NCBI RefSeq assembly: GCF_014863545.1
Contig: NZ_CP062260.1
Span: 4,473,001 to 4,537,000 of the forward strand
DNA from: Paenibacillus sp. JNUCC32
GTDB taxonomy: Bacteria; Bacillota; Bacilli; Paenibacillales; Paenibacillaceae
DNA length: 64,000 nucleotides
Reading direction: 5' to 3'
Under the pieces are notes generated by a model that saw nothing but the letters and a program-made list of their open reading frames with translations, searched no databases and was not told the DNA's origin. Of this stretch, positions 1 through 64,000 are shown one piece after another (position 1 is the first letter of the stretch; every line of letters starts with the position of its first letter). The translations under genes and the position numbers were made by a program.

Positions 1-1195
1 TGAGCATGCCGTGATCTGTCAACGCCAGGCCGTCAGGAAGTCCGGAGGCGTTCCAAGTCAAGCCCCCCCTTGCGCCGTCGAAAGCTTCAAGGACCAAGGA
101 ATAAGGAACGTCCTTGTCCGCCCGCGGCAGATCGGTTGTCAAAATGTCCGGACGAAAATAAGGATATCCTCCATTAATACCGGCATCGACGGCCCAGATA
201 TCGGTGAAATCCCAGCCTTGGTAATTGGATGCTTCCCTCATTTCGTTGGTCGTAAGGCCCGTAATGTGAATCGAGCCGCCGGTACCACTACCATCTCCTA
301 CGCCGTTGGTTTGCATGGTAGCAACGGAATCGAAATACGAGGCATGGATCGAAGGATTCGTCGCGTCGAAAATGAAACCGACAAAGCCGCCCATCCTGCC
401 ATATCTGATTTTTCCGGATTGGGTGACAGCTGTCGACGAGTAACTATTGGAAATAGCCCCATATACTAGGTGCCCCACCAATCCGCCTCCAGAGAAAAAG
501 TCATTATCTCCCCAGTTGGTAACCGATCCCGTGGCATATGAGTCGCTGATGGAGCCTGCACCTTGGGAACCGACAAGCCCTCCGGCATATTGGTTGGAGG
601 CATCGCCGCTCTTAGCGGCAGCGGACGAAGAAGAGCGAATGATGCTCGAATCACTGTATGCCACACCGACCAACCCGCCTGCTACACTCACGCCTGTATA
701 ACCGGTATTGCCGCTCGTAACAGTGCCCTGAGAATGCGAGTTGATGATGCTGCCGCCGACCAGATGGCTGGCCAATCCCCCGGCATAGCTGCCACCGTGA
801 ACTTGAACCGTGACACCCAGGTGACGAATCGTACCCGACACATGGCCGAAGAATCCGACATCCTGCAGTGCGCCGCCCTCGATCTTAAGACCTTCAATCC
901 GGTATCCCCCACCGTCGAATATTCCACTGAAGGCTGCCTCTTCATTGCCCATCGGCACCCAATCGTATCCGGTCATATCGATGTCGCCGGTCAATCGGAT
1001 ATTCCGATCCAGGTAAGACGCTTGATTCCGATTGATATAAGCCAGTTCTTCTGCGGTCCCGACCCACACCCAACCGTCCGCTTCAACCGGAACCGAGTCG
1101 TTACCAGCCCGGACCACCGGCTGAGCGGAAGCCAAGGGAGCAAGCACCATCGAAAAAATGAGCGTTACTGCCAACATGATGGACATTTTTTTCAT
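1..1195 (-). CDS. Secreted GLUG-repeat protein, 3' part missing (left edge)
   Basis: Open frame on the minus strand from ATG at 1195 to the window edge, about 398 codons with no stop. It begins with a clear signal peptide (MKKMSIMLAVTLIFSMVLAP..., probable cleavage after ASA). About residues 45-280 contain repeated glycine-rich units of the GLUG type, for example YAGGLVGS, GGLVGHL and GGFVGFI, separated by short S/T-rich strands, as in beta-helical surface proteins. The last visible stretch (LPDGLALTDHG) resembles an Ig-like (He_PIG) domain. Likely exported and surface-associated, possibly adhesin or carbohydrate-related. The C-terminal part, which would show anchoring or catalytic domains, is outside the window. 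Start chosen by the signal peptide and an AAGGAGAAA ribosome site just upstream. Confidence 0.75.
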   Translation of the reverse strand, partial: MKKMSIMLAVTLIFSMVLAPLASAQPVVRAGNDSVPVEADGWVWVGTAEELAYINRNQASYLDRNIRLTGDIDMTGYDWVPMGNEEAAFSGIFDGGGYRIEGLKIEGGALQDVGFFGHVSGTIRHLGVTVQVHGGSYAGGLASHLVGGSIINSHSQGTVTSGNTGYTGVSVAGGLVGVAYSDSSIIRSSSSAAAKSGDASNQYAGGLVGSQGAGSISDSYATGSVTNWGDNDFFSGGGLVGHLVYGAISNSYSSTAVTQSGKIRYGRMGGFVGFIFDATNPSIHASYFDSVATMQTNGVGDGSGTGGSIHITGLTTNEMREASNYQGWDFTDIWAVDAGINGGYPYFRPDILTTDLPRADKDVPYSLVLEAFDGARGGLTWNASGLPDGLALTDHGML

Positions 1196-1350
1196 AAACA
1201 GGTTTCTCCTTTGCATCAGTACAATCATCGATGAGTCTTAGAAACACGACGCAATCTGATCAATTTCAACATCTTCAACCAGTGTAAACCAATTGTCCAT
1301 CAAGAACTGTCTCATTTTTGTTTCAAGTTCATAGAAAGGCTGTCATAACG

Positions 1351-1400
1351 GAAAAACCGAGCGAATACAGGGAGCGGCCCTGAGTTTTCGCTCGGCTATT
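1351..1400. terminator. Bidirectional hairpin terminator candidate
   Basis: Perfect 9-bp stem CCGAGCGAA (1357-1365) with TTCGCTCGG (1387-1395). A run of T follows on the plus strand and five A precede it, giving a T-run on the minus strand as well. Confidence 0.5.
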
Positions 1401-1593
1401 TTTGCTTAAGGTCCCCTCGCTATACGGAATTCATCAAATAATATACCGTGTTAAAAGCGGAAATTACCCTAGAGGCTGCTTAACTTCTCTGGATTCGCGA
1501 CGGTACAGATCTCTTGTATGGTGTGAGCCGGTTTTCACTCCATCCTTGCACAGGTCGAATTACCCTAAAACAAAAACTTTTGTCGGACTTCAG

Positions 1594-1624
1594 CAAGAAA
1601 AAAACGAGCCTCTAAAGGCTCGTT
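1594..1624 (-). terminator. Rho-independent terminator after the small membrane protein gene
   Basis: 8-bp stem ACGAGCCT (1604-1611) / AGGCTCGT (1616-1623) with a 4-nt loop, followed on the minus strand by a run of seven T. It starts 4 nt after the stop codon of the 1628-1834 gene and so ends the 2682-to-1628 operon. Confidence 0.85.
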
Positions 1625-1627
1625 AAA

Positions 1628-1834
1628 TCATCCATTATCAGATTTATCTTTGTATTCTTTTAGATGATATCTTATTATGAATATTCCAAGAACTAATGCT
1701 AATATAGGGACTAATGTAAGCCAGTAATGTCTAGTATTCGCAACTAGAATTATCCCTAAAATACAAAGCACCAAATAAACAACGTCCGATATAAGCCGTC
1801 TTCTCAAATATGTAGTTCTGGATGAGTTTTTCAT
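1628..1834 (-). CDS. Small two-TM membrane protein
   Basis: 68 residues with two hydrophobic segments (about residues 17-34 and 39-57) separated by a short NTRHYW turn, basic N-terminus (SSRTTYLRRR) and charged C-terminus (KEYKDKSDNG). It lies 17 nt downstream of the secreted protein gene 1852-2682 on the same strand, before a strong terminator, so the two form a bicistronic unit. Small two-TM proteins directly after an exported antibacterial protein are often self-immunity proteins. That role is inferred here from context only. Confidence 0.7.
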   Translation of the reverse strand: MKNSSRTTYLRRRLISDVVYLVLCILGIILVANTRHYWLTLVPILALVLGIFIIRYHLKEYKDKSDNG

Positions 1835-1851
1835 GACGAAGACCCTCTCTT

Positions 1852-2682
1852 TTAACCTAGAATAATTACATTATAAATGGCATCATCTATCATTTGATCA
1901 TACGTACGACCATCTCCACCATCATGCACTTGTTTTGGCACCCCGTTTACTTTCGCCTCTAAAATATATTGTTCACTTCTTAATCCGAGTTTGCCTTGTG
2001 AAAACACTTCGATTTGCGTCAAGTACTTAGTAGCATCAAGAATTCCATACCATGCTGTATCGATAACAGATCCTGTTATTGTAATTGCAAATGCTTTTAA
2101 TAGGGTGGTAAGTCCACCTTTTGTCCAAATAATATCGATAACTGACAAAATAGTGGCAACTGCCGTACCCGCAGAGAATTGTACATCAATGTAGGTGGTG
2201 TCGGATACTGTAGTTTTTTTATACAATGAACCGTATTGGTTCCATGTAGAATTATATTTTGTTTTCACAAAATTATAACCGGGTGAAGGAGAGTCCATCG
2301 GAGTCATCTCAACTGGACGCTCTAACTCTGTAACTAATTCATCAACATTTTGGACAATTTCCTCTCCAGTTTGAATATTTTTTGTTACAACATCGCCTGT
2401 GCTTGTATTAAAAGTAGCTTCCGCTACCAAGTTATCGTTAATGTAATGCTTTACCGTCCTCACACCATCTGACTCACTGAGCTCAAGACGTGATGTCTCA
2501 TCAGTCAACTCATCTTGATAGACTCCCTGAATATTCTTTTCACCATAATTCTCTGTAAAAGAATACGAAAGTTCTTTTAATGTATCGTCGACTTGAGAAG
2601 ATGCGTAAGAACTGCCAGCAAATCCAGAAAACACAAACGTCACAAAAACCGTCAAAGTCAAAAACAAAGAAACTCTTTTCAT
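1852..2682 (-). CDS. Secreted protein of unknown function, possibly bacteriocin-like
   Basis: 276 residues. An N-terminal signal peptide (MKRVSLFLTLTVFVTFVFSG, cleavage probably after SYA) gives a mature protein of about 27 kDa. Residues 30-130 are acidic. A glycine/alanine/isoleucine-rich hydrophobic stretch (about residues 170-220, including SAGTAVATILSVIDIIW and LLKAFAITITGSVIDTAWYG) could insert into membranes. No cysteines or enzyme motif stand out. Overall size and plan recall large secreted bacteriocins of the geobacillin-26 type, but I cannot confirm homology. It is co-transcribed with the small two-TM gene downstream. Ribosome site AGGTACT-type (tacctcc in plus orientation) lies a few bases before the ATG. 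Confidence 0.7.
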   Translation of the reverse strand: MKRVSLFLTLTVFVTFVFSGFAGSSYASSQVDDTLKELSYSFTENYGEKNIQGVYQDELTDETSRLELSESDGVRTVKHYINDNLVAEATFNTSTGDVVTKNIQTGEEIVQNVDELVTELERPVEMTPMDSPSPGYNFVKTKYNSTWNQYGSLYKKTTVSDTTYIDVQFSAGTAVATILSVIDIIWTKGGLTTLLKAFAITITGSVIDTAWYGILDATKYLTQIEVFSQGKLGLRSEQYILEAKVNGVPKQVHDGGDGRTYDQMIDDAIYNVIILG

Positions 2683-3062
2683 ATAGTACCTCCAAATCTT
2701 TTTTTAGAGTTTACATCCGTCCTCCTTTCCTTTACTTGGTAAATACCCTAACATTATATAAAGGTACTGTAAACCCTTTTAATTCAATTTTTGTAAATTA
2801 AGCAGAAATAATTAAATGTCTACTTCCTTGTTTCTGAGGTGATTATTTAGTCTTCTCTTTTTCTTTCATAAATTGTGCAAAAAGGCTTATTCCTAGGTTG
2901 GAATAAGCCTTTTATGTATATCAAAGGTTAGTCAAAATAATGAATAAAGGATATTGTAGAAACGTTAAACTAATCCCCACATCAGATGCATGATTAGATC
3001 ACTCTATCTCATGTACCAACATTCAAGTTATAAACCCAATTAAGATGAATCAATTGTTACTA
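2683..3062. other. Intergenic region with terminator
   Basis: Upstream region of the secreted protein gene and downstream region of kptA. A 73-codon plus-strand frame starting inside the secreted protein gene is a shadow. Apart from the hairpin at 2880-2913, nothing is recognised. Confidence 0.5.
2880..2913. terminator. Terminator hairpin downstream of the toxin/kptA operon
   Basis: 14-bp perfect stem AAAAGGCTTATTCC (2880-2893) / GGAATAAGCCTTTT (2900-2913) with a 6-nt loop. T-rich on both strands. Probably ends the operon 5482-to-3063. Confidence 0.8.
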
Positions 3063-3603
3063 CTATTCTTCAGAAATAAACCTCGAAGGAACACTGTCAG
3101 CTAACCATACAGCATCATTGCCTTGATAAAAGTTACATCCTTCATTTGAAGCCTGCTCAGCTCGAACTACTAGCAGCACGGGACTAGGGATCTTTACGCT
3201 TTCCGACCAAATATGCTGTTTCTCTATCAACGGATAGATGAACATACTGTCTACCCATTGGTCGAAGTCCCTCGTGCAAAATTTGTTCGACTAAGTGTCT
3301 AGCTGTCCCATGATAAAGTAATGTTGGCGGAGTTCCGATTACTTTCAATATTTTTTGCGGTGCAGAGTGACCATACAAGGCTCGTATTTTTCCATTCAAA
3401 ATTTCATGCCGTGCTTTATCTGATTTATCAATCATTTCAATTAGATCATTTTCGGTTATAGATTCCCATTGTTTGTCACGGCGCAGCGCAATTAGAATCT
3501 GTTCAATGCTTACCCATCCTTCATCATCTAATTCTAATTCATACTCCCATGGTGCATGTCTTAAGGCATATGATACTTCCTTACTTAATTTTGTAATATC
3601 CAC
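3063..3603 (-). pseudogene. kptA: RNA 2'-phosphotransferase KptA/Tpt1, interrupted by a one-base frameshift
   Basis: Two overlapping frames together give one complete KptA-like protein of about 180 residues, the usual family length. Residues 1-139 hold the family landmarks LSxxxSYALRHAP, DDEGWVSIEQIL, IRALYGHS and LLYHGTA, and frame 1 ends at TAG (3184-3186). The second frame continues with PVLLVVRAEQA, GCNFYQGNDAVWLADSVPSRFI, the normal KptA C-terminus, to a stop at 3063-3065. The family uses NAD+ to remove 2'-phosphate from RNA via ADP-ribosylation. Frames join if one C is dropped in CCCTAG (minus strand, 3184-3189). This could be decay, a sequencing error or +1 slippage on CCC followed by a stop. 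It is the third gene after the toxin and the pentapeptide protein. Confidence 0.85.
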
Positions 3604-3653
3604 TACTCACACTCCATACTTATTAAATCTTATCGAAAACCATTGGAAGTTTA

Positions 3654-4280
3654 TCAAGATTCTTTTTTGAAAATAACTCCCATCTGTTCCGGATTTATAT
3701 TTTCAGGCCATATAGTCTTATGATTGCAAAAAGCCCCATTAAATATGACATTGTTAATTTCAACGTTTGAAAAATCTACTTCAGATAAATCAGCACTAGT
3801 AAAATCTACATCTTGGAGGTTGGAATTCCTAAAAGATGCCCTCGATAAATCGCAATTAATAAATTTTATATTTGTAAGGGTAGAATACATAAATTTTACT
3901 TTCATCATACTAGAATCAGAAAAATTCACTTCTTCTACTACTGATTCATAGAATGTTGCATTTATAACTTTAGAGTTAGATGCATCACATTTTTTAAACA
4001 ATGAATAATCTAAATTTGACTTTGTCAAAATTACCCCATTCATACTGGCCTCTAAAAAATTTACTGATGCCAGATTCGAATAATAGAAATCAGTATTTGT
4101 TAATACACATTTCTGTAATGTTGAGCCAGCCAGCACCACATCTGATAAGTTCCATCCAACAAAATTCAACTCTTTTAAAGTAGCATCCTCTAAATGCAAT
4201 TGTTTGCCTTTAGATTTTGATTCAGTGATCCAAAGTTGGTGATCTTGAATCATTTTATTTAAGTCTTGTTGAGTTAACAT
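3654..4280 (-). CDS. Pentapeptide-repeat protein, candidate immunity protein
   Basis: 208 residues. From about residue 27 to 190 the sequence follows the A(D/N)LXX periodicity (for example VNFLEASMNGVIL, LSRASFRNSNLQDVDF, ADLSEVDFSNVEI), predicting a right-handed quadrilateral beta-helix. No signal peptide or TM segment, so cytosolic. It begins 20 nt after the toxin stop codon on the same strand. In polymorphic toxin loci the gene directly downstream of the toxin is usually the immunity gene, so immunity is the first hypothesis. A DNA-mimic role, as in other pentapeptide proteins, is possible but untested. Confidence 0.85.
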   Translation of the reverse strand: MLTQQDLNKMIQDHQLWITESKSKGKQLHLEDATLKELNFVGWNLSDVVLAGSTLQKCVLTNTDFYYSNLASVNFLEASMNGVILTKSNLDYSLFKKCDASNSKVINATFYESVVEEVNFSDSSMMKVKFMYSTLTNIKFINCDLSRASFRNSNLQDVDFTSADLSEVDFSNVEINNVIFNGAFCNHKTIWPENINPEQMGVIFKKES

Positions 4281-4300
4281 CCACTATCCCCTCTCTCCAT

Positions 4301-5482
4301 TTAGGGCCACCAAAGAATTCTTTCCTTCCATTCCATAGTATTTATCGCATTTTTTAATTGCCCAATATGATCTTGGGAGAGTTTGGTGGTGTCAAGGATA
4401 ACATTTTCTCCCTTACGTAATTCATCTTCAATATCTACGATTGCCTTATCTAATCTAAACCCACCCTTCCTAGGGGGATAATTTGAGTTAAATCCTTTTA
4501 CATCCCATACTTGTCCATTTCCATCAACAAACTCACCTCGACCAGTAATTGGATCACGCAAAATTGGCCCCGTAAGTTCTCCTCTAACTTCTAATTCAAG
4601 CCCAGCCTGCCGTTCTATTTTAGTTTTGTCATCAATCTTAAAATTATGGTCTGGATCCTTTGCCAAATCTTCATACGCATCTGGTGTTCTAACATGATAA
4701 GTTCCCTTATCACTATACTTATCCATTAACTCCCGGTAGTAGTCGGGGGCATCCTTTCTGATTAAATCTAAGTCTCTTTTACCCTTATCCTCAACAACCT
4801 TCCCCCCATCCCCACCCGAATCATGCTTCAAATGCGGGTGGGTCTTCACGCCGATCCGGCGTGTGGCTAAACCGGCCAGGATCATGGCAGCCTGCTGCCC
4901 CATATAATGGGACGCGCCGCCCGAATCCTCGATGTCTGCGGCAAATTTTTCCCGGGTATCGGCATCAAAAATCATTTTGCCTCCCCAGGCCGCCGTGTCG
5001 ATGATCTCTTCCGCCGTCCCGATAGTTGCATTATAGGCCATGTCCTTGGCAGTGCCAAGCGGGTCTTCCACCAAGGATGTAGCCGTATCCTTTACCGAAT
5101 TCGCTACGGATTTCGCCCCGGTCTGCAGCCCCTGCCAGAAGTCCCCCGCATGGTCCCAGAACGTTTTGGGCTCGTTCGCAGCGCCCGCTGCCGATGCCAC
5201 AATCATAATATCTTCACGCATATCGGCTGAGATGAACCGGAATGCAATGGCCTTCAATTCCTGGCCGATGATCCGAAGATGTTCAATCGTTTTATTCATT
5301 TCGCCGTGGGCACGCTGAAAATCTTCGAAAAACCGCGAACGTGTCGTTCCTTCCCACGATGACATCATATATGTAATCTGCTGGTCCAGCCGATTCTTGG
5401 TCGTTTCCAGTTCTTCCGCAGCCCTGGCGGCTTCCTCCGACACCCGAATCAATACCTCGGGCGGGACAAGTATTCTAGGCAT
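4301..5482 (-). CDS. LXG/WXG-type polymorphic toxin with CdiA-like nuclease-type C-terminus
   Basis: About 393 residues from ATG at 5482, chosen because GGAGAGG lies 6 nt upstream; the longer frame from 5497 is less likely. Residues 1-90 form a WXG100-like helical hairpin with SWEGTTRSRF at the turn, a type VII secretion signature. Residues about 120-215 form a linker shared with the second toxin of this window (EDPLGTAKDMAYNATIGT). The C-terminal ~110 residues carry GRGEFVDGNGQVWDVKGF and ENVILDTTKLSQDHI, a pattern I associate with CdiA-CT-like toxins. The D...VWDVKG segment could be a PD-(D/E)XK-type site. No signal peptide, consistent with ESX export. Codon and base use become more AT-rich in the toxin tail and in the pentapeptide gene, typical of exchanged toxin tips. 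Confidence 0.85.
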   Translation of the reverse strand: MPRILVPPEVLIRVSEEAARAAEELETTKNRLDQQITYMMSSWEGTTRSRFFEDFQRAHGEMNKTIEHLRIIGQELKAIAFRFISADMREDIMIVASAAGAANEPKTFWDHAGDFWQGLQTGAKSVANSVKDTATSLVEDPLGTAKDMAYNATIGTAEEIIDTAAWGGKMIFDADTREKFAADIEDSGGASHYMGQQAAMILAGLATRRIGVKTHPHLKHDSGGDGGKVVEDKGKRDLDLIRKDAPDYYRELMDKYSDKGTYHVRTPDAYEDLAKDPDHNFKIDDKTKIERQAGLELEVRGELTGPILRDPITGRGEFVDGNGQVWDVKGFNSNYPPRKGGFRLDKAIVDIEDELRKGENVILDTTKLSQDHIGQLKNAINTMEWKERILWWP

Positions 5483-5766
5483 TCGCATCCTCTCCAACGT
5501 TTCATTGGACCTTATTGTATCTATCTTCTAGGATATGGAAAAGGTTCCAGAGTCCTTCATATTGAAGGCATTGGAGTATGCCAGTTGGATGAAGCGAAGC
5601 CTTCATTCTTCCATATGGTACAGAAGCCCCAATATGCCTCTATTCTCTCTAGTATAGTGACAGGCTTGGTTGGCATCATGGTGTATCCCTAATAAAACAG
5701 CCATAAAAGGGTTACCTTCTATGACTGTTTATACTTGCTCTTATTCATTTTTCCGTTAGCGCTCGA

Positions 5767-6303
5767 CTACTTCTTAATAAACACAATTTTCACGCCAACC
5801 ACCTGATCCTGCTCATTCACGGCCTTATACACGCCGTATGCACCATCACCGATGCCGGTACGAGATACGACGCCCCCATCCAGGACACCTGCTTCTTCCC
5901 CGCTCTCGGTGATGTCGCAGCAGGCATAATACCATTCCGTATCCGTGTCCGAGCTATCCGATGCTGAATCCGCATCCGGAATTCGGTACTTTTGAACATC
6001 AAAAATCCCCGCCTGTCCGCTATCCACTCCAGCCACAAAAGGACACTTGATCCACTCCAGAAGTGCCCCCTGTTCTGCTACCGAGTGATGGTAAGCCGTC
6101 AGCTTGGCGTTGGCTTCGCCCCAGTCCGGGATCTCCACCTTCTCTACTTCTCCTACCCACGTTCCATTCAATACGGCTTCCAACACGCCCATGATAATAA
6201 TGTTCGTATCCAATTCATAACAAGGATCGGCCACAACCAATTGTCCGGAATTCACTTCAAAATGGCCCAGTTGAATGTTCAATGAAGATACCTCCAATAA
6301 CAA
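5767..6303 (-). CDS. Hypothetical protein, DUF4241-like
   Basis: 178 residues, acidic, no signal peptide or TM segment. VADPCYELDTN near residue 25 and the later GVVSRTGIGDGAYGVYKAVNEQDQVVGVKIVFI give a beta-rich plan like the DUF4241 family (GDGxYxVY motif); this family assignment is from memory and weak. It stands alone between the toxin operon and the guanine deaminase gene. Its ATG is preceded by GGAGGTATC (minus strand), a good ribosome site. Confidence 0.7.
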   Translation of the reverse strand: MLLEVSSLNIQLGHFEVNSGQLVVADPCYELDTNIIIMGVLEAVLNGTWVGEVEKVEIPDWGEANAKLTAYHHSVAEQGALLEWIKCPFVAGVDSGQAGIFDVQKYRIPDADSASDSSDTDTEWYYACCDITESGEEAGVLDGGVVSRTGIGDGAYGVYKAVNEQDQVVGVKIVFIKK

Positions 6304-6443
6304 CGTATGATGGTTCTATTTTAGCACGTATCAAGAATCAGACTCCATTTTCAACCTAGCCCCTCATGATTCCACAACGACATCTCCTCAAACATAGCAG
6401 TCACCTGATTTGTTCCATGCTCCATCTATTCGCCTTTAAACTA

Positions 6444-6472
6444 TGGACATCTCTTTTTTAACGGACTATAAT
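6444..6472 (+). promoter_or_regulatory. Sigma-A-type promoter of guanine deaminase gene
   Basis: TGGACA (6444-6449), 17-nt spacer, TATAAT (6467-6472). The -10 overlaps the first in-frame ATG (6471), so the transcript should start near 6479 and translation must start at the later ATG (6513). No guanine riboswitch core is visible in the leader. Confidence 0.7.
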
Positions 6473-6512
6473 GACAAAAGCGCTCCAAAAAACGAACATT
6501 AAGGCGGTAAAC

Positions 6513-7877
6513 ATGAGTAAATATATGTTATTATTTCAAGGGACTTCTTTTTCAAGCAAATCTCCCAAAGAAATTCAAGTATTGAGAGACTATCTTTACT
6601 GCGTCAATACGGACGGCATGATTGAGCGAGTCGTGGCACCGGAAGACGCCGACTATCAATCCTTGCTGGATATGTATCAAGGCACGGACAGCTTTCACCG
6701 ACTAGAGGAAGGACAGTATTTCCTGCCTGGCTTTGTCGATTTGCATGTTCACGCCCCGCAATGGGCTCAATCCGGAACCGCATTGGACATTCCGCTCTAC
6801 GATTGGCTGAATACCTATACGTTCCCTCTGGAATCCAAATTCTCCGATTTGGAGTTTGCGCAAAAGGTTTACGACGATGTGGTAAGCACCCTGTTGGCCA
6901 ACGGAACAACGACAGCCCTTTATTTTGCCACGGTGCATAAAGAAGCCAGCTTGTTGTTAGCCCAAATCTGTGCGAGCAAAGGCCAGCGCGGACTTGTCGG
7001 AAAGGTTGTCATGGACGACCCCGAGCAGAATCCGGATTACTACCGCGATGCGGACACATCCACGGCACTGGCGGATACGGAGGAATTTATTATCGCTGTA
7101 CAGGAACTCGCCAAAACCACAAAACAAGGCGTGTATCCCGTCGTCACCCCACGCTTCATCCCGAGCTGTACGGATGAGGGCCTGAAGGGTTTAGGCGAGC
7201 TGGCAGCCAAATACGATACGTATGTGCAGTCCCACTGCAGCGAAAGCGATTGGGCGCACGGGTATGTGAAAGATCGCTTCCAGAAAAACGATGCGTTTGC
7301 CTTGCATGATTTTGGCCTGCTGCGCGATAAATCGGTCATGGCTCATTGTAATTTCCTTGATGATCAGGATGCCGAATTGTTCGCTGACACCGGCACCGCG
7401 ATCGCGCATTGCCCGATATCCAACGCTTATTTCGCCAACAGCGTCATCCCGGTCGCCCGCTTCCATGCCAAAAATGTCGAGATCGGTTTAGGCTCGGATC
7501 TATCCGGCGGCTTCTCGCCCAGTCTCTTCGATAATATAAGGCAAGCCGTAATGTCCTCGAGAATGTTGGAAGATGGCGTGAATACCTCCCTTCCTGCGGA
7601 AGCTCGCGGCGTACCCGACTCGCGCATTACGGTCCATGAGGCATTTTATCTGGCTACGGCCGGGGGCGGTGAAAGTCTGAGCCTGCCGATCGGTCGCATT
7701 CAAGAAAACTACGCGTGGGATGTGCAGGTGATCGATACAAGACTTCCATCCGCGAAGCTGCCGATTTTTGATGAGTTTGAAGACATACAAGATATTTTTC
7801 AGAAGATCATGTATCTGGCACGGCCTGAGCATATCCGCGAGGTGTGGGTGCAAGGGGAAAAGGTTCATACGCGTTAA
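6513..7877 (+). CDS. guaD: Guanine deaminase
   Basis: About 454 residues. Amidohydrolase-superfamily enzyme that deaminates guanine to xanthine in the cytosol. Visible metal-site motifs: HVHAPQ after PGFVD (about residue 67), HCSES (about 223), HCNF (about 265) and GLGSDLSGG (about 315). ALDIPLYDWLNTYTFPLE is typical of guanine deaminases. The start at 6513 is preferred over 6471 because AAGGCGG (6501-6507) lies 5 nt upstream and because the promoter -10 overlaps the earlier ATG. The downstream permease follows after 57 nt, probably in one transcript for purine salvage or purine use as nitrogen source. Confidence 0.93.
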   Translation: MSKYMLLFQGTSFSSKSPKEIQVLRDYLYCVNTDGMIERVVAPEDADYQSLLDMYQGTDSFHRLEEGQYFLPGFVDLHVHAPQWAQSGTALDIPLYDWLNTYTFPLESKFSDLEFAQKVYDDVVSTLLANGTTTALYFATVHKEASLLLAQICASKGQRGLVGKVVMDDPEQNPDYYRDADTSTALADTEEFIIAVQELAKTTKQGVYPVVTPRFIPSCTDEGLKGLGELAAKYDTYVQSHCSESDWAHGYVKDRFQKNDAFALHDFGLLRDKSVMAHCNFLDDQDAELFADTGTAIAHCPISNAYFANSVIPVARFHAKNVEIGLGSDLSGGFSPSLFDNIRQAVMSSRMLEDGVNTSLPAEARGVPDSRITVHEAFYLATAGGGESLSLPIGRIQENYAWDVQVIDTRLPSAKLPIFDEFEDIQDIFQKIMYLARPEHIREVWVQGEKVHTR

Positions 7878-7934
7878 GAATAATAGAGGTTGTTCAACAA
7901 GCAATTCATCCTAACATTCGAGGTGTCCAGCGAA

Positions 7935-9287
7935 GTGAAAACACAAGCAGAAGGGCTAAATGGCACGCAAACAAAATCACAGCATTTAACGGTTCCGCCC
8001 GACGGCAAAATATCATTCGGGAAATCCGCCATTCTCGGTTTACAGCATGTCGTCGCGATGGACGTCTATGTCGTCCCTTTCCTGATTGCCATGTTAATCG
8101 GCTTAGCGCCCAATCAGTCCAGCGCATTGATTCAATCCACGTTTATTGCAGCCGGGCTTGCCACGATCGTGCAAACGTATTTCTGTATGAAGCTGCCGAT
8201 GGCGCAAGGTCCTTCCTATGTTCCGCTCGGCGCGATTGTCGCCATTTATGCCGCCAGCGGCGGCGGAGAGATGGGTTGGAGTTCCGTGCTGGGCGCGAGC
8301 TTGATTGGCGCGATCCTCGTGATTATTTTGGGGTATACGGGAATTTTCAATAAAATCGTTACTTCCTTCATACCGCCCATTGTCGGGGGTACGATCATCT
8401 TCATCGTCGGTTTGTCCTTATTGCCGGTTGCCATCCGAGACAATATCTACGGCGCCACGGACGCTACCATCAATCAGAACGTACTGCTGGCCCTGATCTC
8501 AGCGGCTGCACTCATTCTGTTCGTGATCCTGGGTTCTTTGTTCCGCACGAGAGGTGCGATATTCCGCGTTACGTCTGTAATGGTCGCACTTATAATCGGA
8601 TGTATCTCGGCCAACTTTATGGGGGTGCTGGATTTCAGCGCTGTCGCAAACGCCAAGTGGTTCAGCATGCCGCAGATCCCGTTTAAGGATTTTGGCTTCT
8701 CGTTCGACTTCTCGGCGATTATCACCATGATCATTATTTATCTCGTCCTGCTGGCAGAAACGACGGGGACATGGTTTGCCATCAGCAATGTCATTGATAA
8801 ACCGTTAACGGATAAGAACATTAACCGGGGGGTCATTGGTGAAGGGATTAGCTGCCTGATTGCTTCCGGACTCGGCTCCACGCCGGTTACCGGCTATTCC
8901 ACCAATGCGGGCATTATTTCTATCACGGGTGTGGCCAGTCGTCGAGTCTTTCTGGCGGTAGGCGGATGGTTTGTCCTCTTCGGCTGCTCCGGCAAATTGG
9001 CCGCATTGATCTCCTCGATCCCAACCGCTGTCATCGGCGGCGTATTCGCCATCGTCTGCGGCATCATCTCGATTAACGGGATCCAGGTCATGAAGAACGT
9101 AAAAATCGGGGAAAAAGAAATGTACATTATCGCCATCCCGATGATTTTGACGTTGGCGTTAGTGCTCATTCCTAAAGATTTCTTGTACACGCTGCCTACG
9201 TTCGTGCAGTATTTGTTGGGCTCGCCGATTCTGGCTGCTTCGATTGCAGCGATCTTGTTAAATAAATTGTTGCCAAACGCGAAGTAG
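7935..9287 (+). CDS. NCS2-family uracil/xanthine permease
   Basis: About 450 residues with 12-14 hydrophobic segments. NCS2 (nucleobase:cation symporter-2) features are GLQHVVAMDVYVVPFLIA at the start, the QGPSYVPLGA loop, PPIVGGTIIFIVGLSLLP and the cofactor-like loop LGSTPVTGYSTNAGIISITGVASR. The partner guanine deaminase suggests a purine substrate (guanine or xanthine), but sequence alone does not separate this from uracil. I place the start at GTG 7935, with GAGGTG 9 nt upstream; an upstream TTG at 7890 has a poor ribosome site. A terminator follows. Confidence 0.9.
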   Translation: MKTQAEGLNGTQTKSQHLTVPPDGKISFGKSAILGLQHVVAMDVYVVPFLIAMLIGLAPNQSSALIQSTFIAAGLATIVQTYFCMKLPMAQGPSYVPLGAIVAIYAASGGGEMGWSSVLGASLIGAILVIILGYTGIFNKIVTSFIPPIVGGTIIFIVGLSLLPVAIRDNIYGATDATINQNVLLALISAAALILFVILGSLFRTRGAIFRVTSVMVALIIGCISANFMGVLDFSAVANAKWFSMPQIPFKDFGFSFDFSAIITMIIIYLVLLAETTGTWFAISNVIDKPLTDKNINRGVIGEGISCLIASGLGSTPVTGYSTNAGIISITGVASRRVFLAVGGWFVLFGCSGKLAALISSIPTAVIGGVFAIVCGIISINGIQVMKNVKIGEKEMYIIAIPMILTLALVLIPKDFLYTLPTFVQYLLGSPILAASIAAILLNKLLPNAK

Positions 9288-9331
9288 GTTGTAGGGCGAG
9301 GTAATTGGAGTTGTATGTAAGGTTTACGGAG

Positions 9332-9381
9332 CTACCCCTAAAGAGACTACGTTTGTCGTAGGCTTTGGGGGTGGTTTTTTT
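9332..9381 (+). terminator. Rho-independent terminator of the purine operon
   Basis: Stem CTACCCCTAAAG (9332-9343) pairs with CTTTGGGGGTGG (9363-9374) with one G-T pair near the base, followed by TTTTTTT. Confidence 0.8.
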
Positions 9382-9522
9382 GTATGGTAAATTTCTCATC
9401 ACAACATAGAGTTATTAGAATATGTTATACTTGCCCAAAAAAGGTAATAAGGATAGAATTTATATAACCCTCAAGAAATTGAAAAATCAGAATTTATAGA
9501 GAGTTAAGGAAGGGAGAAACTT

Positions 9523-9714
9523 ATGGCGAAAAACCCATTAAAAATTTCAATATTCATGATTGGTATCTTTATCCTGTGCGTTGTCGCATTAAAAACATTT
9601 CAAAACGGCTTAAATCTAAATGGTGTTATTGATTTTATAGAATGGGTAACGTTATACATTTTGCCTTGGATTTTTCTATACTGGTTCATAAAATACGTTA
9701 AACAAAAAATATAA
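9523..9714 (+). CDS. Small two-TM membrane protein
   Basis: 63 residues with two hydrophobic segments (about residues 8-26 and 40-58) and a basic C-terminus (KYVKQKI). An AAGGAAGGGAG ribosome site precedes the ATG. No family recognised. It converges on the secreted protein gene 9773-10771 with a shared terminator. The pairing of a small two-TM gene with a secreted-protein gene recalls the 1628/1852 pair, although here they are convergent. Confidence 0.7.
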   Translation: MAKNPLKISIFMIGIFILCVVALKTFQNGLNLNGVIDFIEWVTLYILPWIFLYWFIKYVKQKI

Positions 9715-9761
9715 AGGCAGTTCCAAAAGCTATTGATAGCTTTTGGAACTGCCTTTTTAAT
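9713..9761. terminator. Bidirectional terminator
   Basis: 21-bp perfect stem (9713-9733 with 9736-9756), 2-nt loop, T-runs on both strands. It separates the convergent genes 9523-9714 (+) and 9773-10771 (-). Confidence 0.9.
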
Positions 9762-9772
9762 TCATTTAAGAA

Positions 9773-10771
9773 CTAGTATGCATAATCAGGGCCGATTAAA
9801 GTATCTGTTGCAGCCGTTCCACCTTTGATTGTAACAGAAAAAGAACCATTGCTGTTTAATGTAACATTATCAACATATGTTTTATCCCATGTATGACGCA
9901 TATACGCTACAGCATTTCCACTTGCACCTGAAAACTTACTATCATATGCAAGTTTCACTGCACCAGATCCAAAATTCATTGCATATTTGGCATAACCATC
10001 ACTACCTAAACCAAAGCCAGATACGCTATCTTGGAATTTGAACATTGCGCCATGCTTACTATCAAAAGTACCTACCCGGTTTGTTTGTTGAGGAGCTGAA
10101 TAGGATCCTGTTTTTCCATTATTGTATGGAGACGGTGCATCTTGCCATATTGGTTGCAAGTGGAACTCTTTAAGAGCAGCACCATTAGTGCCACCAATTA
10201 AGTTAATACCTGCAGTATCAGCACCACCTAAAGGTCCAGTGGGGTTTGCAAAACCCAAATATTTTCTTGCTTCTTCCCACCATGCATTAGCATTCGTCCA
10301 TTTGAAACCGCCCCAGATCTCCCAATATTTCGTTGTAGAATTGTAAAGCCCAAACGGAGTGTTGACTTGAATATCCCCATTTTGTGCATGAGGTGTTACT
10401 ACAGAATTATCTTGGCCTAATTCGTAGTAAACAAGTCCGTTACTTTCTAACACTTCAAAAAATTCATCAGTAAATTTTTCCTCTTGGCCTACAGCGACTT
10501 TAGCAAGATACATATCTAGTTCTTCAGGAGACATTTGTGAGGCACTTGTTTTGAATGAGGACACATTATTTTCCGCAGCATTTGCAATTAAAGGTTTTAC
10601 ATTGACTTCATTTTCATATCTAACTACTTTACCAATGGGGTTTACCGAAGGGTCTGAAACTAGATCTACGACATTTTGTGAATATTTAGATTCGTCTGCG
10701 AATACCGCCCCTGAGAGGCTTGAACCTACCAAGGATAGTAGTAGCAATGATGAGAGAATTTTTTTCTTCAT
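9773..10771 (-). CDS. Secreted protein of unknown function
   Basis: 332 residues. Signal peptide MKKKILSSLLLLSLVGSSLS with cleavage near VFA. A polar, helical N-terminal part (residues 30-130) looks like a prodomain. The C-terminal two thirds are rich in W, Y, G and N (YWEIWGGFKWTNANAWWEEAR, GGTNGAALKEFHLQPIW) and look beta-rich, with almost no cysteine. No enzyme motif is recognised. An AGGAGATGA-type ribosome site precedes the ATG. Monocistronic, convergent with the small membrane protein gene. Could be an exported hydrolase inhibitor, bacteriocin-like or matrix protein; no function is claimed. Confidence 0.75.
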   Translation of the reverse strand: MKKKILSSLLLLSLVGSSLSGAVFADESKYSQNVVDLVSDPSVNPIGKVVRYENEVNVKPLIANAAENNVSSFKTSASQMSPEELDMYLAKVAVGQEEKFTDEFFEVLESNGLVYYELGQDNSVVTPHAQNGDIQVNTPFGLYNSTTKYWEIWGGFKWTNANAWWEEARKYLGFANPTGPLGGADTAGINLIGGTNGAALKEFHLQPIWQDAPSPYNNGKTGSYSAPQQTNRVGTFDSKHGAMFKFQDSVSGFGLGSDGYAKYAMNFGSGAVKLAYDSKFSGASGNAVAYMRHTWDKTYVDNVTLNSNGSFSVTIKGGTAATDTLIGPDYAY

Positions 10772-11077
10772 TTTAAATCATCTCCTAAATTATAGTATTT
10801 AAATCCTTACATTTACATTAACGTAATATTTATACTAAAAGTTTGATATTTTTCAAAAATATTTTTTTTGAAACTGGTAGGGTACACTTGATAGTTTCAT
10901 GACACTAATCGGATTAGTCACAACGATTGGTCTTGCTCTTAGAACCAATGCAAAAAGAAATAGGTCGCTCGTGGATGCGAAAACGACCTATTTCTTGTCC
11001 CTGTCTCTACTTTCCGCCTTTAAGGGCGGCTGTTGTTAGAAGTGAGCATTTTCATTCCTCTGTATTGCGTTGCATGT
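10772..11077. other. Intergenic region with one hairpin
   Basis: AT-rich leader of the secreted protein gene followed by the terminator of the SUKH gene (10951-10995). Nothing else is seen. Confidence 0.5.
10951..10995 (-). terminator. Terminator of the SUKH gene
   Basis: 12-bp stem AGAAATAGGTCG (10956-10967) / CGACCTATTTCT (10984-10995), followed by TTTTTGC on the minus strand. A degenerate relative occurs near 18741-18779. Confidence 0.75.
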
Positions 11078-11818
11078 CTACCGGTCTAATGACAGATTCG
11101 TTCGAAACGCAGGCAAATTGTTTGCCTGCCCCATCACACTCAATAGTTTTTCCATGCTCGCTCGCTGAAAGGACGCCAGGTATACAGCCAACAGTTCATC
11201 CGTCTCCTCTTCGGATACGTCAAGTTCAAACACGATCAGCACATCGTCCTTCAGATAGATTTTCCATGCATTCAGCTCTGACCCTTCCTCCATCTCAAAC
11301 TCCGGTTCCTCCAGACGCATGCATCTGCGATAGTCGGACAAGCTCCACATGCTCTCATCGAAAATGGCCCAATACGGCAGCCGATCCTCAACGCCCAACT
11401 GAACGAGTCCCTTGCCAGCGAGAAAACGTTGAAGCGATCGATTTTCCAGCTGCCAGTCGGGAGAGTTCCACGCGCACAAATAGACCGGTGGATCTTCCTG
11501 CTCCAAATCCTGAAGTCGGATCCCGCAATATATTACGGACTCCTCTACTTGATAGAAGATCAGAAATGCCTTATCTGTCGTAAAAAATGTATCATCAGGA
11601 ATAAACACATCCTGCAGAGGGAGCGGTTCATATTGGTTATTGCACCCTTGAGTGATATATGGGGATTGTCCCAAAATCTTATAATATTCCCGCAGCACCG
11701 TCGGCAACGGGAAACCCAAGCTTTGTTCCTTTGCTTGAATGTCCGCCTCCGGAATGCCGTGGGCCTCCTTGTGATGCTCTCCTAATACATGGAGAATTCC
11801 TTCGATATTTGCTTTCAT
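11078..11818 (-). CDS. SMI1/KNR4 (SUKH) family protein
   Basis: 246 residues, acidic, no signal peptide. The N-terminal part has the SUKH pattern: GIPEADIQAKEQSLGFPLPTVLREYYKILG, then residues around VFIPDD and LIFYQVEESVIYCGI. SUKH proteins are often immunity proteins against secreted nuclease toxins, or cytosolic regulatory proteins. No toxin gene is adjacent, so this is an orphan. A purine-rich GGAGGTTGA site precedes the ATG. Confidence 0.8.
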   Translation of the reverse strand: MKANIEGILHVLGEHHKEAHGIPEADIQAKEQSLGFPLPTVLREYYKILGQSPYITQGCNNQYEPLPLQDVFIPDDTFFTTDKAFLIFYQVEESVIYCGIRLQDLEQEDPPVYLCAWNSPDWQLENRSLQRFLAGKGLVQLGVEDRLPYWAIFDESMWSLSDYRRCMRLEEPEFEMEEGSELNAWKIYLKDDVLIVFELDVSEEETDELLAVYLASFQRASMEKLLSVMGQANNLPAFRTNLSLDR

Positions 11819-11931
11819 TTAGTTGGGTCAACCTCCTCGATGTATATCGTTCAACAATATTTCTGCGAGTTCTTATAGAGAATATTGATACGCTTCGCAA
11901 CGAATACAATCTAATTTATTCAATCTAACAA

Positions 11932-12420
11932 TCATGAATTGAATAAGTCTGATGCTGAAACCTTTTTCCATCCTTCAAATCCGACTAAATTTAATATCCG
12001 TTCTTTTTCTGAAGCATCAAATTTGTCCGTATCTTTTTTAAGACTCCCTTCAAATTCCTTCATGTACTGCTCATTACTCGTGTCGGTAACATACATATAA
12101 TAGACATCTTGGATGATATCTCCGTTACGAAATTGGTACTGAAAGACATACATTTGCTCTATTTCTTGGGTTTCAGGCAACGGTTCAGACTCTCCACTCT
12201 GTGCCCATTTTGCGGCATTCCTCAGCAAATCAGGCTCACTTTGAACATTGATCAGTTCGGGTTGAACGCGATGGGTATCGTTACGGTACAAATAGATATT
12301 TACCATCTCCAACAAGCCGGGTTCTTCTATTCGATCCGGGTTTCTTGGCGAACAGGAAGTTAGGAGGGAAGCAACAAGAACAGCATACAATAGGGCTATT
12401 TTTTTGTTAATATGAAACAC
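11932..12420 (-). CDS. Putative lipoprotein
   Basis: 162 residues. N-terminal hydrophobic segment ends in a lipobox (LLTSCSP), predicting lipid attachment at about Cys23 and a location on the outer face of the membrane. The rest is polar and acidic with no recognised domain. It lies alone, divergent from the sulfur operon that begins at 12.7 kb. Confidence 0.7.
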   Translation of the reverse strand: MFHINKKIALLYAVLVASLLTSCSPRNPDRIEEPGLLEMVNIYLYRNDTHRVQPELINVQSEPDLLRNAAKWAQSGESEPLPETQEIEQMYVFQYQFRNGDIIQDVYYMYVTDTSNEQYMKEFEGSLKKDTDKFDASEKERILNLVGFEGWKKVSASDLFNS

Positions 12421-12528
12421 TCCTATATATCACTTCAATTAAGAACGTATTTTCCGTATGGGAGAATATACATTACGCCATATTTTAACATAGCCTCTTC
12501 CATAGACTTTAGACTCGCATATTTCCGG

Positions 12529-12557
12529 TTGACGAAACCATAATCGGGAAGTATAAT
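12529..12557 (+). promoter_or_regulatory. Promoter of the organosulfur operon
   Basis: TTGACG (12529-12534), 17-nt spacer, TATAAT (12552-12557), a near-consensus sigma-A promoter about 140 bases before the permease gene. Confidence 0.75.
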
Positions 12558-12569
12558 CAAATCCATATT

Positions 12570-12592
12570 AAACTTATAGGAATTATTAAACA
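12570..12592 (+). promoter_or_regulatory. Possible CymR-type operator
   Basis: AACTTATAGGAATTATTAAA just downstream of the -10 resembles the ATNGGAATT core of CymR (cysteine-metabolism repressor) sites as I remember it. Position over the expected transcription start would suit repression. Inference only. Confidence 0.35.
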
Positions 12593-12619
12593 TTAAATGA
12601 TACCGACCATTCAAATGGA

Positions 12620-12668
12620 GGTCACAGCCTCAGCAGATATTGTGCTGGCGTTGTGGCCTTTTTCTTTT
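12620..12668 (+). terminator. Leader terminator/attenuator before the sulfur operon
   Basis: Imperfect 16-bp stem GGTCACAGCCTCAGCA (12620-12635) / TGCTGGCGTTGTGGCC (12643-12658), then TTTTTCTTTT. It lies between promoter and first gene with no other plus-strand gene to end, so it would act as an attenuator. The S-box (SAM-I) core was looked for and not seen. Confidence 0.6.
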
Positions 12669-12699
12669 GATCCTATTTTTGAAGGCTAGGTGAGTTGAA

Positions 12700-13482
12700 A
12701 TGATGAGAAAGCTCATGTCCAATCCCATCATCGGAAAATGTTTGCCTTGGGTTCTCCCCATCTTACTGATCGTTGTGTGGGCTATATTATCCAATCTTGA
12801 CGTGATTTCGAGGAAAATTCTCCCCCTGCCTCAAGACGTTTTATTTTCTTTCAGGGATTTGCTGTTATCTGGAAAGTTAATCGAACACATCGCCATCAGT
12901 TTCCAAAGAGCGTTCATTGGTTTCTTAATCGGCGGTGGGATCGGTCTTGTACTGGGCTTTATCAACGGCTTATCGTCCATCGCCGAAAAATTGTTGGATA
13001 CAACGATTCAAATGGTACGCAATGTTCCTCATCTGGCGATGATTCCTCTAGTCGTTCTATGGTTTGGTATTGGCGAAGAGTCGAAAATATTCTTGGTCGC
13101 GGTTGGCGTGTTATTTCCGGTCTACATCAATACCTTGCACGGCATCCGCTCCGTGGACAACGGATTGATCGAAATGGGCAGCGTATACGGACTGCGCACC
13201 GCTTCGCTCTTCTGGAAAATCGTTCTGCCTGGCGCCCTGCCTTCCATTCTGGTCGGACTCCGCTACGCTTTAGGCATCATGTGGTTGACCTTAATCGTAT
13301 CCGAAACGATTGCCACGAATTCGGGCATCGGCTTCCTAGCCATGAATGCAAGAGAATACATGCAAACCGATATTATTCTGCTAACCATTGTGCTGTATGC
13401 CTTATTTGGAAAGCTGGCCGATTCCATCGCGAAGCTCTTAGAGAAGCGCTTCTTACAATGGAACCCGAATTATCACAACTAA
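12700..13482 (+). CDS. ssuC: ABC transporter permease, SsuC-type
   Basis: 260 residues, about six TM segments. BPD_transp_1-type permease of the nitrate/sulfonate/taurine class: NVPHLAMIPLVVLWFGIGEESKIF and the EAA-like loop ALPSILVGLRYALGIMWLTLIVSE. Moves organosulfur compounds across the membrane with the ATPase encoded next. First gene of the operon, behind a promoter and attenuator. ATG preceded by AGGTGAG. Substrate assignment (sulfonates) rests on family and on the downstream SsuD-like gene. Confidence 0.88.
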   Translation: MMRKLMSNPIIGKCLPWVLPILLIVVWAILSNLDVISRKILPLPQDVLFSFRDLLLSGKLIEHIAISFQRAFIGFLIGGGIGLVLGFINGLSSIAEKLLDTTIQMVRNVPHLAMIPLVVLWFGIGEESKIFLVAVGVLFPVYINTLHGIRSVDNGLIEMGSVYGLRTASLFWKIVLPGALPSILVGLRYALGIMWLTLIVSETIATNSGIGFLAMNAREYMQTDIILLTIVLYALFGKLADSIAKLLEKRFLQWNPNYHN

Positions 13483-13495
13483 GTCCTGAAAGGAT

Positions 13496-14293
13496 GTGTC
13501 GATCCTGAAATCCTCTACCCATGGTGTGCATCTTCGTATATCCCAATTACAGAAAAGCTTTGGCGAGCAGCCTGTACTTCGAGGCATTGAGTTAGACGTG
13601 AAGCCCGGAGAGTTCATTGCCATTATCGGGCGAAGCGGCTGCGGGAAAAGCACGCTATTGCGCGTGATCGCCGGCTTGGAACCCTCCACGTCGGGAGACA
13701 TAAGGATCAATGACCATCCGGTCGACCATGTGCAAACCGAAACCCGGATGATGTTTCAAGACGCCCGGCTGCTGCCCTGGAATAAGGTCATCGATAACGT
13801 AGCGATCGGACTTCGAAAAGAAGACCGTCATAAAGCGGAAGCCGCTTTAGATCAGGTTGGGCTCGGTGCCCGGGCCAATGAATGGCCGTCCGTGCTCTCC
13901 GGCGGTCAGAAACAACGAGTCGCCTTAGCAAGAGCATTAGCCAGCCATCCCAAATTATTGCTGCTCGATGAGCCTTTAGGCGCGTTGGATGCATTGACCC
14001 GTATTGAAATGCAGCAATTAATCGAATCGCTATGGCAGCAGCAGCCATTTACGACCGTCTTGATTACGCACGATGTCGAAGAGGCTGTCGTCTTGGCCGA
14101 TCGCGTGGTCCTCATTGAGGAAGGCCGGATCGCGATGGATCGAGCCGTCCCTTTCCCGCGCCCCCGTCAACGGGGAAATGCCGAAGTGGCCGCATTCATC
14201 GATCACATCCTGAAACGGGTCTTGGGCATAACCGAAGTGGCAAGCCGGCATGAAGCAGAAGACCTCCCCTATCCATTAAAGAAAGGTTCATAG
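13496..14293 (+). CDS. ssuB: ABC transporter ATP-binding protein, SsuB-type
   Basis: 265 residues. Walker [10 protein letters not shown] (about residue 43), Q-loop [11 protein letters not shown], signature [15 protein letters not shown], Walker [13 protein letters not shown] and H-loop ITHDVEEAV are all present. DARLLPW is typical of the SsuB/TauB/NrtD class. The GTG start lies 13 nt after the permease stop; its ribosome site (AAAGG) is closer than normal, so the start is uncertain. Supplies ATP hydrolysis for uptake by the permease gene just upstream. Confidence 0.9.
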
Positions 14294-14387
14294 GTTTCGA
14301 ATACCCTCCCACTTGGGAGGAGAATTCCATAACTATTTCTTGAAGGAGGTGGATCAAGAGCGAGCGTTTGACCGGATGTGAAACCGT

Positions 14388-14450
14388 AAGAAAAACGTCT
14401 ATCGACGTACTTTCAAAGAAGACAGACCGCGTTTAGCGGTAGTTTTTCTT
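14388..14450 (+). ncRNA. Candidate structured leader RNA (three-way junction with terminator)
   Basis: Outer stem AAGAAAAAC (14388-14396) / GTTTTTCTT (14442-14450); inner hairpins CGTC/GACG (14396-14399 with 14404-14407) and ACCGC/GCGGT (14426-14430 with 14436-14440). The last hairpin plus the T-rich 3' strand looks like a terminator whose T-run can instead pair with the 5' arm. It is the 229-nt gap between ssuB and the desulfinase-like gene. No known riboswitch class recognised. Confidence 0.4.
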
Positions 14451-14452
14451 GC

Positions 14453-14496
14453 GATATCAGGCAGCAGATTCTCCGAAGTTTATACTTTCTGATATC
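14453..14496 (+). repeat. Inverted repeat before the desulfinase-like gene
   Basis: GATATCAG (14453-14460) and CTGATATC (14489-14496), perfect 8-bp arms, 27 nt before the ATG at 14523. Probably an RNA stem in the leader or an operator. Confidence 0.5.
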
Positions 14497-14522
14497 TAGA
14501 AAAAGAAAGGAGCCCAGAAAGC

Positions 14523-15539
14523 ATGCCCAACATCGATAGTCCGCAAGAAATCGTAAAAGAAATTAGGATTACCCGCTGCCCCGTTCCGACAGCAGCCAGT
14601 TTGGCCCTTGACCTCGGGCTTCTTGATCAGGAGCTTGAAAAGTCCGGATGTACGGCAGCGGAGCTAACGCGAGACGCCCGTCAAGCTTTGCCTGATGCGC
14701 ATTTTAATCACACCTTGCCATTCCTGGTGCGGGAAGGCGGCAACATTCCGGCTTTATGGGCACGCTCCACCGGGAGTGATACGCGGCTGATCGGACTAAG
14801 CTGGGTCGATGAATATCAAGCCATCCTCACCCTTCCCGACTCGGATCTTCAGGAGCCTGGCGATCTGCGCGGAAGACGAATCGGGATTCCTCGTCATGGA
14901 TATTTGGAGGTCGATTTTCGAGCAGCCCAAGCGCTTCGCGGGTTTCATAATGCGCTCTCGCTGGCGAACCTTACGCTGGATGACGTCAACATCACCCATC
15001 TTGAAGCGGCTCGTGAAGGAAGAAGGGATTCGTGGAATACCGAAATCGAGGCGCTGCAGCGGCGTGAGATCGATGCTGTTTTTGTCAAAGGAGCTACCGG
15101 ACTGGAGGCCGCCCGTACGGTCGGCCTAAAGGAAGTGATCGAGCTCGGGTTCCATCCGGATCCGCTGGTGCGAGTCAACAATGGCGTGCCCCGAACCGTG
15201 ACCGTCGATACGGCCTTGACGGAGCAGGAGCATATCGTGGAACAGATTCTCACTTCGCTGCTTCGTGCCGCCGATTGGTCCAAAGATCATCCCGATGATT
15301 TCATTCGGGTCGTTACGAAGGAAACCGGCGCTTCCTCCGAATATGTAGCTTCCGCTTATCGCAATATTTCGCTTCGACCCGCACTGCGTGAAGACTACTT
15401 AACAGCACTTGATGACCAGAGCAGGTTCCTGTTCGAGCATGGTTTCCTCCCGAATCCCGTGAACGTATGGGACTGGATTCTTCCCGAACCGTTAGCCGCG
15501 GCTGAACAAAACATTGCCAAAGGAGTGTCTCTCACATGA
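14523..15539 (+). CDS. DszB-type sulfinate desulfinase homologue
   Basis: 338 residues, periplasmic-binding-protein fold without a signal peptide, so cytosolic. The N-terminal TRCPVPTAASLALDLGLLD matches DszB (2'-hydroxybiphenyl-2-sulfinate desulfinase) around its catalytic Cys. Here Cys19, His60 and Arg70 correspond to the DszB Cys-His-Arg site; His and Arg are 10 residues apart as in DszB, and GGNIPALWA follows the Arg. GDLRGRRIGIPRHG is the usual binding-protein strand. DszB releases sulfite from an aromatic sulfinate. Beside an SsuD-like flavin monooxygenase and a sulfonate ABC transporter this gene suggests C-S bond cleavage of an aromatic sulfur compound. True substrate unknown. AAGGAG lies upstream of the ATG. 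Confidence 0.75.
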   Translation: MPNIDSPQEIVKEIRITRCPVPTAASLALDLGLLDQELEKSGCTAAELTRDARQALPDAHFNHTLPFLVREGGNIPALWARSTGSDTRLIGLSWVDEYQAILTLPDSDLQEPGDLRGRRIGIPRHGYLEVDFRAAQALRGFHNALSLANLTLDDVNITHLEAAREGRRDSWNTEIEALQRREIDAVFVKGATGLEAARTVGLKEVIELGFHPDPLVRVNNGVPRTVTVDTALTEQEHIVEQILTSLLRAADWSKDHPDDFIRVVTKETGASSEYVASAYRNISLRPALREDYLTALDDQSRFLFEHGFLPNPVNVWDWILPEPLAAAEQNIAKGVSLT

Positions 15540-16435
15540 CTCAAACGAAAGCAGACGTAACCATCGGCGTTCATCCTAATAATCATTCGTTATTCGTATT
15601 GCGCCGCTTAGGCTTTTTGGAAGAGATTCTTAAAGACCTTAACGCAACCGTTGCTTGGGTTGATTACACCGACGGAGCAAGGACGCCGCTGCGGATCGCT
15701 TCCGGCGAAATCGACTTCGGCGGTACAGGTTCTACCCCGCCGTTAACCGCGCAGGCGTCGGGTATCGATATCGTGTACGTTGCGGTATCGAATCCCCGTA
15801 CAGCCAGCGGCGCATTAGTGGTGCGCAAGGAATCGCCGGTGCAATCCGTTGCGGATTTGAAAGGCTTGCGCATTGCGCTGTCCGAAGGGTCCTGGCATAC
15901 GAGTTTTCTGGCAACCGCCCTCGACAAGGCAGGCCTTCTATATGATGATGTCGTTCGTGCGGATATAGGCAATGAGGGGGCAAAGGCACTGCTTGCCGGC
16001 GAAGTGGAGGCTTGGGTCGGCAACGATCCGCAGCTGACGGAGCTGCACAACAAAGGTCTCATTCGCACGCTCGTGCCGCTTGAGTCCCATATCTCTCACC
16101 GTTCCGTATGGTTTGCCAGCCGGGATTTCGCGACGAATCAGCCGCAGCTGCTCCAGGCCGTAGTTGAGGCGCTACAGCAAGCAGATCAGTGGATTCAAGA
16201 CAACACGCGCGAAGCGGCGGAGCTGTTTGCCCGGGACTTGCCCGATTGGCCTTCCGTGGATTCATGGGAAGCTGCGCTTCGGCGGAGACCTTGGGGGTTG
16301 CAGCCGATTACCGAGGAATTCATATCTGAACAGCAGCGGGTGGCCGATCTGTTAGCACGCCAGCACATTTTGCCGAAAGAAATTGTCGTTTCAGATGCCG
16401 TGTTACCTGCACCCGTAGAAATTGGAGGAGAATAA
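15536..16435 (+). CDS. SsuA-like substrate-binding-fold protein lacking a signal peptide
   Basis: 299 residues. Overlaps the desulfinase-like gene by 4 nt (ATGA), so translation is coupled. NMT1/SsuA-type domain: TIGVHPNNHSLFVLRRLGFLEE, GEIDFGGTGSTPPLTAQASGIDIVYVA, SVADLKGLRIALSEGSWHTSFL and EVEAWVGNDPQL. There is no signal peptide or lipobox, unlike the last gene of this operon. It therefore probably works in the cytosol as a second C-S lyase/desulfinase-like enzyme or a ligand sensor. An alternative is that a mis-set start hides a signal, but no upstream in-frame room exists without entering the previous gene. Confidence 0.7.
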   Translation: MTQTKADVTIGVHPNNHSLFVLRRLGFLEEILKDLNATVAWVDYTDGARTPLRIASGEIDFGGTGSTPPLTAQASGIDIVYVAVSNPRTASGALVVRKESPVQSVADLKGLRIALSEGSWHTSFLATALDKAGLLYDDVVRADIGNEGAKALLAGEVEAWVGNDPQLTELHNKGLIRTLVPLESHISHRSVWFASRDFATNQPQLLQAVVEALQQADQWIQDNTREAAELFARDLPDWPSVDSWEAALRRRPWGLQPITEEFISEQQRVADLLARQHILPKEIVVSDAVLPAPVEIGGE

Positions 16436-16436
16436 A

Positions 16437-17579
16437 ATGGCTGCACATAACGAGAACATTGAAGTGTATTGGTATTTAACCGCGCCGGATGGCCGCAGTC
16501 CTTGGTCAACGGAGGGTGCGCGCAAAATCGATTTGCCTTACCTGAGGCAGATTGCCTCGGCTGTCGACCAATTAGGGTTTACCGGCGCCTTGCTGGCAAC
16601 GGGCCCGCATGATACGTGGGTGCTTGGCTCCTCCCTGATTTCCAGTACGAACAACATGCGTTTTCTCATCGCTGTGCATCCACCGCTGATTTCCCCCGTG
16701 CTCGCCGCGAAAATGACGCAAACCTTCGATGATTTCTCCGGAGGTCGCGTCCTATTAAACATCGTGAACGGGAACACGGCGCAGATGCGCGCCTATGGAT
16801 CAACGCTTGGGCATGATGAACGTTATGCATACACGGATGAATGGATTCAGGTGTGGAAACAAGCGGTGGCCGGAGAAAGCCTGGATTTCCATGGCAAGTA
16901 TATTACCGCCGAAGGCAAAGCCTTGCAGCTCTCCTCCACGCAGAAGCCAACGCCGCCCCTGTGGTTCGGCGGATCGTCGCAAGCGGCCCACCTCGCGGCA
17001 GCCAAGCATATCGATACGTACCTGAGCTGGGGCGAAACGCCTCCGCAAGTTGCCGAGAAGATCCAAGATCTTCAGGCTTTAGCTGCCGAGCAAGGCCGTA
17101 CTATGCGGTATGGCATCCGGCTGTATCTGATCGTGCGCGATACGGATGAAGAAGCATGGCAAGAAGCGGATCGGCTGCTTAAGACGATGGATCCGCACAC
17201 CGTGGAGCATATGCAAACCATCCTTCGAAATAGCGATTCGGTGGGGCAGCAGCGCATGCTTCGCAATCACAACGGCCAAATTCCTAAAGACGCGAGGGAG
17301 CTCGAAATTTATCCGGATTTATGGGCCGGGATGAGTCTGGTACGACCAGGTCCGGGCACAACGATCGTAGGCAGTCCGGCAACCGTGCTGGCGCGCTTAA
17401 GAGAGTATCAGGATGCGGGCATTTCAACGTTTATTTTCTCCGGCGTTCCGCTGCTTGAAGAAGCTTACCGTGTAGGAGAATACATCCTGCCCCATCTACG
17501 CGTTAACCGTCAGGACGTGACCACACCGAAGCAAGAAGAACAGGAGAAGGTCTTCACGTGGGCTCATAACATCCACTAA
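16437..17579 (+). CDS. ssuD: SsuD-like FMNH2-dependent alkanesulfonate monooxygenase
   Basis: About 380 residues, bacterial luciferase-like (LLM) fold. Landmarks: VYWYLTAPDGRSPW, LDQLGFTGALLATGPHDTWV, FLIAVHPPLISPVLAAKMTQTFDDFSGGRVLLNIVNG, PLWFGGSSQAAHLAAAKHIDTYLSWGE and the C-terminal GSPATVLARLREYQDAG. SsuD family enzymes cleave the C-S bond of sulfonates using FMNH2 and O2, releasing sulfite. The ATG at 16437 with GGAGGAG upstream is preferred over an earlier in-frame codon (16422). No flavin reductase (SsuE) gene is in the window, so FMNH2 must come from elsewhere. Confidence 0.9.
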   Translation: MAAHNENIEVYWYLTAPDGRSPWSTEGARKIDLPYLRQIASAVDQLGFTGALLATGPHDTWVLGSSLISSTNNMRFLIAVHPPLISPVLAAKMTQTFDDFSGGRVLLNIVNGNTAQMRAYGSTLGHDERYAYTDEWIQVWKQAVAGESLDFHGKYITAEGKALQLSSTQKPTPPLWFGGSSQAAHLAAAKHIDTYLSWGETPPQVAEKIQDLQALAAEQGRTMRYGIRLYLIVRDTDEEAWQEADRLLKTMDPHTVEHMQTILRNSDSVGQQRMLRNHNGQIPKDARELEIYPDLWAGMSLVRPGPGTTIVGSPATVLARLREYQDAGISTFIFSGVPLLEEAYRVGEYILPHLRVNRQDVTTPKQEEQEKVFTWAHNIH

Positions 17580-17606
17580 ATGATCCGGCAAAAAGGGAAG
17601 TGTCCT

Positions 17607-18593
17607 ATGCGAAAAATAAGCTTACATCTACTATTAGTAATTCTGTTATTTACGTTATCGGCTTGCGGTAAAGCCGGCCAAGCGAAACAAGCCAGTGCCG
17701 AGAATGAAGCCGTCCCCGTTCGTCTTGGCATCCTGCGCAGTGCCCAGCCATTAAGTTTATCCGAGGAAGGCGGGCCCCTGTATAAAAGGCTTGAAGCAGC
17801 CGGAGCGAGCATTGAAAAAACCGGCGGTTTTGCCGCCATGTCCCCAGCGATCGAGGCGTTAAACGCCGGTTCGATCGACATCACGATCGGCTCGATTACG
17901 GCAGCCATCAGCGCACTTGTCGGAGGCTCTTCGGAATTTACGATTTTTACAAAGCAGCCTGGCGATCAAGAAAATCAAGGCATTGTAGCCAAACCGGAAG
18001 CCGGCATCAAGGGGCCTTCCGACCTCCGAGGCAAGAAAATCGCCGTCAACCGCGGCGGTACCGGCGAATACTTACTATATAAAGCACTGGAGAAAGGCGG
18101 ACTCGATGCAAGCGAAGTCGAGATCGTCTATCTTCCGCCAACGGAAGCGGGACCTGCCTTTGAAAGCGGGCAAGTCGATGCTTGGGCGACATGGGGTTCG
18201 TTCACGGCCGTGGCGCTCGTCGACTTCGGTGCAGAGCTGGTCATCTCCGCAGGCGACATCGAATCCGAGAACGATACGGTGTATATTGTGCGAAACGGCT
18301 TCCTGAAGGAGCATCCTGAGCTCGTCCATGAAGTGTTCGAAGGCTTGAATGAAGAGTCCGCCCTTCTATCCGACGACGCCGATCACACCGTCCAATTAAT
18401 TCAGGACATCCAAGGCGTCTCCGAACCTGTGGCTCGTCAGCAGCTGGAAGGCTCTTTATACCCATTTGACCCGATTGATGACACCGTTCGCCAACATTGG
18501 CAAGCAGTCGCCGATTATATGTTTGAGAAAGGGATTATTCCAAATGAAGTGGATGTCCTATCCAATACGGTGGATGTAAGGACGTTGAAGTGA
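17607..18593 (+). CDS. ssuA: Sulfonate ABC transporter substrate-binding lipoprotein, SsuA-type
   Basis: About 328 residues. Lipobox LSAC puts the lipidated Cys near residue 20 when starting at ATG 17607, which has AAAAGGGAAG 6 nt upstream; the first in-frame ATG (17580) touches the previous stop codon and is less likely. NMT1-like body: LGILRSAQPLSLSEEGG, ALNAGSIDITIGSITAAISAL, DLRGKKIAVNRGGTGEYLL, and GQVDAWATWGSFTAVALVD. It captures organosulfur compounds outside the membrane for the SsuBC-type transporter encoded at the start of the operon. A terminator follows. Confidence 0.9.
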   Translation: MRKISLHLLLVILLFTLSACGKAGQAKQASAENEAVPVRLGILRSAQPLSLSEEGGPLYKRLEAAGASIEKTGGFAAMSPAIEALNAGSIDITIGSITAAISALVGGSSEFTIFTKQPGDQENQGIVAKPEAGIKGPSDLRGKKIAVNRGGTGEYLLYKALEKGGLDASEVEIVYLPPTEAGPAFESGQVDAWATWGSFTAVALVDFGAELVISAGDIESENDTVYIVRNGFLKEHPELVHEVFEGLNEESALLSDDADHTVQLIQDIQGVSEPVARQQLEGSLYPFDPIDDTVRQHWQAVADYMFEKGIIPNEVDVLSNTVDVRTLK

Positions 18594-18669
18594 AGCCGCT
18601 TGAGGAAGCTTAGTGGAGCGGTGAGCATCAGGCATTGTTCGGTAAAAATTCCAATATGCAACTCTTCGA

Positions 18670-18708
18670 GGGCACGAGGTCTGCTTAGGACTTGGTGTCC
18701 TTTTTTTG
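18670..18708 (+). terminator. Terminator of the organosulfur operon
   Basis: Imperfect stem GGGCACGAGGTC (18670-18681) / GGACTTGGTGTCC (18688-18700) followed by TTTTTTT. Confidence 0.7.
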
Positions 18709-18815
18709 CTTAAACGATTGACCTAGCATTGAACCACAAAAGAAGTAGGTCGCCCGTAATCGGATAACGCCCCCTATCTACACGCTACGTTGTTCCATCT
18801 TAGTTGTCATTTAAA

Positions 18816-19325
18816 TTATTTAAATTTTGTTAACTCTTCATAGTTCGTAATTTTAAGTTTGATTTTCCCTTCTTGATGAATGTTATTTTGATAATAAATT
18901 TCTGTAATCAGCTCAGAAATCTTTCTTGAATCTTGGACCATTTGATTGAATACTTCCTGATCAGCTTCAGTTATTTCCTCTGTTTCATTATAGTTAGAAG
19001 ATATTGCGCTAATTTTTGTATTCATTTTATTTGCAATAGGAACTAATAACTCTGTCGATACTCCCGAATCTATAACTTTAGAATAGCCCTCTACACGATA
19101 TAGCCGATTATTTATCTCCTGAATGCTTTTACCATCCAAATCTTGAAAGTTGCCAAGATTATGATAAAAATTCCAGACTTCAAATACGGAATTACCTATT
19201 ATAGATTCCAGTTTCATTTTTAAATCTCTATCGTTTTTGATGTTTTGATTAATCAAAAGTATAGAAAAGATAATCAATGTTATTACAGAGAAAGAAATCA
19301 GAATATTCTTAGTTCTTTTTCTCAA
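18816..19325 (-). CDS. Membrane-anchored hypothetical protein of the toxin locus
   Basis: 169 residues. One N-terminal TM segment (about residues 8-26, after MRKRTKN) with the rest outside or inside as a helical, charged domain (RKISELITEIYYQNNIH). No known family. Third gene of the unit toxin (20880) - small acidic protein (19701) - this gene, all on the minus strand. Could be an accessory immunity or export helper protein. AT-rich like its neighbour. The previous gene ends 34 nt upstream. Confidence 0.65.
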   Translation of the reverse strand: MRKRTKNILISFSVITLIIFSILLINQNIKNDRDLKMKLESIIGNSVFEVWNFYHNLGNFQDLDGKSIQEINNRLYRVEGYSKVIDSGVSTELLVPIANKMNTKISAISSNYNETEEITEADQEVFNQMVQDSRKISELITEIYYQNNIHQEGKIKLKITNYEELTKFK

Positions 19326-19359
19326 TCCGCTTGCCCCCTTTCGCCTTCCCGAATACTAA

Positions 19360-19701
19360 TTATAAATTTCCCCTTTCCCATACTTTCTTTCCGTCGATTA
19401 AATTTACTGAACTTGGTGGATCTTCATAGAGAGAAATCTCAACCAATGAACTTTTTCCTTCTTTCAACCAATTATATACACTACCCTCGTTAATAGAAGG
19501 ATAGGATAAAATTTGATTTACTTGAAATGCAGTTGCATAATATTCTGCGTACTCGGGATCATCATCATCTAATCCATTATCTGTCTCAAAAAATGTGTCT
19601 GTTTTGCCTACAATTCTTAATCCACTGTCCCACTCTAATATGATTTCTACACCTTCATACTCTCTTAATGTTTTAAATAAAGAATCTGCTTCCATAGACA
19701 T
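19360..19701 (-). CDS. Candidate immunity protein for the Ntox50-type toxin
   Basis: 113 residues, very acidic (for example [14 protein letters not shown]), cytosolic, no TM segment. It begins 15 nt after the toxin stop codon on the same strand, the usual place of the immunity gene in polymorphic toxin loci. The acidic surface would suit a protein that blocks a basic RNase toxin. No family name is recognised. Start supported by AAGAGGATG on the minus strand upstream of the ATG. Confidence 0.7.
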
Positions 19702-19716
19702 CCTCTTTCTTATTTT

Positions 19717-20880
19717 TTATTCTGATGGTTTAGCTGGTACTATATGAGCACCATCTTTTCCATAGTGTATCATCCCTCTATGAGTCTCTACATATTGTCC
19801 TGTAACAGGGTCATAGTATTTACCTATTGGTTTACCAAAGTCCACTCTCTCTTTATTTTTGGTGACAGTGGTTCCTTTCCCTGCAAACTTATCAAGCAAT
19901 TCTTGTGCGGTTTTATTATCGCCATAGAAAATGCTCTTATTTTGTCCATTTGCTATTTCTTGTTTGTAATTTGGAGTATTAGGAATATGTTTTTCTTGAG
20001 CACCTGGCTTTACTTTAACTGGGAATCCATTAACTTCTCTATAGGGTCCGATAGGTACTGAATTCTTCCCATAAGAAGGTCCACCATTTCCGCCACCAAG
20101 ATCATCATGCTTATTATTCAGTGGGCCTCTACCCCTAATTCCAGCACGGTTGAGAATAGCGCCTCCAAGGATCATAGCCGACTGTTGACCCAAGTAATTG
20201 GACCAGCCGCCTGCTGAATCGACTTCTTTCATTGTGTCTGCCACGATTTTTTCACGATATTCGTTACTAAAAACCATTCGGCCGGCCCATATCCCCGTGT
20301 CCCAAATATCCTCGACCGTCCCGATGGTTGCATTATAGAGCATCTCTTTCCCGGTTCCAAGCGGATCTTCGTACAAGGATATCGCCGTATCCTTTAACGA
20401 GTTCCCTAACTGGGCGGCCCCGATCTTTACGCCCTCCCATAGTTCCCCTGCTTCTTGCTTCACGGTGTCCCATGCCTTCCCGGCTTCCTGCTGCACCGAA
20501 TTCCAGGCTTCCTCCGCTTTTCTCCCGGCATCCTCTACGGCACTATGGCCTGCGGGTCCCCTCATCATAGGGAATGTTCCCAGCACATGCCCAGCAACTT
20601 GAATCGGTTGTCCCCGCTCATCTGCTGACTTAAATCGTTGGGCAATCCCTCTCAGCTCAAGGCTTGTCCGCTGGATATGCTCCGTGGTCAGTGTCATCTC
20701 TCGATGCGCCTGCTGAAAATCCACATAAAAACGGGATCTCGTCGTACCTTCCCAGGCAGACTCCAGCATATGGATGTTCTGGTTCAGCATGTCTATCATC
20801 GCTTCCAGCTGTTCATGCGCCCTGGAGCATTGATGTGCAACGTGCAGCAACATCTCCGGTGTGACCAAAATTCTACTCAT
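19717..20880 (-). CDS. LXG/WXG-type polymorphic toxin with Ntox50-type C-terminal domain
   Basis: About 387 residues from ATG 20880 (GGAGAGG upstream; the frame from 20928 is longer but has no ribosome site). Residues 1-90 form a WXG100-like hairpin with SAWEGTTRSRF. The middle has a helical spacer (EEAWNSVQQEAGKAWDTVKQ) and the same linker as the first toxin (EDPLGTGKEMLYNATIGT). The last ~85 residues match the Ntox50 plan: KPGAQEKHIPNTPNYKQE, SIFYGDNKTAQELLDKF, then ETHRGMIHYGKDGAHIVPAKP. Ntox50 is a predicted RNase-type toxin tip. Expected export: type VII secretion. Immunity candidate follows 15 nt downstream. Confidence 0.88.
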   Translation of the reverse strand: MSRILVTPEMLLHVAHQCSRAHEQLEAMIDMLNQNIHMLESAWEGTTRSRFYVDFQQAHREMTLTTEHIQRTSLELRGIAQRFKSADERGQPIQVAGHVLGTFPMMRGPAGHSAVEDAGRKAEEAWNSVQQEAGKAWDTVKQEAGELWEGVKIGAAQLGNSLKDTAISLYEDPLGTGKEMLYNATIGTVEDIWDTGIWAGRMVFSNEYREKIVADTMKEVDSAGGWSNYLGQQSAMILGGAILNRAGIRGRGPLNNKHDDLGGGNGGPSYGKNSVPIGPYREVNGFPVKVKPGAQEKHIPNTPNYKQEIANGQNKSIFYGDNKTAQELLDKFAGKGTTVTKNKERVDFGKPIGKYYDPVTGQYVETHRGMIHYGKDGAHIVPAKPSE

Positions 20881-21201
20881 AACAACCTCTCCATCTTGCT
20901 TTCGGGATTGAACCCGATCTCCGATCATAGTTAACTTAAATATTTTACTCTACTTGAATTATATGGAAAAGGTTCTCGAGGCCTTGCTATGTCACTTAAA
21001 ACTAGGATCTTTTTCTCAGTAGATACAGGACTTTATTACGAGCGGAATTCCCAATAACATGACCATTATTAGAGGAGTTCTAGGATGAAGGGAGTCACGG
21101 AACATGACATACTGTAAAAAAAGGGTGGGAATAGATGGATTAATTTATCCTTTATTATTCTCGCCCTGCTTGCTTGCACTGAATATCTGTTTAGAAAAGA
21201 A

Positions 21202-21556
21202 TTATTTGTACTTGTCCTTAGGTATCAATGGAACACCGCAAATACTACTGTATTCCTACCGACGATGATCGGTGAATCCCTTTCAACCAATTCCTTAAAG
21301 TTTACACCCTTATAACCATACTCATGTAATAATGACTTGGTAACCTTTTCCCCCAATGTTACAACAACTTTAGGTTGAATAATCCCCTCAATGAGAGGTT
21401 TAAGAAATAAGGACACGCAATTACGAAACCACGATCCTCTCACTTTACCAGCTAGCCCACCTTCTGTTTTCACACACAAGATAGCGTTGGAAAAAATAAA
21501 TCGTCATGTTTGTTTTTAGCGTTACTTTCATTAATATCCACACCAGCAATATTTAA
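21202..21556 (-). pseudogene. Broken uracil-DNA glycosylase family gene
   Basis: Central frame (to 21225) reads CVKTEGGLAGKVRGSWFRNC and PKVVVTLGEKVTKSLL, typical of family 4/5-type uracil-DNA glycosylases. The preceding part in another frame reads IAGVDINESNAKNKHDDLFF (to 21556), joined by a missing T in a T-run. The end (CGVPLIPKDKYK, stop at 21202) is in yet another frame. The N-terminal Fe-S half is missing. So a truncated gene with at least two frame changes, not expressed as an enzyme. Confidence 0.75.
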
Positions 21557-21649
21557 CTATCATGGACAATCCATCTGTAAAATCCATTCCCTAACGTTTT
21601 ACTAAACAAATATAAACAAGCAAATAGTAAATTAAAAACAGTAAAAGCC

Positions 21650-21770
21650 CAGTGTATCCCCATTCATCTCGTCCCATGTCTCGAAAGCTGAAATCCAGAT
21701 TTCATCCACCTGTTCGTCTAGAAACTGCATCGTTTCCCAATTAGGCTACTTATCACCGCCTGTTAATAGA
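21650..21770 (-). pseudogene. Relic copy of the start of the 58480-58920 lipoprotein gene
   Basis: On the minus strand one frame reads MQFLDEQVDEIWISAFETWD followed by EMNGDTL. The intact gene at 58480-58920 reads MQLLDEKVAEIRISTFETWD followed by EMNGDTL. A stop codon lies just upstream, and similarity ends abruptly at about 21650. Nucleotide identity is obvious over about 120 bases. Confidence 0.85.
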
Positions 21771-21976
21771 TTAGAGTCATATAGAGCAGCAGATCGTAAA
21801 AAAGTGCTGCATTAAACCTTCTTTCCTATCCTTCAAAGTTACGTGTAGCAACACTAACAGAAGCAGTTCTACATCAAGTCCCAATAAAGTTATTGACCAA
21901 TGGTGTATTTATGCATTAAATTACTTATATACGTCATTTTCCTGAATATGGAATATGAATCTGGAGGGGGATATCT
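21771..21976. other. Non-coding stretch before the TPR regulator
   Basis: AT-rich, no open frame or hairpin that I can support. It should hold the promoter of the regulator gene. Confidence 0.4.
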
Positions 21977-23380
21977 TTGTTACCGACAGACACAACGATA
22001 AGTACGGAACTATTACGATACCTGAAGAAGGAAAACCTCAGCATTTCCGCGTTTGCAAATAAATCAAGGATTAATTCAGGAACACTGAGCCGATTCATCA
22101 AAGGGCAACAGCCCCTTTCCGTCTCCAACCTTGATTTAGTTACTGAAGCTATGAATTTGGAAGAGGGATATTTTTATTCCTTATATGCGTATGAATGCAT
22201 GATTCAGTCATCCCCTAATTGGAGACGACTTGGCCCATTTATCATGCGCTGTGCCGAACTAGATAAACTCAAATGCTTAGATCAGCTTGTTGGAATGATG
22301 ATGGATAATTTAACGTATTCTTCTTTGCTCTTTGATACCGCAGAAGCACTATACCATAAGGGAAATCGAGAAGCGGCCCTGATCATTTACAAAAAGGTTG
22401 CCGAAAGTGAAAAATACCAACATGCCGAGCGATTGGGTATGTGTCAATACAGAATATTTACTTGCTCCTTGAACTCGGATCAGGAACATAACCTGGACTG
22501 CACAATACAGTTTGAAAACTATGTCAAACGGCTCCCTGATGCAGTGCAATTAGATGCACTAAAAGATTTAGCTAACACGTTATTATCTTTACGTAAATGG
22601 AATAAAGCGAAATACTATATTCAGGAGATGGGACGTATCTCCAGAGTACTATATACTCAAAAACATAAACAAGCCAGACCTAGCAGTAGACTTAAACGAC
22701 CAGCCAAGCCTTTGTTCGGCTATATTTTGTACTCTGATTTGCTGTTAGGTTCGATAGCAGCTGAAAACGATGACTATGATCAAGCACTTTATTATGTATC
22801 CTGTTACGAGGATCAAAGCTGGGTTAAAGAATCAGATGAAGCTGCCGAAATAACCAAAGAACAATTTCGGGAATGGGCAAAAGGCAACCGTTATTTATAT
22901 GAACTAATGAAAGGTAATACAGATGTGCTAGAACCGTATATCAATTATCTCTCCTCCCGTGAAAACGAAATATTAAAGGCTTTATTTAAAATCATTCAGG
23001 CAGCTAATATGTATCACTTTGAAATCGATCAATATCTTGATAGATTCGAAAAATTGATCTTAAACCATCTCAAAAGCGGGGGAGGAGTCGGAAGTTATAC
23101 AGAATATATAATAGATGACCGTTTTGCCAATTTTCTTACCGATCTCGGAAAGTATTACATATGGAAGGATAACATTCAAAAAGGATCGAAATATATATTG
23201 GAGAGTTTGGAAATCTCATATAAAATTAATAGTACAGCTAACATCGTGAGATGCTGCACGACGATTGAGCATATCCGACATAAGTTAAGTTATTCAGATC
23301 TCCAAAAATACGCCGCCATAATGAAGGAGGTTTATTATCAAAATGAAAAAAAAGTTAGTGGTGTTTTCACTCATCCTTAG
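21977..23380 (+). CDS. HTH/TPR peptide-sensing regulator (RRNPP, AimR-like/Alo receptor)
   Basis: 467 residues. Start is TTG with GGAGGGGG 6 nt upstream. Residues 8-60 form an XRE-like HTH (LSISAFANKSRINSGTLSRFIKGQQPLSV), followed by EEGYFYSLYAYECM, a signature shared by AimR-like receptors. Residues 70-460 are helical TPR-type repeats (for example FDTAEALYHKGNREAALIIYKKVAESEKYQHAERLGMCQYRIF). Such proteins bind a short imported peptide through the TPR part and change gene expression. The overlapping short secreted-peptide gene at its 3' end, in another frame, is the expected ligand gene. Likely control targets are local but not shown. Confidence 0.88.
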   Translation: MLPTDTTISTELLRYLKKENLSISAFANKSRINSGTLSRFIKGQQPLSVSNLDLVTEAMNLEEGYFYSLYAYECMIQSSPNWRRLGPFIMRCAELDKLKCLDQLVGMMMDNLTYSSLLFDTAEALYHKGNREAALIIYKKVAESEKYQHAERLGMCQYRIFTCSLNSDQEHNLDCTIQFENYVKRLPDAVQLDALKDLANTLLSLRKWNKAKYYIQEMGRISRVLYTQKHKQARPSSRLKRPAKPLFGYILYSDLLLGSIAAENDDYDQALYYVSCYEDQSWVKESDEAAEITKEQFREWAKGNRYLYELMKGNTDVLEPYINYLSSRENEILKALFKIIQAANMYHFEIDQYLDRFEKLILNHLKSGGGVGSYTEYIIDDRFANFLTDLGKYYIWKDNIQKGSKYILESLEISYKINSTANIVRCCTTIEHIRHKLSYSDLQKYAAIMKEVYYQNEKKVSGVFTHP

Positions 23381-23492
23381 CTTCACTGGAACTTTGGTAT
23401 TACCAGGTAGCCTAAATATAACCGATCCATCAAAGCCTATTCCTACCATCCCGATGTCTACCACAAACAGCCATGGTGAGGGTGGCTGGTGA
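23343..23492 (+). CDS. Secreted signalling pro-peptide, AloP/Phr-like
   Basis: 49 residues, missed by length-limited gene finding. Hydrophobic export segment MKKKLVVFSLILSFTGTLVL, a polar spacer with several prolines, and the tail TNSHGEGGW. The gene starts 38 nt inside the 3' end of the receptor gene, in a different frame, with AAGGAGG 12 nt upstream, as in rap-phr and aimR-aimP pairs. The expected mature signal is a C-terminal 5-9-mer, for example around SHGEGG. From memory, Paenibacillus polymyxa Alo systems include a mature peptide of the SHGRGG kind, which this resembles. After export and cleavage it would be re-imported by Opp and bound by the TPR receptor. Confidence 0.75.
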   Translation: MKKKLVVFSLILSFTGTLVLPGSLNITDPSKPIPTIPMSTTNSHGEGGW

Positions 23493-23612
23493 TTAGTTAA
23501 AAGTGCTCGCTTACTCACCGCCTTCGGCAAAGTGACTCGCACGGAATAGCTCATACAAGATGACCTAAGCAATCAATTCCCGTGATCGACCGATTGAATA
23601 TAAGTGATGATG

Positions 23613-23656
23613 AAGAGCCGAGGCTAATGATTTTTGTCTAGCCTTGGCTCTCTATG
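23613..23656. terminator. Hairpin after the peptide gene
   Basis: 13-bp stem AGAGCCGAGGCTA / TAGCCTTGGCTCT with one wobble pair and a T-rich loop. No strong T-run follows, so terminator function is tentative. It separates the peptide gene (+) from the convergent gene ending at 23714 (-). Confidence 0.45.
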
Positions 23657-23713
23657 TTAAGTCGTTAGATGGAGGTATCAATACCTCACGAACTCCTAGA
23701 TGAATATACCCTA

Positions 23714-24025
23714 CTATTCTTCATCTATTTGAAAATGGTGAGTGAGACGTTCAATAGTAAACTGGTTTCTCAATTTACATGCTGAGTTCTGATTTGCGAA
23801 CATCCCTTTTTCCCAGATAGCTTCATGCTTCAGAAGCGTCTTAATCCAATCCACGCGCACCACGTACTCGCAGAGATCAGGATCATCGACATCCTTAACC
23901 ATGTTGACATGCAAGCCCGCTTCGAGAAGCGGTATATTCTTCCCATCAACCACCACCTGAAAATCCTTAATAGGCACCACTTCATCTGCGACAATATCCA
24001 CGCCGACATCACCTACATTTATCAT
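23714..24025 (-). CDS. Hypothetical protein with a restriction-associated C-terminal module
   Basis: 103 residues, acidic N-terminus, no TM segment. The second half (EYVVRVDWIKTLLKHEAIWEKG followed by MFANQNSACKLRNQFTIERL) resembles a short module with a G-x-F-x-N-Q-N motif that I associate from memory with larger restriction-type proteins. Here it stands alone, so it may be a small stand-alone protein or the remains of one. It lies 94 nt downstream of the helicase gene 24120-25529 on the same strand and marks the left end of the defence island. Function unknown. Confidence 0.6.
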   Translation of the reverse strand: MINVGDVGVDIVADEVVPIKDFQVVVDGKNIPLLEAGLHVNMVKDVDDPDLCEYVVRVDWIKTLLKHEAIWEKGMFANQNSACKLRNQFTIERLTHHFQIDEE

Positions 24026-24119
24026 TATCTTTAGTTTCTCTTAGTGTTTAGTAAAATCTATAATTATCCTACCAAAACAAAAAATATCCCAACCACTAAC
24101 TTTGCAGGGGTATAAAATG

Positions 24120-25529
24120 TTAAATTATTATTTTCTCATAATAAGCTTCACCAAGTTCATCTATTAAAAAGTGACGATCCCCGTAAGTAAATAGGTTCAA
24201 AACTTGCATGGCTCGCGACATAGCGACATATAATAAGCGACGTTCAATATCCCAATCGAAGTCTTCTCCCAATCTCTCTTCTGTTCGTGGATCGACTAAA
24301 TCCGTTATGAGTACATATTTAAATTCTAATCCTTTGGCGGTATGAAATGAAGTGAGCTTGATACCAGGATCATGGTGAGTACCAATTAAATCTGGATCAT
24401 CGTTCTTGGATGGAGATTTGATGAATTGATATTTCTTTTTTGCCCCCTCTAGTAAATTCACTACACGCTTCATGTGTTTTTTATTGCGCGATAATATACC
24501 AATAGTAGCTTGAGGATCTTCTTTTTGAATGAGCTCAATCGCTTCCAAAAGCGCTCTCTTTTGCCCTTCGATTCCTTTTGTATAAAACACCTTTGGCTTA
24601 GGGCCTGTTTTTGTTGGTAGGTCTGGACGGGTAAATTCTTCATCTTTTGAAATTTCGTCCTTTTCCTGGATGCTGTAAGCAAGTTCCATAATTTCTCTTG
24701 TCGAGCGATATGAATTACGTAGTACTTTTGTACGGCCACCTTTAATATTTAATCCAACGCTCTCCCATGTAAAAGAAGTTGTAAATATTTTTTGTCCTTT
24801 ATCTGCACCGACTACACAGGACTTTCGTGGGATATGACAAAGCACCTGTAGATTGACCTTTGTCAAATCTTGTGCCTCATCAATAAATACATGGTCAAAC
24901 TTTGACTCGTCCTGGATTTTCTCCAATTGTCGTGACATCCGAAGACCAATATCATGATAATCTATACGATAACCCAGTTGTTTTTGGTAGGCCTCATATA
25001 TATTATATATAACTTTACGATCTACTGCAGAAAGGCGAACCTTCCCACCTCGGCCTTTGCGAGGTGCTTTATCGTACTTAGTAAATTCACATAGATCCGA
25101 GCCTTTAATCCAGCCTATTTCCTCTTCTATAAAGGTAATTAAATCTTTGTTATTCACAAAACGATGATTAACATATTCCCGCTTTACCTCTTCAATTGCA
25201 TCCAGCAGCTTTTGACGTGTATGATTCTCTAGATACATCTTTTTTTTAAACGTTTTAAAATAGTTTTTCATTGCCCAAGAATGAAAGGTAGTAACTGTCA
25301 CATTCGGTAAATTGTATGTCTCCAGCTGCCTATTAGCGGAGGCAGTTAATGCACTTCCATATGAAAAGATGGCTACGGTTTCGTCGGGATGCTTCGCTGC
25401 AACATCACGTGCTTTTTCAAGCAGTATTAATGTTTTTCCGCTACCAGCAATACCACGAATCAATAGCTGATCACCTGAGTATTTTATTATTTCCTTCTGC
25501 TGTGCAGAATACTTAATATCCTTCTTCAC
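24120..25529 (-). CDS. UvrD/Rep-like superfamily 1 helicase (fourth gene of NERD-helicase unit)
   Basis: About 469 residues from GTG 25529, with GGGGAGG 8 nt upstream; the longer frame begins inside the previous gene. SF1 motifs: Walker A GIAGSGKT (about residue 26), motif II FIDEAQD, motif III/IV region VLRNSYRSTREIMELAYSI, motif V TSFHTAKGLEFKYVLITDL and motif VI RLLYVAMSRAMQVLNLF. Short for UvrD, lacking the 1B/2B insertions, like the helicase partners in defence loci. The start lies 1 nt after the stop of the 64-residue gene, so expression is tightly coupled with the upstream three genes. Likely DNA translocase. Confidence 0.9.
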   Translation of the reverse strand: MKKDIKYSAQQKEIIKYSGDQLLIRGIAGSGKTLILLEKARDVAAKHPDETVAIFSYGSALTASANRQLETYNLPNVTVTTFHSWAMKNYFKTFKKKMYLENHTRQKLLDAIEEVKREYVNHRFVNNKDLITFIEEEIGWIKGSDLCEFTKYDKAPRKGRGGKVRLSAVDRKVIYNIYEAYQKQLGYRIDYHDIGLRMSRQLEKIQDESKFDHVFIDEAQDLTKVNLQVLCHIPRKSCVVGADKGQKIFTTSFTWESVGLNIKGGRTKVLRNSYRSTREIMELAYSIQEKDEISKDEEFTRPDLPTKTGPKPKVFYTKGIEGQKRALLEAIELIQKEDPQATIGILSRNKKHMKRVVNLLEGAKKKYQFIKSPSKNDDPDLIGTHHDPGIKLTSFHTAKGLEFKYVLITDLVDPRTEERLGEDFDWDIERRLLYVAMSRAMQVLNLFTYGDRHFLIDELGEAYYEKIII

Positions 25530-25530
25530 C

Positions 25531-25725
25531 CTAAAGACCTCCCCAAAAATCGTCATCATTTGATAGTTCTAAAGGTGGCTCAATCATTGAGTATGCCCCC
25601 TTACTGCTGGCAATATCTTTCCGTATAACTTTACGGAGAAGCTCTATGTTAATTACAGCCTCAACTGCCTCCGTCTGTACAGACTGCCAGCTTGTACTTA
25701 CCTGCTTCCAAAAAGATAAATTCAT
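25531..25725 (-). CDS. Small protein of the NERD-helicase unit
   Basis: 64 residues. Helical N-terminus (WKQVSTSWQSVQTEAVEAVINIELLRKVI) and acidic tail (ELSNDDDFWGGL). It begins 2 nt after the AddB-like gene and ends 1 nt before the helicase start, with AAGGAG in the end of the upstream gene as ribosome site. No known family. The acidic aromatic C-terminus could be a docking tail for one of the large subunits. Its strict sandwiching argues that it is real. Confidence 0.7.
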   Translation of the reverse strand: MNLSFWKQVSTSWQSVQTEAVEAVINIELLRKVIRKDIASSKGAYSMIEPPLELSNDDDFWGGL

Positions 25726-25727
25726 TA

Positions 25728-28337
25728 CTATTTATTCTCCTTACGCAAGTCTATTGGAAACACTGCGTCGCTGCAGTAGTCGGTATGAGGGCAGAAGCGG
25801 CATGCATAACCAGGATTTGCAGTTAGTACCTGATTTTCTGCAGCCTCAATTTCGCTGACTATACTTTCAATGGAAGCCTTCGTCTCATTAAATAATTCAT
25901 CTCTATCTTCATTTCTAAATCCAGGGAATTGAAAATTTTTACGAGTTTCAGTATATGAATAAGATTCGGATACTGCTGTCTGTTTCCCCGCCCGACCTGA
26001 CCTATACTGAAAAACTTTTTTTACTGAGAATTGCTTTCTAAAATCAAGCCACTGTGGAAATAATGGACTTACTTCCTGTACAACAGTCTCAAAATCAGCA
26101 TTTGCCCCTCTTCTTACAACACGGACAATTTCTGAAAACATAAATTGGTGTATGAAATCACTTGAAAACGTTGGATATTCATCTGTAATGTAGCTGTAAT
26201 AAAAACGTTTTGGGCACGACTTATACTCAGCGAGAAAATCCTCGAACCCCAATGTTCCCCAAGCGTCCGCTATCTCATCCTGATGGATTGATTCTTGAGA
26301 AAAATCATAAAGCGGTAATGGATCTTCAGTATCTGCTGATGCCTCCACAAAACTGACCGCTTGTAAACCAAGTTGTTTTATATACAAAGCTGGCTGTAGT
26401 TCATCTTGATCCAATATATTTTTAATCCAAGATAATTTTAACTGCTGTGGGGATAGATTCAGCGCAATGAAAAATAAATAACGTGAAATGGACTTATTTG
26501 CACGACTGCGAATGGTGTGCAGCTCAAGAGCAGTATGCTGTTCACTTAACAGCTCAAAAGTTTCAAGTTGCAGCGGCCAAGGAGTGCTTTGTCCACCAAG
26601 AGGTAATGAATTCTCATCAAGTCCTGTCAGGTAGATGGCATGATCTTGAGGTTTAAACATTTCTCCGTCAATTTCTATAAATCCACTAATATAGTTTTCA
26701 TCCATATCATCAAGCTTACCACTCAAATAAAAATGCAGCGCTTTTTGGATATCATCATATAAAAACTCCGAATCATCCTGAATGCGATTAAGCTTCTGCC
26801 CAAGCTCTTGGATTAATAACTTTTCGTTTTCATCTGCAATAAGGGAAACCCCTTGGCCATGTGTTTTTAAAATGTCTTTTAAACGTTTGAAATGAACATC
26901 AATGGTATTTTTAGATTTAGACTGGTCAAATAATGTCTTAGTCATCGTCTGAATACTTTCAATAAACATCTTTACCTGCTTCACACGATCAAGCGGCACG
27001 GCAAAATGACTAATTTTCGCAAAAGGACTACGCATACTGCGGAGAACGCGATTTTCGTCCCCTATCGGGAATGCCTTTTCAATGATCATGCCCTGTTCAA
27101 TGAGCTGTTCTAACCGAGAAATCCAGCTGCTTATCTCTATGCAGCCTTGCAAATAAGGGAACAGCTGCTGCAGATCATATGTGTAATCTTGGGCATTAAT
27201 ACTTAAAGATTGGCCGGATAACCAGCCTGATGAAAACAGATCCGTCAAAATCTCTTCTGTTAAATTCAGCTGCCCATAACTATAAATTTGGTGCAGGCTC
27301 ACTAAAAAACGACCAATTGGATAGGATAAAAAATTTCGCTTTTTGGGATTTAACTCAGGGTAATAAGATAGGAGCAGTTCATTGAGCTGCTTTGCATTCG
27401 GCGAAATAATATTAGGAACAGCTGACTTATTATTATGATCACTATCAATTGGGAAGTTCGGTAGAATTACATCATGTAAAAAGTCAAAAAAAGAAGCGTA
27501 ACCCGTGATAGTCTCTTTCAATCGCTCCTTCTTATTCGGTTTGCTTTCATACGCTGACAGAAACGTCTGTGCACTTTTCGTTGTATCATCCGGAGCTGCA
27601 GAATCGTATATCCACTCTTCAGGAGACGGCCAGCCGAAACGATCTGTTACAAACGCCTTAATAAAATTAAAAGTATTTGCGTAGCGGCCATCAAAGTAAT
27701 GGAAAAAGGTAATCCGTATCTGCTGCTTACGCAAATTTTCTAATATGATCTGCTGTTCCGGTGTGACAAAGTAAAAACCGTGCAGCACAATCTGGATATC
27801 GTCTTTGATTTGGATATCAGGGTTTTTACATAACTTGCTGATGGTCTTTTGTATAGAAGTTATTAATATAGGCCGGTCTAATGTTTGATAATGCTCTTGA
27901 CTTACAGCATCATCTTTTATGAAGCTGTCCCAAACCTTCTTAAACAAACGCTCTTTTTCTGTTTTTAGCCAATGGTCCTTTAATGCTAAAGGCTTGATAT
28001 TCACTTCCACGAAAAAACGAATACTATCCAAAATCTCCATTGCATTTAAACGAAACGCCTGTTTTAATTCCGGCGATACACCCGTTAAATTGGAGATAAT
28101 TGCCGATAAGCGTAAAAACTGCTGAAACTTTGTTTCAGCACTATACCACTTAGGATACAAACTTTTTATAAATTCACGAAAGGAATATATATGCTTTAAA
28201 TCGTGACCGTAGCATGCTTTAATCCCTTTCCTTTGATTATTTGTAGCACAAATATGAATGGCATCTGGAAATGATGCATAGTGCGGATGCTGTGCCCATT
28301 TCTTAGGCTGTGAGTAGGTATGCACTTTTACGTTCAT
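25728..28337 (-). CDS. AddB-like protein with Fe-S cysteines, nuclease motif not visible
   Basis: About 869 residues from ATG 28337; GGAGG lies 7 nt upstream and the ATG overlaps the previous stop (ATGA). The overall plan is that of the AddB/RexB subunits: an inactive SF1-like N-terminal half, then a C-terminal PD-(D/E)XK-type region beginning FEDFLAEYKSCPKRFYYSYI (about residue 720). The last cysteines CRFCPHTDYC give C-x2-C-x5-C which, with the earlier SCPKRF cysteine, match the Fe-S staple of AddB and Cas4. I cannot find the GxxDRxD...DYKT catalytic signature between them; the region instead reads FQYRSGRAGKQ. So it is probably a structural DNA-binding subunit. Confidence 0.8.
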   Translation of the reverse strand: MNVKVHTYSQPKKWAQHPHYASFPDAIHICATNNQRKGIKACYGHDLKHIYSFREFIKSLYPKWYSAETKFQQFLRLSAIISNLTGVSPELKQAFRLNAMEILDSIRFFVEVNIKPLALKDHWLKTEKERLFKKVWDSFIKDDAVSQEHYQTLDRPILITSIQKTISKLCKNPDIQIKDDIQIVLHGFYFVTPEQQIILENLRKQQIRITFFHYFDGRYANTFNFIKAFVTDRFGWPSPEEWIYDSAAPDDTTKSAQTFLSAYESKPNKKERLKETITGYASFFDFLHDVILPNFPIDSDHNNKSAVPNIISPNAKQLNELLLSYYPELNPKKRNFLSYPIGRFLVSLHQIYSYGQLNLTEEILTDLFSSGWLSGQSLSINAQDYTYDLQQLFPYLQGCIEISSWISRLEQLIEQGMIIEKAFPIGDENRVLRSMRSPFAKISHFAVPLDRVKQVKMFIESIQTMTKTLFDQSKSKNTIDVHFKRLKDILKTHGQGVSLIADENEKLLIQELGQKLNRIQDDSEFLYDDIQKALHFYLSGKLDDMDENYISGFIEIDGEMFKPQDHAIYLTGLDENSLPLGGQSTPWPLQLETFELLSEQHTALELHTIRSRANKSISRYLFFIALNLSPQQLKLSWIKNILDQDELQPALYIKQLGLQAVSFVEASADTEDPLPLYDFSQESIHQDEIADAWGTLGFEDFLAEYKSCPKRFYYSYITDEYPTFSSDFIHQFMFSEIVRVVRRGANADFETVVQEVSPLFPQWLDFRKQFSVKKVFQYRSGRAGKQTAVSESYSYTETRKNFQFPGFRNEDRDELFNETKASIESIVSEIEAAENQVLTANPGYACRFCPHTDYCSDAVFPIDLRKENK

Positions 28338-31300
28338 TGGAACGCCTCCAATCCACCGCTTTTTAAGATATAAGCCCAACTTTCATTGGAGAACTTTTTA
28401 CGACTTGGCATCGTAATGTACACTCGCTGCATTGCTCTTGTGAGTGCAACATAAAGTAATCGCGTCTCTTCCTTAAGTTGTTCTTTGTCTTCGTACTCTT
28501 TTAAATCCTCGAAATGACTATTGATATGTGGTTTATCAGGTTGCTTTTTATCCCAGGTAATCTTCCAGCCAAATCTACGGTTTGCTCTTTTTTGCGTTTG
28601 CTCAGAAGCCTCCTCCAAGAAGTACTTCTGCTCAACCACATTAAACGGTGTATCGGTAATGGGCAAAAATACCGTATGATATTCAAGTCCCTTTGAACGG
28701 TGGACTGTTGTTATTTCTACCTGGGCTTTGTCCTGCTCCAGCAACGGTTCATTTTCAGTGCGGTTCGTTTTAATTTGAAGCCCCAGCCAATCACGCAAGA
28801 TCTGAAGTGTCACATGTTGGGATGAAAAATTCCTCTCTATTAATACCATCAGATGCTGCAAATTTTTTATATACCGCAGTACAGCAAGCTCAATCTCTTC
28901 CTTTGAAGGGGCAGTTTCTTTGTTTATATGAAGAGATTGCTGTTCTAAATACAGAGGTAAACGCGCAAACAGCTTTTTATCATAAATTATTTTTTGAATG
29001 ACCGTCATTGGCGATAGCGTACGTAATAGCCGCACATACTGTTTCAACTCGTTCTTGGTACGTTCATGAATAAATGACGTAATACGCTCCTTATGGCCAC
29101 CAAAAGGTATAAGCACGTGTTGCGGCACAACATATCCAAAATAGGGTGTTTGTAGAGCGTTTAATAAAAACTTCGGCTCATGCGAATACAATAGTCCATC
29201 AATCAAAGTCTTTAAATGGAGTACAGACGGACTAGTAAAGAACGTACCATCTAAATTTTCAGATGTCGGAATGTTTTTGGATACACAGTATTCTTTAATT
29301 TTCTTGGCTTGACGATTTGTTCGGACGATAAATGCGATCTTATCCTTTTTATCCGGCAGCGTGGCTAAGGCTTTTTCAAAATCGTTCTTATAATCTATTG
29401 ACACATGCCAATCATTATTCGGAAACTGCGCCGGTTTATTACTTTGTAAACGATCAGTTTTTTCGTAGGTGAGCCAACCTTCCTTATGCCAGCGTTCAAA
29501 CAATTGATGCATTTTATCTAAAAGAGAAGCCGAGCTTCGGTAGTTAAGCTGTAATTCGGTCTTTTCGTATGCAGCACCCGCAGTTGCATTCTGCAGTTCC
29601 TGGAATGACTTGTAATCGGCGCCGCGAAACCGATAGATGGCCTGCTTCACATCCCCTACTACAAACAATCGGTACTGCAGATAGGTTTGTAAACTGGCTA
29701 ATAGTTCAATTTGCACAGAATCACTATCCTGAAACTCATCAACAAATATAAAATGATCCTTAGAAAGCTGCTTCATTCTATCTCCGCTGTTTGTAAGCAG
29801 CTTAAGCTTTCGGATTAAATCACCCATTGTGATTTTGTTGTCCGCTCGCTTTAATCCATCTAAACGAGTCTCACAATTATTGAAAATAAATATAAGCACT
29901 TCTTGGATAAGTGTGGACTCTTCGTTTGACGCATCGCCCCAATTAATCTTCTTTATTTCGTCGGCCGTCAAACCCTTCTTCTCCATCTCTTCCCACATAT
30001 CGTATACAAGATCAATAAACTCATAATCCATAACTTTTATTTTTAAAAAATCTTCAATAGGTCGCGTGGAAAAAAACTCATCCATCAATTCGTTGATAAT
30101 TCTTTTCTTCTCATATTTATAGCTTCCGAGTTGAACGTTTTGGCCATAGCCAATCTCATGAGCGAGTTGCTTTAAAATGGAGCGAGCAAATGAGTGAATA
30201 GTACTGATTTGCATATCCTTTACATCCTCAGCAAACTGCAAGAAACGCATTTGCCCGGTCAGGTTGTATAGAGTAATAAATTTATTCTCTAAACGCTTTT
30301 TCATTTCATTTGTTGAGGCATTGGTAAAAGTAATCATCGTAACAAGCTTTAATGGAATACCACCATTAATCAATAAAAATAAAATACGGTCAATCATTAC
30401 ATGTGTTTTTCCTGTGCCTGCTCCGGCTGTAATGATTTGGTTTGCATCAATGGGCTGATGAATTGCTTTGTACTGTCCACCATTGAAGCTGGGGAAATGT
30501 TTTGCCAGCTGTTCGAGAAGGTCCTTTGTAACATGTTCACCGTCAACAAAACGGTTTGAAAGGATCGGACTCTTAGTTGAACTCTCCGATTCATATACAT
30601 TTAACTGAAACTCTTTTTTATGTATTTTATAGTCAGTTATATCAGACAACTCTAATTTAGTGTAGGTTAATAAATATACTTTTGTGCCGTTACTTAAGGC
30701 ATTTGAAATATCATTCTTGTAACGTTCAAAATCCTGACTCGTCTGCACAATATATAGATTAGAGAAAGGCAAACGTGACCCCAGCACAACTTGTTGTACC
30801 TTCGTTGTTTGAATACCTAGTTCTTCCGAGATCATCATCAGTTCAGGCATTGTTAGTTTCCCTTTAGCCTCTGACAAGGCAAAGTTTTGGAGCTTCCGCA
30901 CTAAATGGTTCAAATCTGTCAAATCCTCTTTAAATAGAGGAAGAGGTGTATTGATTTGCCTATGGAATCCCCGTTCCTGCCACTGATTTTCGGATATATA
31001 AGGAAGGGCAACAAATATACGCTTACTTAAACGGCGATAGAGAAGTGGATTCTTCTCTAAATGATTACATAACATTAGCATCTGATTCTCTGCTTGTTTA
31101 TAGGGGTTGCCTTGTGCCTCATAAAAGTTGGTATACGACCAATGATGCCCTTGAATCGACGTAATCTGGTCAATCTTGAGTCCTTTAACTTCTATAACAC
31201 AAACGCCTAAGAGCTCGTTGATAATTAAGATATCAATCTCTTGCCGCCCAGTTCCGTTTGAAAAGAACATTGGAAACTGATGAATAGCCAAGGTCGTTTG

Positions 31301-31387
31301 CTGATCAAAAGCATAAGTAATTGCATTCCACACAGAGAGCTCTGCATCTAAACCAGGTGTATCCTTGAGAGTAGTCGGAATAAACAT
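28334..31387 (-). CDS. NERD-nuclease/UvrD helicase fusion, AddA-like
   Basis: About 1017 residues from ATG 31387, chosen for AAGAGG 6-7 nt upstream (the frame from 31411 adds 8 residues). Residues 1-130 are a NERD nuclease domain with PD-(D/E)XK spacing: Glu16, Asp52 (RQEIDILII), Glu66 and Lys68 (IEVKG). Then a complete UvrD helicase: Walker A ITAGAGTGKTHVM, TFTNASTNEMKKRL, FVDEFQDSD, VGDVKQAIYRFRGAD, ITTVHRSKGLEYHTVFLP and TRLLYVALTRAMQRVYI. First gene of a four-gene overlapping unit. The complex is expected to unwind and cut DNA, perhaps foreign linear ends. Confidence 0.9.
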   Translation of the reverse strand: MFIPTTLKDTPGLDAELSVWNAITYAFDQQTTLAIHQFPMFFSNGTGRQEIDILIINELLGVCVIEVKGLKIDQITSIQGHHWSYTNFYEAQGNPYKQAENQMLMLCNHLEKNPLLYRRLSKRIFVALPYISENQWQERGFHRQINTPLPLFKEDLTDLNHLVRKLQNFALSEAKGKLTMPELMMISEELGIQTTKVQQVVLGSRLPFSNLYIVQTSQDFERYKNDISNALSNGTKVYLLTYTKLELSDITDYKIHKKEFQLNVYESESSTKSPILSNRFVDGEHVTKDLLEQLAKHFPSFNGGQYKAIHQPIDANQIITAGAGTGKTHVMIDRILFLLINGGIPLKLVTMITFTNASTNEMKKRLENKFITLYNLTGQMRFLQFAEDVKDMQISTIHSFARSILKQLAHEIGYGQNVQLGSYKYEKKRIINELMDEFFSTRPIEDFLKIKVMDYEFIDLVYDMWEEMEKKGLTADEIKKINWGDASNEESTLIQEVLIFIFNNCETRLDGLKRADNKITMGDLIRKLKLLTNSGDRMKQLSKDHFIFVDEFQDSDSVQIELLASLQTYLQYRLFVVGDVKQAIYRFRGADYKSFQELQNATAGAAYEKTELQLNYRSSASLLDKMHQLFERWHKEGWLTYEKTDRLQSNKPAQFPNNDWHVSIDYKNDFEKALATLPDKKDKIAFIVRTNRQAKKIKEYCVSKNIPTSENLDGTFFTSPSVLHLKTLIDGLLYSHEPKFLLNALQTPYFGYVVPQHVLIPFGGHKERITSFIHERTKNELKQYVRLLRTLSPMTVIQKIIYDKKLFARLPLYLEQQSLHINKETAPSKEEIELAVLRYIKNLQHLMVLIERNFSSQHVTLQILRDWLGLQIKTNRTENEPLLEQDKAQVEITTVHRSKGLEYHTVFLPITDTPFNVVEQKYFLEEASEQTQKRANRRFGWKITWDKKQPDKPHINSHFEDLKEYEDKEQLKEETRLLYVALTRAMQRVYITMPSRKKFSNESWAYILKSGGLEAFQ

Positions 31388-31718
31388 TGAAATTCCTCTT
31401 TCATTTTTCATTTAGGGGTTACATACTAGTACAATAGTCCCTCAATAAAACACTTGTTATCAGTATTATTATACCTATACTTTTACATAATTCTACAGAT
31501 TAGAATTGTATTCTTCTTAAAGATATCATGTGCTTGAGATCAGATAAGAACGAGTATATTACATAGAGTTGAGATGGCACTTACATTGGACGGGACAGTG
31601 GATCATCCATATTTGTATACAAATCACACATGACTATAGTACTATATTTATATCGTCATTATTCGGTTTATTTTTAGATTAGATCATTTTTAGCATCACT
31701 TTGTGGAAGGTGGATATT
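31388..31718. other. Divergent promoter region
   Basis: About 330 AT-rich bases between the divergent NERD-helicase operon (-) and HNH gene (+). Promoters in both directions are expected here; I cannot assign a clear -35/-10 pair with confidence. Confidence 0.4.
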
Positions 31719-32630
31719 TTGGAAGCAACTCATGAAGGAATTTTAAAAAAATTTGATGCTCTAAAGGGCAAATTAATTATTGGCAAAGCAGGTATTAAAG
31801 GTATTAATTCTAAAAAACGGCTTCCAGCAGATGAATATGTTCCTGAAGCTCATATTATCCATAATTTGGTGAGGGGGTTTTATAAACCTGCTGACAAGCC
31901 GTATATATTATCCTATCAGGCCACAGAATCCAGCGAAAACTACGGTAAGCAAATAGTTTGGAGCGATGAAACCCAATCTGAATTTTTACGTATTGAAATG
32001 GCTCCTCCGGATAAAGAAAACGATCATAGCAAAAAAAGCGATATAGTAGCTGCACGCTATAACCTTGAAAAGAAAATTCCTCTCGGCATACTACATAAAA
32101 TAAAAAAAGGACATAATCGCATACTTGGCCTTGGCATTATCACATCAGAACGTGACGACGGAGTCTTTATAGTTGAACCCTTTTCTTATAAAGGTATACT
32201 CCATCCACTTGATGAATTGAAAAGATTGATAAAAGATGAGGAAATTAATACAAGTTTTGTGGCTGAAGTAGTTCAAAGGCGAGGTCAGGCGATCTTTAAA
32301 AAGAAGTTATTTGAGGATTCCGCAGAATGTGCTATCTGCAGAATGGATGAACCAACATTGTTAATTGCTAGCCATATTAAACCTTGGAAGTATAGCTCTA
32401 ATTTTGAAAGACTTGATAAATATAATGGGTTATTGTTATGTCCTAATCATGATAAACTATTTGATCAAGGCCTTATAACCTTTACTGATGATGGGAATGT
32501 CGTCATTTCAAGTCTTCTGACAACAAAAACAAAAGAAACGTTTGGACTAACTGAAAGTTTGTTTATTTATTTAGATGAAGGTCATAAAAAATACTTGTCG
32601 TGGCATAGAGAAAATTGCTTTAAAAATTAA
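31719..32630 (+). CDS. HNH endonuclease
   Basis: About 303 residues from TTG 31719 with AAGGTGG 5 nt upstream; a longer frame begins at 31701. The N-terminal ~180 residues form a separate domain that could recognise DNA (VAARYNLEKKIPLG, RILGLGIIT). The C-terminal ~110 residues carry a classic HNH site: CAICRMDEPTLLIASHIKPW, NGLLLCPNHDKLFDQGLITF. CxxC plus the second cysteine pair suggest a partial zinc ribbon. It is the only plus-strand gene of the island, convergent with the glycosylase. A restriction role is inferred; a modification-dependent cut is possible beside two 5mC methyltransferases. Confidence 0.88.
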   Translation: MEATHEGILKKFDALKGKLIIGKAGIKGINSKKRLPADEYVPEAHIIHNLVRGFYKPADKPYILSYQATESSENYGKQIVWSDETQSEFLRIEMAPPDKENDHSKKSDIVAARYNLEKKIPLGILHKIKKGHNRILGLGIITSERDDGVFIVEPFSYKGILHPLDELKRLIKDEEINTSFVAEVVQRRGQAIFKKKLFEDSAECAICRMDEPTLLIASHIKPWKYSSNFERLDKYNGLLLCPNHDKLFDQGLITFTDDGNVVISSLLTTKTKETFGLTESLFIYLDEGHKKYLSWHRENCFKN

Positions 32631-32674
32631 TAATAAATCTTTTCCTTTCTCGTGAAGGTGTTAAATTAGGAGAA

Positions 32675-33340
32675 TCAGGTTACCCGTGAAGACAAATCCA
32701 AACAGTACCTAGATAATGGGCATTCTGTTGAGTGTGGTTTTTTAGCAGTACATATCAATCCTGCAAGATCAAGTACTGCTAAATTAGCCGTTCGTGTGCT
32801 GCCCATCCCCTCAAAGTGAGCTCTAATTTTAGATGCTAACTCTTTGTCCATTCGAGGCCTACGATTCTTTGATGTATAACCGAAATACCTAGTAAAGAGC
32901 CGAATAACATTCGTATCAATTGGAACAACCGGTTGATCAAAAGCATAACATAGTACAGCATTTGCAATATAATCACCAATTCCAGGAAGCTTTCTTAACT
33001 CATTATAATCATTTGGAACTTTACCATTATATTGACTGCAAATAATCTCAGCTGTTTTTATTAATCTTGCTGCACGGTACTTTAACCCAATAGGAGCAAT
33101 AATTCCTTCTAATGTTACAATATTCGCCTTTGATAAATCGCTTAAATTAGGGTAATTGAACAGTAGCTGCTCATATACATCCTCTACTTTACGTACGTGG
33201 GTTTGCTGAAGCAGAAACTCTGCCAATAAAATTCGGTAAGGATCTTTAGTATTCCGCCAAGGAAAGTGATGCCGCCCATTCTCGGCATACCATGCTAGCA
33301 GCTCCCTCCAAAAGAAGTAATCTTCACTCATTCTCATCAC
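32675..33340 (-). CDS. HhH-GPD DNA glycosylase, MIG-like T:G mismatch glycosylase candidate
   Basis: 221 residues, without the C-terminal MutT-like domain of housekeeping MutY. HhH-GPD features: FPWRNTKDPYRILLAEFLLQQT (Glu41), LPGIGDYIANAVLCYAF, then PIDTN with catalytic Asp142. The residue after GIGD is Tyr124, as in the T:G-specific MIG enzymes (Tyr126/Asp144, same 18-residue spacing); MutY has Ser and EndoIII has Lys there. The Fe-S loop reads C-x6-S-x2-C-x5-C: the second of four cysteines is serine (codon TCA, clearly read). Beside two cytosine-5 methyltransferase genes it likely repairs T:G mismatches from deaminated 5mC. Exact start among M1-M4 uncertain. Confidence 0.85.
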   Translation of the reverse strand: MMRMSEDYFFWRELLAWYAENGRHHFPWRNTKDPYRILLAEFLLQQTHVRKVEDVYEQLLFNYPNLSDLSKANIVTLEGIIAPIGLKYRAARLIKTAEIICSQYNGKVPNDYNELRKLPGIGDYIANAVLCYAFDQPVVPIDTNVIRLFTRYFGYTSKNRRPRMDKELASKIRAHFEGMGSTRTANLAVLDLAGLICTAKKPHSTECPLSRYCLDLSSRVT

Positions 33341-33435
33341 CAGGTTTATGTTTTATGGTTTACTTATTTATCTTACCCATATTAGCAGCATACATAATCC
33401 TCGACTTATAAGTTCATTAATGGACCATAAAAACA

Positions 33436-33485
33436 AATAAAACACTCAATACCTGCTAATTAACTCAGTAATTGAGTGTTTTATT
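33436..33485. terminator. Terminator hairpin after the AIPR gene
   Basis: 15-bp perfect stem AATAAAACACTCAAT (33436-33450) / ATTGAGTGTTTTATT (33471-33485) with a 20-nt loop, T-rich on both strands. It separates the AIPR operon from the glycosylase gene. Confidence 0.8.
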
Positions 33486-33493
33486 GAATATAC

Positions 33494-35335
33494 TCAGATA
33501 ATATTACTCAGGTGCTTCGTATATTCGTCTTTGAACTGGACCCAGCACGCTTCCTGTTTAGCCCATTGTGTTACATTTCGATCCCCCGCAGAATCACGAA
33601 GGAAGAATAATGCTTTATCCGCAATAATCCGTATTACTTCGTCCCACTTATCAGATAGTGCTTGCCTATCCCATACTTCTAAAAGCTCAATCTTGTTTCC
33701 GTATATATGATGAAGCATAGCCACAGTATAATAAATTACATTTGCTCTATACCCTTGAAGTCGCATGGATTCCACAATATTAGTAACATGAAAATTAATA
33801 ATCGTCCTTGCTATTAGTTTCTGATATACTTTGAGAGTAACTTCACTTAATGGAATGATTTCATCATTTTCATCCTTATCGTACTTCCAATACTGCTTAT
33901 TTTGCTCCATAAACCGCTTAAAGGCTTCTTCTCCACCTTTGCTTGAAACATGGGGAAATCCTTCACATGACATATAATGTTTAGCTAAATCAACTTTTGT
34001 AATCACCTTATCACTTGGGTACTGCTTTTTAAATTCATTCTGTTCTTTACCACGCTTGCGTCTATTTAAATCAACTGCATATTGACCTCTCGCACGTTCA
34101 AAGTACCACTTGCTCTCTGCTCTACGTCCATCAGTAGCTGGTATCCATGTGTCCCTAGAAAACTTCTCTAAGTCAGACATAAACCTGGAGTTGGCAAGTA
34201 AATCAGAGTTGTTTATTTTATTCTGCGTATTAGCATACTTTGAGATATTAGATACCATCTCATCTTCTAGAAGCTGCTGGTCTTTTTCTTGATCTGCTTC
34301 AATATGAAGGATTGTTAATTTGGCCTGAACATACACATCCGTTAAATCCACTTCATTCTTATAAGCCTGATGAATGGATGCAGTGGTCTGACCACCATTA
34401 ACAATTTGCCAACCTGTCAACCCGTTAATTCGGAAAAGATTAATATCTTCACTTATTTTCTCGATGTCCCCCGCACGAGCTACACTTGAGATACCATTAT
34501 TGTAACTCACAAACATTCTTCTCTCATTCGGATCTTTTAGTGTTTTTAAGATCCCTTTATTGGTGCCGCCTTTAGATTGCAGAAAGGATCTAACATTCCG
34601 CTCAACGAGTTTAGAACCCCATCGATCATAAGCTTTCGCGAGTAACTCAGCAGGTATAAAGCCGACATAACACGAAAAGTAATTATGGGTTCTCTCATGT
34701 TTAGTATTTGGAATATACATCATTTCAAATGTCTGTCCTAATTCACTTTCAAAGTCAATATGAATTGTTTGAATTCCTTGCTCGGACAATATCATTTGAA
34801 GAATGCGATCAATATCCCAAACCTGAACAATTACTGTTTCGATTCCAGGAATCGATATCTCAATAGGTTTATTGGTACTATAAAACATGTTAGTTAATAC
34901 AAATATATTCACCTCATCAATAACACTAAAGTTTTCTGTTATAAGTACAGCCAGTTCTCGGGCTTGAAGGGAATGATCGATTGTTTGAGCTAATGTTTTA
35001 GCATTCGTAACAAATCGTTTAGCCTGGTTGGCCAAATCGGTCAGCATTGTCATATTTATTGAAAGTAAATCGTGCTCATTTTGGTCAAAGCTATAATTTG
35101 CAACGTACAAATCAAGAACACGCTGGCTCTCATCAAACGAATACGCGTTGATCGCAATTTTTTTATTTGTATCTATATATGGAGGAATTAAAATATCAGG
35201 TTCGACATCTCGTTCCATAAACAACAGCATCTTTTCTAAAAAAGGGACCAGATAAACGCCTGTTTTTGCTGCCCTCTCTTCTATCTCTTCAAGAAATTCC
35301 TTCAGGAATTCACTTCTTTGTTTATTCTCTAGCAT
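33494..35335 (-). CDS. AIPR-family protein
   Basis: 613 residues. AIPR (abortive infection phage resistance) domain with the typical central block FVSYNNGISSVARAG...INGLTGWQIVNGGQTTASIHQAYK, then DVYVQAKLTIL and ISKYANTQNKINNSDL. No TM segment. AIPR proteins occur in phage-abortive and restriction loci, often next to Z1 and PD-(D/E)XK genes as here. Last gene of the GHKL-Z1-PD-(D/E)XK-AIPR operon, starting 15 nt after the previous gene and ending at a strong terminator. Biochemical activity of the family is not clear from sequence. Confidence 0.88.
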   Translation of the reverse strand: MLENKQRSEFLKEFLEEIEERAAKTGVYLVPFLEKMLLFMERDVEPDILIPPYIDTNKKIAINAYSFDESQRVLDLYVANYSFDQNEHDLLSINMTMLTDLANQAKRFVTNAKTLAQTIDHSLQARELAVLITENFSVIDEVNIFVLTNMFYSTNKPIEISIPGIETVIVQVWDIDRILQMILSEQGIQTIHIDFESELGQTFEMMYIPNTKHERTHNYFSCYVGFIPAELLAKAYDRWGSKLVERNVRSFLQSKGGTNKGILKTLKDPNERRMFVSYNNGISSVARAGDIEKISEDINLFRINGLTGWQIVNGGQTTASIHQAYKNEVDLTDVYVQAKLTILHIEADQEKDQQLLEDEMVSNISKYANTQNKINNSDLLANSRFMSDLEKFSRDTWIPATDGRRAESKWYFERARGQYAVDLNRRKRGKEQNEFKKQYPSDKVITKVDLAKHYMSCEGFPHVSSKGGEEAFKRFMEQNKQYWKYDKDENDEIIPLSEVTLKVYQKLIARTIINFHVTNIVESMRLQGYRANVIYYTVAMLHHIYGNKIELLEVWDRQALSDKWDEVIRIIADKALFFLRDSAGDRNVTQWAKQEACWVQFKDEYTKHLSNII

Positions 35336-35350
35336 TTAGCAAATCCCCCA

Positions 35351-36361
35351 TCACAAATCAAATACCTCATCTACTTCTCTTTCAAAATCAGTACAATGTG
35401 TAAGGTCTATACAGTAACTAACATGGGATATTCCCTTGGGGAGATCTTCCTGTAATATTCTTGGGAAATTCGCCGCGGCTTCATATGCCTCTACTTTATC
35501 TACAAAAAAGAAATCATCCGTATAATCATCTTCTTTAAACCTTAAATCCTCAAGAAGGTCGTTAAACTTTAATAACATACGGTCAGAGCGGCTTTCAATT
35601 TTTTTTCGAACTTTGTTAACAAGCGAGTATAATGAAATACCATGAGTTTTGCTTAGTTCTATAAAGCAAACATAAAGATATATACTAGTAACTGCATTGG
35701 TCAGCCTTAACTGATTTTCGTTTGAAATTTTAATTGTCTTATTTAACTTATTTATTGCCGTCTTAATCTCTACACCGCGTTTAGAATGCTTAAAGTCAAT
35801 TCGACCACTAGTTGGACCTTCCCATTGTTCAATTATAAGTGGCGGAGAAGTTGGAAACCGGTTAAGCCAGTCATCAATATACCACAATTCGCCAAAAAGC
35901 CCCCGTTGCTGTTCTTCGGTTAGTTTGCGGTATCCACCTTTTTGAAAAAATACGCGCCATCTGTCCAACACTTTGTATATTACCGAAAATATCGATTCAT
36001 TCTGTTCCCTTAACAGCAAATGATCCACGACATTCTGCAGTACAACTTCAAATATCTCTGTACCACATTCTGCCTCTTGCCTCAAAACAAGAAAGTAATG
36101 CCCCCTCAATAAAGCCAACTTTTCATAATACTCAATTTGGATAGATAAACCTCGCCATTTTGGCAGTGCCTTAACCTGATCAGTCTCCCAAGATTCGAAA
36201 CCCAAATCAATATACAGCTGCCTAGTCATACTTGCAGTATCTACGCCTGCAAAAATTATAGGATTTTCAGCCGTTAGGACCCTCAATTTGTATACTTCTT
36301 GCTGAGATTGGTCTTTTATTTCATTAATCATCTGCTCATATTCTAATTTAAGATTCAGCAT
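35351..36361 (-). CDS. PD-(D/E)XK motif protein (DUF4420-type)
   Basis: 336 residues. Central block EQWEGPTSGRIDFKHSKRGVEIKTA contains the D...E-x-K signature of PD-(D/E)XK nucleases, followed by I-S-N-E-NQLRL, the pattern of the DUF4420 family. No TM or signal. It lies 31 nt after the Z1 gene and 15 nt before the AIPR gene on the same strand. It is likely the DNA-cutting component of the module, with the Z1 and GHKL ATPases moving or sensing DNA. Confidence 0.88.
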   Translation of the reverse strand: MLNLKLEYEQMINEIKDQSQQEVYKLRVLTAENPIIFAGVDTASMTRQLYIDLGFESWETDQVKALPKWRGLSIQIEYYEKLALLRGHYFLVLRQEAECGTEIFEVVLQNVVDHLLLREQNESIFSVIYKVLDRWRVFFQKGGYRKLTEEQQRGLFGELWYIDDWLNRFPTSPPLIIEQWEGPTSGRIDFKHSKRGVEIKTAINKLNKTIKISNENQLRLTNAVTSIYLYVCFIELSKTHGISLYSLVNKVRKKIESRSDRMLLKFNDLLEDLRFKEDDYTDDFFFVDKVEAYEAAANFPRILQEDLPKGISHVSYCIDLTHCTDFEREVDEVFDL

Positions 36362-36392
36362 TCAGCACATCTTCCCTACTATATGAGAATAT

Positions 36393-39038
36393 TTACTTAA
36401 TAGTTTTGTTTACTTCATAAATCTTAGAATCATCTAAATCTGAGTCAGGAAAGGAAATTCCAATTCCAATCGGTACCATGCTCTCACTAAAGGAAAATCC
36501 TAGGTCATCAAATACATTTACTTTAGGGTGAAGCGGGTAAATAAGAAGCATTCCATTTTCTTTTGGTCTCAGTTTTCTAATCTCTTGCTTGTCTTTCATA
36601 TTCTTTATTTCAACTTGATTGAGATCAATAAATTCCTGCCGCGAAGCAACTATAGCCCGGATATCAATTTTAGCCTGTCCTTGATTGGTATACTCTTCCG
36701 CCTTAACACCACGAACTACAGCTGAACCAATCTCTAATGTTCCAAGACGTACTGGAAACTTTTCAAGACCACTTTTATCACTTGGATCTCCTTCAACTAC
36801 TGCTACAGTCCAATACAAGAGCTCTCCAATATCACTAACTTGCTGAATATAATTTACAATCTTGATACTATCGACTTTATCTGCACCCTGACTAGTTTTA
36901 TATTCAGATAAGAATGTTAATACTTTATCGACACCAACTTTCTGAGCTATGTAGTAGCCCGTTTTCCCTGAGCCTATACGTATCTTTTTGAAATCGGAGG
37001 ATAATTTATTAATTAAATTCTCTGTCACTTTCATATTGTGAGAAAAAAAAGATTCCTTGTTCTCATATATACGAGTTTGCTGCAGGGTCAGCCTATAAAT
37101 GACATTTGTTATAGAAGCATTTCTCATTTTTAACGGACTTGTTAAGGTCATGGTTGGATGACTTAGCATTTTTACTGCGTATTCCAATGGTGTCTTTTTT
37201 TCTTTTGCTAGCCTGTCAAATTCTCTTCGCAGTTCAATCATAGCAATGGCAAGATGTTCAAAATTTGAAGCAATCTCTGCGGTAGTGTAAATTCTGCACA
37301 AGTCCATATATCCTTTTCGATAACCAAACCAGCGTCCCATTTGCATTAAGGTATCGTACATTAACGTATTCCTAAAATAGTAGGTTATGCTGAGTCCCTC
37401 AAGCGTAAGTCCACGTGATAACTTATCTCCACCAACTGCGATTACATTTAAACCGTCCTCTTTATATTGGTGATAGTATAATGCATCTTTACTGTTACCA
37501 TTAATTTCAAAAACGCGGACTTTGTTAGAACTTTCCTTAAGCTCCTGATAAACCTCTTCCCAGCTGAATTCTTGGATGTCACCAGGCCATGCTCTGCTTG
37601 TTGGAATTATATCTTCCTCATAAAGCTCTTTAAGTACGTTTACAATCGTACTATTTTCGTTATATCGAATTTGCGTAATAATTTCGTTGAATACTTTATC
37701 AACGCCGTCTTTTACACTTGACTGAACATCTTTAAAACGTGAGGTATGAATAAGCATTGAATTATGTTTGTTCCTCTGGCCTCGCAGATTTCGTACAGCG
37801 ATTGTTAAAAGAAATGCCAATATCGATTCCTCCATCTGGGGAGGAACCTCTTCAAATTTATCAGCATCACCTTTTGTTTTAATTCCAGTAAAGACTTCTA
37901 TATCCTCATCCCTTAAAGGACGAATTAAACTTGGACGTGGATCGTCAGCTTCTTCTTCAATATTAAAGAATTCCTCTGGACCACAGTATTCCTTAGGCTT
38001 GGGCAGCCCAACAAGAAAATCCTTTGGATAAAGATCCTTACCTTCATCTTCCGTTTTGGCCTCAGCACTAATTAATAAATTTGCAAAGGGCGTTGCTGTA
38101 TAACCCACATAACATCTCCTGTCAAAAATCTCCAAGATCTGCCGTATTAACTTATTAATCGTTTTTGGATCTTCATCTTTGGAAGTATCAACAGATGCTT
38201 GATCGGCTTCATCATCAATGATTAAAACTGGAATATCTAAACTAAATAACTTCTTTTGGTATTCGAGCTGATTTTTTAGTGACTCCAGAACAATACTATT
38301 CTTTTTAACAACCATAAGAGTCCTTTGATTCAAATTAAAAATGCCGCTTGGTTCAGAAGAGATGTCACGTTCTACAGTAGTCCAAGAAGAAATAATATGA
38401 TTCGGTGTATTTGCATAGATTTGGGCAACTCCGACAGGTTTTCCAGTCTTATCGATTCTGCTGCCAATTACTTCTTCATCTAATCTGAGCTGTGTCTGAG
38501 CTCGAAGATCATTGTGTACCCCTGATAGTACAATCACCAACTTATACCCAATATCGTATGCTTTATTGATTAACCCTGTAAAGTTGGCAGTTTTCCCTGA
38601 TTGCACATATCCCAAAACAAGCCCGCGCTTGTCAAAAGGATAAATATCCTCAGGGTTACCCAAGGATCTCATAATTTCATTTGTTGAATCATCTATGGAG
38701 TCAACGGCTTCTGGATCCCAATTCTTGACTCTGATTAAATAATCTCTGTAGCGGGTCCAAAAAAAAGCTCGCAAGAGTAATTTAGGGCTGTACCATTCCT
38801 CCTCTTCTTCTGAACGTAATACAGTTGTTTTTATGATGTCAAAACCAACATTAAACTTCATATACATTTCTAACGACCACTGCTCAACCAATCTTTCTCC
38901 TATGTTTTGACCTTGGATAACCAGCTTCGCAAATTCTAGTGCCTGCTCAGCTGCTTTCTCATGGCTGGGCAAAGCAGATTTCAAATTCATATAATTAGTC
39001 GCAAAGGTGTGTTCAAATAACTTCTTCGCTTCATTCAT
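36393..39038 (-). CDS. Z1-domain superfamily 2 helicase-like ATPase
   Basis: 881 residues. Walker A-like GYVQSGKTANFTG (about residue 145), then LVIVLSGVHNDLRAQTQ, motif II VLIIDDEADQAS, motif III VGYTATPFANLL, and the Z1 block IAVGGDKLSRGLTLEGLSIT...DTLMQMGRWFGYRKGYMDLCRIYT with the arginine finger region. Z1 proteins are known from operons with MORC/MutL-like ATPases, cytosine methyltransferases and nucleases (predicted restriction systems described by Iyer, Abhiman and Aravind). Overlaps the GHKL gene by 8 nt. Likely motor of the system. Confidence 0.92.
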   Translation of the reverse strand: MNEAKKLFEHTFATNYMNLKSALPSHEKAAEQALEFAKLVIQGQNIGERLVEQWSLEMYMKFNVGFDIIKTTVLRSEEEEEWYSPKLLLRAFFWTRYRDYLIRVKNWDPEAVDSIDDSTNEIMRSLGNPEDIYPFDKRGLVLGYVQSGKTANFTGLINKAYDIGYKLVIVLSGVHNDLRAQTQLRLDEEVIGSRIDKTGKPVGVAQIYANTPNHIISSWTTVERDISSEPSGIFNLNQRTLMVVKKNSIVLESLKNQLEYQKKLFSLDIPVLIIDDEADQASVDTSKDEDPKTINKLIRQILEIFDRRCYVGYTATPFANLLISAEAKTEDEGKDLYPKDFLVGLPKPKEYCGPEEFFNIEEEADDPRPSLIRPLRDEDIEVFTGIKTKGDADKFEEVPPQMEESILAFLLTIAVRNLRGQRNKHNSMLIHTSRFKDVQSSVKDGVDKVFNEIITQIRYNENSTIVNVLKELYEEDIIPTSRAWPGDIQEFSWEEVYQELKESSNKVRVFEINGNSKDALYYHQYKEDGLNVIAVGGDKLSRGLTLEGLSITYYFRNTLMYDTLMQMGRWFGYRKGYMDLCRIYTTAEIASNFEHLAIAMIELRREFDRLAKEKKTPLEYAVKMLSHPTMTLTSPLKMRNASITNVIYRLTLQQTRIYENKESFFSHNMKVTENLINKLSSDFKKIRIGSGKTGYYIAQKVGVDKVLTFLSEYKTSQGADKVDSIKIVNYIQQVSDIGELLYWTVAVVEGDPSDKSGLEKFPVRLGTLEIGSAVVRGVKAEEYTNQGQAKIDIRAIVASRQEFIDLNQVEIKNMKDKQEIRKLRPKENGMLLIYPLHPKVNVFDDLGFSFSESMVPIGIGISFPDSDLDDSKIYEVNKTIK

Positions 39039-40506
39039 GCCTAATATTCGCCTCTTCTATGATTGATTTCAACGTTTTTCGATTTAAACCATCAAAAGCA
39101 GGTTGAGTAATAAGTGCATCTATCAACTGCTGCATATCTTCTACAACTTGAAGCTTAATTAAGGTAGATGCAAACTGGATCACTAACTCTTTCGTTGCGT
39201 CGGTAACTTTTTGAATTGATTCTTCCTCTACTTTGGGTGAATCGGTTATATTACTGGGTGACCCTAACTGAACAAACTTTAAATACATGTTAAGTAGCTT
39301 CGAAGTTTCATCATCAATTCTTTTCTGAATTTCTGATAAAATAGGGTGATTTCTATTTAATACAAATTGCTGTCCTTCATCGCTACCTGATAACTCCCAA
39401 GTATTGAGACTCCCTTTGAAGGTTTGACTAGGATGGAATCTTTGAGTCCGATAATAAAAGACATCGCGCGAAATTTTACGAACAAATTCAGCAATTGTTT
39501 CAAGCCTTGTTTTTGCATTGTCTGGAGGAATAACTGCAGACTTTTTAATATCTACTTGCCAACCTTCATCTGCAGTATTTGGAATATCGATTCGGACTCT
39601 TGCCAGTTGGGATGAAGTATCCTTTTGAAACATACCCAACCAATCTCCATAATGCAGCAATCTATTCTCACGGTATATATAAAAGCCTTGATGATCTCTC
39701 CATCCTCTGCTACCACCTGCCCTTTTGTATTCCATTTCATTTAAGAATGAAGCATGCGGAAGAACATAGTATTTTACTTTAATTTTGTTTCCATTTATAT
39801 TTAGAATCTGCGTTTCACCTTCCAGAGTGGAAGGGTGCTTAACCAGAAAAGGATCCCAAGGATCTAACTCGTTTCCATTTAGGAAAACCTGAACCTTACC
39901 GTGTTCAATAATTGAATGAAAGACAAACTCTAAGTGTTGATGTATACGTCGAACTTTGGCGAAAAAGCTGCTTTCATGTATCGTGTTTATGGTTCCCGCT
40001 CCCATAAACCGATCTAGCTTATCTATACATATAACTGTACCGCCATCTCCTTCAATATCGCACATAAACTGTCTAACTTCATCTGGAATTGTCGTAAACA
40101 GCTGCCATTCATTGCATTGAGAGACATGATCTAGATCCCAACAGCGTTGCGAGTAAATTCCATTTTGTTTGGTAAGAACACTCAAGCGCTTACCTAGAGA
40201 AAAAGAGGCTGTCTTCAGCCCCATACCAAATCTTCCGAGTTCATTTGGCTGTCTATCTACACGCGGGTCTTTGGAACCAATATTCATTGCTGCTTGAAGC
40301 CTATCTTCGTTCATTCCAAGACCATTATCCGCAATAATTATTGCACCATCATTTCCAAAAAACTTGAATTGGAGAATTATTTTAGTCGCTTTAGCATCAA
40401 GGCTATTATCAATCAAATCTGCTATTGCAGTCCCTGCATTATATCCTAATGAACGGAGTGCTTGGATTACAGGTGCAGCAGAAGGTTGTGTCAGGATTAT
40501 ATTCAT
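39031..40506 (-). CDS. MORC/MutL-like GHKL ATPase
   Basis: 491 residues. GHKL ATP-binding motifs in order: N-box AIADLIDNSLDAKA (about residue 30), DNGLGM (about 60), and GRFGMGLKTASFSLG (about 92). The following S5-like region contains VRIDIPNTADEGWQVDIKKS. C-terminal helical part about residues 400-490. ATP-driven dimer clamp on DNA is expected from the family. First gene of the GHKL-Z1-PD-(D/E)XK-AIPR operon; the methyltransferase gene upstream has its own terminator between, so the operon has its own promoter in 40507-40660. Confidence 0.9.
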   Translation of the reverse strand: MNIILTQPSAAPVIQALRSLGYNAGTAIADLIDNSLDAKATKIILQFKFFGNDGAIIIADNGLGMNEDRLQAAMNIGSKDPRVDRQPNELGRFGMGLKTASFSLGKRLSVLTKQNGIYSQRCWDLDHVSQCNEWQLFTTIPDEVRQFMCDIEGDGGTVICIDKLDRFMGAGTINTIHESSFFAKVRRIHQHLEFVFHSIIEHGKVQVFLNGNELDPWDPFLVKHPSTLEGETQILNINGNKIKVKYYVLPHASFLNEMEYKRAGGSRGWRDHQGFYIYRENRLLHYGDWLGMFQKDTSSQLARVRIDIPNTADEGWQVDIKKSAVIPPDNAKTRLETIAEFVRKISRDVFYYRTQRFHPSQTFKGSLNTWELSGSDEGQQFVLNRNHPILSEIQKRIDDETSKLLNMYLKFVQLGSPSNITDSPKVEEESIQKVTDATKELVIQFASTLIKLQVVEDMQQLIDALITQPAFDGLNRKTLKSIIEEANIRHE

Positions 40507-40660
40507 AGCAAGATACCCCTAATTAAGAAAGTAATAACCGATAAGTATTTTTAACATTTTAAAAAATAGACACGTTTCGACTCTCATAGTATACAGCAGT
40601 ATTCGACACTGAAAACAGATATCCTCCCCAGGTGCTTTATGTTTATCAATTACAAATAAA

Positions 40661-40695
40661 TAAAAAAAGTCTCCTACTCAAAAGAGCAGGGACTC
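40661..40695 (-). terminator. Terminator after the first 5mC methyltransferase gene
   Basis: Imperfect stem AGTCTCCTACTC (40668-40679) / GAGCAGGGACT (40684-40694) with TTTTTTT on the minus strand. Confidence 0.7.
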
Positions 40696-40699
40696 TGTT

Positions 40700-42397
40700 T
40701 TATAAAGTAATAGATTCTTTAGGCATAATTAAACTTGAAACTGTATATTCGACATCTACTCCCAAGTATTTTAATACCTGTTCCGCCACTGCCCTTCCTA
40801 AGAGTGGCGGAACAGCATTTCCGATTTGCTGGTACTGTGAATCTTTAGCTCCTTCAAAAACAAAATCATCAGGGAATGTTTGGAGTCGCGCTGCTTCCCT
40901 AATACTTATTGCACGATTTTTACTTGGATGAATCCACATTGACTTCCGGACGTTTAATACAGTTCCGGATGGAGTGTTGTAATTAAGTCTCAGATATACA
41001 GTATTTTGTGTTCTACCCGGATCAGAATATGTTTGTTTGTATGATTCATCCAGATCATGGAAGTTCTGACCTTGCTCTAATACTTTAAATCTTTCTAATG
41101 CAGTATCTGTCGTTTCAGTCATAACATGATTTTGGATCTGATTCGTATCTCCTCGTAAATATTGAAGCAGTGGGGTAGCTCTTTTGAGTATAGGCAAATC
41201 AACCGGCCGATCATCTTCCATTATAGTGAACGGTTCAATTTCTTCAAGATCTCCAATAGCATCTTTAACTTTATAAAATCGGTCAGGATCCTTAATGATC
41301 GAATCCGGTAGAACTACAGGGACATCCCTAACAAATTCTGATTTGACTCCAATAACAACAAGGCGCTCTCGGAGCTGTGGGGCACCGAAATGAGCAGCAT
41401 TTATGATATGTTCTTCATTGATAACATAACCAAGGCTCTTAAACTTACGAGTTAAGTAATCCAGTACACCATATGTCAGTACTTTAACACAAACATTCTT
41501 ATGATCCAGTAGAATATCTACTATCTCAATGTCATTAGATGCAATTTCATTCATTTTCATTAATATCTTTTGAACTTCAATAATTTGATTCAAAGTTATA
41601 AACAATTCTTTACGAGAAGAGTCCGTAAGTTCTTTGTTAATTAATAACGCCCCGAGCTTTTGCCACTCTTCTTCGTATGCAGTGCTCCAATAGCTAGTAT
41701 GCTGTTCTTTCCATTTCATAAGTGCTTTTTGTAAAGCGCTTTGAGCTTTTGCAATATATATATCAGCTTCTTTTTCTTTTCTGCTGATATGGCTTATCTT
41801 GGAGAACAAATTTTTGTCACTAATTATATATGAAGATATATCAACATTCATATTAATGCATTTTTTTAGAAAAACAACCAAATTATCTGTCAAACTATTT
41901 TGTTTCCCCAAAATCACCTTATCAGGTATAAGTTCTATCTTCAGTTCCTGAACAACTTCTTGCTGATCTTTAGATGAATAGAAAAACTTATGTTTGTCTG
42001 ATTTCATGGCCTTTACGTTTTCCATTACAAAGGCATCTGGATTCAGTTCCTGAATTGCTCTGACATATTCCTTAACCAATTGGTTATTAGTTGAAATTAG
42101 CTCGGACTTCTGCCGGTTTGCATTTGAAAAACCCTGACAAGGAGGTCCGCCAAAAACAAGATTAATCTTCTGACATCCATCTAATATCTCTTGGAAGTTA
42201 ACTTTTCTTATATCGTTATAATATCTGATATCATCTTCATGACTGTAACGATCATGATTCCGTTTATAAGTTTTCTGAGCAGACTCGTTGTTTTCCACTG
42301 CGGCCGCAATTTTCACCCGGCCCGTTTGTAAAAAGCCTAGGCTTAATCCACCCGCCCCAGAAAACAAATCAACAGCCACAAGTTTTTTATCAATCAT
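40700..42397 (-). CDS. DNA cytosine-5 methyltransferase with large insertion
   Basis: About 565 residues from ATG 42397 (AAGGGTGG 5 nt upstream); the usual length is about 350. Motifs: I VDLFSGAGGLSLGF, IV FGGPPCQGFSNANR (catalytic Cys), VI VMENVKAM, VIII APQLRERLVVIGV, IX/X AARLQTFPDDFVF and QQIGNAVPPLLG. Between VI and VIII lie about 170 extra, mostly helical residues. It methylates C5 of cytosine in a site unknown from sequence. It is upstream of, and divided by a terminator from, the GHKL-Z1 operon; together they make a putative restriction-modification set. Confidence 0.93.
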   Translation of the reverse strand: MIDKKLVAVDLFSGAGGLSLGFLQTGRVKIAAAVENNESAQKTYKRNHDRYSHEDDIRYYNDIRKVNFQEILDGCQKINLVFGGPPCQGFSNANRQKSELISTNNQLVKEYVRAIQELNPDAFVMENVKAMKSDKHKFFYSSKDQQEVVQELKIELIPDKVILGKQNSLTDNLVVFLKKCINMNVDISSYIISDKNLFSKISHISRKEKEADIYIAKAQSALQKALMKWKEQHTSYWSTAYEEEWQKLGALLINKELTDSSRKELFITLNQIIEVQKILMKMNEIASNDIEIVDILLDHKNVCVKVLTYGVLDYLTRKFKSLGYVINEEHIINAAHFGAPQLRERLVVIGVKSEFVRDVPVVLPDSIIKDPDRFYKVKDAIGDLEEIEPFTIMEDDRPVDLPILKRATPLLQYLRGDTNQIQNHVMTETTDTALERFKVLEQGQNFHDLDESYKQTYSDPGRTQNTVYLRLNYNTPSGTVLNVRKSMWIHPSKNRAISIREAARLQTFPDDFVFEGAKDSQYQQIGNAVPPLLGRAVAEQVLKYLGVDVEYTVSSLIMPKESITL

Positions 42398-42515
42398 TAT
42401 TCCCACCCTTACTCACGAACATTCGTTCCATATATAGCAGCTTAACATTTCATAGCTAATTTTTCAAGTAGCAACTCGTAAAATATCAGAATACAGCATT
42501 TTAAAGTTAAATGCT

Positions 42516-42547
42516 ATAAAAAAATCCTACCTTCGTCGGCAGGACAA
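42516..42547 (-). terminator. Terminator of the second methyltransferase operon
   Basis: Short stem TCCTGCC/GGTAGGA (one G-T pair, minus strand) followed by TTTTTTT, 5 nt past the stop of the 42552-43289 gene. Confidence 0.65.
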
Positions 42548-42551
42548 ATAT

Positions 42552-43289
42552 TTAACTCAACGCTTCGATTTTCTCTCTAACAAGTTCCTCCAGATCCTCG
42601 CGATCTAAAGTATCTAAAATTGTAACACCGCCAAGCTGATTAATATACATCATTAAACTCCTAAAATTCTCCCTATCAATAAATGATGTCTCCAGTTCCT
42701 TTTGTTTAAGTACTGATAGTACGGCTTTCGTAATATCAGGATTTCTCGAAAAACTTCGTTCTAGAAGACTCTGAGCAATGTCTAGTTTGGATAGGAGAAC
42801 TTTGGTAAGTTCAAAGGGATCTTCTCTATTTTCATCATAAGAAACATAGCCGTACCACCATAAGCGAGCTATACCATTACGAATCAAAGCTCTATCCCGA
42901 TTTGCCATAAAGAAATAACGCTCTTTAATCGCTTCTACCGGCTTTTCTTTTTCTAAATACGATTCTACTGGCCACCTTTTTCTCATGTAGTTCCAGAAGG
43001 TATTGTGAGTTAAGTAGGTCCACAGTCTCTCGTCAGTTGCTTGTATAACTGATAGTCCTTTAAGGGAAGTATAAATTTTTTTAGTATTCTCAAAATCAAA
43101 ATGAAGTGTACTGCTCTGAGGCATATGTAAATCGATGTTCTCTATTCTTATTGTTGATGGAAAATTCCAGGTAGTTCCCTCAAAGAACTTATAGATCCAA
43201 ACCTCATCTGATGTATATCTTTCAATATTGCTTAAAATATTTACTTTTAACTCATCAAGTGAACTTTCGCTGATATAATTTAATTCCAT
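42552..43289 (-). CDS. Hypothetical protein, possibly DUF6339
   Basis: 245 residues, cytosolic. LDELKVNILSNIERYTSDEVWIYKFF near the start, WTYLTHNTFWNYMRKRWP and RARLWWYGYVSYD-like block (IARLWWYGYVSYDENREDPFELTKVLL). I associate this pattern with DUF6339, a family seen beside cytosine methyltransferases, but from memory only. Last gene of the operon Dcm - GHKL - unknown - this gene, 12 nt after its neighbour. Could be a structural or nuclease partner; no catalytic motif stands out. Confidence 0.75.
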   Translation of the reverse strand: MELNYISESSLDELKVNILSNIERYTSDEVWIYKFFEGTTWNFPSTIRIENIDLHMPQSSTLHFDFENTKKIYTSLKGLSVIQATDERLWTYLTHNTFWNYMRKRWPVESYLEKEKPVEAIKERYFFMANRDRALIRNGIARLWWYGYVSYDENREDPFELTKVLLSKLDIAQSLLERSFSRNPDITKAVLSVLKQKELETSFIDRENFRSLMMYINQLGGVTILDTLDREDLEELVREKIEALS

Positions 43290-43300
43290 AATAAAGCACC

Positions 43301-44164
43301 TCAGTCCTCATCTTCAAAATTTACTAGGGCAAGAAGCGAGATATTTAATGGATCTCCGATTAACTTTTGCGCAACTGCTATTGTAGAATCAGAAAAGGTA
43401 TTTTTATTTTCAACATCAATTTCTAATTCTCTTAGTCTGCTTTTAATTACTTGATACCATCTGCATTCTTCGGGGTCAAAATCCTGCTCTTCCGCATTTT
43501 TGATCATTTCCAAAATCGATACTAGCGCTGGCATAATGATCAATGAAGACAATAAAGGTTGTAAATTTTGATTTAATGAAATTGTTTTGTAATGTTCAAA
43601 ATTATCCTCAGAGAGTTTAATGACAATTTTATGCCCAGATGAATCCATGTCAAATGGTATCACGTTTTCACCACGATTAGGCTGAACTGAAAAAATTGAG
43701 GGTATCCTTTTTAATGGATCAATCTCTTTTTCAGCAAAAAATGTTCTTTCTGCATCTATACCTAGTACATCACCCCTTTTTACTATAAAGGAGTGGCCTT
43801 CATAGTCCGGATGAAACTCAGGTAATGAGTAATTGTTTATATCTTCTGCAGCTAAAATAAAAGAACATATTTGTACTTTTCCCTCTATAGAATCAGCAGG
43901 AAGCTGAAACGTAAAAAAAGATTCAAACGAGGTAAATACTTTACGAAATCGAGTTGTGGAGCATTCGAAATGAAAAGCAAAGAGAGCCTTTTTATCTTCT
44001 ATAAGCTGATTGATCCCCTCACAGCTAGTGACACAGTAGGCCTCAAAAATATATGTATTTTGGGTTTTACTACTTTTGAGTGACGCCTGGAAATCACTAT
44101 CAATAACATCATCAGAAAAATATGATAATACCGGATGTGGGAATTGCCGATAATTAATTTGCAT
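43301..44164 (-). CDS. Hypothetical protein between GHKL ATPase and DUF6339-like gene
   Basis: 287 residues, no TM or signal. No recognised domain. The first 250 residues look alpha/beta with FEAYCVTSCEGINQLI, ALFAFHFECSTTRFRKVF, and a helical C-terminus (PALVSILEMIKNAEEQDFD). It overlaps the GHKL ATPase gene by 11 nt, showing translational coupling and a joint function with it. Could be a dedicated partner (substrate sensor or inactive nuclease) of the ATPase. Confidence 0.75.
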   Translation of the reverse strand: MQINYRQFPHPVLSYFSDDVIDSDFQASLKSSKTQNTYIFEAYCVTSCEGINQLIEDKKALFAFHFECSTTRFRKVFTSFESFFTFQLPADSIEGKVQICSFILAAEDINNYSLPEFHPDYEGHSFIVKRGDVLGIDAERTFFAEKEIDPLKRIPSIFSVQPNRGENVIPFDMDSSGHKIVIKLSEDNFEHYKTISLNQNLQPLLSSLIIMPALVSILEMIKNAEEQDFDPEECRWYQVIKSRLRELEIDVENKNTFSDSTIAVAQKLIGDPLNISLLALVNFEDED

Positions 44165-46091
44165 GAATTGCTACCTCCAAAGCACACCGGAGTGATTCAT
44201 TTAACTCGACTAATAACTCATATCTTTTATCTTTGTAAAAATATATCGGACCGATCTTTCCATTTCTCCTGAAAGATAAACTCTCCCCGGTTTGCTGTAG
44301 GATAACAGATTTTATAGGAGCTGCTTCCCCACCTACTTCTCCTATAATTCTAATCCCGATGTATCCCTCTCCATCTGCATTTGTTTGCATTGATACCTTG
44401 TAAGATCCAGCAACCGGATCTACACAGAAAATGCGCGTATGTATCAATTGCAATTTTCCTCCCAGCGCAGGTGTTGTATTATTAGCCTTACCTTTCGGAT
44501 ATTCTTGCCCAAAACCATTTTGGTCATTTTTGTCCGATCCTTTGTCGATTCCTCCGCCAGATACCTTATTCTCCGCTACAGACCCATCACCTTCGTTTTT
44601 ATTGCCCCCCCACCCATCTTCTATTCCTGCAGCACTTTCCTGATCAGCTGTAAAGTCTTCATTAACTCCAACAAATGTCATCAACTTCGTTCTTTGATGA
44701 TAAATTTCTAATTCAATGTCTTTAGGAACCGTTTTTTCTCCTTCTACACCGTTTTGATAGAGTTCATGATGGCCTTCAACTTCAACCGAAGCATCATAAT
44801 GATCAGGTAGATATTGGCTTAATCCCTCTACGTCCAATTCTTCTACAGTATCATTTATTGAAATGGTACGAACTTTTTCATTTATCCAAGTGTAAAGTTT
44901 TCTTATGATGCTTTTAGCATAATCCGGATTTTCGTGTCTTTCAGGTTCCCAAGCATTGTGTGTAGGAGGCTCAGTTTTTCTTAAAAAATCGTTTAGATTT
45001 TCCCCCTTGGCAATCATTACACCTGCGAACTTGAAAGGTGTTCGGAAGCTGCCCTTATCATAAATTTTCATACCAGTCCCTCTTACCATAGCTACACGTT
45101 TCGGAAGATCTTTTCCCGGTAGAACAAATAAATCAACTTCCCCAAGCCCTAAAAAGTCATTTAGAGGGAAGTGATATCTACTGGAAAGAGTATAAGCTTC
45201 ATAATAATGATACGAGAGACAATCTGGGTCATTTTTTGTATACTTCTCTAATAAACCCGTTAATGAATTAGCATTAATAGTTGTTTCTCCAACTTTGACA
45301 ATTAATTTTTCATTTAATATAGCAACAAAGAAATTTTCAAGAACAGATTTTATTATTTTTTCTTCCCATCCGTTATTCTCATTAAAACCGGCAATGAATA
45401 TATCAGTTCCAATATCCGATCTTCTGAAAAGTTTATTCACATCTGCTGTTGCAGTAATTGGTTTGTTTTTTTCAATTATTCCATAATACCCAGTACCCTG
45501 TGTCGGCTCCCCGTGTTCATTAAGGTGAGTTACCAGCTTAGCTACACCTTGAAAAGCCTCTATACCACTTCCTACTTCTTTTGTTCCGTAGAACACGGTC
45601 CTTAAATCAGAACATGCAAAAGGAGCATGTTTACCAATTCCGAAGGACCCTCCAGAATTTGAGTCCTTATCAGATGAACCCACCGATTTAATGAGGTTGT
45701 GCCATCCACCTCTGTGTTCATCTTTAGCCCCTGTTAATCCTGTTGTATTGTAGTCACTTATTTTTAGAAAGGGAATCTGTTCTAATTCCATAATTGAAAG
45801 AGCATTTTCGAAAAATTGCCTGGTCTTAGCATTATCCTTCCAATACTCTCTAGATGATTTGAGTATATTTACAAAGCTGTCCTTCTCTGGGAAATAATCA
45901 GTTGGTATATATATAAGATTAAAATGAACCTCTACCGGACCAGAATTATTATTATCCTTCGCGTCACAAGAGTTCTGATTAATTTCCCTTGCCAAAGAGT
46001 CCAAAGGATTTCCTCGAAATGTTTCAATTCCTGCATCATTTAGCCCCGTTACTTGCCCGTAATTGTTCGGTGGAAAATTCCAATTAATCAT
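44154..46091 (-). CDS. Second GHKL-type ATPase (HSP90/MORC-like), unusual DxGxG box
   Basis: 645 residues. N-box SLAREINQNSCDAKD (about residue 33), then ISDYNTTGLTGA at the place of DxGxG, and GGSFGIGKHAPFACSDLRTVFYG (about 148) as the GxGxGK lid. The middle box D-Y-N-T-T-G-L is a variant of the normal D-x-G-x-G, so nucleotide use should be tested. Residues about 480-560 are G/N/D-rich (GGNKNEGDGSVAENKVSGGG), a flexible linker, before a beta-rich C-terminal domain. The gene follows the second cytosine methyltransferase after 10 nt. It is not closely similar to the 39031-40506 ATPase. Confidence 0.85.
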   Translation of the reverse strand: MINWNFPPNNYGQVTGLNDAGIETFRGNPLDSLAREINQNSCDAKDNNNSGPVEVHFNLIYIPTDYFPEKDSFVNILKSSREYWKDNAKTRQFFENALSIMELEQIPFLKISDYNTTGLTGAKDEHRGGWHNLIKSVGSSDKDSNSGGSFGIGKHAPFACSDLRTVFYGTKEVGSGIEAFQGVAKLVTHLNEHGEPTQGTGYYGIIEKNKPITATADVNKLFRRSDIGTDIFIAGFNENNGWEEKIIKSVLENFFVAILNEKLIVKVGETTINANSLTGLLEKYTKNDPDCLSYHYYEAYTLSSRYHFPLNDFLGLGEVDLFVLPGKDLPKRVAMVRGTGMKIYDKGSFRTPFKFAGVMIAKGENLNDFLRKTEPPTHNAWEPERHENPDYAKSIIRKLYTWINEKVRTISINDTVEELDVEGLSQYLPDHYDASVEVEGHHELYQNGVEGEKTVPKDIELEIYHQRTKLMTFVGVNEDFTADQESAAGIEDGWGGNKNEGDGSVAENKVSGGGIDKGSDKNDQNGFGQEYPKGKANNTTPALGGKLQLIHTRIFCVDPVAGSYKVSMQTNADGEGYIGIRIIGEVGGEAAPIKSVILQQTGESLSFRRNGKIGPIYFYKDKRYELLVELNESLRCALEVAIHAN

Positions 46092-46101
46092 GACAATCTC
46101 C

Positions 46102-47157
46102 TTATTTTTTTACACTTTTTAAGGTCTTCATACATTGTGCTGCTAGCTTTTGTACTAGATCAACTGTAACAGCGTTACCGATCTGCTTATATTGTTTTGC
46201 CTTAGGCATTCCTTCAGGAAAAGAAAACTTATCATCCTTAAAGCCCTGCAAGCGGGCACATTCTCTAGGTGTTAGTTTTCTAATGCCCCAATCATCATGT
46301 ATGACAGGAACATTATGGCCTCCCTCACCCATATTTGCTGTAAGTGTAAATGTACAGTCATTTTTATTCTCTCGGACGTAAGCCCTCCTTAATAAATATA
46401 CGGAATCTCTATTTCCTTCTGCCATTTTGTCCGCAAACATCTTACCGTATTTAGAATTTACATCAAAATAAAAGTCAGAATCGGCTTTAGAGCCCAGATC
46501 TAAAAATTCTCTCACATCTTTTTGACTTGGTTCTCCTTCTGGAAACTTAAAATTATTAACCTTAAAAAAATCCTGCGAAAAGGCTACCATGTACAACCGT
46601 TCTCTATTCTGAGGAATATCCGTATGTTCTCTAGTGTTTAATACTACTGCATTGCTTTTACCTGATATCAAATTCCCCTTACTGTCCAAAGGTATTCTAA
46701 ACCAATACCCAGCCCGTTTTATTTCCTCTTCAATGATATTAATGGTCTGTTTATTATTGTGATATATTAGGTTTTTTACATTTTCGAGTACAATTATCTT
46801 GGGCCTATTTCTTCCAAACTCTTTTACCAACCTTATTATTTCAAAAAAGAGTTTGCCTCTTGGATCATCAAAACCAAGTTTATTTCCTGCAAGCGAAAAA
46901 GATTGACAGGGAAATCCTGCGGTAAGAACATCTACTGCCTCCAGACCATCCTTTACTACAGATAAGTCTTCAATGGACTTCTCATAAAGCTTAGTTTCAG
47001 GGTAATTATGTTTATATGTTTTACAAGCATAGGAGTCCAGCTCATTTGCCCATACCACATTAAATCCTTCATCTTTAAAAGCTCTACAGAAGCCGCCGAT
47101 ACCTGCAAATAAGGAGCCTACTCTGTATTTATGCTGCTGTATTACATCCTGTTCCAA
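46102..47157 (-). CDS. DNA cytosine-5 methyltransferase (Dcm-type)
   Basis: 351 residues, normal length. Motif I VGSLFAGIGGFCRAF, IV AGFPCQSFSLAGNKLG (catalytic Cys), VI IIVLENVKNL, VIII DIPQNRERLYMVAF, IX RECARLQGF, X KQYKQIGNAVTVDLV. Family member that adds a methyl group to C5 of cytosine. First gene of a four-gene operon with a GHKL ATPase and two proteins of unknown function, all overlapping or separated by 12 nt or less. No standard restriction enzyme gene is next to it, so the ATPase and unknown genes probably provide the restricting activity. Confidence 0.93.
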   Translation of the reverse strand: MEQDVIQQHKYRVGSLFAGIGGFCRAFKDEGFNVVWANELDSYACKTYKHNYPETKLYEKSIEDLSVVKDGLEAVDVLTAGFPCQSFSLAGNKLGFDDPRGKLFFEIIRLVKEFGRNRPKIIVLENVKNLIYHNNKQTINIIEEEIKRAGYWFRIPLDSKGNLISGKSNAVVLNTREHTDIPQNRERLYMVAFSQDFFKVNNFKFPEGEPSQKDVREFLDLGSKADSDFYFDVNSKYGKMFADKMAEGNRDSVYLLRRAYVRENKNDCTFTLTANMGEGGHNVPVIHDDWGIRKLTPRECARLQGFKDDKFSFPEGMPKAKQYKQIGNAVTVDLVQKLAAQCMKTLKSVKK

Positions 47158-47605
47158 CTATTCCAACTCCATATAAATACTTTTTAAATACCTCTAAAGA
47201 AATTCGACAAAAATTGACCGTCTCCTTCATATGTATCTCTTCATGGGAATCGAATAATGTCCAATTCAATAACTGTCTCTTAGAAAGACTATTTTTATAA
47301 TCTGTTCACATAGCCCTCGTTCCACAAAGTACCATGTCTTCTATTAATCTTATAGAAGACCCCATCATCATTGAAGGGGTCTCTGCTTTTGCTCTTAACG
47401 TTCAAAATAATAATGCAGCCTACATTGGCAAATTTCTTTCATCCACCTGTGCAAAATGACATCCATTCTCCTTCGGTATTCCCTTTCTATTATTCATTTT
47501 GTTAACGTCCTCCCTTTGGTTATACTTCCCCAGCGAGAACCTTTACTTCAGCCAAAATTATCAGTCTGTATTTTCAATACAATAAAATCGCCCGAAGAAG
47601 TGGTA
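47158..47605. other. Intergenic region at the right edge of the island
   Basis: No gene supported. One 7-bp inverted repeat, AGACCCC (47357-47363) / GGGGTCT (47376-47382), with a weak T-run on the plus strand. The region marks the change from AT-rich island DNA to the GC-richer sugar operon. Confidence 0.5.
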
Positions 47606-47935
47606 CTAAGTGCTGTCTTCGACATCGATTAAATACACCCTTTCCTGGAAACCACCTCGAGCTTCCGCCTTCTTCTCTCTCAAGGCTTCAAGCTCTTCCC
47701 ATGTTGCTCCATGTACAACCGTCAGCGCCCGGATAACCTCAAGCATATCTGCAAGTTCTTCCAACGACTCTTTTGGACTTTGAGCGGCAAAGTATTCCTC
47801 CAACTCTTCTTTGAGCTTTATGATCAATTCTTTCTTAAACTCTTCCTCATCCAAGATCCGTGTGCGAAATTCTTTGCCTGTAGCTTCAATGACTTGGGGA
47901 ATAAGATCCCGAACTATCTTATTGTAAACCGGCAT
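47606..47935 (-). CDS. MazG-like nucleotide pyrophosphohydrolase
   Basis: 109 residues. MPVYNKIVRDLIPQVI start and E-x2-E...E-x2-D pattern (KLKEELEEYF, ESLEELADMLEVIRAL) of the MazG/phosphoribosyl-ATP pyrophosphohydrolase-like helical fold that binds Mg2+ and hydrolyses nucleoside or nucleotide pyrophosphates. Cytosolic. Stand-alone gene between the island and the GH67 gene. Substrate not predictable; house-cleaning of noncanonical nucleotides is the family's usual role. Confidence 0.85.
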   Translation of the reverse strand: MPVYNKIVRDLIPQVIEATGKEFRTRILDEEEFKKELIIKLKEELEEYFAAQSPKESLEELADMLEVIRALTVVHGATWEELEALREKKAEARGGFQERVYLIDVEDST

Positions 47936-48143
47936 AGATTCTCATCCTTTACATGGTTAAATATGTATCTATATTTGTATCATATCAAAGAACCGCTCGA
48001 ACAAAGACTACTCTTTTCCCTGAAAACGGAAATACGACAAATACCCAATTTGTTTCACAAAATCTGCTCCCAACCATCCCCTATCACCCACAACAAAAAA
48101 GACCCCGAATTCCAACCAAGGTTGAAATTCAAGGCCCTTCCCC

Positions 48144-50225
48144 CTATGAGTAAATAACGCGATGACGCTCATCTGCTATCCCCGATTTTCGATAAAAATA
48201 CGTATTGATGACATCGCGCCATTCTTTTGCGCTCTCTAGCTGCTCCAACAATCGCTGTTTAACATGCAGGTAGCGCTGCGGATCAAGCTTAGGCTCCAAG
48301 GCATCCCAGCGTGCGAGCCACTGCTCCACCTGCTCGACTCCTGCAAAATGGGTGTCATAAATATGCTGAATGACCTTCTTGCCGGATTTTAGCACATGGG
48401 TATATGGAACATGGTGGAAAAATAGCAGCAATTCATCCGGGCAAGTCTCCAAATGCTCATACATCGACGCATTGGCGCTAATATATTGGCCGGCGTACCC
48501 CGTTCCCGTGGCCTGCGTCCTGTCAACGCCGATTCCGTCGCGGTCCGCGAAATGATACGTTCCCCATTTGGAGTATTCGTAGCCGTCCACGTCAGGGCCG
48601 TAGTGAACATGCGGCACGACCATCCAGCCCACGCCAAGCGGGGAGGTATAATTCTCGTAGGCCGGCCACGATTCCATCAGAATGTCCATCACGTTCCTCG
48701 TCACATCCGGATCGGGTCCAAAGGTCATCCGGGTCCATTCCTCGCCGATTTCCTCCGCCGTCAGCTCCGGATTCCACAGCAAGCGGCCATAGCCGTAAAG
48801 ATTGGACTGGGCTAGGTAATGACCGGTCCAGTTGAAGTCATCCCCGATATTGGACACGGCTGTTATGCCGCTGTGCTGATAGGGATACACTTGTCCGGCT
48901 ACAATATCTTTCACCTTGCTGCCCTCCCCTTGGCAGAGCGTATCGAATTCGAGCACCTCTTTCCATTGCGGAATCAAATAGCATATGTGTCTCTGCTGAC
49001 CCGTGTACTCCTGCGTAATCTGGAATTCCAGCAGCTGATTCGTTCGTTCCATCGCTCCAAACAATGGCGATACCGGCTCTCTGACCTGAAAATCCATCGG
49101 ACCGTTCTTGATCTGCAGGATCACATTGTCCTTGAATTTGCCGTCCAGCGGTTTGAAATGATCATAGGCAGCGCGGGCGCGGTCCGTCTGGCGATCCCGC
49201 CAATCCTGATGGCAATCGTACACGAAGCATCTCCATAAGACGAGTCCGCCGTAAGGCTCCAGCGCTTCTGCCAGCATATTGGCTCCATCCGCATGATGGC
49301 GTCCATAAGTAAACGGGCCGGGACGGTTCTCCGAGTCTGCCTTGACCAGAAATCCGCCAAAGTCAGGAATGGTTCGGTAAATATCGGCCGCTTTCTGTTT
49401 CCACCAATTCTGAACGGCCGGTTCTAACGGATCCGCTGTGGATGTATCCCCAAGCTCGATCGGTGCAGCAAAGTTCACGCTGAGGTAGAGGCTGATGCCG
49501 TAATCGCGGAACACATCCGCTACGCGTGCCACATCCGGTAGCAATTGAGGCGTGATCAGCTTCGTCTCGGTCTGATGCACATTCACATTATTGATCGTGA
49601 TTCCGTTAATCCCGACAGAGGCCAGCATTCTGGCGTACGCCCGGACACGAGTCAGATCGGAGATAATTGCATTGTCCTTATAAAATATCGATCGGCCCGC
49701 ATATCCGCGCTCAATGGTTCCGTCCATATTGTCCCACTGATTCACCATGCGAAGCCGGTACTTCGGATGTTCGATCAGATCAAGCGCTTCGTTCGCTTGG
49801 CCCGTCTGCAGCAGACGCATAAAATGAAAGACCCCGTACAGAAGCCCCCTGTCCGATCCTCCTGCAATGAATATGTAATCCTGGTCTCCTCTTACGACGC
49901 GGCGTATAATGTAACCTTCATCTCCCACACGCCCGGCTTCTTCGGCTTCCGGCGAGCCGTCAAGCAAAGTCCTTTCGATGCTCCCCAGCGTCCCTGCGAC
50001 CAAGCAGCGGCCGGCATCCATCTCTTCACGAAGTAAGGGCTGCTCACCTGTCAGCAGAGCAATGCCTGTGGTCAACTCCTGGATCGCTGTACGAAATACT
50101 TGCGAAGAAACCGCCTGCGCGGTCACGATCTTGCCCAAATAGCTTTCCAGCGGCTTGATTGCCGCTGCATGCTTCAGCGAGCTCCCATCAACCTGCAACC
50201 ATGCCGGATCATAACTGCTGTTCAT
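48144..50225 (-). CDS. aguA: GH67 alpha-glucuronidase
   Basis: 693 residues, no signal peptide, so cytosolic. GH67 landmarks: [10 protein letters not shown] near residue 95, [86 protein letters not shown] and WRCFVYDC. The enzyme removes (4-O-methyl)glucuronic acid from aldouronic oligosaccharides made by GH10 xylanases. Last gene of an operon that begins with the two permeases at 57.2 kb. Import of aldouronates followed by cytosolic debranching is the expected path, as in Paenibacillus aldouronate utilisation clusters. Confidence 0.95.
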
Positions 50226-50240
50226 AATGCCTCCTCATGA

Positions 50241-51863
50241 TCATTTCACGAGCTCCGTCGGGTTCATGCCCGTGAATTTCTTAAATACCGTGCTGAAATA
50301 CGGAATGTTTTTATATCCGACCTGTTCTGCCACTTGGTACACCAATGCATTTTTCTCCATCAGCAGCTCCCGGGCCTTCTCGACCCGTACTCTGGTCAAA
50401 TAATTGTTGAACGTTTCTCCCGTAATATTCTTAAAAATCATCGACAAGTAGTTTCTCGAAATATATACCTTATCCGCCAGTCCCCCAAGCGTGAGATCTT
50501 CGGCATAGTGCTCGTGAATGTACTCGATCATAAAGTCGACAGCCTGGCGATGCTTTCCGTTCCCGCCCCATTCGCGACTGCCGAACACGAGCCCGATCTT
50601 GGTGATCAGCCATTCCGCAAGCTCGGATGGACGCTGTAGCTTCGCCATTTCGCGCGTAATGCTATCATTCGGGAAGAAATCGTCAACGATGGTCCCCGTC
50701 TCATAGAAAGCAAAGGCGATAATTCCCCACAGCTCCCCTGCCAGCATACTGACGTATGGTTTGGTGATGCCCCCTTGCTGTTCCAATCGCTTCATATAGT
50801 CCCTGATGATCGTTTGTGCTTGATGTTCTTGCGAAGTTCGAATCGAACCGGCCAGTTCCAGGTAAAGCTTAACAGGACGCACGGGAGACTTGGCCTCCGC
50901 ATTGCCCGGCTCCTGTGCACAGTAGAAATACAGCTCATACTCCGGAACCGCCGGCTGCGTATTCACATCGATCGCACGAAAGGCTTCTTCTGTCGAGATA
51001 CCGATTTCCCTTATACTGCTCTTGCGATCACCGATGCCGATTCGGAGCTTCAGCTTCAAGTAGTTCTGCACACAGTTGATTAATCGGACACCCAGCTGTT
51101 CCAGCTGCTGCCGCACTCGCTCCGCTGACTCCGTTCGATCATGATGAATAATGACCACGGAGCGGTTGGTGTGGAGATCCGTATGGTCGAAGCGGGGGAA
51201 TGCCGCCTGGGTAATTTCGCACACCATATTGCTGATTGCAAATCGAAGGAGGCTCCAGTCCGGCAAGCTTAGATTAGCTGCCCGTTGATCGGAAATCAGC
51301 TCGATGCCAATGACCGTATGATCGAAATCGGACCAATACCGATAAGGCTCCGGGATTTCCGTTTGGAGACCTGAATGTTGCAGTGCACCCGCTGCGGCCG
51401 ATTTGACCCACTCCTTCTCGACGAAGGGCTCGTAAAGCTGCAGCTTCTGGAGCAGTTCATCCTGCTTCATGCGCAGCTCTTCCTGCTCCTCCAAATCGGA
51501 TATGGCTTCATTTAAAACAGACTTCAGCGTCGGAAGGCTGATCGGCTTGGATAAGTAATCGCTCACGTTCAGGCGCAAGGCTTGACGGGCATACTCGAAG
51601 TCCGAGTAACCGCTCAGAATGATCACTTTTCCTGAATAGCCGGTGTTCTTCCGCAGCTGCTCGATCATATCCAGACCATTCATGACAGGCATATATAAAT
51701 CGGTAATCACGATGTCGGGGTTGGCCGATTCAATCATTTCAAGCCCTTCTTCCCCGTTCAAAGCTTCTCCCGCCCACTCTGCATTCAGTTCATCCCAAGG
51801 GATGGCTTTTCGGATTCCCTGCAGCACGGCGCGGTCGTCATCAACGATTCCTATCTTCCACAT
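50241..51863 (-). CDS. AraC-type response regulator, YesN family
   Basis: About 540 residues from ATG 51863, with AAGGAGG 8-9 nt upstream (longer frame from 51905 rejected). N-terminal receiver with IGIVDDDRAVLQGIRKAIP, phospho-acceptor Asp about residue 55 (DIVITDLYMPVMNG) and KPISLPTLKSVL. The central region is helical. C-terminal AraC DNA-binding domain: YIHEHYAEDLTLGGLADKVY, ISRNYLSMIFKNITGETFNNYL, and the second HTH VAEQVGYKNIPYFSTVFKKFTGMNPTE. Partner of the YesM-type kinase encoded upstream in this operon; expected to activate the aldouronate genes. Confidence 0.93.
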   Translation of the reverse strand: MWKIGIVDDDRAVLQGIRKAIPWDELNAEWAGEALNGEEGLEMIESANPDIVITDLYMPVMNGLDMIEQLRKNTGYSGKVIILSGYSDFEYARQALRLNVSDYLSKPISLPTLKSVLNEAISDLEEQEELRMKQDELLQKLQLYEPFVEKEWVKSAAAGALQHSGLQTEIPEPYRYWSDFDHTVIGIELISDQRAANLSLPDWSLLRFAISNMVCEITQAAFPRFDHTDLHTNRSVVIIHHDRTESAERVRQQLEQLGVRLINCVQNYLKLKLRIGIGDRKSSIREIGISTEEAFRAIDVNTQPAVPEYELYFYCAQEPGNAEAKSPVRPVKLYLELAGSIRTSQEHQAQTIIRDYMKRLEQQGGITKPYVSMLAGELWGIIAFAFYETGTIVDDFFPNDSITREMAKLQRPSELAEWLITKIGLVFGSREWGGNGKHRQAVDFMIEYIHEHYAEDLTLGGLADKVYISRNYLSMIFKNITGETFNNYLTRVRVEKARELLMEKNALVYQVAEQVGYKNIPYFSTVFKKFTGMNPTELVK

Positions 51864-51905
51864 CTGAAGATCCTCCTTCTTATTTGCAAAAAGGCAATGC
51901 CTCAC

Positions 51906-52157
51906 CCTAACTGTAATACGTCATGACCGATCGGCGATAAAACCGCTCAGGCATGACGTAAACCGGGAGTAGACCGGAACATATAAGCTGAAATATTGAT
52001 TTGGATGCAATGTTCCTACGATCGCTGTTGCTCCCGGATTTTTGGATTTTATATTAAGCGGTAAAAATCCGGTCACAAAGGCGACCACTTCCGTTTCTTC
52101 GGAATCATTTTACTCCCTTGCTAGCATCCATCTAGTTCTCATCTCATTTTATATGAT
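51906..52157. other. Spacer between regulator and binding-protein genes
   Basis: Holds an inverted repeat CGTCATG (51921-51927) / CATGACG (51952-51958), possibly an operator or RNA stem. No gene. Confidence 0.4.
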
Positions 52158-53483
52158 CTATTCATATTCCTGCGCGGCCTTCTTCAACGATTCATAGGCC
52201 TTCTCCGGTGTTGTTCTGCCGAAGCTCAGCTCATCCCGGACGAGCGGGAAGTCTTTGTCGATGAAGTTCACCCAGCCTTCCGGCCCTGTCGTAAATATCT
52301 GTCCGTCCGGCGTCGTTGCGTCAATCAGTTTCATCCCGACCTTTTCGCCCTCCGGAAGATTCGGAATGAGCGACTCGGCGATCTTGGCATTGGCAGGCAC
52401 ACCACGAGCGGTTCCAAGGATAGCCCCTGCCTCCGGATCATTGATGAACCAGTCGATGAACTTTGCCGCTTCTTCCTTGTGCTTGGAATTAGGCGAAAGA
52501 CTGAAGTACATGGACGGCTTCAGCCAGCCTCCCGCTTCCTCGGCCCGCGGCATCGTAACCAGATCGTACGCCCCTTCCTTCATGCTGTCCCATGTGGTGT
52601 AGTTATTGGAGAAGGAGTAGCGGAATAAGATTTTGCCGTTGACCAGCAGGTCTGCCGTCGGATCCATTTCCTTGTCGGATGCGTTCAAATCGGCTGGAGG
52701 TATAAGTCCGTCCTTGCGCAGCTGTTCAAACTTCTTGGTCCATTCCAGGAAAGTCGCTTCATCAATATTGAATTTGCCGTCTTCCGTAATCAAGGTGCCC
52801 TTACCCTTGGCATAGTGATAAGCGCTGAACATAAAGTAGTTGCCGGCATAATCCAGCGTGAAATATTGGCCTTCCGCCAGTTTAGGCTTTACCTCTTCCG
52901 CCAATGCGAAGAAATCATCCCATGTCCAGCCGTCTGTCGGCATCGTTGCGCCCAGCTTCTCAAGAGCCGCCTTGTCGTAGATCATCCCAAAAGCAACCGA
53001 TCCCAGCGGCACGCCGTATTGTTTGCCGTCTCTCTGCCCGATTGGCAGCAGGCTCGGCGTCAATTCATCCAGTCTAACCTTGGTGTCGAGCTCTTCGAGC
53101 TGGTTGCGGGATGTCCAGTCCGAAACCCAGCCCGGGTCCATTTGGAAAACATCCGGCTCGTTATGCGCTGCTGCCTGAGTGGAGAGTTTATCCAGGTAAC
53201 CGTCCATCCCGGAATATTCGGGCTCGAAGGTAACATGCGGATTTTTCTCCGTATATACCTCCAATGCCTTCAGTGTAGCTTCGTGACGCGGCTGCGAACC
53301 CCACCACATAATCCGCAGCTTGACATTTTCTTCTGCCGAACCGCTTTCGGCCTGTGTATTGTTCTTGGTTGAGGTTGTGCTTTCCGTGCTTGAGTTGGTG
53401 CTTCCGTTACCGCCGCATGCCGCCACCAGCAAGGAGAACACCATCCATAACGCGACAATCTGCAATCGCTTCCATTTGTTCAT
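52158..53483 (-). CDS. Sugar ABC transporter solute-binding lipoprotein
   Basis: 441 residues. Signal peptide ends in lipobox LLVAACGG, so anchored outside the membrane. Family-1-type binding protein: KLRIMWWGSQPRHEATLKALE, YTEKNPHVTFEPEYSGMDGYLDKL, EPDVFQMDPGWVSDWTSRN and NGKILFRYSFSNN. Works with the two permeases encoded at 55430-57225; the ATPase (MsmX-type) must be encoded elsewhere. Neighbouring GH67 suggests aldouronic or xylo-oligosaccharide substrate. Ribosome site AGGGGGAAG precedes ATG. Confidence 0.92.
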   Translation of the reverse strand: MNKWKRLQIVALWMVFSLLVAACGGNGSTNSSTESTTSTKNNTQAESGSAEENVKLRIMWWGSQPRHEATLKALEVYTEKNPHVTFEPEYSGMDGYLDKLSTQAAAHNEPDVFQMDPGWVSDWTSRNQLEELDTKVRLDELTPSLLPIGQRDGKQYGVPLGSVAFGMIYDKAALEKLGATMPTDGWTWDDFFALAEEVKPKLAEGQYFTLDYAGNYFMFSAYHYAKGKGTLITEDGKFNIDEATFLEWTKKFEQLRKDGLIPPADLNASDKEMDPTADLLVNGKILFRYSFSNNYTTWDSMKEGAYDLVTMPRAEEAGGWLKPSMYFSLSPNSKHKEEAAKFIDWFINDPEAGAILGTARGVPANAKIAESLIPNLPEGEKVGMKLIDATTPDGQIFTTGPEGWVNFIDKDFPLVRDELSFGRTTPEKAYESLKKAAQEYE

Positions 53484-53596
53484 GCCGACTTCCCCCTAAA
53501 AACAATATATTGTGGTCAATATGTATCCTATCAATTCCAGGATGACGGGAGTATGAGAGAGATGCACAATTTATTATAAAATCGTCTGATTATGTT

Positions 53597-55318
53597 TTAC
53601 CGCTGTGCTTCCTCAAGCCTTGGAAAGGCGATCGATACAACCACTCCTCCATTCTCTCCATCTTTAACGAGGATCTCATAATCATCGTTGAAGAACGCCG
53701 AGAACCGCTCTCTCACATTCCGGATCCCGTAACCTCCTTTGCGGCGATGGTTCTCTTTGTTCTGAGGAGCAAGCCCACTTCCGTCGTCGATAATCGTCAT
53801 TCGGATCCGGCTGCCCTCTTCCTCAGCCTTAATTTGAATTCGGCCAGTTTGCCTTGAATTAAATCCATGAATGATTGAATTTTCGACGAAAGGCTGGAGC
53901 GTCATTTTGGGAATGAATAAGTTGCGGATTTCCTGGGAGGCATGCACCTCGTATTCCAGACCGTCTTCCCACCGGATCTGCTGGATTTCCAAATAGCATG
54001 CGACGTGAGTCAGCTCTTCTTCAATCGTAATAAAGCTTTCTCCATGCGATAATCCGATGCGGAACATGCGGCCCATCAGCTCCAGAATGCGGCTCATCTT
54101 CTCCTGTCCCTCCGCAATCGCCATCCAGTTCAGCTGGTCCAAGGTGTTATATAGAAAATGCGGATTAATATTGGCTTGGAGCGCTTCGATTTCCGCCTTC
54201 CGCTGCTGCTCGTAACGCTGCGCAAGGGATGCGTACAATGCCTGGATTCTCTCATTCAGTCTGCGAAACCCTGCAAACAGAATGCCGAATTCATTCGTAT
54301 AATCACCGGCCAGCTCAGCTTGCCTCCCACCGACATCGTAATTCTTCATGGCTCTCACTAACTGGGCGATCGGCTTCAACAATTGTCTGCTTAACCAGAG
54401 CGTTAACAAGAAAGCCAGCAATAGGGCTCCGATGCCGATGGTAATAATGGCTCCAGCCAGCTTGACGCTGCCTGACGTAATTCGCTCCCAAGGGGTAATC
54501 TCCACCAGCATCCAGTTGGAGTCGGCGACTTTGGAATAGACGACCAGAGACTCGACGCCATGCTGCGTATGCAGCCGTGACACACCGGATTGGTCCGTGA
54601 ACCGCAAATCCTGCTCCTGCAATCCGGCATCCCTCATTGATTTCCCGACGCTCAGCAGCTCCCTGCCGTTCAGATCCAGCAGCATCCGGTTCGAATCTTT
54701 AGAGTATCCTTCGAGAATCCCGCGGATCCAATCCGCTTTCACATGCACGACAAGAATACCCAAGTACCGGGAGTTGTTGTACACCTTGCGGGAAAAGCTG
54801 AGCACAGGCACGTTCCCATTATAGGTCGTTAAATCATGCTCCTCTGACCAGGAAAAGTCATTGTTCTGCAGCAAAGGATACCATGGCTTTGTCGCAGCCT
54901 CCGTTAATCCATGGAACTGAATATAGCTCTGCCGATCCCCCCACTCCGGCTGTTCCATATATAAATCGATGGCCTGAATTTGCGGAATCGAATAGGTTAG
55001 ATGAGCCAGCGCTTCCTGTATGCCCTTGGACCTCCTGTAGTGGTTGAACTCATCTTCTTTTCCCGACAGAAACGTAAGTAAATCATTGTCCCTGGACGTG
55101 GTCAGCGAGATCTGCTCGATCGACGTCAGGCGGCCCGTAATTTCGTTGTTCAGCTCCTCGAGCAGTCTTTTTTGATAATACGACGTGTTTTCAGCCAATT
55201 CCCGCGAAGTCATGACATAACTGGTCCATACGGTGATCGCCAGCACAATCGTGATCAGCCCTGCAAAGCAAATAATAAACAGGGAATCGATCCGGTATCT
55301 TTTGAAGGGATTGATCAT
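53597..55318 (-). CDS. Sensor histidine kinase, YesM family
   Basis: About 573 residues from ATG 55318 (GGAGG 9 nt upstream; ATG at 55327 is too close). TM1 about residues 14-34, a large extracytoplasmic sensor domain, TM2 about 290-312, HAMP-like segment, then HisKA_7TM/His_kinase block with ANINPHFLYNTLDQLNWM (phosphorylated His) and HATPase PKMTLQPFVENSIIHGF, DDGSGL, GGYGIRNVRERF. Senses an external sugar or the binding protein and phosphorylates the YesN-type regulator. Its gene lies between the permease and binding-protein genes, in the same orientation. Confidence 0.93.
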   Translation of the reverse strand: MINPFKRYRIDSLFIICFAGLITIVLAITVWTSYVMTSRELAENTSYYQKRLLEELNNEITGRLTSIEQISLTTSRDNDLLTFLSGKEDEFNHYRRSKGIQEALAHLTYSIPQIQAIDLYMEQPEWGDRQSYIQFHGLTEAATKPWYPLLQNNDFSWSEEHDLTTYNGNVPVLSFSRKVYNNSRYLGILVVHVKADWIRGILEGYSKDSNRMLLDLNGRELLSVGKSMRDAGLQEQDLRFTDQSGVSRLHTQHGVESLVVYSKVADSNWMLVEITPWERITSGSVKLAGAIITIGIGALLLAFLLTLWLSRQLLKPIAQLVRAMKNYDVGGRQAELAGDYTNEFGILFAGFRRLNERIQALYASLAQRYEQQRKAEIEALQANINPHFLYNTLDQLNWMAIAEGQEKMSRILELMGRMFRIGLSHGESFITIEEELTHVACYLEIQQIRWEDGLEYEVHASQEIRNLFIPKMTLQPFVENSIIHGFNSRQTGRIQIKAEEEGSRIRMTIIDDGSGLAPQNKENHRRKGGYGIRNVRERFSAFFNDDYEILVKDGENGGVVVSIAFPRLEEAQR

Positions 55319-55429
55319 AATTCTCATCCTCCATGCTTTACATTCCTATCAGAAAAAAACATTGAAGCTGTGCGGCGTACCGCTGCCTCAATGTTTCCTC
55401 ATTTTATAATATAACGGTAGAGCTAGCTA

Positions 55430-56275
55430 CTACCCTTTTAGTCCTGTGGTAGCTACACCCTCCACAAAGTATTTCTGGGCAAAGATAAACAGCAATGTAG
55501 CCGGTAGAATGGATACGAGAGACATCGCCAGCAATTGTCCCCATTCCGCGCCGCCTTGCGAATCGTTAATCATCCGTAAAGCCAAGCCAACCGTATATTT
55601 GTCGACGGAATTAATGTACAGGAGATGGCCAAGGAAATCATCCCAGTTCCATAGGAAGCAGAAGATAATGACCGTCACGATGGAAGGCTTCATCAAGGGC
55701 ATCACAATTCTCCAATAAATCCCGAACCAGCTGCATCCGTCGATCTTGGCCGATTCATCCAGCTCCCGCGGGATCCCGCGTATGAATTGAACGAGCAGGA
55801 AGACGAAGAAGGTTCCTCCCGCTCCTCCCGCTAATGCATGGGGCACGATAAACGGCAGGTAGGTGTTGACCCAACCAAATTGGTGGAACATCGCATATTG
55901 CGGAATGATGAGCACTTGGCCCGGCAGCATCAGCGTAAGCATGAGCAGCGAAAACCAGAAGCCTCGAAGCGGAAAGTCCAGCCTTGCAAATCCGAAGGCA
56001 ACCAGCGTACAGGAAATCACCGTCACAATGATCACCGCAGTAATTAAATAGAACGTATTCAAATAGAAGTCGGTAAAGGTGAACCCCGGAACGGAATTCC
56101 ATCCGTTGATGTAATTGGACCACTGCGGCACGGACGGGAAGATGGATGGGGAACTGAGCTCCTGGTTCGTTTTCAGCGAAGCGCCAATCCACCAAATGAC
56201 CGGATAAACCATAATCAAGCTGAACATAATGAGGACCGAATGGCGGATCACGGGGTTCCATTTGCGTCTGGTCAT
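55430..56275 (-). CDS. Sugar ABC transporter permease (CUT1, YtcP/LplC type)
   Basis: 281 residues with six TM segments. The EAA loop reads ELDESAKIDGCSWFGIYWRIVMPLMKPSIV, typical for binding-protein-dependent sugar transporters. C-terminus FAQKYFVEGVATTGLKG is the LplC/YtcP signature. Overlaps the upstream permease gene by 4 nt (ATGA). Together with it forms the channel of an aldouronate/oligosaccharide importer. Confidence 0.93.
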   Translation of the reverse strand: MTRRKWNPVIRHSVLIMFSLIMVYPVIWWIGASLKTNQELSSPSIFPSVPQWSNYINGWNSVPGFTFTDFYLNTFYLITAVIIVTVISCTLVAFGFARLDFPLRGFWFSLLMLTLMLPGQVLIIPQYAMFHQFGWVNTYLPFIVPHALAGGAGGTFFVFLLVQFIRGIPRELDESAKIDGCSWFGIYWRIVMPLMKPSIVTVIIFCFLWNWDDFLGHLLYINSVDKYTVGLALRMINDSQGGAEWGQLLAMSLVSILPATLLFIFAQKYFVEGVATTGLKG

Positions 56276-57225
56276 TTTCCTTTCCCTCCTTGGCTCTCGG
56301 ATTCGTAGAATACCCAGTATTTCGAAGTCAGGTTAATGATCACGGCCGCAGCCACAATCAAGATCAGCATGATCCAGGCCAAGGAAGAGGAATAGCCCAG
56401 CTGATAGCGGCTGAATGCCCGTTCATACAGGTATAACGCATAGACATAGGTAGAGTTCATCGGCCCGCCGCCGGTGATAACGTAAGCAGGCGTAAACATC
56501 TGGAAGGAGTTAATGACCCCCATGATGAGATTGAAAAATAACGTGGGTGACAGCATCGGAAGCGTGATTTTGAAAAATTGCTTTAGCTTGCCCGCGCCAT
56601 CCACCGCGGAGGCTTCATACAGATCATTCGGAATCTGCTTCAGGCCCGCGAGGAAAATCACCATCGATGAACCGAATTGCCATACCGACAAGCCAATGAG
56701 AGACCATAATGCGGTATCCGGGTTCGTGACCCAGCCCGTTCCGGGAATTCCGAAGAATCCAAGCACTTGGTTGAAGAAGCCGTCCACGCCGAAAATATTT
56801 TTCCATAACAGGGAAACCGCGATGCTTGCCCCGATTAAGGAAGGGAAATAAATGGCCGTTCGATAGACGGATATCCCGCGCACGGCCTTTTTTAGCAGGA
56901 GAGCAACCATCAGCGCGGCAATTAGCTTCAGCGGCACCGAGGCGAGTACATAATAAAACGTGAGCTTGAGTGATTGGGCAAATTTGTCGTCCGCCGTAAT
57001 GATGCGCTCGTAATTGTCTAAGCCGACCCACTCGATCGGCTTCATTAGCGTGTAGTTTGTGAAGGAATAGTACAGGGACAACAGCATCGGATAGGCTGTC
57101 AACGCCAGAAATCCGATCAGCCAAGGGGAAATAAACAGATAACCTGCAAGGGGAGAGTCCCAGCGCTTGCGAAATGGCTTTTTGCGAACAGGTATTTCGG
57201 ATGCTAAAGATGTTGCTCGTTCCAT
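56272..57225 (-). CDS. Sugar ABC transporter permease (CUT1, LplB type)
   Basis: 317 residues with six TM segments after a basic N-terminus (RKKPFRKRWD). EAA loop NDLYEASAVDGAGKLKQFFKITLPMLSPTLFF. First gene of the operon with the second permease, kinase, binding protein, regulator and GH67 gene. Ribosome site AAAAGGAGAG lies just before the ATG. Imports oligosaccharides captured by the binding protein. Confidence 0.93.
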   Translation of the reverse strand: MERATSLASEIPVRKKPFRKRWDSPLAGYLFISPWLIGFLALTAYPMLLSLYYSFTNYTLMKPIEWVGLDNYERIITADDKFAQSLKLTFYYVLASVPLKLIAALMVALLLKKAVRGISVYRTAIYFPSLIGASIAVSLLWKNIFGVDGFFNQVLGFFGIPGTGWVTNPDTALWSLIGLSVWQFGSSMVIFLAGLKQIPNDLYEASAVDGAGKLKQFFKITLPMLSPTLFFNLIMGVINSFQMFTPAYVITGGGPMNSTYVYALYLYERAFSRYQLGYSSSLAWIMLILIVAAAVIINLTSKYWVFYESESQGGKGK

Positions 57226-57377
57226 GAATTCACTCTCCTTTTCCGTACCTTAAGTATAGAAGGAGAGCCGCCGGGAACTACATGAGACAATTGTTCAAAA
57301 TCATTCAATATTTTCAGAATGTGTCGTCAGAAACGAAAAAACGGAATCAAGCTTTGCCGGATAATCCATCAAAAGAT

Positions 57378-57403
57378 AAGTATAGTTTTATCAAACTATA
57401 CTT
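57378..57403. repeat. Perfect inverted repeat, possible operator
   Basis: AAGTATAGTTT (57378-57388), loop TATC, AAACTATACTT (57393-57403). No T-run follows. About 150 bases upstream of the operon's first ATG. Confidence 0.6.
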
Positions 57404-57521
57404 ACTTATAGAAGTTGGATGATCCTAATACGACCAAGAACCCCACCGCGTCGTAGCGAGTAATTCAATTTTATCTTGCGGGGTTAATTCTCCAGGTGCA
57501 CTTGAACCAGCATAACTTAAC

Positions 57522-57556
57522 AAAAAAACGCACCTCCCTATGGAGATGCGTTTTTC
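57522..57556 (-). terminator. Terminator of sodC
   Basis: AAAAACGCACCTCC / GGAGATGCGTTTTT with loop CTAT (one mismatch), followed by T-run on the minus strand. Confidence 0.8.
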
Positions 57557-57602
57557 ACTGAATTTCATATGCTGCAAACGGATGTACTATCAACTTGCCA
57601 GA

Positions 57603-58355
57603 TTACTCCGGAATATTCCCGCCCGCCACGCGGTCGCCGGAATTGCCCGCCGGGTCGGTGACATTGTCATCTTCGCCGGCATGTATGATCAACGAGCGCC
57701 CCAGCACCGAGTTCGGCTGGTTCTTTTCCAGCGTGCCATGCTGAATGATCGTCTCCGCTTCCACGGTGCCGTCCGCGCCCACGACCAGGTTCGGCATGTC
57801 GCCGACATGGCTTCCTTGCGGATTCTCCAGGCCATGATGCTTGTGGGTCGGATTAAAATGCCCTCCGGCAGATTTAAAATCCGTTCCCTGTATCGCATTC
57901 TCATGCACATGGAACCCATGCTTGCCTGGAGTGAGGCCGGATGCGGTAATCTTCACCTTCACCCCGTCATGGATCTGCTCCAAGGTAGCGGAACCAACTG
58001 GCTCGCCCGCCGCATTGTACAGCTTGACTACAGGCTGCCCCAGGGATTCTTTCCTGGAAGCCTCGCCCCAGTACACGGGTTGGTTAACCGGATCTGAAAC
58101 CATGCGAGCTGGCGAATCGCTGCTGTCGGTAGGAATCTTAGGATCCAAGGTCGCCGTCTCTTGTTCCGTAAATGGACCGTCGGCGGTGGCGTTGTCCTTG
58201 CCGTTAACGAAGTGGCTTATTTTAGACATCGTGTGTTGAATCGTATCTAAGGTGCCTTCTGGATTCGCAGCAGCGAACATAATCCCTATAATCAGCAGGG
58301 CTCCGGCAAGAAACGCTCCAGCCATATATTTTAACTTGTTGGTCAACTTTTTCAC
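57603..58355 (-). CDS. sodC: Cu/Zn superoxide dismutase, membrane-anchored, cysteine-free
   Basis: 250 residues. Hydrophobic anchor/signal segment at residues 10-30 (YMAGAFLAGALLIIGIMFAA). SOD domain about 93-250: GKHGFHVHE, SAGGHFNPTHKHHG, SHVGDMPNL, GRSLIIHAGEDDN and GNSGDRVAGG. All expected Cu/Zn histidines look present. The two cysteines that usually form the intrasubunit disulfide are missing (ENAIQGTD and RVAGG where a Cys normally lies), as in other Bacillus-type SodC/YojM proteins. Converts superoxide to peroxide at the cell surface. A relic of a second copy occurs at 61043-61139. Confidence 0.93.
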   Translation of the reverse strand: MKKLTNKLKYMAGAFLAGALLIIGIMFAAANPEGTLDTIQHTMSKISHFVNGKDNATADGPFTEQETATLDPKIPTDSSDSPARMVSDPVNQPVYWGEASRKESLGQPVVKLYNAAGEPVGSATLEQIHDGVKVKITASGLTPGKHGFHVHENAIQGTDFKSAGGHFNPTHKHHGLENPQGSHVGDMPNLVVGADGTVEAETIIQHGTLEKNQPNSVLGRSLIIHAGEDDNVTDPAGNSGDRVAGGNIPE

Positions 58356-58479
58356 TTCATCGCCTCCTGAATGATGATATCATTCATCTCCCAATCCCCT
58401 GATTTTATACATCCAAGTCGTTATTTTATGGGATATGAGGCATTCAGTGTCGGTCAAAGAGAGGGGCTCGATAACGGCT

Positions 58480-58920
58480 TTAACGCCCCTCTGGCAAAAT
58501 AAGCTCTCTCATCCGATCGGTATGTTTGGCGGAAACCACATATACATCTTCTCCCCATTCCTTGAACCCGTAGCTGAACACACTTTCCTGACCCTCTTCC
58601 CCCAACCACAGCTTGATGGCATGGATCGGAGATGGCTGGGCATAGACGACCATCACGTCGTAATCCGGGTCCGTTCGTTTGGCATTATCAGGCTGCTTGC
58701 GAGCGGTACGGATCGCTTCCTCAAACGCTCTTACATCTTTCGCTTCCTTAAAGGACAACAGTGTATCCCCATTCATCTCGTCCCATGTCTCGAACGTTGA
58801 AATCCGAATCTCGGCAACCTTTTCATCAAGTAGCTGCATCGTCTCCCAACCAGAGTCCTTATCACAGCCTACCAATAGAGCCGTCATGTAAAGCATCATG
58901 ATCATGAGTAATCGCTTCAT
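58480..58920 (-). CDS. Hypothetical lipoprotein
   Basis: 146 residues. Lipobox LLVGCDKD predicts lipidation at about Cys19. Rest is charged, no known domain: TMQLLDEKVAEIRISTFETWDEMNGDTLLSF, then a segment with conserved-looking GEEGQESVFSYGFKEWGEDVYVV. A partial relic copy of its N-terminal coding region exists at 21650-21770. Located between sodC and a P-loop kinase-like gene on the minus strand, with an AAGGACG ribosome site. Confidence 0.8.
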   Translation of the reverse strand: MKRLLMIMMLYMTALLVGCDKDSGWETMQLLDEKVAEIRISTFETWDEMNGDTLLSFKEAKDVRAFEEAIRTARKQPDNAKRTDPDYDVMVVYAQPSPIHAIKLWLGEEGQESVFSYGFKEWGEDVYVVSAKHTDRMRELILPEGR

Positions 58921-58950
58921 TAAACCGTCCTTCCTTATCTATGAAAAATA

Positions 58951-59802
58951 TTATGGGATGATCCCATGCCGCTTCAGCTTGTCCATTAGCATGGTTCTGT
59001 ACGTCTCTTGGTCATAAAGGGAGTTATTGATTAACTCCTTGTTCAGTTCGAGCTTGTCCAAGATCCTGTGCTCCAACTCGCGCCGGGCTTCCAATACTTG
59101 CAGAGTCCCTTCGACGCCTTCCAGACCGTGATGTTTGCCGTACCCCTGTCCAGTGTAGTAATGGGCGAACCCTGTGGACCATGCCTCCGGGCGTTCCCGG
59201 ATGGCCTTGCGGAATGCGTATTCCAGGTCGTTCTGCTCAATGTAGAACAGGAGGGGATTTAGCGGAAGGACCGCTTTTTCCAGCCCCAGCACGTAGTCCG
59301 TCACTTGATCTTCCGGCGCATCATGCTTCACCATGCCGACGGTCACCGGATTCTGAATGAAACAGCACTCAAAAATCGTGACGGCAGGCTCATGCAGCGC
59401 CTGCTCGGCTAATGACCCCCACCGATCGGTGATGAGCCACCGGTTGAGGTCCAGCGGGAGCTCGTAAATATCCTTTTTAGCCAACGAATGATAAAGGTCA
59501 TCCGGAAAAGAAGCGCCATATTCGTTCTTCAACTTCTGGTAGGGCAAGAGGTTCCAGCTGCCTTTTTGGACAGCCCGTTCGAGCATTATTTCTTTAAAAG
59601 GGCCTGCGACTTCCAGCAACTGCCCGAATTCCTCTTCCGTCAGACACGCGGTTCCCTCATAATCCGCCGGGTGGTCTGTATCCCCCTCCATCACCAGCCG
59701 GGACTCGATGTTGTGCTCGGAAAGAATGGCATGAATCATACGGGACGTCGTCGACTTGCCGAACCCCGGCAGGCCCTCAACCATGATTAATTTCGTCTTC
59801 AT
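58951..59802 (-). CDS. P-loop nucleotide kinase-like protein
   Basis: 283 residues. N-terminal Walker A VEGLPGFGKSTTSRMI (about residues 8-23) and further TACLTEEEF. Middle WLITDRWGSLAEQA holds a possible lid/LID-type DR motif. Similar to adenylylsulfate kinase-like or thymidylate-kinase-like P-loop proteins common in Bacillota (unknown substrate). Cytosolic. Starts independently of its neighbours. Confidence 0.75.
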   Translation of the reverse strand: MKTKLIMVEGLPGFGKSTTSRMIHAILSEHNIESRLVMEGDTDHPADYEGTACLTEEEFGQLLEVAGPFKEIMLERAVQKGSWNLLPYQKLKNEYGASFPDDLYHSLAKKDIYELPLDLNRWLITDRWGSLAEQALHEPAVTIFECCFIQNPVTVGMVKHDAPEDQVTDYVLGLEKAVLPLNPLLFYIEQNDLEYAFRKAIRERPEAWSTGFAHYYTGQGYGKHHGLEGVEGTLQVLEARRELEHRILDKLELNKELINNSLYDQETYRTMLMDKLKRHGIIP

Positions 59803-59947
59803 TTCAAATCCCCTTCAAATCTCAAAAAATGTTTGCAGCTTCATGTTATTCTGTGGGAGCCTGTGAATATCCTTTTCTCTATCTATTGATTAGACCCAAA
59901 TTAAGGTATGATAATGTTACTACTTATAGAGAGGTGTTCATACATAA

Positions 59948-60484
59948 ATGAAGAAGACTTTAGCCCTTTTGTTGATGCTCGCTATCTTAATTCTCCCGTC
60001 ACAGGCTTATGCCGCCCCACCCTCCATGAAAATGTCGATCTCCGAGGTTAATAAGATCTACTTTGAGGATTACAACAAGAGGTTAAAGGAGGTTAAGTCT
60101 GCTATACGGACTTATAAAGCTCCTGTGTGCTCCGATGTAATCACTCTCACGAATCAATCCAAGCAGCTGACAACCAAGTACAACAACCTCAAGAAGTCCA
60201 AAGCCAGTAAAACGGAACTGAGTCAGATGAAGGCAACACTTGATAAGGCTAAGAAAAGTCTTAGTGACGCAAAGAAAGTCTGCAATAAGGAAACAGCGGA
60301 AACGAAAAAAGAACTCAATGGACAAGTTAAAGAAATTTCTTTAGCCAAAACTTCCGGAGTCAAGCTGAATGTCGACTCTTACAATAAAGGAACAATTACC
60401 AGCTCAACGTTCGATAAGGAAATACGCAGTATCGTGAAGCTTGTAGACGATGTTTTCACATACATTCTAGAAGATCTTGAGTAG
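59948..60484 (+). CDS. Secreted coiled-coil protein
   Basis: 178 residues. Signal peptide MKKTLALLLMLAILILPSQ, cleavage probably after AYA. The remainder is lysine-rich and helical (LKKSKASKTELSQMKATLDKAKKS), consistent with a coiled coil, and has two cysteines (APVCSDVI and KKVCNKETA) that may pair in a disulfide. Exported, otherwise unknown. GAGAGGTG lies upstream of ATG. Confidence 0.75.
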   Translation: MKKTLALLLMLAILILPSQAYAAPPSMKMSISEVNKIYFEDYNKRLKEVKSAIRTYKAPVCSDVITLTNQSKQLTTKYNNLKKSKASKTELSQMKATLDKAKKSLSDAKKVCNKETAETKKELNGQVKEISLAKTSGVKLNVDSYNKGTITSSTFDKEIRSIVKLVDDVFTYILEDLE

Positions 60485-60485
60485 A

Positions 60486-60520
60486 GCAAGCGGCAGGGTA
60501 TAACCTGCCGTTTTTGTATT
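60486..60520 (+). terminator. Terminator of the coiled-coil protein gene
   Basis: CGGCAGG / CCTGCCG stem with loop GTATAA just after the stop codon, followed by TTTTTGT. Confidence 0.75.
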
Positions 60521-60592
60521 GAACATCGTTGAGCAAAATAAAAAACCGTAGACATTACCATCTACGGCCTTTCCTACACTAAACCTAACACC

Positions 60593-60835
60593 CTACTCCA
60601 AACTACTAAACTCATTCATACGCGCAAGTTTTACAAGATCAGACTTAGGCCATCCAATTTCTCTCGATTTCATCCTGCAATAATAACAAGAGCAATGAAT
60701 CTTCCCCTTAGCAAACTCACCTGTAAACTTGGCATGCCAACCAAGCTGTTTAGCAAGCCTGCTCTTATGCTGGATCACTCTCCGTCGATGATGACGGTAG
60801 TACGAACGAGTACGATTTTTGACTTTGCTTTTCAT
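60593..60835 (-). CDS. Small basic protein with paired cysteines
   Basis: About 80 residues from ATG 60835, with AAGGGGCG 7 nt upstream; a longer frame begins at 60880. Very basic (NRTRSYYRHHRRRVIQHKSRLAKQ), ending in GKIHCSCYYCRMK, a C-x-C-x2-C cluster that might bind zinc. Similar small proteins occur in Bacillota genomes. Possible nucleic-acid-binding role, unproven. Confidence 0.65.
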   Translation of the reverse strand: MKSKVKNRTRSYYRHHRRRVIQHKSRLAKQLGWHAKFTGEFAKGKIHCSCYYCRMKSREIGWPKSDLVKLARMNEFSSLE

Positions 60836-60975
60836 TCCATCACGCCCCTTGGGAAAAGGCCCAGCCTGCAAAGGAGCCAAGAGGGTTATGCCATCCTCTA
60901 CAGGCCGAGCGTGATGAAACTGTTAAGTTGCACGAACACCATGGATCACCTCAACGCGATGTGATTTCAACCTGT

Positions 60976-61042
60976 ATTACTTTCTGACCAACTCCGCCAC
61001 ACTCTCCACATGCACCGTTTGCGGAAACCTCGTCATGAACCT
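60976..61042 (-). pseudogene. Possible 3' end relic of a TrmA/RlmD-type methyltransferase gene
   Basis: In one frame the minus strand reads FMTRFPQTVHVESVAELVRK followed by a stop (60976-60978). FPQTxHVExV is the usual C-terminal signature of 23S rRNA uracil-5 methyltransferases. Only about 20 codons, so tentative. Confidence 0.4.
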
Positions 61043-61139
61043 GCTTCAAGATAGCGAAACCCACAAACTCGCTAGCCGCATTGAACAGCCTCACCAGAGA
61101 GATGCCTTCTAAGCTAGCGTCCTTGTTATGACAGAACAT
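61043..61139 (-). pseudogene. sodC relic
   Basis: The minus-strand frame reads DASLEG...LVRLFNAASEFVGFAILKQVHD. The intact SodC of this window has EASRKESLGQPVVKLYNAAG then EPVGSATLEQIHD. The match stops abruptly at HD, followed by a different sequence. A decayed partial copy about 3 kb from the intact gene. Confidence 0.75.
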
Positions 61140-61146
61140 TCACCCA

Positions 61147-62178
61147 TCAGGTCGTTACAATAAACCCTTCCGTTTGGTCCCCCATCAATTGAGGTCTTAC
61201 ATCCACAAACCCCTCGCTCGGCTTACGCAGGGCTTCCAAAACAACCTGCGCGTTATACCCGTCATGGAAATCATAGATGAGACCGGACTCTCCGTTTAGA
61301 ATCTGAACGATTTGCTTCAGGATTGGCAGCGGGCTGATGACGTCGTCTACAGGTACTGGCTGCAGTTCGGTATCCCTGCCGCTTCGGTACAGGTTGCACC
61401 AGTTCTCCAATGCCAAAGTGCCTTCTTCACCGTGGACCACCAGGGAGACACGCTCCTCCCCTTCCCGTTGGTCGGTTCCCGACAGGCGAATCTCGATATC
61501 ATGATGTAATCTGAGTACGGCCTGGACACGGCTTTCGGACTGATTCGAATCCGGCGGAAACTCGATCTCGCTCTTCACATGCGTAATCGGCCCGAACACC
61601 TGCTGGATCATCTGGATCCAGTGAATGCCGACCTCCAGCAGGTATCCGCCCTGCTGCCTTGACGTAATCCATGGATTCTGCTGCCAGGCCCTCGGCCACT
61701 GCGGAAACTCCAGGTACAGATCCATGCTTTGGATCCGGCCGATCGCCTGCTGCTCAAGCAATCCCCTCAGCTTCAGAACAGCCGGGTCGAGCGGAAGCGA
61801 GAAATGAACCGCATGGAGCACATCGGCCTTCTCGGCCAGTTCCACCAGACTCCGGGCTTCGGTCAAGCTATTGGCCAGCGGCTTCTCGCAGAAAACGTGG
61901 ACGCCTTTTTCAAATGCGATCCGGGCCACGTCATAATGCAGGGACGGCGGAACCGCGATATACACCAGGTCAAGCGTCACCTCATCCAGCAGCTGGCGAT
62001 AGTCGGTGTACAGCCTTGGATAAATCCCTGCTTCGGCAGCTTCACGATGCAAACTGGATTCATCACTGTCGCAAATGGCGACCAACTCGATCTTTTCCGT
62101 ATATTGAGGCAGTAAGCGGTGAATCATATGCCGGCCCATATGCCCTAAGCCAATGACGGCCATTTTTTGTTTGTTCAT
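61147..62178 (-). CDS. Gfo/Idh/MocA-family oxidoreductase
   Basis: 343 residues. N-terminal Rossmann motif AVIGLGHMGRHMIHRL, followed by VAICDSDESS and the family signature CEKPLANSLTEARSL. C-terminal half has the typical EVGIHWIQMIQQVFG block. Uses NAD(P) to oxidise or reduce a sugar-type alcohol; substrate unknown. Monocistronic. Common in Paenibacillus sugar metabolism; may act on inositol- or glucuronate-like compounds. Confidence 0.9.
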   Translation of the reverse strand: MNKQKMAVIGLGHMGRHMIHRLLPQYTEKIELVAICDSDESSLHREAAEAGIYPRLYTDYRQLLDEVTLDLVYIAVPPSLHYDVARIAFEKGVHVFCEKPLANSLTEARSLVELAEKADVLHAVHFSLPLDPAVLKLRGLLEQQAIGRIQSMDLYLEFPQWPRAWQQNPWITSRQQGGYLLEVGIHWIQMIQQVFGPITHVKSEIEFPPDSNQSESRVQAVLRLHHDIEIRLSGTDQREGEERVSLVVHGEEGTLALENWCNLYRSGRDTELQPVPVDDVISPLPILKQIVQILNGESGLIYDFHDGYNAQVVLEALRKPSEGFVDVRPQLMGDQTEGFIVTT

Positions 62179-62370
62179 TCTGTTCTCCTATTCCATTCGC
62201 GATTGAATTTTGCCATTGCATGCACGTCACCTATTATAGATCAAGGTGCTGCAGCCCGTACACTTTGATATACGATACTGTTCCGTTATTCCTTTGGATT
62301 CAAAGCGCAGGGCACTTTCTTTCTATGCTGGTAGTAAAATAATGCCCTTGTAGAATCAATAATAAAAAAA

Positions 62371-63042
62371 TCAGTTATTTTTTGTCAGCCTTAAAATTCC
62401 CTCTTTCAAGGCAATCGTATCAGAACTTGCATTTATTATGTAAAAGTAATATTGCCCTGATTCCTCAATAGTTAAATTGTAATTCCCCTTTAATTGATCG
62501 AATTTTTGCGATGGATATAGAACGCCGTCTCTAACGTAACCAATTAATATATTTTGATTTTCGACTACCTCCGATTTATACTTTTCAAATTCATATTCTA
62601 CAGAGTCACCCGCTTTTAGTTCCCACCCCGATCCATTAGTATCTGTTAAGACGTTTAATGAACCATTTACAGTAATTATCTCAGGGGAAATAAATACTCC
62701 GTTTTTTTCTTTTGTTTCTAACTCAAAAATTGAGGGAGGCATAAAATTTTCTTCCATTATCTTTGTGATAATCCGGTTCTCAGGAAGACCATTTCGTGTT
62801 CTATTCTTTAATTCCTCTGGTGAGTACTCGACTCCATTAGAATCAATATAAACCCCGTTTCGATATATCATATAATCGCCACTTGTTTCTTTTCCAATCA
62901 AATGCCGATTATAATCAGTTATTAACTCTGTTTCTTTTATTTCTTTAGGACTACAAGCAATGATTGTTGATAAACCAACAACGATTATACCGATACACAA
63001 ACCCTTTTGGATTTTTTTAGAGTTATTACTGCTAAACACCAT
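62371..63042 (-). CDS. Putative lipoprotein
   Basis: 223 residues. Signal segment ICIGIIVVGLSTIIACSPKE-like (GLCIGIIVVGLSTIIAC) ends in a lipobox, Cys near residue 30. The rest is polar: PEELKNRTRNGLPENRI, then a beta-rich domain (GDSVEYEFEKYKSEVV, QYYFYIINASSDTIAL) resembling an Ig-like or emp24/GOLD-like sandwich. No catalytic motif. Isolated, AT-rich compared with its neighbours. Confidence 0.75.
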   Translation of the reverse strand: MVFSSNNSKKIQKGLCIGIIVVGLSTIIACSPKEIKETELITDYNRHLIGKETSGDYMIYRNGVYIDSNGVEYSPEELKNRTRNGLPENRIITKIMEENFMPPSIFELETKEKNGVFISPEIITVNGSLNVLTDTNGSGWELKAGDSVEYEFEKYKSEVVENQNILIGYVRDGVLYPSQKFDQLKGNYNLTIEESGQYYFYIINASSDTIALKEGILRLTKNN

Positions 63043-63693
63043 ATATATGAATCACCTCTCGTTTAGACGTAATTACCAGACATGTTATATGTTAATTCTC
63101 TGGATAAGATACGCGGTTCCTTTGCTATTGACGAATAATCCATTATACTCTTCCTATATTTTTCTATATTATCCATCTATTATTGATAACACCAATTACA
63201 AGAGGTACGTTTGGTGTCTCTCTTTATTATTTTATTTTATTGAAATAGCCGGCTATGAATGAAGCACCCCAATCTGCATTGAATCAAATCAGATAGGAGG
63301 CTATGCTACCCATCGAGGACAGAGGAGTTTGGTTTGTGTTTAATGGAGAAGAAAATGAATCTTTTGTATAAAGAAGATGACGAGAAACAAAGCTCATTTT
63401 AATGTCCAAAGGCTAACCGCAGCTGGTGTGTAAATGAGTGTAGTTGATGGTTAATTCCTCATAAGTTCTCTTTGCTGTTAGACATGCGACTACACCCCAA
63501 GTAGTTATATCTACTAAAGCGATGATTATTAGGGATGTCAACGCATCGCCGCTAGATTTATAAAAAGCGCCACGTCTCATGAAAAAGGCGTGGCGCTTTC
63601 TTATGTCATGGTGTCACTCACAATCCCCTCATTTTATATCTAACAACCGATATTTTAGCGGCCTATAGTACTCGGTGCTTGCGGGCATCCATT
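63043..63693. other. Intergenic region with terminator near its right end
   Basis: 650 bases without a supported gene. A 20-codon frame at 63343-63402 preceded by a weak site is too short to call. The hairpin 63562-63602 is listed separately. Confidence 0.5.
63562..63602. terminator. Bidirectional terminator
   Basis: 11-bp stem AAAGCGCCACG (63564-63574) / CGTGGCGCTTT (63589-63599), T-rich on both strands. Ends the FtsX-type gene on the minus strand. Confidence 0.8.
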
Positions 63694-64000
63694 TCACTCC
63701 ACACCCTTCAACGATTCAATCATATGAATCCGCGTCACTTTTTTTCGAAGCATGAGGTTGGAGAGGAGGGTCAGGATGAACGCCAGCACAACCGATGCCA
63801 GCATAATCACAAGGTTTAATTGATCCGGAATTTGCTGATGCGTACTCGAAAGCGCCTGGATGATGATGGAATAGACATAACCGCTGATCGGCAGGGCGAC
63901 AATGACCGCAAAAGCGGTTAGCAGCATGTTCTCAGAGAAGATTAGCCGGTTGATTTTACGTTTGGGATAGCCTAAGACCTTCAGGGTGGCAAGCTCACGG
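63694..64000 (-). CDS. FtsX-type ABC permease, 5' part missing (right edge)
   Basis: Open frame continues past the edge; visible C-terminal 101 residues begin RELATLKVLGYPKRKINRLIFSEN, the cytoplasmic loop typical of FtsX/MacB-type permeases, followed by two TM segments (LLTAFAVIVALPISGYVYSI and LNLVIMLASVVLAFILTLL) and a basic tail ending in ESLKGVE. Part of an ABC system for export or peptide resistance; which one cannot be told. Confidence 0.85.
   Translation of the reverse strand, partial: RELATLKVLGYPKRKINRLIFSENMLLTAFAVIVALPISGYVYSIIIQALSSTHQQIPDQLNLVIMLASVVLAFILTLLSNLMLRKKVTRIHMIESLKGVE

Follow-up and report, generated by a model that had tools for sequence, protein, structure and literature searches.

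A unit of four adjoining genes (G1 to G4) in the genome of Paenibacillus sp. JNUCC32 probably encodes an apparently mobile helicase-nuclease that follows the AddAB/RecBCD plan and serves in defence, a reading to which we assign a probability of roughly 0.6. The reading draws on computed gene structure, conservation and predicted folds, on nuclease motifs that are missing, on a separate AddAB in the host, and on linkage to restriction and defence genes. The unit runs from 31387 to 24120 on the minus strand, in the order G1-G2-G3-G4, of a 64,000-nucleotide stretch of contig NZ_CP062260.1 (the window), to which all coordinates given without a locus name refer. Its features, together with one neighbour, are as follows.

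28334-31387, minus strand: G1, 1017 aa, NERD plus AddA/UvrD-type SF1 helicase
30803-31375, minus strand: NERD domain of G1 (residues ~5-195), site residues invariant, PF08378 in close homologues
30404-30427, minus strand: Walker A of G1 (AGAGTGKT, Lys327), invariant in 44 aligned sequences
25728-28337, minus strand: G2, 869 aa, AddB/RecC-like subunit
26214-26216, minus strand: Cys708 of G2 (context SCPKRFYY), first of a four-cysteine set, from aligned G2 proteins and host AddB
25773-25802, minus strand: Cys846-x2-Cys849-x5-Cys855 of G2, spacing equal to that of host AddB
25531-25725, minus strand: G3, 64 aa, small protein
24120-25529, minus strand: G4, ~470 aa, short UvrD/HelD-like SF1 helicase
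23714-24025, minus strand: PDC-S11 remnant, a neighbour outside the unit, matching the C-terminal 100 residues of PDC-S11

The joints reported in the initial annotation, a 4-nt ATGA overlap followed by gaps of 2 nt and 1 nt, were confirmed from the coordinates. G1 opens with an ATG at 31387 that has GAGG upstream (an alternative in-frame ATG lies at 31411), and its 3' end reads CAATGA, the ATG of G2 sitting in the overlap with the G1 stop; the mechanical ORF of G2 opens at a TTG at 28379. The 2-nt gap separates G2 from G3, and the 1-nt gap separates G3 from a GTG at 25529, the start assigned to G4. A possible alternative ATG for G4 at 25559 would overlap G3; the GTG is favoured because in the closest relative, locus L007 of Paenibacillus terrigena, no nucleotide separates the GTG from the G3 stop and no start codon of that frame comes before it. 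The G1-G2 overlap of L007 is identical to that of the window, and its proteins share 90% (G1), 90% (G2), 88% (G3) and 91% (G4) identity with their counterparts. The corresponding dN/dS values of 0.15, 0.19, 0.15 and 0.11 suggest that all four, G3 included, are genuine genes under purifying selection. A chance ORF is thus an unlikely account of the 64-residue G3, which most probably encodes a protein under selection.

G1 joins an N-terminal NERD domain to a helicase. The intact nuclease site claimed for it was borne out, with Glu16, Asp52, Glu66 and Lys68 in place and invariant across 44/44 aligned sequences (the window's included), as were the Walker A Lys327 and the DEFQD motif; these 44 sequences, nearly all full-length, were chosen from 120 listed of 597 and do not include shorter homologues that lack NERD. 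PF08378 (NERD) is precomputed for many G1 homologues, one of them at 89% identity, and a Pfam scan of the window G1 (E 0.1) did not call NERD. Taking PF08378 plus Glu, Asp and Glu-x-Lys as the marks of a NERD nuclease, G1 shows them through the PF08378 of its close homologues and the 44/44 residues. Pfam placed UvrD-helicase and UvrD_C over residues 304-993 of 1017, and the scan found no C-terminal RecB-type nuclease such as AddA has, UvrD_C stopping at 993/1017. As judged from sequence, NERD is the one recognisable nuclease site of the unit.

The best NCBIfam models for G1 were recB and addA, both far under cut-off, and at 150.8 bits against an equivalog cut-off of 707.65 G1 falls outside the AddA family proper. 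When the 44-sequence profile was compared with the PDB, AddA ranked first (E 4e-48), ahead of PcrA (6.5e-46) and RecB (9e-36), a lead that is narrow over PcrA and clear over RecB. A Foldseek search with the AF2 model likewise gave AddA as the top match (E 1.4e-27; PcrA 1.8e-25). By profile and by predicted fold, G1 is nearest to AddA and classes as a putative AddA-type SF1A helicase.

The link between G2 and AddB is visible through fold comparison and cysteine spacing only. By predicted fold alone, G2 is nearest to AddB and has an AddB-type fold; the VIA-align rows re-rank Foldseek's own list and are taken as support only. Among 37 aligned G2 rows, chosen from 66 protein matches (its own included), Cys708, Cys846, Cys849 and Cys855 are nearly invariant and have the same spacing as in the host AddB. 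A four-cysteine set of this kind is an Fe-S signature in AddB, and G2 carries the AddB-type signature, with a putative cluster. The NCBIfam AddB model matched none of the 37 members, and neither a sequence search of G2 against the PDB nor hhalign of G2 against one host AddB found anything. No Walker A was found in G2, whereas the host AddB has one. The nuclease motifs of the host AddB (GRIDRVD and DYK) are absent from G2, in which the cysteine interval is 138 residues against 320, and no nuclease core was seen, no column between Cys708 and Cys846 in the 37 aligned proteins reaching 90% for an acidic residue or lysine.

G3 has an N-terminal FWKQVSTSW motif and an acidic SNDDDFWGGL tail, an acidic, aromatic end that we take to resemble the C-terminal tip of SSB. 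Among the 26 related loci described below, 13 have a small ORF with the pattern [FIL][WF]xx[ILVA]xxxW between G2 and G4, carrying 5 to 12 acidic residues in its last 20; since the pattern was written by eye from those very proteins, how often it occurs there serves as description only. The longer helicases (G4b) of L015, L030, L075 and L081 begin with this motif too, which was not found in G4b of L007 and L012 (first copies), L016, L022, L083 or L085-L088. It lies within the first 60 residues of 15/414 neighbourhood proteins, 13 of these being G3 or G4b. A motif common to G3 and the starts of some G4b proteins gives partial, fusion-type evidence that G3 works with the helicase. G4 is a UvrD/HelD-like SF1 helicase with the Walker A GIAGSGKT.

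Searches of GTDB contigs yielded 26 loci related to G1-G2, which we take to be Bacillota throughout, the phylum being assigned from organism names in titles. What had been described as a four-gene unit stands as such for its core, G1 and G2 being adjacent in 26/26 loci (one G1 runs off its contig and one G2 is split), and is less constant beyond it, with a G4-like helicase following in 16/26, a motif-bearing G3 in 13/26 and NERD on G1 in 7/26 (L007-L013). The full NERD four-gene set occurs in six of the 26 (L007-L010, L012, L013); in L011 NERD is present and G3 and G4 are both absent. L007 and L012 carry two tandem G1-G2 operons, of which the first extends past the edge of the locus sequence analysed. 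Pairwise identities of G1 and G2 are strongly correlated (Spearman 0.87; 120 pairs from 16 operons), and the correlation of G4 is weaker (0.48 with G1, 0.66 with G2). In a scan of 394 genomes of the same family 11 matched, five of them strongly, the window's own genome being the sole match within its genus; in a scan of the same class 20/398 matched. Relatives of G1-G2 were found on two plasmid records, and one phage record has a partial match; 58 IMG/VR stretches fitted a search pattern, of which none was a relative. The host chromosome also encodes an ordinary AddA and AddB (C1, 3.68 Mb), both above cut-offs, ~0.8 Mb from the unit.

The N-terminus of G1 varies among these relatives. In L017, L018, L019, L020, L027, L028 and L032 another conserved region of ~300 residues stands in place of NERD, with a D...(G)QLFxG-like pattern that is possibly another nuclease-like domain. 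The extra N-termini of G1 in L011 (6340-10011) and L081 (11275-14730) have a PD-(D/E)XK look, all such N-termini (L011, L081, L080 and the L017 group) being judged by eye. Pfam found no nuclease in five G1 proteins (L011, L017, L028, L079, L081), and G1 of L011 matches a NERD profile built here. A PLD-type gene in L015 and an AspBHI/Mrr-type gene downstream of the second helicase in L030 were considered as signs of nuclease swapping and neither was counted as proof, the latter because it looks like a stand-alone restriction enzyme. In L031 (14740-17860) the genes after the unit are a member of an unnamed family, TelA and a rhomboid-type gene, an order also seen in the related Lachnospiraceae loci L026 and L029, the families having been assigned from L031 only.

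The window has, upstream of the unit, genes for an HNH protein and a MutY-like glycosylase, MZA-like genes, and PDC-M33 C-B-A between two C5 methylases. Of the 26 loci, 15 have a C5 methylase, eight a MutH/Sau3AI-like restriction endonuclease (REase), seven Vsr and seven PDC-M33A; an AlwI-type REase occurs in L014, L030 and a Geobacillus plasmid. Taken together, 19/26 loci have at least one seed restriction-modification (R-M) or candidate defence family or AlwI, and seven (L009, L023-L026, L029, L031) lack the seed families, while none of 16 control regions from unit-bearing genomes has any tested family. Because the R-M seeds were partly taken from loci that were themselves counted (L007, L019, L008, L046 and the window), these counts lean toward association, C5 methylase being the least affected. 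Its background is ~0.16 genes per Mb (~55 genes in 59 genomes, ~337 Mb), by our own tally in the window's family, the 26 loci spanning several families. Three of 15 non-redundant extra regions contain seeds of C5 methylase, REase or Vsr; an HNH or MutY seed occurs in L078 and in L081. From 10 of the extra regions, 71 of 105 neighbours, picked by eye, were scanned with PADLOC and gave matches to type I R-M, Mokosh, Dpd-type and PDC models, as pooled counts without a control. Linkage of the unit to defence genes is reproducible. These data uphold the initial claim that the unit was built for anti-phage work as far as defence-rich neighbourhoods go (C5 methylase in 15/26, controls 0/16), genomic context being the one line of evidence behind it.

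The far side of the unit also differs between relatives. What the window retains of PDC-S11 is a 103-aa tail adjoining G4. At the same site in the relative G187, whose left-flank segments are 88.6 to 95% identical to the window, a 359-aa ORF (L113, 6940-8019) has the C-terminus of this remnant; the G187 site also holds, as judged by eye, a single NERD-like gene and an SF1-type helicase. The site looks like a turnover spot for defence-like genes.

RecBCD consists of the RecB motor, the RecC partner lacking Walker A, and a third motor gene. The unit likewise has one RecB-like motor, a RecC-like partner without Walker A and a third motor gene; it differs in that G4 is UvrD/HelD-like rather than RecD-like, and in that its nuclease is an N-terminal NERD instead of a C-terminal RecB-type domain. 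It resembles AddAB in pairing an AddA-type SF1 motor gene with an adjoining gene for an AddB-fold partner that has the four-cysteine signature. Unlike AddAB, it lacks the AddA and AddB nuclease sites and has NERD at the N-terminus of G1 instead, its G2 has no Walker A, it adds G3 and G4, and it is patchy in distribution in a host that retains its own AddAB. The initial suggestion, an AddAB-like machine with its nuclease shifted to the NERD subunit, has good support: G1 is nearest to AddA, G2 is nearest to AddB by fold, both canonical nuclease sites are missing and the NERD site is invariant. The best reading is that the unit would work like AddAB/RecBCD while falling outside AddAB itself, as judged by its equivalog scores and by the lack of either nuclease site. 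AddAB of B. subtilis is described as working with a single SF1A motor and a separate nuclease domain for each of the two strands, under a limit set by Chi (PMC4824097). A complex of G1-G4, its single nuclease relocated and another motor added as the third, would need to work differently, and is perhaps more destructive.

Among defence systems, the PADLOC matches of G1 and G4 (the best 25 of 42 and 25 of 40, respectively) fall to GajB, RTasHel, C3a187, Nhi, AbiO and other helicase families, and none was found for G2 or G3. The unit shares with Gabija a UvrD-like helicase in a defence setting, with GajB models matching G1 and G4, but the OLD-family nuclease GajA was not among the PADLOC matches listed for 20 unit and neighbour proteins, which sets the unit apart from Gabija. 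C3a187 (NERD+UvrD) matches the helicase part of G4, the best stretch (of two) spanning only positions 314-549 of 559. NERD domains are also reported from Mokosh I and Nhi-like proteins (PMC10952713) and from BREX PglW (PMC12839542); in these defence genes, as in C3a187, NERD occurs either fused to or alongside a motor or another effector, and in the portions of these sources available none of Mokosh I, Nhi-like or PglW is described with an AddB-fold partner. An AddB-like PD-(D/E)XK nuclease/helicase tied to CRISPR-like repeat arrays (Altae-Tran 2023, PMC10910872) resembles G2, as far as that source was available, in being AddB-like with an inactivated helicase domain; no repeat array was found in the window at 20-48 kb, and an association of that kind was dropped. 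An already-named system was likewise set aside, since the PADLOC-DB 2023 matches listed are to helicase families and include no such set. The G1-G4 set was not found as a named system in PADLOC-DB 2023 or in directed searches of open-licence papers, in agreement with the initial annotation.

From these comparisons we infer assembly of the products into one complex, motor polarity, a DNA-end substrate, cutting by NERD, protection against phage and sparing of self DNA. G1 would be the working 3'-to-5' motor in the AddA/RecB role, its nuclease now the N-terminal NERD. G2 would be a scaffold in the AddB/RecC role, its helicase fold inactive and its cysteine staple of the Fe-S type; lacking both Walker A and a nuclease site, it should hold DNA ends and part the two strands but leave them uncut. 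G4 would supply an additional SF1 motor as a third subunit, resembling RecD in role and not in family. G3 would be a small adaptor with a helix motif and an acidic tail, its probable task being to dock G4 on G1-G2. The complex would load on phage DNA that is linear or has been broken, the ends left by nearby restriction enzymes included, and unwind it, the NERD domain cutting the extruded strand. Only tentatively would we go further and propose a defence family in which the AddA-AddB core was copied, both canonical nucleases were removed and others plugged in (NERD here, the different N-terminal regions of relatives' G1 being other candidates), and a helicase and an acidic adaptor were added, the whole finishing phage DNA that restriction has opened and sparing self without Chi.

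An unlikely alternative is an auxiliary repair or recombination complex, in effect a second AddAB riding in genomic islands, with no part in defence. Repair is the main work of AddAB and RecBCD, the folds of the unit are AddAB-like, and 7/26 loci have no R-M or defence seed family; yet the host already has AddA and AddB above cut-offs, the unit is patchily distributed, R-M and defence neighbours are frequent against 0/16 in controls, and G187 carries other genes, nuclease- and helicase-like by eye, at the same site. It also seems improbable that the unit is the nuclease arm of an R-M system in which a C5 methylase marks self and the AddAB-like complex attacks unmodified DNA, making a separate REase unneeded. 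Such an arrangement would fit the methylase in 15/26 loci and in the window, far above ~0.16 genes per Mb, and the order C5MT-M33A-B-C-C5MT-MutY-G1-G2-G3-G4 in L010, but position and strand of the methylase vary, it was not seen in 11/26 loci, and several loci have their own REase (AlwI- or MutH-like), so that the methylase may already have a partner.

Quite doubtful, finally, is a decoy or guard in which G1-G2 mimics the host AddAB and a phage inhibitor of AddAB triggers the NERD nuclease or the G4 helicase. Other systems do guard RecBCD, AddA and AddB folds without their nucleases would suit a mimic, and the small acidic G3 could be a brake. The Walker A and further helicase motifs of G1 are, however, invariant in the 44 aligned sequences, which suggests a working motor rather than passive bait. 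If the preferred reading of a defensive helicase-nuclease is true, its interest lies in the comparison with AddAB and RecBCD, for which the destruction of phage DNA is a by-product of repair: a mobile AddAB-type machine with another nuclease, set beside restriction systems, would be an end-degrading motor turned immune module. It would also become testable how such a machine could leave the host chromosome unharmed when Chi does not restrain it, and what role the small acidic G3 has.

Several neighbours of the unit are of interest in their own right. An MZA-like set (33494-40506, minus strand), between the C5 methylase and the MutY-like glycosylase, matches MzaB, MzaC, MzaD and MzaE, with no match to MzaA among the 20 window proteins scanned. 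PDC-M33 C-B-A (42552-46091, minus strand), a name not found in the open-licence papers searched, has a C5 methylase on either side, and in L010 (1-6630) the C5MT-M33A-B-C-C5MT-MutY block lies immediately before G1-G2-G3-G4. The HNH gene is divergent from G1 in both the window (31701-32630, plus strand) and L007 (5778-6752), and that of the window has weak similarity to a phosphorothioate-DNA restriction family (36.6 bits against a cut-off of 180). At 19717-20928 (minus strand) lies a gene of the WXG100-Ntox50 polymorphic-toxin type, with small ORFs downstream.
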